From a virus: a stretch of 34,156 bases of DNA. Below are positions 1 through 34,156 of the stretch, piece after piece; position 1 is the first letter of the stretch; the number at the start of each line of letters is the position of its first letter. The stretch lies in IMG/VR virus record IMGVR_UViG_3300032249_000150, positions 1-34,156 of that record. The stretch is one strand, 5' to 3'. Below the pieces are notes generated by a model. It saw only the letters and a program-made list of their open reading frames with translations, was not told where the DNA came from and did no database searches. A program made the translations under genes and the position numbers.

Positions 1-10
1 CGAGGTAACC

Positions 11-490
11 ATGCAAATCGCTAACCAAGACCTCATCATCAAAGACCACACAGAGTGGTTTCCCAACACAAGTTTCGGTGAGCGTGGGCCGTCTGTGGAT
101 TGGATCAAGTCCGAGGGCTATTACGTTATCACGGTGTGGAAACCCTACGACCACGCAACAGAGAAGTTAGTGTCTGCGGCTCCTCATCTGTATGACGGGA
201 TGTGCTGCTTGGTTGACGTAGAGCCACTGACCCAAGAGGAGCTTGACCAGCGCGTAGTGACACAGTGGCAAGTGATCCGTACCCAGCGCAATCAGATGCT
301 CAAAGACACCGACTGGACTCAGGTATTGGACTCACCCGTTGACAAACCAATTTGGGCAACCTACCGCCAAGCTCTGCGGGACATCACAACCCAAGCCGAC
401 CCGTTTAGTGTAAACTGGCCTTCGGCTCCCGGCACCCCGGTTGTAGTGTCAGTAACTCTGCCTCCGATCCTCGGGCATAGCGAGATGTAA
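11..490 (+). CDS. Phage tail assembly chaperone-like protein
   Basis: This 159-residue protein resembles the phage tail assembly chaperone / tail fibre assembly family (Pfam Phage_tail_APC type). The family signature is in the C-terminal half: an 'R..RNQ.L..TDWTQ' stretch followed by 'WATYRQALRDI' and a 'NWPSAP' segment, at about residues 90-140. Members of this family are encoded next to tail fibre genes and are thought to help fibre folding or attachment without staying in the virion. The start is supported by the GAGGTAACC ribosome-binding site at 2-10. The stop overlaps the next start by one base (TAATG), which suggests translational coupling to the repeat protein downstream. The N-terminal half is not recognisable. 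The family call is by recalled similarity; the exact role is inferred. Confidence 0.75.
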   Translation: MQIANQDLIIKDHTEWFPNTSFGERGPSVDWIKSEGYYVITVWKPYDHATEKLVSAAPHLYDGMCCLVDVEPLTQEELDQRVVTQWQVIRTQRNQMLKDTDWTQVLDSPVDKPIWATYRQALRDITTQADPFSVNWPSAPGTPVVVSVTLPPILGHSEM

Positions 491-1737
491 TGGCCGCCTT
501 TCAATACGGTGCGTTTGAAGAAACCGCTTTTGATGTAAATAGCGGCGTATCCGTAACAGGCGTTTTTACTACTGGTCAACTTGGGGTCGTAGAACCCTAC
601 GGCACCCCTGCGTTTGACGGAAACGCATTTGAATATACGGCGTTCTACGCGACGCCTAGTGATATTGTTGCACTAACTGGGGTTAGTGCTACTGGGCAGC
701 TTGGGACCGTCACTGCCGTAATTCCTACGACGGTATCTGTATCTGGCGTATCTAGCACAGTTACACTTGGCACCGCCACTATTGGCGTTTCTTTTTCCGT
801 AACAGGGGTATCTTCAAACGTCCAGCTTGGGGTCGTAGAACCCTATGGTCCCCCTGCGTTTGACGGAAACGCATTTGAATATACGGCGTTCTACGCGACG
901 CCTAGCGATACTGTTGCAGTAACTGGGGTTTCCACAACTGGGCAGCTTGGGACCGTAACGGTAATTGCAGCCTCCGCTGCTACTGTAGCTGTTACCGGCG
1001 TATCTGCAACTGGACAGCTCGGGTCTGTTACTACCGTAATTTTTACAACGGTATCTGTATCTGGCGTATCCTCGGACGTCCAGCTTGGCACAGTTACTAC
1101 CGCTTCTGGCGTTCCTGTGTCTTATACCCCTACCGGGGTATCCTCGGACGTCCAGCTTGGGGACGTAGAACCCTACGGTCCCCCTGCGTTTGAAGGAACC
1201 GCATTTGAACACACTGCGTTCTATACAACACCTAATGTTGCCGCCACAGTAACTGGCGTATCCACAATAGGGCAAGTTGGGATCGCTTCGGTGGTTCCGG
1301 TTTATGTTTTCGTAACGGATGTATCTACAACTGGGCAGCTTGGTACAGTTACCGTTGCTGTTGTTTCAGAAATCGTTAACGGGGTTTCCACAACTGGACA
1401 GCTTGGCGATGTAATTGTCACCGGTGCAGCAAATGTTCCGGTTTTTGGGGTCGTATCTACGACTGAGCTAGGGACTGTACAAACATCATTAGTCACTCCT
1501 GTGCCCGTAACCGGGGTCTTTGCAACAGGTCAAATCGGTTCCGTTGTTGTAAGCTTAAACCAAATAGTGTATGTTTCCGGGGTACAAGCTACCGGATTTG
1601 TCGGGTCCGTTAATAGTTGGCTGTTGATTAACACGCAACAGGACCCCAACTGGATAGATATAAATGACAGTCAAACCCCCAACTGGGTAGACGTCCCAAC
1701 TATACAAACGCCCGATTGGACTCTAATAGCTGCGTAA
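490..1737 (+). CDS. Repeat-built tail or virion surface protein
   Basis: This 415-residue protein is built almost wholly from repeats. There are 14 copies of a roughly 15-residue unit of the form V.VTGVS.TGQLG.V. They are interrupted by three near-identical modules reading about 'VEPYG.PAFDGNAFEYTAFY', with a shorter related piece at residues 5-15. The C-terminus carries three 'Q.P.W' units at about residues 383-412. Short Val/Thr/Gly repeats with this spacing suggest stacked beta strands, as in tail fibres, spikes or capsid decoration proteins. No enzyme motif is visible. It starts inside the stop of the chaperone-like gene and is followed by the S74 tail fibre, so a tail-fibre-associated role is the simplest inference. 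I do not recognise a named family. Confidence 0.6.
   Translation: MAAFQYGAFEETAFDVNSGVSVTGVFTTGQLGVVEPYGTPAFDGNAFEYTAFYATPSDIVALTGVSATGQLGTVTAVIPTTVSVSGVSSTVTLGTATIGVSFSVTGVSSNVQLGVVEPYGPPAFDGNAFEYTAFYATPSDTVAVTGVSTTGQLGTVTVIAASAATVAVTGVSATGQLGSVTTVIFTTVSVSGVSSDVQLGTVTTASGVPVSYTPTGVSSDVQLGDVEPYGPPAFEGTAFEHTAFYTTPNVAATVTGVSTIGQVGIASVVPVYVFVTDVSTTGQLGTVTVAVVSEIVNGVSTTGQLGDVIVTGAANVPVFGVVSTTELGTVQTSLVTPVPVTGVFATGQIGSVVVSLNQIVYVSGVQATGFVGSVNSWLLINTQQDPNWIDINDSQTPNWVDVPTIQTPDWTLIAA
581..1240 (+). repeat. Three ~80-bp in-frame repeat modules
   Basis: Three near-identical stretches of about 80 bp begin with ttgggg at 581, 827 and 1157. Each encodes the module running from 'VEPYG.PAF' to 'TAFY.TP'. 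Copies one and two are almost identical in DNA, while copy three has diverged (GTAF for GNAF, EHTAF for EYTAF). They are 246 and 330 bp apart, both multiples of three, so recombination between copies would keep the frame. Confidence 0.85.
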
Positions 1738-1746
1738 GGAATATTC

Positions 1747-3369
1747 ATGGCAACCCCACTTCTTGGTCTCGCTCTACCCGTAACTGGATCATTAAACAAC
1801 CAGTGGGGTAATACAGTTAATGACTCGATCACTTCGCTGCTTGACTCGGCGGTGGCTGGGACGACAACGCTCTCTACCGATGCCGATGTAACATTAACGA
1901 CTACACAAGAAGCCTCTAATCAAGCGCGATCAGCCATTCTTCTATGGACCGCTGCCGGAACGGTCACCCGGATAATCACAGCCCCGGCTCAAAGTAAAGC
2001 CTATGTGGTCATCAACTCCAGCGGTACGCAGTCTATTAGATTAGTTGCTCCCGGTCCTACTACGGGCATCACAATCGCCCCCAACGAGAAGTGCGTAGCC
2101 GCGTGGAACGGTTCTGACTTTGTTAAGGTCTCTGGTCTTACTCTAACAACGACGGGGACTAGCGGAGCGGCAACACTTGTAGGTAATACTCTTAACATCC
2201 CACAGTATGCGGGCGGGGGCGGTGGTGGGACGGTCACTTCGGTTTCAGTCGCTTCCGCAAACGGGTTTGCCGGGACAGTTGCTAATGCCAGTTCAACTCC
2301 CGCAATTACTATGTCGACTTCAGTTACTGGAATTTTAAAAGGCAACGGGACCGCCATTAATGCGGCTATTGCTAATACGGATTATCAGTCACCAATCACG
2401 TTAACCACAACTGGAACTACTGGCGCGGCTTCGTTTAATGGCACTACCCTTAATATCCCTCAATATACTGGCAGCGCGGGCACGGTAACTTCTGTTGGCG
2501 GTGCGGGTTCGGTTAATGGTATTTCTTTATCTGGTACTGTAACTTCATCAGGTAATTTAACGCTTGGCGGATCTCTTTCTGGAGTTAACTTAAGTACTCA
2601 AGTTACAGGCAACCTACCAGTTAGTAACCTAAATAATGGTACTGGCGCAAGTGCTAGTACTTTTTGGTGTGGTAATGGTACTTGGGCTACTCCGGCTGGC
2701 GGTGGTGGTGGGGTTACGTCTTTTAGTGGGGGTCTTACTGGGTTTACACCTAATACGGCAACAACCGGTGCTATTGTTTTGGCTGGATCTTTGGCGGTCG
2801 GGTCGGGAGGCACGGGAGCTACAGCTACTACGGGTTCAGGAAATAACGTACTCTCTAATAGCCCAACGCTTGTTACGCCAGTACTGGGTACCCCAGCTTC
2901 TGGAAACTTAGCTAACTGTACGTTTCCAACGCTAAACCAAAACACCAACGGCTCTGCGGCGACATTTACTAGCACTACCCAGAACTCGCAGTTTAATTCA
3001 ATTGGGGTTGGAACCGCCGCCTCAACAACCGCTGGTGAAATTCGGGCAACTAACAACATCACGGCGTACTACTCAGATGACCGGCTCAAGACCCGTCTGG
3101 GTGATGTTGAAAGCGCATTGGATAAAGTGGCAACGCTGGATGCTTTCTACTATGAAGCCAACGAGGTGGCGCAGGGGCTTGGATATGAACCTGTACGCGA
3201 AGTTGGTATTTCAGCACAGCAAGTTCAGATGGTAATGCCCGAAGTAGTTGCGCCTGCGCCTATTGATGAAAAGTACCTGACGGTCCGGTACGAACGCCTT
3301 GTACCGTTGTTGATTGCGGCGATCAAAGAACTAAAAGCAGAAGTTGAAGTACTAAAAGGGGTTAAGTAA
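1747..3369 (+). CDS. Tail fibre with C-terminal S74 intramolecular chaperone domain
   Basis: This 540-residue protein has a long Gly/Thr/Ser/Asn-rich fibre shaft with repeats such as 'TLNIPQY' and 'GTVTSV'. It ends in a Peptidase_S74 intramolecular chaperone of about 100 residues. The S74 domain begins near the 'YSDDRLK' motif (Ser443, Asp444, Asp445, Lys448) and ends in a predicted coiled coil ([16 protein letters not shown]). In this family the chaperone trimerises the fibre and then cuts itself off at the Ser of the SD.R.K motif, so the mature fibre should end near residue 442. The start has a good AAGGAAT site at 1737-1743. The stop overlaps the next start (TAATG). As the main trimeric fibre it is the likely host-binding or adhesion component; the receptor cannot be read from sequence. 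Confidence 0.85.
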
Positions 3370-4529
3370 TGGCGCTTAATGGGTCTGGCCCTATTAGCTT
3401 GGGCGGCACAACCGCTGGTCAGTCGATTGCGTTAGAACTTGGCGGAACCGGAACCACTGCCATTTCTTTCAACGATACATCTGTACGGACTCTTGCTAAG
3501 GTTTTATCTGGGGCTATTATAGCGCCAACTAATTTTTGGGGCAAAACCGCCAATTCTAGTTCTATAGCCGTTGCACATTCAAGCAGTCCTTTTGTAACAG
3601 CTTGGCCTTGGTCTGGCAGCGGATTTGGGACAAAATACACAAACCCCTCAACATTGCCAGCCGCCACAGGAAACGCAGTAGCATTTAATTTTAATGGTGA
3701 CGATATAGCGGTTGGTCATAATAACAGTCCATTTGTGTCAGCATATCCGTGGGCTAGTGGATTTGGAACAAAATATGCTAACCCTTCGACATTGCCACCC
3801 GGAGGAGTTTCAGTAGCATTTAATCCAACTGGGGCGGATATTGCTTTGGCGAGCGGTAGTACGCCATTTATTAATATTTATCCTTGGTCTTCCGGTTTTG
3901 GCACTAAATATGCAAATCCCGCCACCTTGCCGAACAGTTCCCGTTCTATTAGTTTTAGTGCATCTGGATTAAATGTTGCAGTGGCAACAGCTAGTACCCC
4001 GTTTGTTTTTGCTTATCCTTGGGTTAGCGGCACTGGGTTTGGATCAAAATATTCAGACCCTTCTACTTTGCCGGGAGCGAGCGGAAACGGAGTGACGTTT
4101 AATAGCACGGGCGATGTTATTGCAGTTGCTAGTGATGGTAGTCCTTATATATCAGCGTACCCGTGGTCTAGTGGATTTGGAACAAAATATGCAGATCCAT
4201 CTACACTGCCACCTTCAAGTGCAAATGGAGTGACGTTTAATAGCATTGGCGATGTTATCGCAGTTGCTAATGATGCTATTCCTAATCTTAATATTTATCC
4301 TTGGTCTTCCGGTTTTGGCACTAAATATGCAAATCCCGCTGTTTCAGGGAGCGGTTCAGCATCTGACGTAGCATTTTCTTTCGGTAGTAATACAATTGCA
4401 TCAGTAAACGCCAGCACTCCGTATGTTAATGCTTGGCCTTGGTCTAGCGGTGGTTTCGGAACAAAATATTCAAACCCTACTCCTGTGCCGGGGTTGAGCG
4501 CATTAGGTGTAGCTTTTTCTCCGTCTTAA
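3369..4529 (+). CDS. Predicted seven-bladed beta-propeller virion protein
   Basis: This 386-residue protein has two parts. Residues 1 to about 58 form an N-terminal segment ('[13 protein letters not shown]', then 'ISFNDTSVRTLA') of the type found at the start of many phage tail and baseplate-attached proteins. The rest is seven repeats of 45-47 residues, each with 'IAVA...SPFV.AYPW', 'GFGTKY.NPSTLP' and 'G.AFN..GD'. Seven WD40-like repeats of this size predict a closed seven-bladed propeller. The last repeat breaks off after 'GVAFSPS', so the first blade would be completed by the N-terminal strand of repeat one, as in WD40 ring closure. The gene follows the S74 fibre with a one-base overlap. 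A receptor- or glycan-binding role is plausible but inferred; no enzyme motif is visible. Confidence 0.65.
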   Translation: MALNGSGPISLGGTTAGQSIALELGGTGTTAISFNDTSVRTLAKVLSGAIIAPTNFWGKTANSSSIAVAHSSSPFVTAWPWSGSGFGTKYTNPSTLPAATGNAVAFNFNGDDIAVGHNNSPFVSAYPWASGFGTKYANPSTLPPGGVSVAFNPTGADIALASGSTPFINIYPWSSGFGTKYANPATLPNSSRSISFSASGLNVAVATASTPFVFAYPWVSGTGFGSKYSDPSTLPGASGNGVTFNSTGDVIAVASDGSPYISAYPWSSGFGTKYADPSTLPPSSANGVTFNSIGDVIAVANDAIPNLNIYPWSSGFGTKYANPAVSGSGSASDVAFSFGSNTIASVNASTPYVNAWPWSSGGFGTKYSNPTPVPGLSALGVAFSPS

Positions 4530-4539
4530 AGGAATTTTT

Positions 4540-4905
4540 ATGGTCACTAATCAAGAACATCTTAACAACCTCGTTGTTGCCGCATTCCATCGTGAAATGG
4601 AAGTCTATCAGTATCAAATAAACATAGACAATTACGGCGTCATGCTGGCTGCACTTCCTCAAGATAACTGGCCGGACAACTTAGTTCAATACAAAGAAGC
4701 CGCCATTGACAAGCTGCCTGAAAGCCTTGACGACGATACAGTGCTTACTATTTCTGAGCATCAGTATCGGGATAGGATTCGCAACCTGTTGCGCACCGAG
4801 AAGGTCGAGCAAAGCAAAGCCAGTCGCGTGCGAGACGCTCTAAAAGTACAGCTTGGTGCAAACTATGATGCTTTGCTTGCCGCGTATAAAGCCAGCCAAA
4901 CATAG
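4540..4905 (+). CDS. Small helical protein of unknown function
   Basis: This 121-residue protein is not recognised. It is mostly charged and predicted helical, has no signal peptide or membrane segment, and has an 'EHQYRDRIRNLLRTEKVEQSKASRVRDALK' type amphipathic region near residues 73-103 that may form a coiled coil. The start is well supported by AAAGGAATTTTT just upstream (4529-4538). It lies ten bases after the propeller gene, so it is probably co-transcribed with the tail genes. A role as an accessory or assembly factor for the upstream fibre and propeller proteins is possible, but nothing in the sequence shows it. Confidence 0.6.
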   Translation: MVTNQEHLNNLVVAAFHREMEVYQYQINIDNYGVMLAALPQDNWPDNLVQYKEAAIDKLPESLDDDTVLTISEHQYRDRIRNLLRTEKVEQSKASRVRDALKVQLGANYDALLAAYKASQT

Positions 4906-4977
4906 AAGTAATTTTCCTGTCTTATGTGCGCTGTAAGATCGCGACGGGCACCCGCCCATCTAACCCCGGAGATTCTC

Positions 4978-5223
4978 ATGAAAGACCTAATCATTGACGC
5001 CATCGACGGCTCAGAGCCGATTGATGCGCTAAACGCTCTCTTCTCTGTCGCTTTTGCTGTTGCTGTTGAAAGCGGCATTACTGAATTCACGCTAAGCAGC
5101 CTCTTTTCTTCACACATTGAAGCACAGTTTGAAGTTGCGGCTAACGCAATTGCTGAAGAAGACGACGCTGAAGAGGCTGAAGAAGCTGAAGAAGCCGAAG
5201 AAGACGAACAGACCGATAACTAA
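4978..5223 (+). CDS. Small protein with acidic Glu/Asp repeat tail
   Basis: This 81-residue protein has a helical N-terminal part (MKDLIIDAIDG...) of about 58 residues followed by a very acidic tail made of (E)EAEEAEEAEEDE units. No enzymatic motif is seen. An in-frame ATG further upstream at 4924 lacks a ribosome-binding site, while the ATG at 4978 has CCGGAG at a normal distance, so the shorter form is preferred. The gene is followed two codons later by an intrinsic terminator and closes the tail-gene transcription unit. Acidic tails occur in DNA-mimic proteins, SSB-type proteins and some virion components, so the function is open. Confidence 0.6.
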   Translation: MKDLIIDAIDGSEPIDALNALFSVAFAVAVESGITEFTLSSLFSSHIEAQFEVAANAIAEEDDAEEAEEAEEAEEDEQTDN

Positions 5224-5230
5224 GGTCCGG

Positions 5231-5256
5231 CCCCGGTGCGACCCACCGGGGTTTTT
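5231..5256 (+). terminator. Rho-independent terminator
   Basis: The arms ccccggtg (5231-5238) and caccgggg (5244-5251) are perfectly complementary over 8 bp with a 5-nt loop, and five T residues follow. This is a textbook intrinsic terminator, placed 7 bases after the acidic-tail gene and ending the upstream tail transcription unit. Confidence 0.9.
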
Positions 5257-5258
5257 AT
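5248..5258 (+). promoter_or_regulatory. Ribosome-binding site inside the terminator's 3' arm
   Basis: The only Shine-Dalgarno-like sequence before the endonuclease VII-like start at 5259 is GGGG (5248-5251), with 7 nt between it and the ATG. These four bases are also the end of the terminator's 3' stem. Folding of the hairpin in read-through RNA would hide the site, so the gene's translation may depend on the hairpin being open. Confidence 0.5.
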
Positions 5259-5693
5259 ATGCTGTTCTGCGCTATCTGCCGTGGAGAGTTTCTCCGAGAA
5301 GACCTGACCATTCACGGGCGCAAGGACTATTTTCTCTGTAGCAAGTGCAAGTCGGACGTAAACCGTCTTGATCGTTTTGGGTTGTCCCCGTCAGATTATG
5401 ACTTCCTGTTGAAACTTCAAGGGTATAATTGCGCTATCTGCCACAAACCTCTCAAGCTCAAGCAGTACAAGTTTGCAGTAGACCACTGCCACGACTCTGA
5501 TGATGTTCGTGGGATTTTGTGTGTGCGGTGTAACACAGCGCTAGGTAGCTTTGATGATGACCCGGACATGATCCTGCGAGCCGCAGAATACTTGAACAAC
5601 CCGCCAGCCTTGGGTAGAGTCAAGAAACATGACGGGCGCAAAAAGGTGACGTTCCTTAGAAATGAGTACATAAGGATGCACGGCGATGGCTGA
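5259..5693 (+). CDS. Endonuclease VII-like HNH/zinc-finger nuclease
   Basis: This 144-residue protein carries the recombination endonuclease VII signature. A zinc-binding pair C58xxC61 comes first, then the DHCH motif at residues 75-78, then C88xxC91 followed by N92 and the 'GSFDDDP' segment. An extra N-terminal four-cysteine finger (C4xxC7, C27xxC30) precedes it. T4 endonuclease VII resolves branched DNA such as Holliday junctions before packaging. Many relatives in other phages are homing-like or packaging-linked HNH nucleases, and this one could be either. The ATG lies 3 bases past a terminator and uses the hairpin's GGGG as its ribosome-binding site. The stop overlaps the muramidase start by 8 bases. 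The active-site residues look intact. Confidence 0.8.
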   Translation: MLFCAICRGEFLREDLTIHGRKDYFLCSKCKSDVNRLDRFGLSPSDYDFLLKLQGYNCAICHKPLKLKQYKFAVDHCHDSDDVRGILCVRCNTALGSFDDDPDMILRAAEYLNNPPALGRVKKHDGRKKVTFLRNEYIRMHGDG

Positions 5694-6195
5694 CTTCAAC
5701 GCTGCCTTTGAAAAAATGATCCGCGACGAGGGCGGCTACGTTTTACACACTATTCCCGGCGACACTGGAGGAATGACCTATGCAGGAATTGCGCGAAACA
5801 AAAACCCCCAGTGGGGTGGATGGCAGTTCATTGATCGCAAAGATTTCGGATCGGCTACTCCTTTGGTTCGTGAGTTTTACAGGTCTAATTTCTGGGATCG
5901 TGTCCGAGGTGACGAGCTTAGGGAACAAGCTATTGCGGAAACTATCTTCAACTTCGCCGTCAACACCGGAGTTGGGATCGCCTCCAAGCTCGCCCAGCTT
6001 ATCGTCGGAACAACGCCAGACGGCGCAATCGGACCAAAAACCCTTGAACGGTTAAACATTTGTACGGTGGAGAAATTTCTTCCTGCGTACGCCCTTGCCA
6101 AAATTAGCCGATACGCGCAGATCTGCAACAAGGACAGATCTCAGTCCAAGTTCTTACTTGGCTGGATCAATCGGACTTTGAAAGGGCTGAAGTAA
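5686..6195 (+). CDS. Endolysin, GH108 N-acetylmuramidase with PG-binding domain
   Basis: This 169-residue protein matches the GH108 (zliS-type) lysozymes. The catalytic Glu lies in the N-terminal 'RDEGGY' motif (E15), followed by 'PGDTGGMTYAGI' at residues 24-35. The second half is the predicted peptidoglycan-binding domain type 3 with 'NTGVG' and 'TPDGAIGPKTLE' (about residues 95-125). The enzyme cuts glycan strands of peptidoglycan at the end of infection. There is no signal peptide or N-terminal membrane anchor, so release should depend on the adjacent holin. It overlaps the endonuclease gene upstream by 8 bases and the holin start by one base (TAATG). The length is normal for the family. 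Confidence 0.9.
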   Translation: MADFNAAFEKMIRDEGGYVLHTIPGDTGGMTYAGIARNKNPQWGGWQFIDRKDFGSATPLVREFYRSNFWDRVRGDELREQAIAETIFNFAVNTGVGIASKLAQLIVGTTPDGAIGPKTLERLNICTVEKFLPAYALAKISRYAQICNKDRSQSKFLLGWINRTLKGLK

Positions 6196-6632
6196 TGGAT
6201 CTGATTGGTATTGGGTCAATCATTGAAGGCGTTGGCAAAGTTGCGGATTCGCTCATCACGACGGATAAAGAACGCATGGAGATGGCGCTGGAGGAGCGCA
6301 GGCTTGACCTTGAGGAAAAGAGGATTGACCAGACAACCGACTTGGCTCAGGTCGAAGTCAATATGGTTGAAGCAGCAAATCCTAGCGTATTTGTCTCTGG
6401 CTGGCGCCCTGCTGTTGGGTGGGTTGGGGTTCTTGGCTTGGGTTATCAGTTCTTAGGATATCCTCTGATGCAGTGGTGTTGGACTTTTGGTCAAGGTTAT
6501 GACATAATTCCTAAAGAGCTAACCCCGCCCCCGGATCTTGACGTTGAGCAACTCATGACGCTGCTCGCAGGTCTCCTCGGTTTTGGTGGTATGCGCTCAT
6601 TTGAGAAGCACAAGGGTGTAGCGAGCAAGTAA
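6195..6632 (+). CDS. Holin of the 3TM (GTA holin) family
   Basis: This 145-residue protein matches the 3TM holin family known from gene transfer agents and proteobacterial phages. An N-terminal charged helix contains the 'LEERRLDLEEKRIDQ' type heptads (about residues 30-50). It is followed by 'SGWRPAVGWVG' and a hydrophobic stretch to 'PLMQW' (about 68-95), then a last hydrophobic segment 'LMTLLAGLLGFGGMRSFEK' near the C-terminus. Holins form the inner-membrane lesion that sets lysis time and frees the endolysin. It directly follows the muramidase and overlaps the next gene by one base (TAATG). No spanin pair could be identified nearby. Confidence 0.85.
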   Translation: MDLIGIGSIIEGVGKVADSLITTDKERMEMALEERRLDLEEKRIDQTTDLAQVEVNMVEAANPSVFVSGWRPAVGWVGVLGLGYQFLGYPLMQWCWTFGQGYDIIPKELTPPPDLDVEQLMTLLAGLLGFGGMRSFEKHKGVASK

Positions 6633-8488
6633 TGCCACTCAAGAAACTTCAGCTTCGTCCCGGTGTAAATAAAGAGAACACCCGCTACGCCAACGAAAAC
6701 GGTTGGTACGATAGCGATAAGGTTCGGTTCCGCCAAGGCGCACCCGAGAAGATAGGGGGTTGGGTGCGTATCTCTACAAATACATTCTTAGGTGTTTGTA
6801 GGTCGCTGTGGAACTGGGTAACACTTGCCAAACAAAACCTTATTGGGTTAGGGACCCATCTTAAATTTTATATTGTAGACGGGGGTGCGTACTATGATAT
6901 TACCCCGCTTCGCGCTACTACGACTCTTGGTACTGATCCGTTTCTGGGTAACGGTACGACAGTTACGGTTACCGCTGCATCTCACGGCGCAATCACTGGA
7001 GATTTTGTTACGTTTAGTGGGGCTACGGGCGCGTACGCGAGCACGTTAAACGCTGAGTTTCAAGTCACAGTTATAAATTCTAACTCGTACACAATCACTG
7101 CCGCTGTCCCTGCTCCGGCAACTGGCGGCTCTGCTGTTGTAGCAAGGTATCAAATTACTGTTGGCGCTCCTATTCAAGCCCCAATAGGTGGATGGGGTGC
7201 GGGTATTTGGAACTCGGGTACTTGGGGTGTTGGTAGCGGATCAGCTAATGCTTCATTAAGACTTTGGAGTCAAGGTAATTTTGGAGAAGATTTAATTTTT
7301 GGCCCCCGTGGGGGTGCGATGTATTACTGGGATGCAAGTGTGGGGGCCGGTACACGCGGCGTTTTGTTATCGTCTCTTCTTGGGGCGTCAGATGTGCCCA
7401 CCGTACAAAACTTAGTTTATGTATCCGATAACCGGTTTGTTTTTGCGTTTGGCTGTAATGATTATGGGCTCGTAGCGCAAAATCCAATGCTTATCCGGTG
7501 GTCTGACCAAGAAGATCCTGCAAACTGGACTGTTTCTGCTACCGGTCAGGCGGGAAGTCTAACTCTCGCTCACGGCTCTGAAATTATTACAGCAGTCCAA
7601 ACCCGCCAAGAGACGATTGTATTTACAGACTCCGCTATCTATTCTTTGCAATATTTGGGCTTACCTGCGGTATGGGGGTCGCAGATTCTTGGCGATAACA
7701 TCTCTATCATAAGTCAAAACGCCGCTATTGTTGCGTCCGGTCGAGTGTTCTGGATGGGGGTTGATAAGTTCTACGTGTACGACGGTCGGGTTAATACACT
7801 AAACTGTGACTTGCGTAAATATATCTACCAAGATATTAATCTTAGCCAAGAACAACAGATTTTTTGCGGCACAAACGAAGGGTTTAATGAGGTCTGGTGG
7901 TTCTACTGCTCTAAAAATTCTACCGCTATTGATCGATACGTGGTGTATAACTACATTGAAAATGACGGTAAGGGTGGTATAGGCGTTTGGTATCACGGCT
8001 CGTTGGCTCGCACCGCATGGTTAGACTCCGGACTACTTGAATACCCCATAGCTGCTACTTACAGTTACAACCTCGTGAACCACGAACTTGGCGTGGATAA
8101 TGATGAGACGGGGACCATACTACCAATTACAGCGTACATTTCTTCATCCGAGTTTGATATTGAAGATGGTGATAAGTTTGGTTTTGTCTGGCGCATGTTG
8201 CCCGATGTGACGTTTGAAGGGTCGACCTCGGCCAACCCATCTGCTGTAATGACATTAATCCCTATGCAAAACTCGGGGTCGGGATATAACGTCCCTCAAT
8301 CTGTTGCCGGAAGTAGCTCTGCCACGGTTACACGCACCGCTACTGTGCCTATTGAGCAGTTTACGGGGCAGGTATATATCCGGGTGCGGGGTCGTCAGAT
8401 GATCATAAAAATGGAATCAACTGGTGAAGGGGTGTTTTGGCAGTTGGGGCACCCACGACTCGATATTCGTGAGGACGGGAGGCGATGA
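6632..8488 (+). CDS. Tail hub / packaged-DNA stabilisation protein, P22 gp10-like
   Basis: This 618-residue virion protein starts 'MPLKKLQLRPGVNKENTRY' and continues 'GWYDSDKVRFRQG..EKIGGW'. This opening is typical of a widespread podovirus family related to the P22 gp10 tail accessory (DNA-stabilising) protein. The main body has recurring beta motifs such as 'LIRWSDQEDP.NW', 'FTDSAIYSLQYLG', 'VFWMGVDKFYVYDG' and 'NEVWWFYC', fitting the propeller-like body of gp10. A Gly/Thr-rich insert at about residues 100-175 ('HGAITGDFVTFSGATGAY') resembles an E1_FCCH-like beta domain seen in phage proteins. gp10-type proteins attach to the head-tail connector and stop DNA leaking out. Its position just before the presumptive ejection proteins fits. 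Family assignment is by recalled similarity. Confidence 0.65.
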   Translation: MPLKKLQLRPGVNKENTRYANENGWYDSDKVRFRQGAPEKIGGWVRISTNTFLGVCRSLWNWVTLAKQNLIGLGTHLKFYIVDGGAYYDITPLRATTTLGTDPFLGNGTTVTVTAASHGAITGDFVTFSGATGAYASTLNAEFQVTVINSNSYTITAAVPAPATGGSAVVARYQITVGAPIQAPIGGWGAGIWNSGTWGVGSGSANASLRLWSQGNFGEDLIFGPRGGAMYYWDASVGAGTRGVLLSSLLGASDVPTVQNLVYVSDNRFVFAFGCNDYGLVAQNPMLIRWSDQEDPANWTVSATGQAGSLTLAHGSEIITAVQTRQETIVFTDSAIYSLQYLGLPAVWGSQILGDNISIISQNAAIVASGRVFWMGVDKFYVYDGRVNTLNCDLRKYIYQDINLSQEQQIFCGTNEGFNEVWWFYCSKNSTAIDRYVVYNYIENDGKGGIGVWYHGSLARTAWLDSGLLEYPIAATYSYNLVNHELGVDNDETGTILPITAYISSSEFDIEDGDKFGFVWRMLPDVTFEGSTSANPSAVMTLIPMQNSGSGYNVPQSVAGSSSATVTRTATVPIEQFTGQVYIRVRGRQMIIKMESTGEGVFWQLGHPRLDIREDGRR

Positions 8489-8814
8489 ATTACCTTGTCA
8501 CTGCTGATGACGTGCTAACTCAGGCCGTTGCACCTAACTTACCGCTTCCCCCAAACGAATACGAACGGCGTTATTTTGACCAACTAACTAACATCTTGCG
8601 GTTGTATTTTAACCAGCGCGACAAGATTATCGGGCAACTAAAAGCCGACGTACCAGTAACAGTAGCTAACCTACCCAGTGCAGCAACCGCAGGTGTTGGG
8701 GCTAGAGCGTTTGTAACGAATTCTTCTGTGTCCACATTTGGCACCACGGTAGCCGGTGGCGGGTCAACTAAAGTGCCTGTGTATTCAGACGGCACTAACT
8801 GGAAAGTGGGTTAA
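8485..8814 (+). CDS. Small virion-associated protein
   Basis: This 109-residue protein has a helical N-terminal half ('YERRYFDQLTNILRLYFNQRD') and a C-terminal tag reading 'LPSAATAGVGARAFV' and 'KVPVYSDGTNWKVG'. The tag is a common module at the ends of phage fibre and virion proteins, though its exact function is not settled. The gene overlaps the gp10-like gene by four bases (ATGA) and ends one base before the next start. This context makes it a co-translated accessory of the tail hub or of the first large virion protein. Confidence 0.65.
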   Translation: MNYLVTADDVLTQAVAPNLPLPPNEYERRYFDQLTNILRLYFNQRDKIIGQLKADVPVTVANLPSAATAGVGARAFVTNSSVSTFGTTVAGGGSTKVPVYSDGTNWKVG

Positions 8815-8815
8815 A

Positions 8816-11800
8816 ATGGCGCGAAATTACGAAACCGAGTACAACCGATCCCTAGAACCGGGCGATATCGAATCTGATACCGTAGATAGCCGCACCCGAT
8901 ATGCGCCTATTATAGAGGGCACCGCCGCTGCCGATGCAGATCGTGCGACATGGAACACCGGATATGAAACCCTTAAAAAACAGATGGGTGCGCTCCAAGG
9001 GCAAACAGATGTATACAAACGCCGGTCGCCGTTAGATGCTAACACTCATATTCACAATATTGCTAAATCTTTAGCAAAAGATTACGGCGTTACTAGTATT
9101 GGGGATATCGGTGTAAGGTACGAAACTCGCCCTGCTTATGAGACAGGTAGCGACGAATCAGCAACAATAATCCCAGAACAACAAGTACCAATATACTATA
9201 ACAAAAAAGACCCTTCTAAAATAATTCCCGGCTATAAGTTTGCTTCTGAAGGCAAGGGCGACGGGTATAGCGACTACAACCTTCAGCCGGTCCGACAGGC
9301 TGACGGCTCGACAATTGTTGTGCCGATTCAGCAATACAGCAAGTCTGGAATGGGCGCGTTTGTAGAAGATCTTGGGCCGATAATACAAGTTGCTAGTCTG
9401 GTTGCGATGGCGGCTGGCGCTCCTCCGCTTTATGTAGGCGCTGCTAATCTCGGGCTACAAGGTGCTGCTGGAAACATTGACGACTTTAATGACGCGCTTA
9501 GAATTGCCGCACCATACCTTATCCCTGCTGGGCTTCAAGGTTTAGATATAGTTGGGCCATCTACGGCTTCAACGGTTGCGGGGCGTGTTGCTGAAAATTA
9601 TGGTGGTATTGCCGGGTTAACTGGCTTTGCAGCCGATGTCGTTGGCAGCGCGCTTTCAGATGCTGCTGCGGCTGGCCTAGCTGGTGGCGACGTCGGTGCG
9701 AGTGCTTTGGGTGGTGCGGCATCGCCGCTAATATCTGCCGGTATTAAAAGTGTGGCATCAGGTGCCAAAGACGCCTATAAAGGTTTAACCGGATTTAACT
9801 TTGACGCAGACTTATACGATATAGGCGGTAGCGCCCTAGAAAATTTTGGCCCCACTACTACCGACATTAATGCTGGAGCAATTAATTTAGCAAACACGAC
9901 TGATGAGCTTGATGATTTAGTTGGCGGGCTAAACAAACTAGACGACTCAGCCGCAAACAATCTTTTTGGGAATTTGACTGATGCCGACTTAGATGACCTC
10001 TATGGCTCCACTGCGCCGAATACTGGTGCGGTGACAAGCGGGGTTACGCTCGGTTCAATAGATTCAAAAGAACTAACTGATCTTCCTGTCAATACTATGG
10101 CCGAGAATAATTTAGTTACAGGAAATTTGACTGATGCCGACTTAGACGAACTCTATGGCTCCACTGTGTCGAATGCCAGTGCTGGAAGTGGTAAGACTGT
10201 AGAAGATCTTTATAGCATGGATGCAAATCGAGGAAATACCGGCGACACTATTTACACAGATAAAAACGGCGATTCGTATTTTGTTGACGATAACGGCGAT
10301 GTCCAATCTCTTACTAAAGGGCAAGCTGATACCTTACTAACTACTGATATCGCAGAAAATACGGGTCTCAAGCTTGACCCGGTTGAAATTGAGGGTAAAT
10401 TAGACTCTAATCTTGGGTACGATTGGGCGGAAGACATAACCAAGCTCACAGAAGATACGGGGCTTAAACTTGACCCTGTTACGATTATAGGTAAATTAGA
10501 TCCTAATCTTGGGTACGATTGGGAGGAAGACACAACCCTTACCGAGTTTGGTCCAACAACTAGCGATCTTACTGCGCTGGACACAAAAAATGTTAGGTCG
10601 CTCACAACCGGTGATTTTGCTGGGCTCACAACTAGCAACTTAACTACGCTAGACACAAAAGATACCGGAGGGCTCACAGCTACTCAAATTGGATTACTAA
10701 CGGCTGTCGGTACTGGGGTATTAGTGTCTGATGTAGTAGGTGGAAAAGATACTAAGAGTATTACTACGCTCGATAGTAAAGGTGTCACTACGCTCGACTC
10801 TAAGGGTGCTACTACGCTCGATAGTAAGATTATCACTACGCTTGATAGTAAAAATATCACTACGCTCGATAGTAAGATTATCACTACGCTCGATAGTAAA
10901 GGTGTCACTACGCTCGATAGTAAGGATGCCACTACGCTCGATAGTAAAACTATTACTACGTTGACCACGATGGACCCATTGGGGTTGAAAGGTATTGCGG
11001 ACCCGGCAAACCGATTCTGGAACCAAACTGGTGCAACGGGTACGGGTGGTCAAGGTGGGGTGCGGTTCTTTGAATGGACAACCAACCCAGTACCGGTTAT
11101 GGGCGGGTCTAACATGGAGGCGGCAAAATCGCTCATCCCTGCTTTTACTTCCGCACAAGTTCAAGCTATGGCTGCTCCCACCCCTAAACAATACTTTAAC
11201 GCGGCAACAAACCGGTACTACACAGACCCCACCGGACAAGCAACACCCCCTGCCGGATTTGTGCAAAAAACTTTTAAGGATGGTGGCGAAGTGAAAACCA
11301 AACATTTTGATAACGGTGGTTTTAGTTTTGCCGATTTTGATTTGGATATAAATCCTTACAAATTTGCTGATTTTGATTTAGGTGTTGATTTTAGCGATAT
11401 TGATTTTAGCGGGCCTGACTTTAGCAACTTTAATTTCGCCGATTATGACTTGGGGATAGATCTTGGGTCTAGTGGGCTTAATTTCGCCGATTATGACTTG
11501 GGGATAGGCTCCAATACAATGTCTGACGCGGACGTTAATCAGTATCTACGCGACCTTCCTAGTGATAACGCCAGCTACGGCGATTACGACCGCACAGCAA
11601 GTTATCAACAAGACATCAGAAATGCCGCATCCGGTTCAAGTGCGCTTTCTGGTGTAGCTAAAACGGTTGTAGACAAACTTGCGGGTATGGGGGCTAAACT
11701 CACCGAGAGCGCTCTGAGGTCAATTGAAAACAACCCCGGTGCGTGGCTGGCGGCTCTTGCCGGTGCGGGATTAGGCTACGCCGCGTCAAGAAACAACACG

Positions 11801-12178
11801 ATGGCGCCGATAGGCTTGCAAAATTTGGGCATAACACAGCAGCAGGTCTATAACACGCTTAAAGGCGGTAACTACGTTGGCAAAGCTACGGGTGGCGAAA
11901 TTCCCGGGTACGGTGCAGGTGGTGGTTTGCACTACCTCAAAAGCGCCGAAGATGGCATGGCCGACAAGATTCCTGCTACTATTGACAATAAGCAACCGGC
12001 TCGGCTAAGCGGTGGAGAGTTTGTGATCCCTGCTGATGTCGTATCCCATCTAGGCAACGGTAACTCTGAAGCCGGGGCTAAACAACTTTACGAGATGATG
12101 GACCGCATCCGTCGCGCTCGCACCGGCAACAAAGAGCAGGGCAAGAAGATCAATCCGGCTAAGTTCACGCCGAAGTAA
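8816..12178 (+). CDS. Large repeat-containing virion (probable ejection or internal) protein
   Basis: This 1120-residue protein is probably a structural or internal virion protein. The C-terminal 60 residues ('GLHYLKSAEDGMADKIPATI', 'ARLSGGEFVIPADVVSHLGNG', 'YEMMDRIRRARTGN') are a conserved ending found in many environmental phage virion proteins. Residues about 180-330 form an Ala/Gly-rich stretch with hydrophobic helices that could insert into membranes. The middle contains paired 'TDADLD.LYGS' and 'LGYDW.ED' repeats, a tandem 'TTLDSK' array and 'FADYDLGI' repeats. An in-frame ATG at 8756 lies inside the previous gene and lacks support, so the ATG at 8816, one base after the upstream stop, is chosen. 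The order after a gp10-like hub fits the ejection proteins of podoviruses; this is inference. Confidence 0.65.
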   Translation: MARNYETEYNRSLEPGDIESDTVDSRTRYAPIIEGTAAADADRATWNTGYETLKKQMGALQGQTDVYKRRSPLDANTHIHNIAKSLAKDYGVTSIGDIGVRYETRPAYETGSDESATIIPEQQVPIYYNKKDPSKIIPGYKFASEGKGDGYSDYNLQPVRQADGSTIVVPIQQYSKSGMGAFVEDLGPIIQVASLVAMAAGAPPLYVGAANLGLQGAAGNIDDFNDALRIAAPYLIPAGLQGLDIVGPSTASTVAGRVAENYGGIAGLTGFAADVVGSALSDAAAAGLAGGDVGASALGGAASPLISAGIKSVASGAKDAYKGLTGFNFDADLYDIGGSALENFGPTTTDINAGAINLANTTDELDDLVGGLNKLDDSAANNLFGNLTDADLDDLYGSTAPNTGAVTSGVTLGSIDSKELTDLPVNTMAENNLVTGNLTDADLDELYGSTVSNASAGSGKTVEDLYSMDANRGNTGDTIYTDKNGDSYFVDDNGDVQSLTKGQADTLLTTDIAENTGLKLDPVEIEGKLDSNLGYDWAEDITKLTEDTGLKLDPVTIIGKLDPNLGYDWEEDTTLTEFGPTTSDLTALDTKNVRSLTTGDFAGLTTSNLTTLDTKDTGGLTATQIGLLTAVGTGVLVSDVVGGKDTKSITTLDSKGVTTLDSKGATTLDSKIITTLDSKNITTLDSKIITTLDSKGVTTLDSKDATTLDSKTITTLTTMDPLGLKGIADPANRFWNQTGATGTGGQGGVRFFEWTTNPVPVMGGSNMEAAKSLIPAFTSAQVQAMAAPTPKQYFNAATNRYYTDPTGQATPPAGFVQKTFKDGGEVKTKHFDNGGFSFADFDLDINPYKFADFDLGVDFSDIDFSGPDFSNFNFADYDLGIDLGSSGLNFADYDLGIGSNTMSDADVNQYLRDLPSDNASYGDYDRTASYQQDIRNAASGSSALSGVAKTVVDKLAGMGAKLTESALRSIENNPGAWLAALAGAGLGYAASRNNTMAPIGLQNLGITQQQVYNTLKGGNYVGKATGGEIPGYGAGGGLHYLKSAEDGMADKIPATIDNKQPARLSGGEFVIPADVVSHLGNGNSEAGAKQLYEMMDRIRRARTGNKEQGKKINPAKFTPK
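10760..10963 (+). repeat. 24-bp tandem repeat array (8 units plus partial)
   Basis: Eight tandem 24-bp units and a half unit encode (I/V/A)TTLDSK(G/I/N/D/T), eight residues per unit. Copies differ mainly at the base or two encoding the variable residue, so the DNA has expanded recently or is kept uniform by recombination. Since 24 is a multiple of three, gain or loss of units keeps the frame. The array also keeps other frames open, which produces false ORFs on both strands. Confidence 0.9.
11325..11510 (+). repeat. Imperfect 'F(A/S)D(F/Y)DLGI' repeats
   Basis: At least five imperfect copies of an Asp/Phe-rich unit (FADFDL, FADFDLGV, FADYDLGI and similar) occur in frame in the large virion protein. 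The last two copies, at about 11425-11460 and 11479-11510, share an almost identical DNA stretch beginning ttcgccgattatg. Confidence 0.75.
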
Positions 12179-12187
12179 GGAAAAACC

Positions 12188-13621
12188 ATGAGCATTCGAT
12201 ACTTTGACGCGGGTGGCGCAACTACAACCCCTGCTGCAACCGGTGCGACAGAAACTACTGTATCGAACTGGGCTGCGCCAGTCGTTGGTGGCATTATACA
12301 GCGGGGGCTTGAGATTGCAGGTCAGCCATATCAGGTATATGGTGGTGCTCAAGTTGCCGGTTCTTCCGACCTTCAGAACAAAGCGTTCTCAGGTATCCAA
12401 GGACTAACGCAGCCAAATGCAACGCAAAATAACGCTGCGACCAACATGCAAAATGTATATCAGTCTGCTATGACGCAGCCGGGATACGCAGGTACGGATT
12501 TTAGTAAGGCAGGTAGTGCGCTCAATCAAGCCTCATATGCCGGAGGCCAAGATTATACTAGCGCAGGTAAGGCAATAGGTCTACCCGGATACATGAGTAC
12601 GGACCTTACTAAAATTGGCGTTGCGTCCAATCAAAACCCATATGCTGGTACGATGTTTACATCGAACACAACGGGGATTAACAATCAGTTTGGTCAAGAT
12701 AATCTTAACCAATACATGAATCCGTACCTGTCTACGATCCTCAATCCTCAGATTGAAGAAGCTCGGCGTCAAGCGCAAATTACGCAAGCGCAAAACAACG
12801 CTAAGATGACGCAAGCCGGAGCGTTCGGTGGTGGCCGACAAGCAATTTTAAACGCAGAAACGCAACGTAATCTAGGAACCAACCTTGCCGACATCACCGG
12901 TAAAGGGTACAACACCGCATACACTCAAGCCCTAGGGCAATATAACGCCGACCAAAACCGGTTGATGGATGCGTTAAGAGCCAGAGAGCAATCTAGTCAG
13001 TTTGGGTATGCTAAAGACGCGGAGCGTCTTGCTGGTGATAGAAACGCATTGCTTGAAGCAGCAAAAACTAGAGAACAAGCTAGTCAGTTTGGATACGCTA
13101 AAAACGCAGAACGCCTTGCTGGTGATAGGACTGCACTTCTCGATTCATTGAGAGCCAAAGAGCAATCTAATCAGTATGGTTATAGTAAAGATGCTGAACG
13201 CCTCGCTGGTGATAGGACTGCACTTCTTGATTCATTAAGAGCCCAAGAGCAATCTAATCAATTTGGGTCCAATCAAGGGCTTAATTATCTTAGAGAAGCC
13301 GGAAATATTGCACAGAGCCAAGGTACATTCGGTAACCAGCAACAGCAATTAGGACTTAGCGCAAACAAACAACAAGCTGATCTTGGTGCCATTCAGCGCG
13401 ACATTACCCAAGAAGGTTTGACTTCTGATTACAACATGTGGAAAGAGCAGCGGGATTACCCCAAGACGCAAGTTGACTACTTAAACAATTTGATCAAGCA
13501 ATACCCAATGACCACCACTAACACGTACGGTCAAGCTGGAAACACTGCTGCTGATATGTTTGGCGGGATGATTACGGCGATGTCGGCGTACGATATTCTG
13601 TCTGGCAAGAAAAAACCTTAA
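12188..13621 (+). CDS. Virion protein with 29-residue helical repeats
   Basis: This 477-residue protein is probably a structural or ejection component. It opens 'MSIRYFDAGG', has a region rich in Gln, Asn, Tyr and Gly with 'QPGYAGTDFSKAG' type repeats, then a helical core ('ILNPQIEEARRQAQITQAQNNAKM...GGRQAILNAETQRNLG'). Next is a run of three to four 29-residue repeats (residues about 266-360) reading 'REQSSQFGYAKDAERLAGDR.ALL'. The start is supported by AAGGAAAAACC at 12177-12187. It lies 9 bases after the 1120-residue gene and 9 bases before the 649-residue gene, all in one transcription unit. I recognise the general family from environmental phage virion gene clusters but cannot name it. 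No enzyme motif is visible. Confidence 0.6.
   Translation: MSIRYFDAGGATTTPAATGATETTVSNWAAPVVGGIIQRGLEIAGQPYQVYGGAQVAGSSDLQNKAFSGIQGLTQPNATQNNAATNMQNVYQSAMTQPGYAGTDFSKAGSALNQASYAGGQDYTSAGKAIGLPGYMSTDLTKIGVASNQNPYAGTMFTSNTTGINNQFGQDNLNQYMNPYLSTILNPQIEEARRQAQITQAQNNAKMTQAGAFGGGRQAILNAETQRNLGTNLADITGKGYNTAYTQALGQYNADQNRLMDALRAREQSSQFGYAKDAERLAGDRNALLEAAKTREQASQFGYAKNAERLAGDRTALLDSLRAKEQSNQYGYSKDAERLAGDRTALLDSLRAQEQSNQFGSNQGLNYLREAGNIAQSQGTFGNQQQQLGLSANKQQADLGAIQRDITQEGLTSDYNMWKEQRDYPKTQVDYLNNLIKQYPMTTTNTYGQAGNTAADMFGGMITAMSAYDILSGKKKP
12983..13264 (+). repeat. 87-bp tandem repeats (29 residues)
   Basis: In-frame units of 87 bp begin at 12983, 13070 and 13157, with a partial fourth at 13244. Each encodes '.EQS.QFGYAKDAERLAGDR.ALL' with few changes. 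Repeats of this length predict an extended helical rod. Copies two to four are closest to each other ('TALLDSLRA'). Confidence 0.85.
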
Positions 13622-13630
13622 AGGCGTGTT

Positions 13631-15580
13631 ATGTCGATTATTGGATCATCTCTTGAGGCTGTTCGGCGTGACCTGAAGTACATGCCGACTCAAACGCTTA
13701 TTCAATATAAGCAGAACCCGGCAAAAAACGCCGTTGATGGTATCCCGTTGGACATGCTCGCTGGGCTGGAGTTGAGTCGTCGCGCCCAAATGCAGAACGA
13801 GCTATCCGCTGCCGGTGCCCAAAACGCAGCAAATATGCCTACCGTTATTGATGCTGCTGCACAACAATTGACTGGTCAGCCGCCCCCCGCACCACCTCCT
13901 GCACCACCACAAGGTGCCCCACAACCCGCGCCTCAACCACCTCAACCACCTCAACCACCTCAACCACCTCAACCACAACAAGTTGCGCCGCAGCCACCGA
14001 TGCCTCAAATGCAGCAGGGGCCACAAGGTGGGTTGCCGACTGTAAACAAAGCACAGGGTGGGTTTATTATTGACAGCCCTGACGACTTGTACAACTTAAT
14101 CAACGGAAAGCGCGACCGCCTTAAGACAGAGGGGTACGCTGGTGGTGGGGTCATTGCGTTTGCTAACAGGGGTGAAGTGCCGAACGCATATTCCGGATAT
14201 GAAAATGTTATACCGGAAAGACTTAGATCAGAACGGGCTGACGAACCCCCTGAAGGTTATGGACTAGTTGATCCCCGTGCGTATCCGCGCAAGGAAAAGA
14301 AAAAAGAAGAAAAAAAAGACAAACCTGTAGAGGATTCGGCTGCAACACCGCCACCACCACCTCCGCCGCTCTACGGCATCGAACCGCCATCACAGAGCGC
14401 TTTGACGCAAGGATTGTATAACTTACTGCGAACACCGTCAGGCGGCGGGGGTAGGCCCAGTTACAAACCTTTAGGTATCAAACCACCGGAAATGCCAGAC
14501 CGGTCGGTAGCAGAAGCTGAAATTAGAGGATTGGCAAACGAGACCGCCGAAGAAACAAACGCGCGACTTGGACTAAAGAACTTCGCTGCGGACCTAGAGA
14601 GACGCAAATCGCCGTATATGTCGGACATAGATAAAGCGGCTATGGAGGAAGCGCAATTTAAAAAACGGCAGGAAATTTACAACCCAGTAAACGCAGAAAC
14701 ACAAAGAATTATTGATGAGCGCAAAGCTGCACTGGAAGAACGGCGTGGTCGGCGTCTGTCTGAAGCCGGACTGCAACTTGGTCTGGGTATGTTAGGCGGT
14801 CGCGGAAGCCTTGCCAGCATTATTGGTGGTGCAGGTAGGCAAGCTGTCGGCGCATATCAGAAGAGTCAGGAGCTTGACGACGCGCAGCAAGAGCGTATTC
14901 AGGATATGAACCTGAAACAGCAGCAAGCGCTGGCTGCTCAAAAAGCCGGGAACATGGACCTTGCGTACCAGCGTACCCGTGAAGCTCAGGCCGATAAACT
15001 TGCTATCGACAACTACGAGATTGCCAAACAAAGAGACGTTCTTACAGCGCAGCAAAAAGCTGCTGATATTTCCGGAAACGTCCGTGGTCGCCAAATGACC
15101 GCAGAGGTCAATCTTGATAAGGTTCAAACCGCGATTGCTAAAGCAGAGATGGGCGTCAACATGGCCCTCCAGTTGGCTGAGGCTAAGAACGCTATGCAGT
15201 ATGAACTCGCGGCTTTACGGTCAGCTAACGCCGATCTGGGTCGTCAGATGCAGTTGCTAACACTCATAAACAGAATCGAAGAAAGCCAACGCAAAGCCGC
15301 TTTGGGGCAGATACCCGAGCTAGGAGCGCGAGTACAAGCTGAAAAGCTAATAGACTCAAAATACCCAGACAACTCTACGGCGTTAAATTCTGGTATTGCT
15401 GGTCTAAAAGGGGGTCAACAGTTGCTGGCTGACTACCAACGTGATCCTAACGGAACTAGAACGGCGTACGACAACGCAGCGCAGATTGTGCGAACTAACG
15501 CATTAAGAAAATTAATTTCTGAAACTCGGACGCCCGGCGCTCCTATGGATCTAGGTTCGGCTTATAAAGCTACGGAATAG
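13631..15580 (+). CDS. Virion protein with Pro-rich spacer and long coiled coil
   Basis: This 649-residue protein is probably an internal virion protein. After an N-terminal helical part it has a Pro/Gln spacer at about residues 85-135 (PPAPPPAPPQ and QPPQPPQPPQ runs). A 'GYAGGGVIAFANRGEV' motif near residue 170 is a common type in phage ejection proteins. A Lys/Glu block (KEKKKEEKKD) follows near residue 220. The last 300 residues are Ala/Gln/Lys/Glu-rich and predicted coiled coil ('LAAQKAGNMDLAYQRTREAQ'). The start has AAAGGCG upstream at 13619-13625. It ends 5 bases before the giant gene. The architecture, with a rigid spacer and long helices, suits proteins that leave through the tail on infection, but this is inferred from position and composition. 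Confidence 0.6.
   Translation: MSIIGSSLEAVRRDLKYMPTQTLIQYKQNPAKNAVDGIPLDMLAGLELSRRAQMQNELSAAGAQNAANMPTVIDAAAQQLTGQPPPAPPPAPPQGAPQPAPQPPQPPQPPQPPQPQQVAPQPPMPQMQQGPQGGLPTVNKAQGGFIIDSPDDLYNLINGKRDRLKTEGYAGGGVIAFANRGEVPNAYSGYENVIPERLRSERADEPPEGYGLVDPRAYPRKEKKKEEKKDKPVEDSAATPPPPPPPLYGIEPPSQSALTQGLYNLLRTPSGGGGRPSYKPLGIKPPEMPDRSVAEAEIRGLANETAEETNARLGLKNFAADLERRKSPYMSDIDKAAMEEAQFKKRQEIYNPVNAETQRIIDERKAALEERRGRRLSEAGLQLGLGMLGGRGSLASIIGGAGRQAVGAYQKSQELDDAQQERIQDMNLKQQQALAAQKAGNMDLAYQRTREAQADKLAIDNYEIAKQRDVLTAQQKAADISGNVRGRQMTAEVNLDKVQTAIAKAEMGVNMALQLAEAKNAMQYELAALRSANADLGRQMQLLTLINRIEESQRKAALGQIPELGARVQAEKLIDSKYPDNSTALNSGIAGLKGGQQLLADYQRDPNGTRTAYDNAAQIVRTNALRKLISETRTPGAPMDLGSAYKATE
13864..13985 (+). 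repeat. Pro/Gln-rich low-complexity tract
   Basis: A run of imperfect 9-bp units (cctcaacca) encodes repeated Q-P-P within the 649-residue virion protein, next to a PPAPP tract. It leaves the antisense strand open, which explains the spurious Leu/Arg/Trp-rich reading frames there. Confidence 0.8.
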
Positions 15581-15585
15581 TAAAC

Positions 15586-18500
15586 ATGCCAGTAATTAAT
15601 GTACCCAATCTTGGGCCGGTTAACTTTCCGGACTCGATGCCGCAAGATGAGATCAAGGCACGGTTTACAGATCTTGCACAACGCGCCGCAGCTAAGTTTG
15701 AGTACAAGCCAGACTACCGGGAACTAGGTCTTGGGCAGCTAATCAAGGGCGGGTTTAACCGCTCGATGTCCGCGATTGGTAGTGCTGTTACAGACGTTGC
15801 CCCTGCGATGATCGGTTCGGCTCTGGGGTACGAGGATTACGCTAAAGAGCAAATGGCCGAGGCGGCGGCAAAGCGCCAGCGTGCAGAGCTTGAGAACCCG
15901 ACAGGATTCCGGTCGTATAAAGAAATTCGCGGCCCGGGTGATTTTGTTGGTTACGCAGCCGAGACTCTTGGCGAACTTGGTCCTGATATTGGAGCCATGT
16001 TAGTCCCCGGTGGGGTTGGTAGTGCAGTCGGTAGGCGTGTTGCTGTGCGTGGTGCAGCCGAAGCTGCTGGCGCTCGCGCTGCCGAATCAGTCGCGGCTAA
16101 AGGTCTTGCAGGTGATGCGGCTGAAGCCTACACAAAACGTCTTACTGATGCGGCCACAAGGCAAGCTGGGCGTGCTGGTGCCGATACTGGCCTAAATGTA
16201 GGTATGTATGGTGGGGCGTACGGTCTTAACGCGCCGGATACGTTTGAGGGTATCTACGAAAAAACGGGCGAGTTTCGCCCCGGTATCGCTGCAACTTTCG
16301 GCGCTGCAATAGCGGCTCTTGATACTGTACTACCAAGCTACCTGCTAAAGCAACTTAGCCCTGCTGCTAAGGGTAAGCTGGCATCTGAGCTTGTTAATCG
16401 GTCAAGCATTGTTGAACCGTCCATTAAAGCCGGTATCGCTAAGAGCGCCAGTAAAGCTGCGCTTGGTGAAAGCGGTACAGAGGTTTTGCAAGAAAGTCTG
16501 GGCATCCTCGCTGAAAAAACCGCTGGTGCTTCCGGTGAGTTCTTTTCACCTGAGAACGTAGACCGACTTATAAATTCTGGCTTAAAGGGCGCAATCGGCG
16601 GCGGTGTACTCGGCGTTCCCGGTGGTGTTAGAGAAGCCTATGTCGAGCGCGATGCCGCGCGTGCAGAGATCGCACGGCGTGAAGGACTGCCTTCTGAAAC
16701 TCCTAAAGCTCCACCCCCTGCCGGACCAGTTGACTATGACCGCCCTGCGGTTATGCGCCGCCCAGATTATGTCGCTCAGCCCGGGTTGCGTGAGACTCCG
16801 TTGCCTGAAGCTGATCCAAACCAGCTTGATATGTTCCCGGGCGAGAAAGCTCGATTCAGTCTTGATGAGGTGCGTGCAGCCCGTATTCCTGAGCCGGGGT
16901 CGAGTCTGGTCGAGAATATTGAGGTTGCCAAACTTAAACTTGGCCGTGGGGACGAGCTAACTAACGGCGAGATTCAACTTCTAGTTGACAATAAACTTGT
17001 TACATCGACAGAAGCCGAGAACCTTCCAAGAGCCGAGGAAGAAGTCGCACCTCCTGAAGTGTTGCCGGGACAGCAGACGTTGCCGGGGATGTCGGTCCCT
17101 GAGTTGGCGTTTAGAGAGGCGGCATTTGCCGACACCATTACGCAGCCAGAGCTACCGCTTACTCGGCCAATCACGTCCCGTTTAGGTGCCGCGCCGCCAC
17201 CGCAACAAGAGCAACCGGCCCCACCCCCTGCACCAGAACGTGGAGAGCAGCCTGAGCTTGACCTTATGGGCGGGCGTACGGGTGAGCAACTAAAATTCTG
17301 GAATGCAATCGACAAAGCCGAACGCGGCGGTGATGTACCGCTTCCGTTTCCCGGGATGCCGATCAGAGGTGAGGACTTGCGACGGAGGCTTGAAGGCCGA
17401 CCTGAACCCAAGTCCGATGAACGCGCTAACGTAATTAGCCCTGAAGTTCTTGCTGCGCTTGGCGTTACGCCGCAGATGCCAGCCCATAAGCGCACGGTTG
17501 GTAAGAGCTTAGATGACCCGCAAGAACGTGAGCAGGTTGCCAGCGCATTTCGTGGTTTGGCTAAAAATAAACAAGTACCACAAGAAACCCGGGACAAGCT
17601 CACGGCTATCCTGAAAAGCCCGCTGTTCGCTACTCAACCGGAGCTTAACTTTGAAGCACCCCCAGCAACCCCAACCCCCAACGTACCTGTCACTCCACCA
17701 AGTGGAACAGGCCCTAGCGTACCTAGCGGACCCGGACCGGTCGTACCCACCGAAGGAATTGCAACACCTCCAGCTACCGGAGTGGAAACAACTGAACCAC
17801 CTGCTACACCAACTGGAGTGGGAGCGACAGAACAACCCGGTGCAGTAGAAGCGCCGGAACAACCGGCACCGATGGATCTCGGCACTGCCCTGCGCGGCAA
17901 GCCTCGGTCAGAAGAAGCGGCGGCACAGGAACAAGAAGATCTTAACAAGTCATTAGAAGAAACTGGCGAAGGTACTTTCCGCGCTGAACCGGGCGCAAAT
18001 ATGGGCCGGATGGCAAACCTGTTAGGTCCGCAGTTGTACGGCAGCATGTCGCAGATTGCCCCGATTACTGTTAAGGAGATGTTCCAAAACGCGTTTGATG
18101 CAATTAAAGATGCTTTGGTGGTAAGCGGTTTGGCCGAAGGAAAGATCAGTGTAAATACTGATGAGGACAAGCGCACGATCACCATAACTGATAACGGTAT
18201 GGGCATGACGCCCGAAATTATCAGCAAGGCGTTTTTGACGATTGCGGGTACGCACAAAGAATCAGGTCGTCCATCTGGTAGCTTTGGCGTTGCAAAAATG
18301 CTATTCCTGTTTGGGAATAAAAATCTAAAACTGGAAACGACGCGTAACGGATTTACTAGCACATTAGAAACAACTGGCCCAGAGTTGTTAGCTGCATTCG
18401 CAGACCCAAGTAAATCACCAAACATTACCGTTGTAAAAACTGGTAAACCCCCCGGCACGTCAATAACGGTAGAGATTCCAGATACATATGTTGATGGAGA

Positions 18501-21500
18501 AGGTCAAACTAAACATATTACGTTTGGTAGTGATGAACGCACATTTAAACCAATACTACTTAAAAGCCCGCTATTAGAAAACATCGAAGTTAAATTTAAT
18601 GGCGAAGTATTACCAATCGGCAAAAATTTTCCGGCAAACGATTTCACCGTACTTACAAACGTAAAGTTTCCGTGGGGTAATGCGCGTATATTAGTTAAAG
18701 ATGGCGCTGACGTTAGATACAACGGGCACAATTTAATTGTCTTGTCCCAAGGGCTTTATCAGTTTGGGCAAACTTTAAACGACGCTCCGGGTTGGAACGG
18801 AAACCTGTTGCCGTTTACGTTCTTTATAAACATAGAACCTACAGCACTAGCTGACAGCGCCAACTACCCGTTCTCGCTTAACAGGCAAGATTTTTCCCCG
18901 TCGCAAAAACCGGGCGTTGAAAAGATCTTTTCGTACCTTCAGGCGTTATACACAAACAAAACTACGGCTGAATCCGCGCAGAGTTTTGGGAAGCTAGAAC
19001 TACTATCACCGTCCAGAAAACCGACTTCAACTATGATTGATCTGGCTGTGCCGCCAGCACAAAAAGGCACCATCCTCGAAATTGATCCGGCTGATAAAGT
19101 CGAAGTTAAAGACGGGAAGATGTATGTCAACAACCGATTGATTCCGGAGCTTACACCTCAAGCTCTTGAGACGATGCGTGCTGACCCATCGCAATTCAAA
19201 GTCGACCAAGACCTGATTGACTCCAATAAAATCTTAGTACACGACAACGTAGATGTTCGTGAAGATTACGATGATCCAAATTCCGACAAGGTTCCGTTTT
19301 TAGAAAGAGCACGCCGCGACCTTGGTGCAGACAGGGTAAACAAGTTTATTGTTGGTATTGGTAACGTCTTTAAGTTTCTTCGTAATGAATCGTATGGGGC
19401 AGGGGTAAAAGGTTGGGGGAATTTAAATAAATATGAAACTGTCACTGATGTTCCAGTTGGGGTAAGTTTTGACCCGGGGTATTACGGTGTAAGTATCCGA
19501 TTACCGTTTATGGGTATGATGATTAACCCCACGGTCATCAAAAAGATTGACAGTGCCGATACTAGCTCAGCAGATGTTCGTGCTGACGCGGCTGCTACAA
19601 TGGTCGGTACAATGGTGCATGAAATTGCGCACCACGACGAACGGAACCACAGTGAGAGCGGGTTCATCCCGGCGTTGCAAAATCTGGCGGTGCGTCTTGC
19701 AATATCTGGGTCAACACAAGAAGCCGTTAGAGACCTGATAAAAGTTTTTAGCGCGGACGTTGACGTACTTACTTATTTCTTAAAGGCTGGTGATGGAAAT
19801 CTCACAAATCGTGGAATCAAGTTGGAAGGTGCCGCATCCGAAAGGGAGAGCGCGGGGGGCGCAAGCGTTCCTCAACGGTCTACTCGCCCCAGCACTTCAG
19901 GAGGGGATGGAAACGTCAGCCCCGGAGTACGTCAAGCAACTCCAACTGGCGGTAGACCTAGCGCCCCAAGCCCGAAGCCCGCAGCAACACCTGCAACTCC
20001 TCAACCAAGCGCTATCGCAGCGGCGGTCAGAGGAACCGGCACGGTCAACGCAAACGTCGCCAACGCAGCGGTCGACCCCAAAGGCAAGTCAGCAGTAGAG
20101 CTTCTAGACTCGTTTACACAAGCGCTGACCAAGCTGCCGTTCATTACGCAGCAGCGTGCAGATGCAATCAATCAGTTCTTACGGGATACCGTAGACACGG
20201 CTGGCCGGTCGTTCTTGTTGATGTCGATGCCGCTAAACGCGTTGACCGAGGTGGCCGAACGCTACCTACCCGGTGCAAAACAAATCGCCATGCTCGACCG
20301 GCTTAAGTCAGGCGATGAGTACGCTCGCAATAAGATGATTGAGCCTGTGGTGCTTGCAGCGGAAAAGTGGGCTGCGAAGTTTCCTAAGCTGGTTGATGCG
20401 TTCAACCGAACCGTATACCGCAGCACGATTGCCGGGGTCGACCCGAGCAAACCGGAATCCTTCTACTACGATAAGCCCGGACTGCCAAAGCTGGATAAGG
20501 ACGGCAACGATCTAGCCGAAGCATGGAGAGATCTCCAAGAAGACTACAAGGCTCTTGGTCCGGGCGGTCAGAAGTTATACGCCATGATGCGCGATACGTA
20601 CGCGTCCATGTACGAAGAGATCAAACAAGCAATTGTTGAAAAGATCTCAGCAACAACTGACAACAAAGACCTTGCTAAAAAGATTAGTGGCGAGGTACTT
20701 GCAAAGCTGGCGGCTAAGGGCGGTCTCGATCCGTACTTCCCGCTGACCCGTTACGGTAACTTCTGGGTTTCGTATAAAACCAAGGGTGGTCCCAAACTGG
20801 GACAAGCAGATTTTTTCATCCGTGCCTTTGAGACGGAAGTTGAACGCGAACGGTTTATCAAAACCCTTGAAGCTACCGATGAGATTGCACCCCGGACCAG
20901 CGTAGATGAAAACGGTAAGACGATCACAGAACCACCAATCCAAAGGTTCTCGCAGATTTCTGAGATAAGCTACAAGAACACCCCAGCAAACTCGTTCGTA
21001 AACGGCGTGTTGCAGGTCATGGAGGTTAACAAGGTTCCGGAAGATGCCAAAGAGCAAATCCTCCGCCTGTTCTTGTCGACCCTACCAGAAACATCTTTTG
21101 CCCAAGCGTTTCAGAAACGGGGTAACGTCGCTGGTTTTGAGCATGACGCAATCCGTGCGCTGCGCGAGAAGTCGTTCAGTATGTCCCGGCAGTTGTCTAA
21201 CATGAAGTACGCGTACAAGCTCATCAGTGCACGTGATGACTTGCGTAAAAATGTTAAGGCGATGGGTAAGGGCGAGGGCGCAACGGATAACCGGATCGCC
21301 AAAGAATACTTTGACGAGATCGATAAGCGGGTCAAGTTCATCATCAGCCCAGAGACGTCAAAGCTGTCGCAACTACTGACTTCTTTCGGCTTCACCTACC
21401 TGCTCGGCTTTAACGTCTCGTCTGCGGTCATCAACCTGACCCAAGTGCCGCTGATCGTGTTGCCGTATCTCGGCGGTAAGTACGGGTTCTCGGAGACAAC

Positions 21501-23028
21501 CAAGGCACTCGGCAACGCCTATAAGGTGTTTGCAAATACCGGCATCAAAGAAACCGCGATCCTTGAGTTTAAGGATGAGAACGGCAAAGACGTAAAGGTC
21601 AAGTCCCGGGCCATGCCGTCTATCGAGAACCTTGATCCCGAGTCGGATCTGGGTAAGCACTATAAAGAACTTATTGATGAAGGCGTATTGCAGGGGCAAC
21701 TCAACCGGTCGGCGCTCTACGACATCCTCGACGTTAGTGGTGCAAAGAATCCGTTGACGGTTGCAAATGCCGCATCGGGCTGGATGTTCCACCATGCCGA
21801 ACGTATGAACCGGCAGATCTCGTTAATGGCGACATACGATCTTGAGTTAGGTAAGATCAAGAACCCCACGATAGAAGATAAGGTTGCCGCTGCTAAACAA
21901 GCTATCTACGTATCCGAGTTGACTAACGGCGGGACAACTGCAACCTCGGCCCCACGTATTGCGCAAGGCAGTATCGGTCGGGTGCTGTTCATGTTCAAGC
22001 GGTACGGCGCGTCTATGTACTACCTGCTGGCTAAGAACTTTAACGAAGCCATCCGTGCCGGTCAGTATGAGCTTGACGGGTTGAAGGCTGAGCTTGCCAA
22101 AACCAAAGATGCGGCTGAGATCACTAAACTCAAAAAGCAAATCGCCGAAGCCGAAGAACTTGCAAAAGTAAACCGGGGAATTGCTCGTCGGCAACTGGGC
22201 GCGACTTATGCTTCTGCCGCGCTGTTCTCTGGGTTGCAGGGGCTACCGTTGTTCGGGGTGCTTTCCGTTATCTACAACATGTTTGCTGATGACGACGATG
22301 ACGACATGGCGACCGCCGTACGTAAAGGAACCAATGAATTCTTCTACAAGGGTCTGGTCAACGCTCTGACCAACATGGACGTAGCGTCCCGCGTAAGCCT
22401 GACCGGCCTGATCATTCGGGATAACAAACTATCGTCCGGATCGCAGACAGTAGCGGAAGCGTTCGGTGATCTTATGGGCGGTCCAGTGTACGGTATAGCG
22501 ACCAAAGTCGAACGCGGCGTTAATCAAATCCGTGACGGGCATATCGAACGTGGGGTTGAAAACATACTTCCTTCGGCGCTTAGTAACGTGTTAAAGGGCT
22601 TTCGCTACGCCACATCCGGCACGACCACGTTGCGCGGCGATGCTATCACTGGTGATGTCAACCCAGCGAATGCGATTGCTCAGGCGTTTGGCTTTGCACC
22701 TGCCGATTACACCCGTCAGTTGGAGATCACTGCGCGTGAGAAGGGCATGGACAAGGCAGCGACTGCTGACCGTACCAAGTTCCTCAATAACATGTATATC
22801 GCCAAGCGGTTCAATGACACCGAAGGTGTTGCCGATGCCCGTGCAGATCTTGAGAAGTTGTATGAGAAGCACCCCGGCTTTAAGAAGTTCGGCACGCTGG
22901 ACGAAACTATCGCGCGGTCGATGCGGCAGCACGCGCTGACTACAGAACAGATGAAACCGTTTGCCGGTGTGACCATCAGCAAGGCCATGCGCGATGAGAT
23001 CTTGCAGGATATGCGCGAGTTTGAGTAA
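15586..23028 (+). CDS. Giant polyvalent virion protein with GHKL ATPase and zinc-peptidase-like motif
   Basis: This 2480-residue protein starts 'MPVINVPNLGPVNFPDSMPQ'. Residues about 110-350 are Ala/Gly-rich with hydrophobic helices. Pro-rich linkers follow (about 470-560 and 688-765). Then comes a GHKL ATPase: N box E831...N835/D838, D869-N-G871-M-G873, a glycine lid around G898-S-F-G901 and G957-T958. A zinc motif HEIAHHDERNH (H1345, E1346, H1349, H1355) has HExxH plus a third His at metzincin spacing. After another low-complexity linker (1406-1500) the last 980 residues are helical, with hydrophobic segments near 1934-1965 and 2204-2235, a six-Asp run, and a C-terminus like the PLxRFG/LPD-type modules of phage polyvalent proteins. 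Such proteins are thought to enter the host with DNA. Motifs are seen; delivery and targets are inferred. Confidence 0.75.
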   Translation: MPVINVPNLGPVNFPDSMPQDEIKARFTDLAQRAAAKFEYKPDYRELGLGQLIKGGFNRSMSAIGSAVTDVAPAMIGSALGYEDYAKEQMAEAAAKRQRAELENPTGFRSYKEIRGPGDFVGYAAETLGELGPDIGAMLVPGGVGSAVGRRVAVRGAAEAAGARAAESVAAKGLAGDAAEAYTKRLTDAATRQAGRAGADTGLNVGMYGGAYGLNAPDTFEGIYEKTGEFRPGIAATFGAAIAALDTVLPSYLLKQLSPAAKGKLASELVNRSSIVEPSIKAGIAKSASKAALGESGTEVLQESLGILAEKTAGASGEFFSPENVDRLINSGLKGAIGGGVLGVPGGVREAYVERDAARAEIARREGLPSETPKAPPPAGPVDYDRPAVMRRPDYVAQPGLRETPLPEADPNQLDMFPGEKARFSLDEVRAARIPEPGSSLVENIEVAKLKLGRGDELTNGEIQLLVDNKLVTSTEAENLPRAEEEVAPPEVLPGQQTLPGMSVPELAFREAAFADTITQPELPLTRPITSRLGAAPPPQQEQPAPPPAPERGEQPELDLMGGRTGEQLKFWNAIDKAERGGDVPLPFPGMPIRGEDLRRRLEGRPEPKSDERANVISPEVLAALGVTPQMPAHKRTVGKSLDDPQEREQVASAFRGLAKNKQVPQETRDKLTAILKSPLFATQPELNFEAPPATPTPNVPVTPPSGTGPSVPSGPGPVVPTEGIATPPATGVETTEPPATPTGVGATEQPGAVEAPEQPAPMDLGTALRGKPRSEEAAAQEQEDLNKSLEETGEGTFRAEPGANMGRMANLLGPQLYGSMSQIAPITVKEMFQNAFDAIKDALVVSGLAEGKISVNTDEDKRTITITDNGMGMTPEIISKAFLTIAGTHKESGRPSGSFGVAKMLFLFGNKNLKLETTRNGFTSTLETTGPELLAAFADPSKSPNITVVKTGKPPGTSITVEIPDTYVDGEGQTKHITFGSDERTFKPILLKSPLLENIEVKFNGEVLPIGKNFPANDFTVLTNVKFPWGNARILVKDGADVRYNGHNLIVLSQGLYQFGQTLNDAPGWNGNLLPFTFFINIEPTALADSANYPFSLNRQDFSPSQKPGVEKIFSYLQALYTNKTTAESAQSFGKLELLSPSRKPTSTMIDLAVPPAQKGTILEIDPADKVEVKDGKMYVNNRLIPELTPQALETMRADPSQFKVDQDLIDSNKILVHDNVDVREDYDDPNSDKVPFLERARRDLGADRVNKFIVGIGNVFKFLRNESYGAGVKGWGNLNKYETVTDVPVGVSFDPGYYGVSIRLPFMGMMINPTVIKKIDSADTSSADVRADAAATMVGTMVHEIAHHDERNHSESGFIPALQNLAVRLAISGSTQEAVRDLIKVFSADVDVLTYFLKAGDGNLTNRGIKLEGAASERESAGGASVPQRSTRPSTSGGDGNVSPGVRQATPTGGRPSAPSPKPAATPATPQPSAIAAAVRGTGTVNANVANAAVDPKGKSAVELLDSFTQALTKLPFITQQRADAINQFLRDTVDTAGRSFLLMSMPLNALTEVAERYLPGAKQIAMLDRLKSGDEYARNKMIEPVVLAAEKWAAKFPKLVDAFNRTVYRSTIAGVDPSKPESFYYDKPGLPKLDKDGNDLAEAWRDLQEDYKALGPGGQKLYAMMRDTYASMYEEIKQAIVEKISATTDNKDLAKKISGEVLAKLAAKGGLDPYFPLTRYGNFWVSYKTKGGPKLGQADFFIRAFETEVERERFIKTLEATDEIAPRTSVDENGKTITEPPIQRFSQISEISYKNTPANSFVNGVLQVMEVNKVPEDAKEQILRLFLSTLPETSFAQAFQKRGNVAGFEHDAIRALREKSFSMSRQLSNMKYAYKLISARDDLRKNVKAMGKGEGATDNRIAKEYFDEIDKRVKFIISPETSKLSQLLTSFGFTYLLGFNVSSAVINLTQVPLIVLPYLGGKYGFSETTKALGNAYKVFANTGIKETAILEFKDENGKDVKVKSRAMPSIENLDPESDLGKHYKELIDEGVLQGQLNRSALYDILDVSGAKNPLTVANAASGWMFHHAERMNRQISLMATYDLELGKIKNPTIEDKVAAAKQAIYVSELTNGGTTATSAPRIAQGSIGRVLFMFKRYGASMYYLLAKNFNEAIRAGQYELDGLKAELAKTKDAAEITKLKKQIAEAEELAKVNRGIARRQLGATYASAALFSGLQGLPLFGVLSVIYNMFADDDDDDMATAVRKGTNEFFYKGLVNALTNMDVASRVSLTGLIIRDNKLSSGSQTVAEAFGDLMGGPVYGIATKVERGVNQIRDGHIERGVENILPSALSNVLKGFRYATSGTTTLRGDAITGDVNPANAIAQAFGFAPADYTRQLEITAREKGMDKAATADRTKFLNNMYIAKRFNDTEGVADARADLEKLYEKHPGFKKFGTLDETIARSMRQHALTTEQMKPFAGVTISKAMRDEILQDMREFE

Positions 23029-23054
23029 AAAAATCCCGGCGCTGGGCCGGGATT
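23025..23054 (-). terminator. Intrinsic terminator where the two arms converge
   Basis: The arms aatcccggc (23032-23040) and gccgggatt (23046-23054) pair perfectly over 9 bp around a 5-nt loop. On the minus strand the hairpin is followed by a T-run (the plus-strand A-run 23027-23033), which makes it a good terminator for the leftward replication transcript. On the plus strand no T-run follows, so it would end rightward transcription poorly or serve only as a 3'-end stabiliser of the giant virion mRNA. Confidence 0.85.
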
Positions 23055-23084
23055 AACCTGTTAGGACAGGAAGAGGAGACAACG

Positions 23085-23192
23085 ATGAGTCATCACGGAG
23101 AATTCTACACCATTCTCCAAAATCTCACGCCTAATTTTCCTGTCTCAATACGTTCCACCGAAAGTAACCGCATGCCATGCCGTTCCGCGTAG
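23085..23192 (+). CDS. Possible small protein (35 aa) behind a strong RBS
   Basis: An ATG at 23085 is preceded by AAGAGGAG (23071-23078) at good spacing and opens a 35-codon frame (MSHHGEFYTILQNL...). Most of it lies antisense to the conserved minus-strand gene at 23105-23383. The ribosome-binding site is stronger than most in the window, but the peptide shows no motif. It could be a real antisense-overlapping microprotein, or a leftover translation start from a gene lost at this junction. Nothing else supports it. Confidence 0.25.
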   Translation: MSHHGEFYTILQNLTPNFPVSIRSTESNRMPCRSA

Positions 23193-23383
23193 CGGTTCAT
23201 CTGTTTAATAAGTTTGTGCATGTTGAGTGCGGGGACAAAAACTGACGACCCAACCGTTAAGTTGGGCCAGTCGATGTGGATCAGCAACCCGTCAGGGTTA
23301 ACCGCCCCGTCACTACGAATATACTTAGACGGGTATAGCGTTTCCGATTGCTGCTGACGCAATGCTCTGCTCCATCTCTTCAT
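23105..23383 (-). CDS. Small conserved phage protein of unknown function
   Basis: This small protein ends the leftward operon. The core reads 'KYIRSDGAVNPDGLLIHIDW', 'LTVGSSVFVPAL' and a C-terminal 'GKLGVRFWR'. I recall this as a recurrent hypothetical phage protein; the mixed hydrophobic and charged pattern suggests a small alpha/beta fold. The start is uncertain because the gene overlaps the end of the primase-helicase gene. The ATG at 23383 has no clear ribosome-binding site. A TTG at 23362 has GGAG at 7-nt spacing and may be the real start, giving 85 residues. A GTG at 23413 is also in frame. It lies directly before the convergent terminator. Co-expression with the primase-helicase suggests a replication or DNA-handling accessory role. 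Confidence 0.6.
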   Translation of the reverse strand: MKRWSRALRQQQSETLYPSKYIRSDGAVNPDGLLIHIDWPNLTVGSSVFVPALNMHKLIKQMNRYAERHGMRLLSVERIETGKLGVRFWRMV

Positions 23384-26180
23384 CCATAAACTGCGAGCAG
23401 TCCAGTACAACACAGTCAGCCGGGGGTAGGTTGAGTCGAGTGCCTCGGCTGATGCGCACCTTCTTCATCTGACCTGACGTAGACCCTGACCTGAGCTTGT
23501 CGTACAGACTCGGGTAGTGTATCTGCTGTTTGTTACACCATTCGCGAAACGGCTTGGGCAACAGGTACAAACGCTTTATGTCGTACTCATACCGAGCGAC
23601 CAGCGTCATCCTCGGCGTTGAATCCGGAATAATCAGCGCGTCATCCTGATTCGGCGTGCGTGCATCCGACGTGCTCTTGATGCGGAGAATATTGTTGTAG
23701 TTCTCCGCAAGATATGCGGTCAATGTCTCTTCGATAGACCCCTCCATACCGAGCAATCGCTCCTTAGCTTTCTGGATTGTCTCGGCCCACCACTTGATGA
23801 TCGGCGGGATAGAGAACTTAACCAGACCTGCACGGCGTGCAATGATCAGACCCGTGAATGCCGATGCAGCTTGAGCCGACCAGAACCGATGCGGCTGCGA
23901 CAGGTCACCGATCAAATCTAACTTTTCCTGCGTTTGCTGAAAGAGCTTCTGCGCCCCATCCACATCCTGCATGATGTATTGCAGATACGGCACACAGGCG
24001 TGACCATAGTTGTTACTCAGATACCGGTTGAGCGCGTCAGTTTCGGTCTTAGCTTCAAAGACGAACGCCTTGGCCTGATACTCTAATACGCGGGTCGCCT
24101 CGGCTTTGGGTATCGCCTTGTACATGCTGACGCGATCCAGCAGACTGGTGTTACCGGTCGTGCAGATATTCAGGTGCCACGGATCACCCCGATAACGCTC
24201 CTCGTTACTCTTGCCAGACATCCGGTTACGCTGATGCCCACCAGTAGTTTGGTACAAGAAGTCGCTGGCTTCTTTGGGGTGGATGTTGCTTAGCTCGTCA
24301 ATCGGGTGAAAGATGTTCTTGTAGATCTCTGTCCGGTTGAACTTAGAAGCAATCGTATCCCGCTCGTGCGACATGATCTCATCCGGGTTGCCCCAGATAC
24401 TCGCGCCCGCCAGCATTGCAGTGGTCTTACCCAAGCCGGGGTCCGGACTATAGATATGAAACACGCACGCATGCTGCGTTGCAAACTGCATCAGGGGCGA
24501 GCCAAAACTTAGGCCGATCACAAACTGGTGCATCTCCAGCCCGGGTCGGTTATAAAAGTCCATGACGTTATTCCACCCCTCAAGCGTCCCCTTGGTCTGG
24601 AACGTGCCGAACATCTTTACTGTGGCGCTTGACGGTGAGTTATGGTCAACCCGATCTGAACGAATGTCTTTATCCCCAACAATAAACGAATCGTACCGAC
24701 TGTCGACCCAACCGAACTGCCGGTGCGCTTTTTCTGCTTTCGCATTAGCCTGTAGGTTATTAACCCATGCACTCACGTATGCCATCAACCCCTCCATATC
24801 TATAACAGCCAGCCCATGTGGGGCAACGTGCCGTCTAAATTCATCTTTAGATAACAAAGAAACCAGCGGGACGGTAAACTCCCGCACCCCGTCTTGCGGT
24901 AAATGCAATCGCATTACCACAGCTTCACCAGCATCCGGGTCATTCAACCGCTTCAAAACATAAAAGTCGTTGTGATACACAGGGACCTCAATCGGATCAC
25001 CCTGCTTATCCTTAGCCCGCTTAAACACCCCACCCGCCTTGCCACGGAAATACGGGACAGGGTACTTGGGTATCACGTACGTTTGTTTAGCTACAAAGTT
25101 TGCAACCTCGGGAACGTCTAAGACGACGTTATCCTCATCGCTCGCTTCCTGCACCTCACGCCCAAGAGCTATCGGACTCTTGATCGCATTCTTGTGCGGG
25201 CACTTCTCGCATATGCCGGGACTGTAGTTATCAAACGTAGCGCAGGTGTACGGACCCTTGATCAATTCGGCTTTCGCTTCTGTCGCCTCAAAGGTGTAGC
25301 CCGGGTGCGCTTTAGAAATCCTATGTATCGCCTTGCCACCATCCGTGCAGAACTTCGCAATCGACAGACCCGCCCGCCACATGGGTTCGTCCAGCGTGGA
25401 CGCCTCCTCAATCACGCGCTTAATCTGCTCGCACCCGCGCCCTGCCGCCGTCTTCTCCAGAATGTTCTTAAACATACTGATATAGCTACCAGAGAGAGCC
25501 TGATTTACATCATTCATCTCTCGCGGCACGAACGACCCAACCGCTAACTTGTTAACCACGGGTGCTGGCGCATGTGCTACCAGAGCCGCAAACGCAGTAA
25601 ACGCAACAGGTGCAGCTATCGGACTAAGCAACGACACCTCAAGTGCAGGGTCGCTCTTAAAGTTTAACGTCCCCGGCATACGTAATATGCGAGCGGAATC
25701 GGCTGTAACTGCTGGGTCAGCCCTCATACCTTCCGATGCCAAAAGAGCTTTGAATTGCTCTGCTACAGGCGTCCAAAGTGCCGCTTCAATTGGCTCGTCT
25801 AAAGACCAATACGCGTGTACACCCCGCCCGGAGCCGACCATCGTAGGACGTGGAAACTTGTTTGCTGAACAGAAGGACTTCAGCGCACGGATGCAATCGA
25901 CCGGATCAGCATATGGCTTACCCTCACCCGCATCAATATCAATAAAGAACGACTTCAGGTGCTTAGCATTGTTCTGGGTTCTTGAACCGGAATTCTCAAA
26001 CGTAGCCAGTGCAAAGTAAGCGTTCCAACCAGCCTCGACTAGAGACTCGGTATACGTTTCAAGGGCTTCAAGACTAGTAAAGAACTTCTGTTGTACACGA
26101 TCTGACCCCAGCTTTATTCCATATCCACAGTAATACCCCTGATTACTAAGGACCGTCTCTAGAAATTGTCTCGCTTGCAT
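23325..26180 (-). CDS. Primase-helicase (AEP-like primase plus DUF927-type helicase)
   Basis: This 951-residue replication protein has an archaeo-eukaryotic-type primase domain at the N-terminus. It shows the catalytic acidic pair FIDID (D81, D83), 'GSGRGVHAYW' (residues 116-125) and 'DSARILRMPGTLNF' (161-174). A region with a Cys/His cluster ('C..F..YSPGICEKCPH', about 308-328) follows and may bind zinc. The C-terminal half is an SF3-like or DUF927-type helicase with Walker A 'PDPGLGKTTA' (K585) and a Walker B-like 'HPIDELSN' near residue 628. It should unwind DNA and lay primers at the phage fork, the role of T7 gp4. The ATG at 26180 has only a weak GGA site. It is separated from the SSB-like gene by a terminator and so may need its own promoter or read-through. 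Confidence 0.8.
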   Translation of the reverse strand: MQARQFLETVLSNQGYYCGYGIKLGSDRVQQKFFTSLEALETYTESLVEAGWNAYFALATFENSGSRTQNNAKHLKSFFIDIDAGEGKPYADPVDCIRALKSFCSANKFPRPTMVGSGRGVHAYWSLDEPIEAALWTPVAEQFKALLASEGMRADPAVTADSARILRMPGTLNFKSDPALEVSLLSPIAAPVAFTAFAALVAHAPAPVVNKLAVGSFVPREMNDVNQALSGSYISMFKNILEKTAAGRGCEQIKRVIEEASTLDEPMWRAGLSIAKFCTDGGKAIHRISKAHPGYTFEATEAKAELIKGPYTCATFDNYSPGICEKCPHKNAIKSPIALGREVQEASDEDNVVLDVPEVANFVAKQTYVIPKYPVPYFRGKAGGVFKRAKDKQGDPIEVPVYHNDFYVLKRLNDPDAGEAVVMRLHLPQDGVREFTVPLVSLLSKDEFRRHVAPHGLAVIDMEGLMAYVSAWVNNLQANAKAEKAHRQFGWVDSRYDSFIVGDKDIRSDRVDHNSPSSATVKMFGTFQTKGTLEGWNNVMDFYNRPGLEMHQFVIGLSFGSPLMQFATQHACVFHIYSPDPGLGKTTAMLAGASIWGNPDEIMSHERDTIASKFNRTEIYKNIFHPIDELSNIHPKEASDFLYQTTGGHQRNRMSGKSNEERYRGDPWHLNICTTGNTSLLDRVSMYKAIPKAEATRVLEYQAKAFVFEAKTETDALNRYLSNNYGHACVPYLQYIMQDVDGAQKLFQQTQEKLDLIGDLSQPHRFWSAQAASAFTGLIIARRAGLVKFSIPPIIKWWAETIQKAKERLLGMEGSIEETLTAYLAENYNNILRIKSTSDARTPNQDDALIIPDSTPRMTLVARYEYDIKRLYLLPKPFREWCNKQQIHYPSLYDKLRSGSTSGQMKKVRISRGTRLNLPPADCVVLDCSQFMDEEMEQSIASAAIGNAIPV

Positions 26181-26200
26181 GACTGTCCAAAGAGCCGTGA

Positions 26201-26234
26201 GAAAGAAAACGGGAGCCGTGCAGCACGGCCCCCG
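26201..26234 (-). terminator. Intrinsic terminator between SSB-like and primase-helicase genes
   Basis: On the minus strand a stem formed by 26234-26223 and 26221-26210 (about 9-12 bp, one G-U pair) is followed by TTTTCTTTC (complement of 26201-26209). It begins 6 bases after the end of the SSB-like gene and lies about 20-50 bases before the primase-helicase start. This is the usual place for a partial terminator that lowers expression of the downstream gene. Confidence 0.8.
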
Positions 26235-26240
26235 TGCCGA

Positions 26241-27152
26241 TTAGTCGTCCCAGCCGTTCACCAGATCACTTAGATCCGCTGCCGCAGAGGCAGTAGCTTT
26301 CTTGGGTGCAACTTTCGGTTCTTCCACAGCTTCTTCGGCCACAGGCTCAACAACTTTAGGTGCGGGCTTCGCCGCAGCTTTCGGCGCTGGCTGATCAAAC
26401 GCGGCAGGAAGTGGCGCAACAGGGACGGACTTGGCCCCACTCGTATTAAACGAAATAGCTTCAGCCGCTTCCGGCGCGTTACGCATCTCGTTGATCGCTT
26501 CAAACTCCTCCTCAGTAACCGGACGTACCGGCTTGAAGAACAGTTTAGGGGTCGGGCTGTTGATATCAAACCGCATTTCCGTAATCAAACCCACAGCCGG
26601 AAGCTTGTGCGAGTCTAAGAAGCCACCGTACGCCTTCAGGGGCATCTTGCCACCCTCTGCGTCACCAAAAACTGACTTAGCGGGGATGACCATCTGGTAC
26701 ACCTTGCGCTGTTCGATCTCACCCTCAAGCATCACAGCGATACGCTTATGGAATGTGCAAGCGCGCCCGTCACCCTGCCCGGAACCCTTCACGTTCTGAG
26801 GACAATCCATACACTTGGTAGCCTGACGGTCGGCAGCAGGGACCTCGGCATCAGGAGTAGCAGAGTTGGTCGACCAACATTTCGGCTGAGCGTTCTGACC
26901 CTCAACATACGCCCCTGCAAAGTGCCAACGCTGGACATCCTTATGCGCCTTGATGATCACCGCATTGAGCATCCGATCTTCACTCACGTGAATTTCTTTA
27001 TTGCCCTGCATCATCCGGAATGCCCCACCCTTGAGCGAGATCCGCAACGGGCCCGATACGGCAGCTTCACCCGCGAGCGAACTGCTAGTGTCATCCTGAA
27101 GAGCTTTCAGGAACGTGGGGAGGCCGGTCTTAAAAATGGTCATATCGTTCAT
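26241..27152 (-). CDS. Single-stranded DNA-binding protein, phage type (putative)
   Basis: This 303-residue protein looks like a phage ssDNA-binding protein. The N-terminal two thirds are a beta-rich domain ('SGPLRISLKGGAFRMMQGNKE', 'LNAVIIKAHKDVQRWHFAGAY', 'RKVYQMVIPAKSVFG'). It includes a Cys/His cluster (PKCW, then KCMDCPQN, then ACTFHKR) that may bind zinc. A Pro/Ala/Lys/Glu-rich linker follows, and an acidic tip 'DLSDLVNGWDD' closes the protein, like the tail by which SSBs recruit replication partners. Its neighbours are the primase-helicase, SNF2 helicase and DNA polymerase. The start at 27152 is chosen because GAGG lies 5 bases upstream; a longer frame would start with TTG at 27182. 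The T7 gp2.5-like role is inferred from architecture and context. Confidence 0.65.
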   Translation of the reverse strand: MNDMTIFKTGLPTFLKALQDDTSSSLAGEAAVSGPLRISLKGGAFRMMQGNKEIHVSEDRMLNAVIIKAHKDVQRWHFAGAYVEGQNAQPKCWSTNSATPDAEVPAADRQATKCMDCPQNVKGSGQGDGRACTFHKRIAVMLEGEIEQRKVYQMVIPAKSVFGDAEGGKMPLKAYGGFLDSHKLPAVGLITEMRFDINSPTPKLFFKPVRPVTEEEFEAINEMRNAPEAAEAISFNTSGAKSVPVAPLPAAFDQPAPKAAAKPAPKVVEPVAEEAVEEPKVAPKKATASAAADLSDLVNGWDD

Positions 27153-27157
27153 ATAAT

Positions 27158-27161
27158 CCTC
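27158..27161 (-). promoter_or_regulatory. Shine-Dalgarno site that sets the SSB-like start
   Basis: GAGG on the minus strand, 5 bases before the ATG at 27152, overlaps the TGA stop of the HTH gene (27160-27162). Termination on the HTH gene would bring ribosomes directly onto this site, so the two genes are likely translationally coupled. Confidence 0.6.
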
Positions 27162-27447
27162 AAGCGTCTTTATCGGTTGCAAACGTAAAATCGAACTCCA
27201 TCTGCACAGGCTCAGCGGGGTCGATAGTCTCTGCTTCAGCCAAGGCCGGTGCAGTTTTCTCGCTCAGCGTTTTGGCACGGAGCGCGGCATCCACATCAGC
27301 GATGCGGAACCTATATGTGTTACCAATCTTCAGGTAAGCCGTGGGTGGAATTACATCCTTCCGTAGCCAACCACGAACGGTAGACACAGAAACGGTGTAA
27401 TACTCCGCGACCTCTTCAATCGAAACGTATTTAGCAATCTCATCCAT
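27160..27447 (-). CDS. Helix-turn-helix (MerR/excisionase-like) DNA-binding protein
   Basis: This 95-residue protein has a clear N-terminal helix-turn-helix of the MerR/excisionase (HTH_17) type: 'VSIEEVAEYYTVSVSTVRGWLRK' followed by 'YLKIGNTYRFRIADVDAAL', about residues 8-58. The C-terminal 35 residues are acidic and Ala-rich. Proteins of this class bind short DNA sites as regulators or recombination directionality factors; with no integrase in view, a regulator or replication accessory is more likely. It overlaps the coiled-coil gene upstream by 8 bases and precedes the SSB-like gene by 7 bases. The nearest upstream SD-like sequence is weak, so translation may depend on coupling. Confidence 0.75.
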   Translation of the reverse strand: MDEIAKYVSIEEVAEYYTVSVSTVRGWLRKDVIPPTAYLKIGNTYRFRIADVDAALRAKTLSEKTAPALAEAETIDPAEPVQMEFDFTFATDKDA

Positions 27448-27838
27448 TTTTCTTTACCGTGATGGAGTATTCGCTATCCACATTCAAACCCGGTGGAAGC
27501 AGGTCGGGGTGTTCCTCAAGGAACTGTTTGGTGTTCTCCTGATGGAGACGTTTCTCGTACAGATCGGTAGCGCCGTGCTCGATAACGAACTTGCCAAACG
27601 ACTCCCAATCATTCGTGCTAAAGCGTTTCTTGACGGTGCGGTAGAACAACCCGCTCTCAGTACGAACAGACTCGACCCCGTGCTCTTTGCAGTAGCCCAG
27701 AAGTGCGGACTTGACTTTAGCCATACTGGCTTTCAGTTCATCATCCTGCTTCTTGAAGTCGGCCAAAAGCTCGGCGTGAGTGGTGCGCATTTTCAAGTAG
27801 ACGCGGACTAGCCGCTCTACTGCGATATCTTCAGCCAT
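27440..27838 (-). CDS. Coiled-coil protein of unknown function (Gp157-like shape)
   Basis: This 132-residue protein begins with about 50 residues of predicted coiled coil ('YLKMRTTHAELLADFKKQDDELKASMAKVKSALL') and continues into a small beta-containing domain ('GVESVRTESGLFYRTVKKRF') and a 'LPPGLNV..EYSITVKK' end. The layout of an N-terminal coiled coil with a compact beta hairpin resembles Gp157-type or host-nuclease-inhibitor-like phage proteins, but I cannot assign a family. The ATG has a strong GAGGTAAC site, nearly identical to that before the first gene of the window. It lies directly downstream of the SNF2 gene in the leftward operon and next to the SSB-like and HTH genes, so a DNA replication or recombination role is likely. 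Confidence 0.6.
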   Translation of the reverse strand: MAEDIAVERLVRVYLKMRTTHAELLADFKKQDDELKASMAKVKSALLGYCKEHGVESVRTESGLFYRTVKKRFSTNDWESFGKFVIEHGATDLYEKRLHQENTKQFLEEHPDLLPPGLNVDSEYSITVKKNG

Positions 27839-27879
27839 GTTACCTCTTCCTCAGTTGTAGTAGCAGAATGTGTAGTGTT

Positions 27880-29433
27880 CTACACTTCTGTCTTGTTGTC
27901 AAGCAATTCTTTGTAGAGATCAACAACTTTTGTGTGAGCGTCTATTTTAGTGTCAAGCATTGCGTAAACGTATTTCTCTGCGTTAGACCCTTGTAGCCTG
28001 ATCACGGTGCACGGGTGGTGTTGTCCGGCCCGATGCACCCGGGCGTTCGCTTGTGCGTATGTCTCTGAAGAAGACGTCGGTCCCCACCAAACGACAGTAT
28101 CGGCAGCGGTTAATGTGACCCCGTGCGCTGCGGCCTGTGGCTGGATAACCAGCACCCTTGGCTCAGGTGTGTCCTGAAATCGCTTGAAGATGTCTGTGCG
28201 CTGGCTTGCGGATACGTCGCCATTAATCACCTCTGCTGTTATGCCGTCATCGTTGAGTTGACGGGTGATCATCTCGATCACGTTCTTGAATGGTACAAAG
28301 ACTAACACCTTCTGCGCGGCTTCATCAACTACCTCTTTCAACACGGCGTAACGGTTTTTGATATCAAACTCGACCGTCTCTTTACTATCCGAGTACACCG
28401 CGCCACAAGATATTTGCAGGAGCTTGCTCAGGTTGATCGCGGCGTTCACCGCTGTGATGTCTTCTCCACCGGCTTGGACTACAAACCGGCTCTTCATCAT
28501 GGTGTAAAACTTCTTCTGCTGCTTGGTCAACTCGACTGTGCGGTTGACGTACGTCATGGGGGGCAGGTCAAGGCACTCGTCTTTGGTGTACCGGATCGCC
28601 GGTTGCAGAGCGTTGAACACCGTGGTTGTTGCTGACGGCTTGGGTATCCACTTGAACTGGGTCAGCTTGTACATCACGGACTCTTTGTATCCTGTGAAAT
28701 ACTTCGGCACTCCATTCGGATTGACCAGCTTAGCAAGCCCGTAGGCGTCGAGCGGCGACTGCGCTGCGGGTGTACCCGTCAGCATCCACAGCCACGTGTG
28801 AGGTTGCAGTAGGCCCTTGAGCGTCTTCCATCGATTCGTCTGAACATTCTTATAGGCGTTAGCCTCATCAATGACGATAAGATCAAACCCACCTTTAAGA
28901 ATCTCATCCGAGACGACCTCGACCCCATCATAGTTAATGATGACGAACTCGGCGGGGCCTTTGATAATTTCTCTACGCTTCTCGGCTGAGCCGTACGCGA
29001 TGTCAACCGACCGGTGCATAGCAAACTTGAACAGGTCTGCTCGCCATGCTGAATCCATAATCGACAGCGGGCATATCACCAAAACACGTTTGATGACCTT
29101 GGTCTTTATCAGATAATCCGCAGCCCATATCACACTGCCGGTTTTGCCCGTGCCCTGTTCGTTTAGGCAGAACGCTCGCTTGTGCAGGGTGAGAAACGAT
29201 GCTGTGGACTTCTGGTGCGCAAACGGTTTGTGTAGCCCGGGCCACTTGTAATCCCGCAGGATCGGGCTTGGTACGTTCTTTATCTTGAGGTTCTTCAGGA
29301 CTTGAGCTTCCTCTAAGCCCCAGTGAACCAACACCTTGTTATTTTCAACCTCTTTGCTTTTGGGAATGACCGCCGTGACCTTTGCCGGATCACGCAAAGT
29401 AAGAACTAATACTTTGTTCTGAAAGATTTCCAT
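27880..29433 (-). CDS. SNF2-family superfamily 2 helicase/translocase
   Basis: This 517-residue protein has the full set of SNF2/SF2 motifs. These are a Q-motif-like 'FAHQKSTASF' (71-80), Walker A 'NEQGTGKTGS' (GTGKT 94-98), motif Ia 'LVICPLSI', Walker B 'VIDEAN' (D189-E190), motif III 'LTGTP' (218-222), 'VLVFVPF' opening lobe two, and motif VI 'QANARVHRAGQ' (461-471). The box reads DEAN rather than DEAH, which is common in phage SNF2 proteins. Such enzymes move along double-stranded DNA and remodel protein-DNA or branched structures; in this operon a role in fork processing or recombination is likely. The start at 29433 is chosen over an in-frame TTG at 29511, which would translate through a hairpin. 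The 222-base leader is described separately. Confidence 0.85.
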   Translation of the reverse strand: MEIFQNKVLVLTLRDPAKVTAVIPKSKEVENNKVLVHWGLEEAQVLKNLKIKNVPSPILRDYKWPGLHKPFAHQKSTASFLTLHKRAFCLNEQGTGKTGSVIWAADYLIKTKVIKRVLVICPLSIMDSAWRADLFKFAMHRSVDIAYGSAEKRREIIKGPAEFVIINYDGVEVVSDEILKGGFDLIVIDEANAYKNVQTNRWKTLKGLLQPHTWLWMLTGTPAAQSPLDAYGLAKLVNPNGVPKYFTGYKESVMYKLTQFKWIPKPSATTTVFNALQPAIRYTKDECLDLPPMTYVNRTVELTKQQKKFYTMMKSRFVVQAGGEDITAVNAAINLSKLLQISCGAVYSDSKETVEFDIKNRYAVLKEVVDEAAQKVLVFVPFKNVIEMITRQLNDDGITAEVINGDVSASQRTDIFKRFQDTPEPRVLVIQPQAAAHGVTLTAADTVVWWGPTSSSETYAQANARVHRAGQHHPCTVIRLQGSNAEKYVYAMLDTKIDAHTKVVDLYKELLDNKTEV

Positions 29434-29655
29434 GTGAACTCGTAATGTGTTTACCCGAGCAGAAATCGCCTGAACAGGGTGTACCTGTTCAGGCTCTGCG
29501 CCGCTTCCCAATCGAGGTGTTGATTGTGGCGGCTGGTGCGGTTAAAGGGTTACTAAAGCTCCCCGGGCAGCACACTCACACCTGACTGCTACCCTATTGG
29601 CTTCTAAAGCGACTGTGAAAATCAACAAATCAGCCGAATAGACCTATTTATTGTA
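29434..29655 (-). promoter_or_regulatory. Untranslated leader of the SNF2 gene with two hairpins
   Basis: This is the largest non-coding gap in the window. A stem of 8 bp (gggcagca at 29565-29572 with tgctaccc at 29587-29594, one G-U pair) and a perfect 10-bp stem (29469-29493) occur within it. A weak -35/-10 pair on the minus strand (TTCACA, 17 nt, TAGGGT) precedes the first hairpin, but the -10 matches only half of the consensus. I see no reading frame or tRNA here. It is a likely promoter or post-transcriptional control region for the downstream operon. Confidence 0.4.
29469..29493. repeat. Perfect 10-bp palindromic dyad
   Basis: The arms cctgaacagg (29469-29478) and cctgttcagg (29484-29493) are perfect complements separated by 5 bases. 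On the minus strand the dyad lies about 36 bases before the SNF2 start and is not followed by a T-run. It is therefore better read as an operator or leader hairpin than as a terminator. If the longer TTG start were real, it would lie inside the coding region. Confidence 0.7.
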
Positions 29656-29907
29656 TCAGCTTTCGCCCTTGTGATGACCGTTCCGACTGCGGTTTTTGTG
29701 TTTAGACACAACCCGCAACCCGTCAGAATTCTTTCCACCATTCTTGAGCATCTTCACGTGGTCAACGTCTTTACCTTTGTGCGGGATACCCTTCTTGTCC
29801 AACTCGCGTCTAGCTTTCTGGCGCTCCAGCTTGGCGGGGATCTCGCCCCGCTTTAATTGCATCTCGTATTCGTGTTTGTACGGGCGCGGAGTTTTGGTGT
29901 ACGGCAT
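29656..29907 (-). CDS. Small HNH-like endonuclease
   Basis: This 83-residue basic protein has an HNH-like core: 'KGKDVDHVKMLKNGG' (D49, H50), then N60, 'LRVVSKHKN' and N72. This fits the beta-beta-alpha metal fold of HNH nucleases, where the first His is the general base. The N-terminal half is a Lys/Arg/Glu-rich helix. It could be a homing-type nuclease, a packaging-linked nuclease or a host-DNA nickase; the small size and operon position cannot decide this. The ATG has GGGAG upstream at normal spacing, 1 base after the stop of the PD-(D/E)XK gene. A second, unrelated HNH protein lies in the left arm at 5259-5693. Confidence 0.7.
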   Translation of the reverse strand: MPYTKTPRPYKHEYEMQLKRGEIPAKLERQKARRELDKKGIPHKGKDVDHVKMLKNGGKNSDGLRVVSKHKNRSRNGHHKGES

Positions 29908-29908
29908 T

Positions 29909-30571
29909 TTAATTTCTCCCGTTGTGGGAGCAAGTTAATACGGCACAGTGTTTTCGGCACAAGCCGCTGGGTTTGGGGTTCCATGTGCCTGTATCCACAG
30001 CAAACGCAAGGCGCTTGTTTCGGTCAGACCATTTAATCCATAGCATATCTTGTTGCTCTACGTCGTACTTACTTTTCACAAGAGAATTTGCAATCACAAA
30101 CAGCAGACCGCCCTTGACCTTCTTGACTTCCGGAAAATGTTTGAACACGCATAGCGACATCAACTCTAGTTGCTCGGGGTCAGCGTACTTAGACGACTTG
30201 CCCGTCTTATAGTCCACCACCCGTGCCTCACCCTTCTCCCGGTCAATGATCAGCAGGTCGGCAATACCCCGATACCATACGTCTGGTGCATCAAATGCGC
30301 ACGGCTGAAGATCTTTTGTGATCCCCATCTCATGCTCACACAGGCGCTCACCGGGGATTTGTTTCAGGCTATCAAGTGTTTGTTTAGCGAATGTGAAGTA
30401 CGGCGGCAGTGGCTCGTCATCACGTATATATTTCTCGGCGGCTTCATGAAACCGAGAGCCGTACAGCAACGCTTCTGTCTCAGGTTCAACCACATCCTTA
30501 GCTATCTTTAGGTGATAGTACTTACGTGGGCATTGCTCAAACAGCTTAATGCTGCTGTACGACCATTTCAT
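29909..30571 (-). CDS. Cas4-like PD-(D/E)XK exonuclease with Fe-S cysteines
   Basis: This 220-residue protein is a RecB/Cas4-type nuclease. The motifs are 'GSRFHEAAEKY' (His42), 'YRGIADLLI' (Asp105), 'ARVVDYKTGK' (Asp120, Lys122) and 'PEQLELMSL' (Gln134). One Cys at the N-terminus (Cys14, 'EQCPRKYY') and three near the C-terminus (Cys205, Cys209, Cys214) match the four-cysteine arrangement that holds a 4Fe-4S cluster in Cas4 and AddB. Phage relatives act as 5'-3' exonucleases in recombination or end processing. No cas1, cas2 or CRISPR array is present, so this is not an adaptation module. It overlaps the small gene upstream by 4 bases (ATGA) and precedes the HNH gene by one base. Confidence 0.85.
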   Translation of the reverse strand: MKWSYSSIKLFEQCPRKYYHLKIAKDVVEPETEALLYGSRFHEAAEKYIRDDEPLPPYFTFAKQTLDSLKQIPGERLCEHEMGITKDLQPCAFDAPDVWYRGIADLLIIDREKGEARVVDYKTGKSSKYADPEQLELMSLCVFKHFPEVKKVKGGLLFVIANSLVKSKYDVEQQDMLWIKWSDRNKRLAFAVDTGTWNPKPSGLCRKHCAVLTCSHNGRN

Positions 30572-30750
30572 CGCTGCCGTTCCTGTGCCAGTCGGATTGC
30601 GTTTTGAAGTAACCTAACCTCGGTCATAACTTGGGGAGACATAGCAGCGGCCCCGTCTATATCGTTGTGTAACAACTTCTGATACTGCACTTTAAGTAAC
30701 TCTTGAGCCGCCAGCAGCGGTGCAGAATAATCATCAAACCCTTCACTCAT
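30568..30750 (-). CDS. Small helical protein of unknown function
   Basis: This protein of about 60 residues is predicted to be two helices ('LLAAQELLKVQYQKLL' and 'VMTEVRLLQNAIRLAQERQR'). No family is recognised. The start at 30750 overlaps the polymerase stop as TGATG and has GGTGA six bases upstream; an ATG two codons earlier is less well placed. It overlaps the nuclease gene by 4 bases. Being sandwiched between the DNA polymerase and the nuclease with couplings on both sides suggests a replication accessory, but this is inference. Confidence 0.6.
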   Translation of the reverse strand: MSEGFDDYSAPLLAAQELLKVQYQKLLHNDIDGAAAMSPQVMTEVRLLQNAIRLAQERQR

Positions 30751-32573
30751 CAGCATTCACCATATCGTTGACCAACACCTGATTCACAGTTGACCGGCAA
30801 CCCTGCTGCCCACTTCGGCGTCCACCGCATACACTCTTCGATGTATGCTTGCGCCTCGGCAACCTGCTCCTCGCGCACCACGCACGCAATCGCATCATGC
30901 ACGGTTAGCACGACCCGATACTTCTGCCCGATGCGGAGCATCTGCTCGCCAATAATACACCGCGCAATAGCTTGGCAGACGTTCTCAATCACCTTGCCGC
31001 CGTATATTCTTGTACGGCCCCGGCGTGTCTTATATGTAAACTCCGGACCCTGCTCACCATCTGTTGACTGCAAGTCGTCGTAGCGCATCAGCAACCCACT
31101 GGGCAATCGAATCGCAGACTCGTTCGGCTCGACCGTCAGTACTCCGGCTCGACCCAGCGTGCAGTCGTCGTTGCGTGATAAACATTCAATAACTCCTTTA
31201 GCTTGACGCCACAGGTTGACGATCTGCGGACTGCCGTGCCGATATGCGTCGATAATGCGCCGCGCCTCATCCAGATCCACCGCAACACCGGCTTGTTTGA
31301 GTGCGGCTTGAAACTTGACTGCGCCCATCCCGTAACCTGCACCGAGAATGGTCGTCTTACCGATAAAGCGTTCGGGCGGCGATATCTGATCTACTGGCTT
31401 ACCGTAAATGGTTGACGCCATCTTCTTATAAACGTCTTCACGGTTAGCGAACGCCGTGACTAGATCGTCCTGCTCGGCCAGCCATGCCAACACCCGGGCT
31501 TCGATCTGCGCGGAGTCGGCATCGATAACGCGGTAGCCCTTGGGGGCCATGATTGCCAGCTTGAGCTTGTTTGCGTTCGCCCCTCGGCTCGGCAAGTTTT
31601 GCAGGTTGATCTTGTCGTCACCGCCAAACCGACCCGTGTGTGCCGCGTAATAACGTATTGGCACAGGCATCTTGCCCCGCTTAGCAATACTGATCAGTCG
31701 CTCAGTGCGCGTCTCTTCAAGCGTTGACTTGTTACCAAGCCTTGCTGCTACGAGGATCTGAACCCGCTCGTCCGGGTGCTCGGCCAGAGCCTTGAACTCC
31801 TCATCGCTCTTAGCCATAGCCAGAGTTTTCTTACCGGTGGTCGGGCTGATCTTAGTCGGCGGCTCAACCCCAAAGTTATGTAGCAACTCACCAAACTTCT
31901 GGTTACTCATCAACTCATCCCGGGTTACCCCGGCGTTCTCCAGCAGCTTGCGCTTGCGCTCTACCACGTCAACCAAATGCGCGTCGAGCAACTCCGTATC
32001 AAGCTCCAGCACCGGGATGGTGAACATGCGCAAGGTCATGTCGATCAGGTGCAGTTCTTTTTTAGGGAACCCCTTGACCATCTCAAGGTACAGCTTGTGC
32101 GTCAGGTCCACGTCGTTGATGCAGTAGTCACCATAACGTGATAGCGCATACGCATCGAAATCCTCGCGGCGTTTACCTAATGCGTTGACAACCTCGGTCC
32201 CTTTCTCACCTAACCCATACCGTTGCACCAGTGCAGAGAGTGACGCACCGACCTCTATCCCGTGCAGAGCACGACCCATGCAGAGCGTATCGAGCATAAA
32301 CCTCGGCACCAGATCGAAGTACCACGACAGGATCGCCCCATCAAACATCATATTGTGTGCGAGCACAACCGAGTTCGGTATCTCAAATTGAGATAGCCAA
32401 TCCTTAAGCAACTCTTTCGGCCCACTCGCCCACTGCGTCTGCTGATCGTTGACCTTGACCGCAACCCCAATAACTTCAAAGCGCGAGTCGCGTATGTACT
32501 CCTCGGTCGTTATCTTAGACAGGCTAAAATCTTTATCGTAGTACGTCTCGAAATCTATCGTTAACAGGTTCAT
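30750..32573 (-). CDS. polA: Family A DNA polymerase with 3'-5' exonuclease
   Basis: This 607-residue replicative polymerase starts with a DEDD exonuclease: 'TIDFETYYD' (D7, E9), 'AHNMMFDGAIL' (N74, D78) and 'YCINDVD' (Y150, D154). The polymerase domain has motif A 'DADSAQIEAR' (D353 catalytic), motif B 'ERFIGKTTILGAGYGMG' (R402, K406, Y414) and motif C 'LTVHDAI' (H559, D560). The residue equivalent to Klenow Phe762 is Leu410. The exonuclease residues look intact, so it should proofread. There is no 5'-3' exonuclease domain, as expected for a phage Pol I. The ATG has GAGGTTATCG upstream and overlaps the DUF3310 stop (ATGA). The gene symbol is by family only. Confidence 0.92.
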   Translation of the reverse strand: MNLLTIDFETYYDKDFSLSKITTEEYIRDSRFEVIGVAVKVNDQQTQWASGPKELLKDWLSQFEIPNSVVLAHNMMFDGAILSWYFDLVPRFMLDTLCMGRALHGIEVGASLSALVQRYGLGEKGTEVVNALGKRREDFDAYALSRYGDYCINDVDLTHKLYLEMVKGFPKKELHLIDMTLRMFTIPVLELDTELLDAHLVDVVERKRKLLENAGVTRDELMSNQKFGELLHNFGVEPPTKISPTTGKKTLAMAKSDEEFKALAEHPDERVQILVAARLGNKSTLEETRTERLISIAKRGKMPVPIRYYAAHTGRFGGDDKINLQNLPSRGANANKLKLAIMAPKGYRVIDADSAQIEARVLAWLAEQDDLVTAFANREDVYKKMASTIYGKPVDQISPPERFIGKTTILGAGYGMGAVKFQAALKQAGVAVDLDEARRIIDAYRHGSPQIVNLWRQAKGVIECLSRNDDCTLGRAGVLTVEPNESAIRLPSGLLMRYDDLQSTDGEQGPEFTYKTRRGRTRIYGGKVIENVCQAIARCIIGEQMLRIGQKYRVVLTVHDAIACVVREEQVAEAQAYIEECMRWTPKWAAGLPVNCESGVGQRYGEC

Positions 32574-32797
32574 CGATAACCTCGGATTTCATCGAGTTTA
32601 GCTAAGTAGTGTTTCGCTTTTTCCGCGTCGTCATCTGCACCGGCCTTTTTGCCTTGGCGTATCGCGTACTTTATGACGTTGCCTTTTAGAAACCCTATGA
32701 ATTCTTCGTACGTCAGCACGGCTTCCATAACTTCCCAAGGCGTTATATCTAGGTCCTTGTAGTGAGACCCGCCCACCTGCTGATCATCTGATTTCAT
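32570..32797 (-). CDS. DUF3310 family small protein
   Basis: This protein of about 75 residues has the DUF3310 pattern 'QQVGGSHYKDLDITPWEVME', 'EEFIGFLKGNVIKYAIRQGKK' and 'KAKHYLAKLDE'. DUF3310 proteins are common next to phage replication and nucleotide-metabolism genes and are sometimes annotated as nucleotide kinase-like, without firm biochemistry. The ATG at 32797 is preferred over the one at 32806 because AAGAG lies 9 bases upstream of it; the two differ by three codons. It overlaps the winged-helix-like gene upstream and the polymerase start downstream (4 bases), so translation of the three is probably coupled. Confidence 0.85.
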   Translation of the reverse strand: MKSDDQQVGGSHYKDLDITPWEVMEAVLTYEEFIGFLKGNVIKYAIRQGKKAGADDDAEKAKHYLAKLDEIRGYR

Positions 32798-33110
32798 TCT
32801 GTACATCTCTTGGTAAGTTTCTCAAATAGTAGGCGTATCCCGGCTCGTTCTTGAGCGCGGTATTTCTTATCCTTTCTTCATTGGTTTGGGGTTTTTTTCT
32901 AGGTCTTGGCGCTTTGCCAGACAGGCTATATGTCATGCACATTTTTTCTTTGTACCCGTCCACAGGGATCTCTCTGCGCAGCAGTACACCTTCAAAATAA
33001 AAATGCCGCAGCGCATTTTTGATTGCGCCCAGAGTCATATCGGGTATAAAAATTTTTGTTGCTGGCAACTCGCCATGCTTCTTTAAGTATTCAATTATTG
33101 GGTGTGACAT
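32784..33110 (-). CDS. Winged-helix-like DNA-binding protein (putative)
   Basis: This 108-residue basic protein reads like a winged helix: 'PIIEYLKKHGELPATKIF', 'MTLGAIKNALRHFYFEGVLLRREI' (candidate recognition helix, about residues 25-48), then a wing-like hairpin 'GYKEKMCMTYSLSG'. The C-terminal part is rich in Arg, Lys and Pro. A DNA-binding role in early regulation or replication is likely; the target is unknown. The start overlaps the stop of the 49-codon gene as TAATG, with GAGG further upstream. The end overlaps the DUF3310 start by 14 bases. No named family is recognised, so the fold is inferred from pattern only. Confidence 0.55.
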   Translation of the reverse strand: MSHPIIEYLKKHGELPATKIFIPDMTLGAIKNALRHFYFEGVLLRREIPVDGYKEKMCMTYSLSGKAPRPRKKPQTNEERIRNTALKNEPGYAYYLRNLPRDVQNEIR

Positions 33111-33259
33111 TAAAACAGTGCCTCTGGTACGTTGGATATATCCAACTTGGGTTTAAGTTTACGTTTGATGCGTTCGACTATGTGCGGATATGGGGGTTCG
33201 ACCCATACCCACCGGATCACCTTGCCTTCGTCATCGAGTATTCCGTATTTAAGGAGCAT
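33110..33259 (-). CDS. Small conserved phage protein (49 aa)
   Basis: This 49-residue protein reads 'MLLKYGILDDEGKVIRWVWV', then 'EPPYPHIVERIKRKLKPKLD' and 'ISNVPEALF'. I recall similar short early phage proteins with 'YG.LD..GKV.RWVW'. The frame is supported by tight fits: it starts 11 bases inside the end of the lipoprotein gene and its stop overlaps the next start by one base (TAATG). It is too short for a 60-residue ORF cutoff and is easily missed. The basic C-terminal half and beta-like N-terminal half give no function. Confidence 0.7.
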   Translation of the reverse strand: MLLKYGILDDEGKVIRWVWVEPPYPHIVERIKRKLKPKLDISNVPEALF

Positions 33260-33647
33260 GGTTGACTTCCTTGTCTTCTAAGTTGTATAGGTAAATACCA
33301 GTAGCTAAACCTACTGTCGCTCCTACAAAGAAGTTGTTGGGCATTAGGAATTGAAAGAGATTATTGGCGCTGGCCGCCCACCATACTGAAGAGGCCCAAC
33401 GATCAAAAATCTGTTTTTCTTTTTCTGAAAGACGGGGACGAAGATAGAATAGATAAGCTGCCTTGCCTAAATTTGTAGCTGGAAATCCCACAGGGTTGAG
33501 TTCCGTCCCTCCTTTTGCCAATACCGCCGCTGTGGTAGCTGCATCAACAACTGCGGCTTTGTATACGTCTCGATGTAGTGGAATACTGCTAGTGGCGCAG
33601 CCTTGTAATAAAAGAATCAAAACAAGTACCGGCCACATTGCATTCAT
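33249..33647 (-). CDS. Predicted lipoprotein / membrane protein of unknown function
   Basis: This 132-residue protein starts with a short signal, a hydrophobic core (PVLVLILLLQG) and Cys17. The lipobox is LQG-C with Gln at -2, a little unusual. Ala18 after the Cys would favour the outer membrane by the Lol rule in a Gram-negative host. The rest reads 'AAVVDAATTAAVLAKGGTELNPVGF', then a second hydrophobic stretch near residues 100-122 ('NFFVGATVGLATGIYLY'). The D..TT...L..G..E.NP pattern resembles small membrane proteins of DUF5658 type. It overlaps the upstream gene by ATGA and has GGGAGAAG before its ATG. A superinfection-exclusion or envelope role is possible but inferred. Confidence 0.65.
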   Translation of the reverse strand: MNAMWPVLVLILLLQGCATSSIPLHRDVYKAAVVDAATTAAVLAKGGTELNPVGFPATNLGKAAYLFYLRPRLSEKEKQIFDRWASSVWWAASANNLFQFLMPNNFFVGATVGLATGIYLYNLEDKEVNHAP

Positions 33648-33907
33648 GTGTTCTTCTCCCGCAGCTTGGTTTCAATCTGGTCAAGCAGTTTGCGGGTGTA
33701 GCCTTTGATTGGCGTATCCCCCCACGGGCCTATAATTTCTTTAATCTCATTATCCGTCAGCCCGACCCACCGCTGTGAGTGTTTGACTGCTTCTTTAATT
33801 ATTTCAATTTCTTCTTGAATGGTGTCGGCAAGGTAAATAGGTTTTAATTTCCCGTCTGCGTCTTTATGTCTACCCAAAGACATTAGGAACTGTTCAATAT
33901 CAATCAT
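33644..33907 (-). CDS. Small phage protein of unknown function
   Basis: This 87-residue charged helical protein reads 'MIDIEQFLMSLGRHKDADGK', then 'EEIEIIKEAVKHSQRWVGLTDNEI', then 'IGPWGDTPIKGYTRKLLDQIE'. The last part is a motif I recall from short phage proteins of unknown role. The ATG at 33907 is chosen because AAGG lies close upstream; an in-frame ATG at 33934 adds nine residues inside the previous gene. Its stop overlaps the lipoprotein start (ATGA). No signal peptide, membrane segment or enzyme motif. Confidence 0.65.
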   Translation of the reverse strand: MIDIEQFLMSLGRHKDADGKLKPIYLADTIQEEIEIIKEAVKHSQRWVGLTDNEIKEIIGPWGDTPIKGYTRKLLDQIETKLREKNT

Positions 33908-34061
33908 GTGCCTTTTCCTTAGATTCAAGCGCATCGGCAGCTTCTTCTAGCAGGTCTGCAATCCTGTCTGGGGCACCCTCTTGAACCGACTTGCGCGTGT
34001 TAATTTGTCTACGAATTTCAGCCCGTTTACGAAGCCTGTAAATTAGGTCTTCTTTATCCAC
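33900..34061 (-). CDS. Small basic helical protein (GTG start)
   Basis: This 53-residue protein reads 'VDKEDLIYRLRKRAEIRRQ', then 'NTRKSVQEGAPDRIADLLEEAADALE'. The first part is basic and helical, the second amphipathic and acidic. It starts at GTG 34061 with a perfect AAGGAG seven bases upstream. A longer in-frame ATG at 34097 has no ribosome-binding site and would overlap the 30-codon gene. No family is recognised; similar short 'DRIADLLEEAADALE' proteins occur in other phages. It overlaps the next gene by 8 bases. Confidence 0.65.
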   Translation of the reverse strand: MDKEDLIYRLRKRAEIRRQINTRKSVQEGAPDRIADLLEEAADALESKEKAHD

Positions 34062-34146
34062 CGTTTTTCTCCTTAAGGAAATTTGCAATAACCTCAAATG
34101 CGTAGTCGCTAATGCTATGTAAACCGGCTTGACGAAGTTCTGCCAT
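34054..34146 (-). CDS. Very small protein (30 aa), possibly 5'-truncated by window edge
   Basis: A 30-codon frame (MAELRQAGLHSISDYAFEVI...) starts at ATG 34146 with GAGGG five bases upstream. It ends 8 bases inside the next gene, so spacing and coupling look natural. No in-frame stop is seen between this ATG and the window edge, so the real gene could be longer and begin outside the window. The function is unknown. Confidence 0.45.
   Translation of the reverse strand: MAELRQAGLHSISDYAFEVIANFLKEKNGG
34069..34074 (-). promoter_or_regulatory. Shine-Dalgarno AAGGAG that sets a GTG start
   Basis: AAGGAG on the minus strand lies 7 bases before GTG at 34061 and inside the 3' end of the 30-codon upstream gene. 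It is the best ribosome-binding site in the right arm and decides the start of the small basic protein. Confidence 0.75.
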
Positions 34147-34156
34147 GTCTTCCCTC

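Follow-up and report, generated by a model that had tools for sequence, protein, structure and literature searches.

The virus sequence analysed here encodes a giant protein in which a predicted GHKL ATPase is followed by a zincin-like metallopeptidase domain, and this ATPase-zincin pair looks like a real, selected functional unit within the polyvalent-protein network. The pair recurs in ~50 clusters of relatives from uncultured phages with its predicted catalytic residues unchanged; for this reason, it is probably a functional enzyme that acts as infection begins. An earlier note on this DNA had described a polyvalent protein combining a GHKL ATPase with a zinc-peptidase-like motif, and because the pair is conserved in 50 clusters, that claim is now supported more strongly than the sequence alone allowed. 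The window, meaning the whole stretch of DNA analysed, is a 34,156-base virus sequence from IMG/VR, possibly a fragment.

The giant protein and its gene neighbourhood

The late cluster runs in the order tail-fibre-like gene, endonuclease VII, endolysin, holin, virion structural protein, ejection-protein homologue, 649-aa protein and giant. The open reading frame and the gene order bear out the earlier description of a 2480-residue chain closing the virion gene cluster, and the replication cluster lies opposite, on the other strand. The genes ahead of the giant, and the parts of the giant outside its ATPase-zincin module, are as follows.

6632..8488, + strand: virion structural / phage stabilization protein (phrog_3287, E 1.5e-63; best relatives annotated stabilization protein)
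8756..12178, + strand: 1140-aa protein; a homologue of its last ~100 residues lies ahead of the giant in 55 of 70 loci
12188..13621, + strand: 477-aa protein related to DNA ejection proteins (phrog_4287, E 2.2e-7)
13631..15580, + strand: 649-aa protein directly upstream of the giant (open reading frame; homologue found ahead of the giant in just 4 of 70 loci)
15586..23028, + strand: giant polyvalent protein, 2480 aa (open reading frame and translation; ATG at 15586, stop ending at 23028)
15586..16917, + strand: N-terminal region, residues 1-444, starting MPVINVPNLGPVNFPDSMPQDEI, then Gly/Ala-rich stretches (sequence)
16918..17970, + strand: Pro/Ala/Glu-rich linker, residues 445-795 (sequence)
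19846..20175, + strand: Ser/Pro/Gly-rich linker, residues 1421-1530 (sequence)
20197..20664, + strand: LPD39, residues 1538-1693 (Pfam PF18858, E 2e-16)
20731..22059, + strand: PLxRFG domain, residues 1716-2158, including PYFPLTRYG (NCBIfam NF032893, E 2.5e-109)
22162..23013, + strand: C-terminal tail common to DarB-like antirestriction proteins, residues 2193-2476 (phrog_10089, E 1.2e-52)

Among the 70 loci with enough sequence, 63 had an ejection-protein homologue upstream of the giant and in the same orientation, and a primase-helicase gene was convergent downstream in 59 of 91 cases. The 649-aa protein, for which Pfam and PHROG gave no match, is a possible ejection partner of the giant. 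Only the last ~70 to 110 residues of the 1140-aa protein match many relatives (at ~60% identity in several), the rest being undetected there; this gene therefore looks modular. Within the reverse-strand replication cluster sits a gene (27440-27838) with the PHROG name minor head protein; its position is kept in relatives, and the name may be wrong. Related structural genes were found in Pelagibacter, Roseobacter and Pseudomonas phages and in phage DSL-LC04. The last gene of the DSL-LC04 late cluster (DNA transfer protein, 1068 aa) was considered as a counterpart of the giant and rejected, as BLASTP detected no similarity between the two; the neighbour of that gene likewise had no similarity to the 649-aa protein, and the ejection-protein homologue alone matched.

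Two relatives (in L002 and L003) cover the whole length of the giant at ~91% identity. Values of dN/dS ranged from 0.07 to 0.27 across all segments, and the chain is under purifying selection; the highest value, 0.27, belongs to the linker at residues 1421-1530, the least constrained segment. Across relatives, the residues P, A, G, S, T, E and Q made up a mean of 50% of the stretch ahead of the ATPase-zincin module, compared with 42% inside it (85 relatives), and a mean of 63% of the stretch behind it. Residues 1-444 form a putative packaging or ejection part, and their start resembles that of one relative (L026) and, by eye, of several more. Short motifs recur in the N-terminal parts of the giants (IPGxGxVxFPDxMS, FVPLSE, DEEVFG, DFSDLVP, FFDxFD and YPQYNDLSD); they are swappable, some are repeated, and they may serve as tags for packaging or ejection. 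At the other end, the LPD39, PLxRFG and DarB-like matches agree with the polyvalent-like C-terminus that had been proposed, and it is in the C-terminal part only that named phages match the giant, at 21-26% identity.

The ATPase and the zincin-like peptidase

The central part of the chain contains the following features, for which conservation is given over 50 clusters.

17995..19182, + strand: GHKL (Bergerat) ATPase domain and Hsp90/TopoVIB-type transducer domain, residues 804-1199 (AlphaFold, VIA, Foldseek)
18070..18366, + strand: HATPase_c_3 match, residues 829-927 (Pfam, E 8.8e-7, 29.5 bits, cut-off 25)
18073..18099, + strand: KEMFQNAFD, residues 830-838, with E831 and N835 (K830, E831, Q834, N835 and D838 each 50/50)
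18190..18207, + strand: DNGMGM, residues 869-874 (D869, G873 and M874 each 50/50)
18274..18297, + strand: SGSFGVAK lid motif, residues 897-904 (G898, G901, A903 and K904 each 50/50)
18865..18897, + strand: YPFSLNRQDFS, residues 1094-1104, putative catalytic Arg loop of the transducer, with R1100 (Y1094, P1095 and R1100 50/50; N1099 48/50)
19258..19845, + strand: zincin-like metallopeptidase domain, residues 1225-1420 (AlphaFold pLDDT 81, folded alone; VIA; weak Pfam)
19618..19650, + strand: HEIAHHDERNH, HExxHxxxxxH zinc motif, residues 1345-1355 (H1345, E1346, H1349 and H1355 each 50/50)

The near-complete GHKL set reported before (E831, N835, D869 of DNGMGM, G898 of SGSFGVAK, and G957-T958) was found residue for residue, with G957 present in 50/50 and T958 in 49/50 clusters. 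Structure prediction had been named in the earlier note as the check on this domain, and the AlphaFold model of residues 795-1450 (pLDDT 77) has a Bergerat fold with a transducer. With this model, Foldseek matched TRAP1 (E 8.4e-12), and VIA-align matched HSP90B (Z 19.5 over 289 residues), TopoVIB (19.0) and GyrB (18.4). Because these matches extend over ~280-300 residues, both the nucleotide-binding and the transducer domains are present, the subfamilies not being separated. By its motifs and predicted fold, the giant is thus a member of the GHKL ATPase superfamily with predicted ATP binding and hydrolysis, and its ATPase is, on the model, of the Hsp90/RIIA/TopoVIB kind.

A 16-member alignment compared with solved structures placed Hsp90s at the top (TRAP1, E 1.3e-5) and TopoVIB next. 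The giant nevertheless falls far below the thresholds of the Hsp90 family proper, scoring 31.4 bits against a cut-off of 455 and 25.8 against 371 with the NCBIfam HtpG/HSP90 models, and the HtpG and TopoVIB matches in the NCBIfam scan were weak and partial. The module shares with Hsp90, HtpG and TRAP1 the ATPase and middle-domain fold and the nucleotide-site motifs; the points of difference are the lid motif GGxGxAK, the fusion to a protease and a C-terminal dimerization domain, which was not identified in the giant. Among named phages, the best match of the module was the RIIA protein of Ochrobactrum phage ZX86 (E 1e-5). The RIIA PHROG was matched by 1 of the 16 module members, and hhalign gave E 2e-7 for the RIIA profile versus 1.5e-7 for Escherichia coli HtpG. 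A specific affiliation with RIIA was dropped because Hsp90 matches equally well. Equating the R1100 loop with the SRE loop of Hsp90 and RIIA was likewise abandoned, as the two motifs stand several residues apart in hhalign and the resemblance is by eye only.

The second motif in the earlier description, HEIAHHDERNH, is present at residues 1345-1355, and an HExxH occurred in just 0.6% of shuffled copies of the giant protein. By its spacing, H1355 would be the third zinc ligand; the motif is followed by a phenylalanine, F1360, conserved in 50/50 clusters. Across 16 members, Pfam matches were all weak (YgjP-like in 13/16, WLM in 10/16, SprT-like in 5/16; best E ~1e-4), the YgjP-like and WLM scores that were seen being 16.5-22.4 bits against a curated cut-off of 26, and the polyvalent MPTase model was absent among them. 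When the zincin profile was compared with solved structures, yeast Wss1 was best (E 0.017) and aligned at the motif. Wss1 is a DNA-protein-crosslink protease. Structural comparison of the zincin alone with VIA gave Wss1 in the four top rows at Z 7.3-7.9 (best 2.4 Å over 100 residues), below Z 8, where 7.9 is a middling level by the tool's own scale. The rows that followed, most of them zinc peptidases, began with BepA and included entry 6mdw (Z 6.3), which we take to be SPRTN, the entry title naming only protease-dependent DPC repair. Foldseek with the zincin model alone returned nothing significant (best E 0.58); its main matches, to PPAR-gamma, were judged to be chance.

Three lines of evidence, none of them decisive, thus agree in suggesting that the zincin resembles Wss1, YgjP and SprT. 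With Wss1, SPRTN and YgjP it shares HExxHxxxxxH followed by F, and they supply its best structural and profile matches; it differs in scoring under the Pfam cut-offs where these were shown, and in being always fused to a GHKL ATPase in the phage giants examined. The Hsp90/RIIA/TopoVIB character of the ATPase, with its transducer, and the apparent likeness of the peptidase to Wss1, YgjP and SprT are additions to the earlier description. Extra HExxH motifs (HELLH, HEILH) occur outside the module in some relatives, near residues 1001-1011 in L018, L019 and L023 and near 2496 and 3217 in L015, and suggest a second zincin there.

Conservation of the ATPase-zincin pair

A search for phages with the same order of domains had also been suggested. 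Successive scans of IMG/VR with the module returned 7, 18 and then 105 relatives, and the zincin lay behind the ATPase in all 91 ATPase-bearing chains examined, with no case of reversed order. The 91 chains and 70 loci partly duplicate contigs (e.g., L018 and L075) and are not all independent, so the 50 clusters at 80% identity are the safer number. Over these clusters, the residues of the nucleotide and zinc sites, together with a single arginine of the middle domain, were invariant or nearly so, and A903, K904, Y1094 and P1095 were likewise present in 50/50. Distances between ATPases correlated with those between zincins (Mantel r 0.69, p 0.001).

Around this constant core, the chains vary. 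The 73 uncut chains bearing the module are 1895-4248 aa long; their C-termini sort into a single large group plus several small ones, and their N-termini into many. The shortest, an apparently complete giant of 1895 aa (L101), stops ~100 residues past the zincin and has no counterpart of the usual ~1000-residue C-terminal part. An open reading frame of 5220 aa cut by a contig end (L078, from the 5' end to about 15660) has the module and two ART-PolyVal (ADP-ribosyltransferase) matches, the better at residues 4122-4286. Other added domains are LPD22 (L085, weakly L109), LPD38 (L015 and L021) and LPD39 (the window giant and L018, weakly L028).

These features recall the polyvalent proteins surveyed by Iyer et al. 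in 2017 (PMC5512222), which are likewise giant multidomain chains in late-gene contexts with a zincin-like domain, LPD39 and a PLxRFG/DarB C-terminus, and to which the LPD22, LPD38 and ART-PolyVal additions in the relatives also correspond. By domain content and context, the giant is a member of this kind of phage protein. It differs from the surveyed proteins in its central GHKL/Hsp90-type ATPase, and its zincin differs from theirs in matching, weakly, the YgjP, WLM and SprT models. The terms GHKL, HATPase, histidine kinase, Hsp90 and gyrase have no mention in the survey's main text, to which this count refers, and an earlier listing may exist; our literature searches found no description of a GHKL ATPase paired with a zincin.

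Carriers outside the uncultured viruses were also sought. Three module sequences were searched against 50,697 phage records and revealed no isolated-phage carrier. Four un-annotated phage records of ~1.5 kb (OR849496, OR847793, OR844682 and OR844747) gave weak ATPase matches; a Listeria plasmid protein annotated as HSP90 family matched in the same range, and the four records may be bacterial sequences misassigned to phages. Plasmid matches covered only parts of the ATPase region. A cellular origin was considered and set aside: a single, pattern-based scan of genome contigs gave three matches, all alike, and the one examined (L029) resembled a cyanobacterial HtpG and had no zincin; with a scan of this kind, relatives in cells or prophages may still exist.

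Possible roles during infection

The layout of the giant's genes is the same in outline as that of the N4 virion RNA polymerase (vRNAP) operon, and we therefore infer by analogy, and from gene order, that the giant is packaged in the virion and injected. The proposal in PMC12633501 is that N4 vRNAP, with its ~3,500 residues, is the final protein to exit the virion, passing like beads on a string through a channel built by a pair of smaller ejection proteins from its own three-gene operon. N4 gp50 and the giant are both multidomain giants with a zincin domain, encoded beside smaller ejection-protein genes; gp50 has an RNA polymerase where the giant has a GHKL ATPase, and the likeness is one of layout rather than of compared sequences.

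We tentatively favor, at a little under an even chance of being right, the reading that the giant is a virion-borne polyvalent ejection protein with a core that is an ATP-gated zinc protease acting on a host protein in the new cell. On the N4 model, the giant would be packaged in the head and would enter the host along with the DNA, its folded domains strung like beads between flexible linkers, with packaging and delivery falling to the N- and C-terminal parts. The core, ~620 residues long, would work as one functional unit in which an Hsp90/RIIA/TopoVIB-type ATPase and its transducer are joined to a Wss1/YgjP-type zinc protease. We infer that the ATPase would dimerize, closing and opening with each ATP as a clamp that captures or remodels a host protein, perhaps a DNA-bound one, and hands it to the protease, which would thereby eliminate an early defence or host factor. 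The ATP-driven anti-defence or host-takeover role suggested before is plausible.

The strongest rival, which we consider unlikely but far from negligible, is self-processing: the zincin would be an autoprotease cutting the giant at its flexible linkers, either ahead of packaging or once it has been ejected, to free the ATPase module and the tail, with the ATPase gating cleavage. Pro/Ser/Gly-rich linkers do flank the module, and in the main text of PMC5512222 the survey's authors, citing P1 DdrB, predict processing of this sort by the zincin domains they describe. However, according to the same text, N4 vRNAP, ArdC and TraC1 possess a domain of this type and are nonetheless packaged or transferred at full length, and the post-zincin linker is the least constrained segment of the chain (dN/dS 0.27). 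If the ATPase were instead a built-in Hsp90-like foldase for the ejected chain or for neighbouring ejection proteins, with the zincin clearing misfolded protein, the place of Hsp90s as closest sequence relatives among solved structures would be accounted for, and ejected giants must traverse a narrow channel and then become functional (passages of PMC12633501). N4 vRNAP nevertheless manages with no such domain described in those passages, and neither an Hsp90 C-terminal dimerization domain nor a client-binding region was identified in the giant; we regard this explanation as quite improbable.

We find it very improbable that the giant is an RIIA-like counter-defence protein relocated to the virion, in which the ATPase would protect from abortive infection and the zincin would be a variable C-terminal effector. 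RIIA is described as a phage GHKL protein with a highly variable C-terminus and a link to counter-defence (PMC7824862), connected with RexAB resistance (PMC8594841), and both the named-phage match to ZX86 (E 1e-5) and the hhalign match to the RIIA profile (E 2e-7) are in line with such a descent. E. coli HtpG scored equally in hhalign, though, and RIIA is a stand-alone protein with an N-terminal ATPase (725 aa in T4, 834 aa in ZX86) that has no HExxH in either phage, whereas the phage module belongs to a late-gene giant whose zincin is invariant; RIIB was not matched among the window open reading frames scanned. More remote still is a role in assembly, as a scaffold or chaperone for virion proteins that is not itself ejected. 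The end of the late cluster is also where a morphogenesis gene would be expected, and the linkage to ejection genes and the fixed position could fit such a role equally; against it, the LPD, PLxRFG/DarB and ART-PolyVal partners are typical of proteins predicted to be injected, as set out in the main text of PMC5512222.

A broader claim, that the giants form a class of virion-delivered ATP-gated proteases, in which an Hsp90/TopoVIB-type clamp and a Wss1-like protease would strip or cut DNA-bound host proteins (e.g., defence complexes) at genome entry, and that this class is widespread among uncultured phages and unstudied, seems to us distinctly unlikely as it stands. As an arsenal that may be brought into cells by phages, polyvalent proteins are already known, though mostly from prediction. 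To them the present analysis adds a two-domain unit, a candidate ATP-driven clamp with a candidate zinc protease, which the founding survey does not mention in its main text and whose predicted catalytic residues are conserved over 50 clusters. Both active sites lie in one gene and are therefore separable by two point mutations, one per site. Should host proteins be its substrates, the module would parallel, by cutting proteins, the DarB system that protects DNA; should it be its own substrate, it would reveal how giant proteins reach their mature form when they are ejected.
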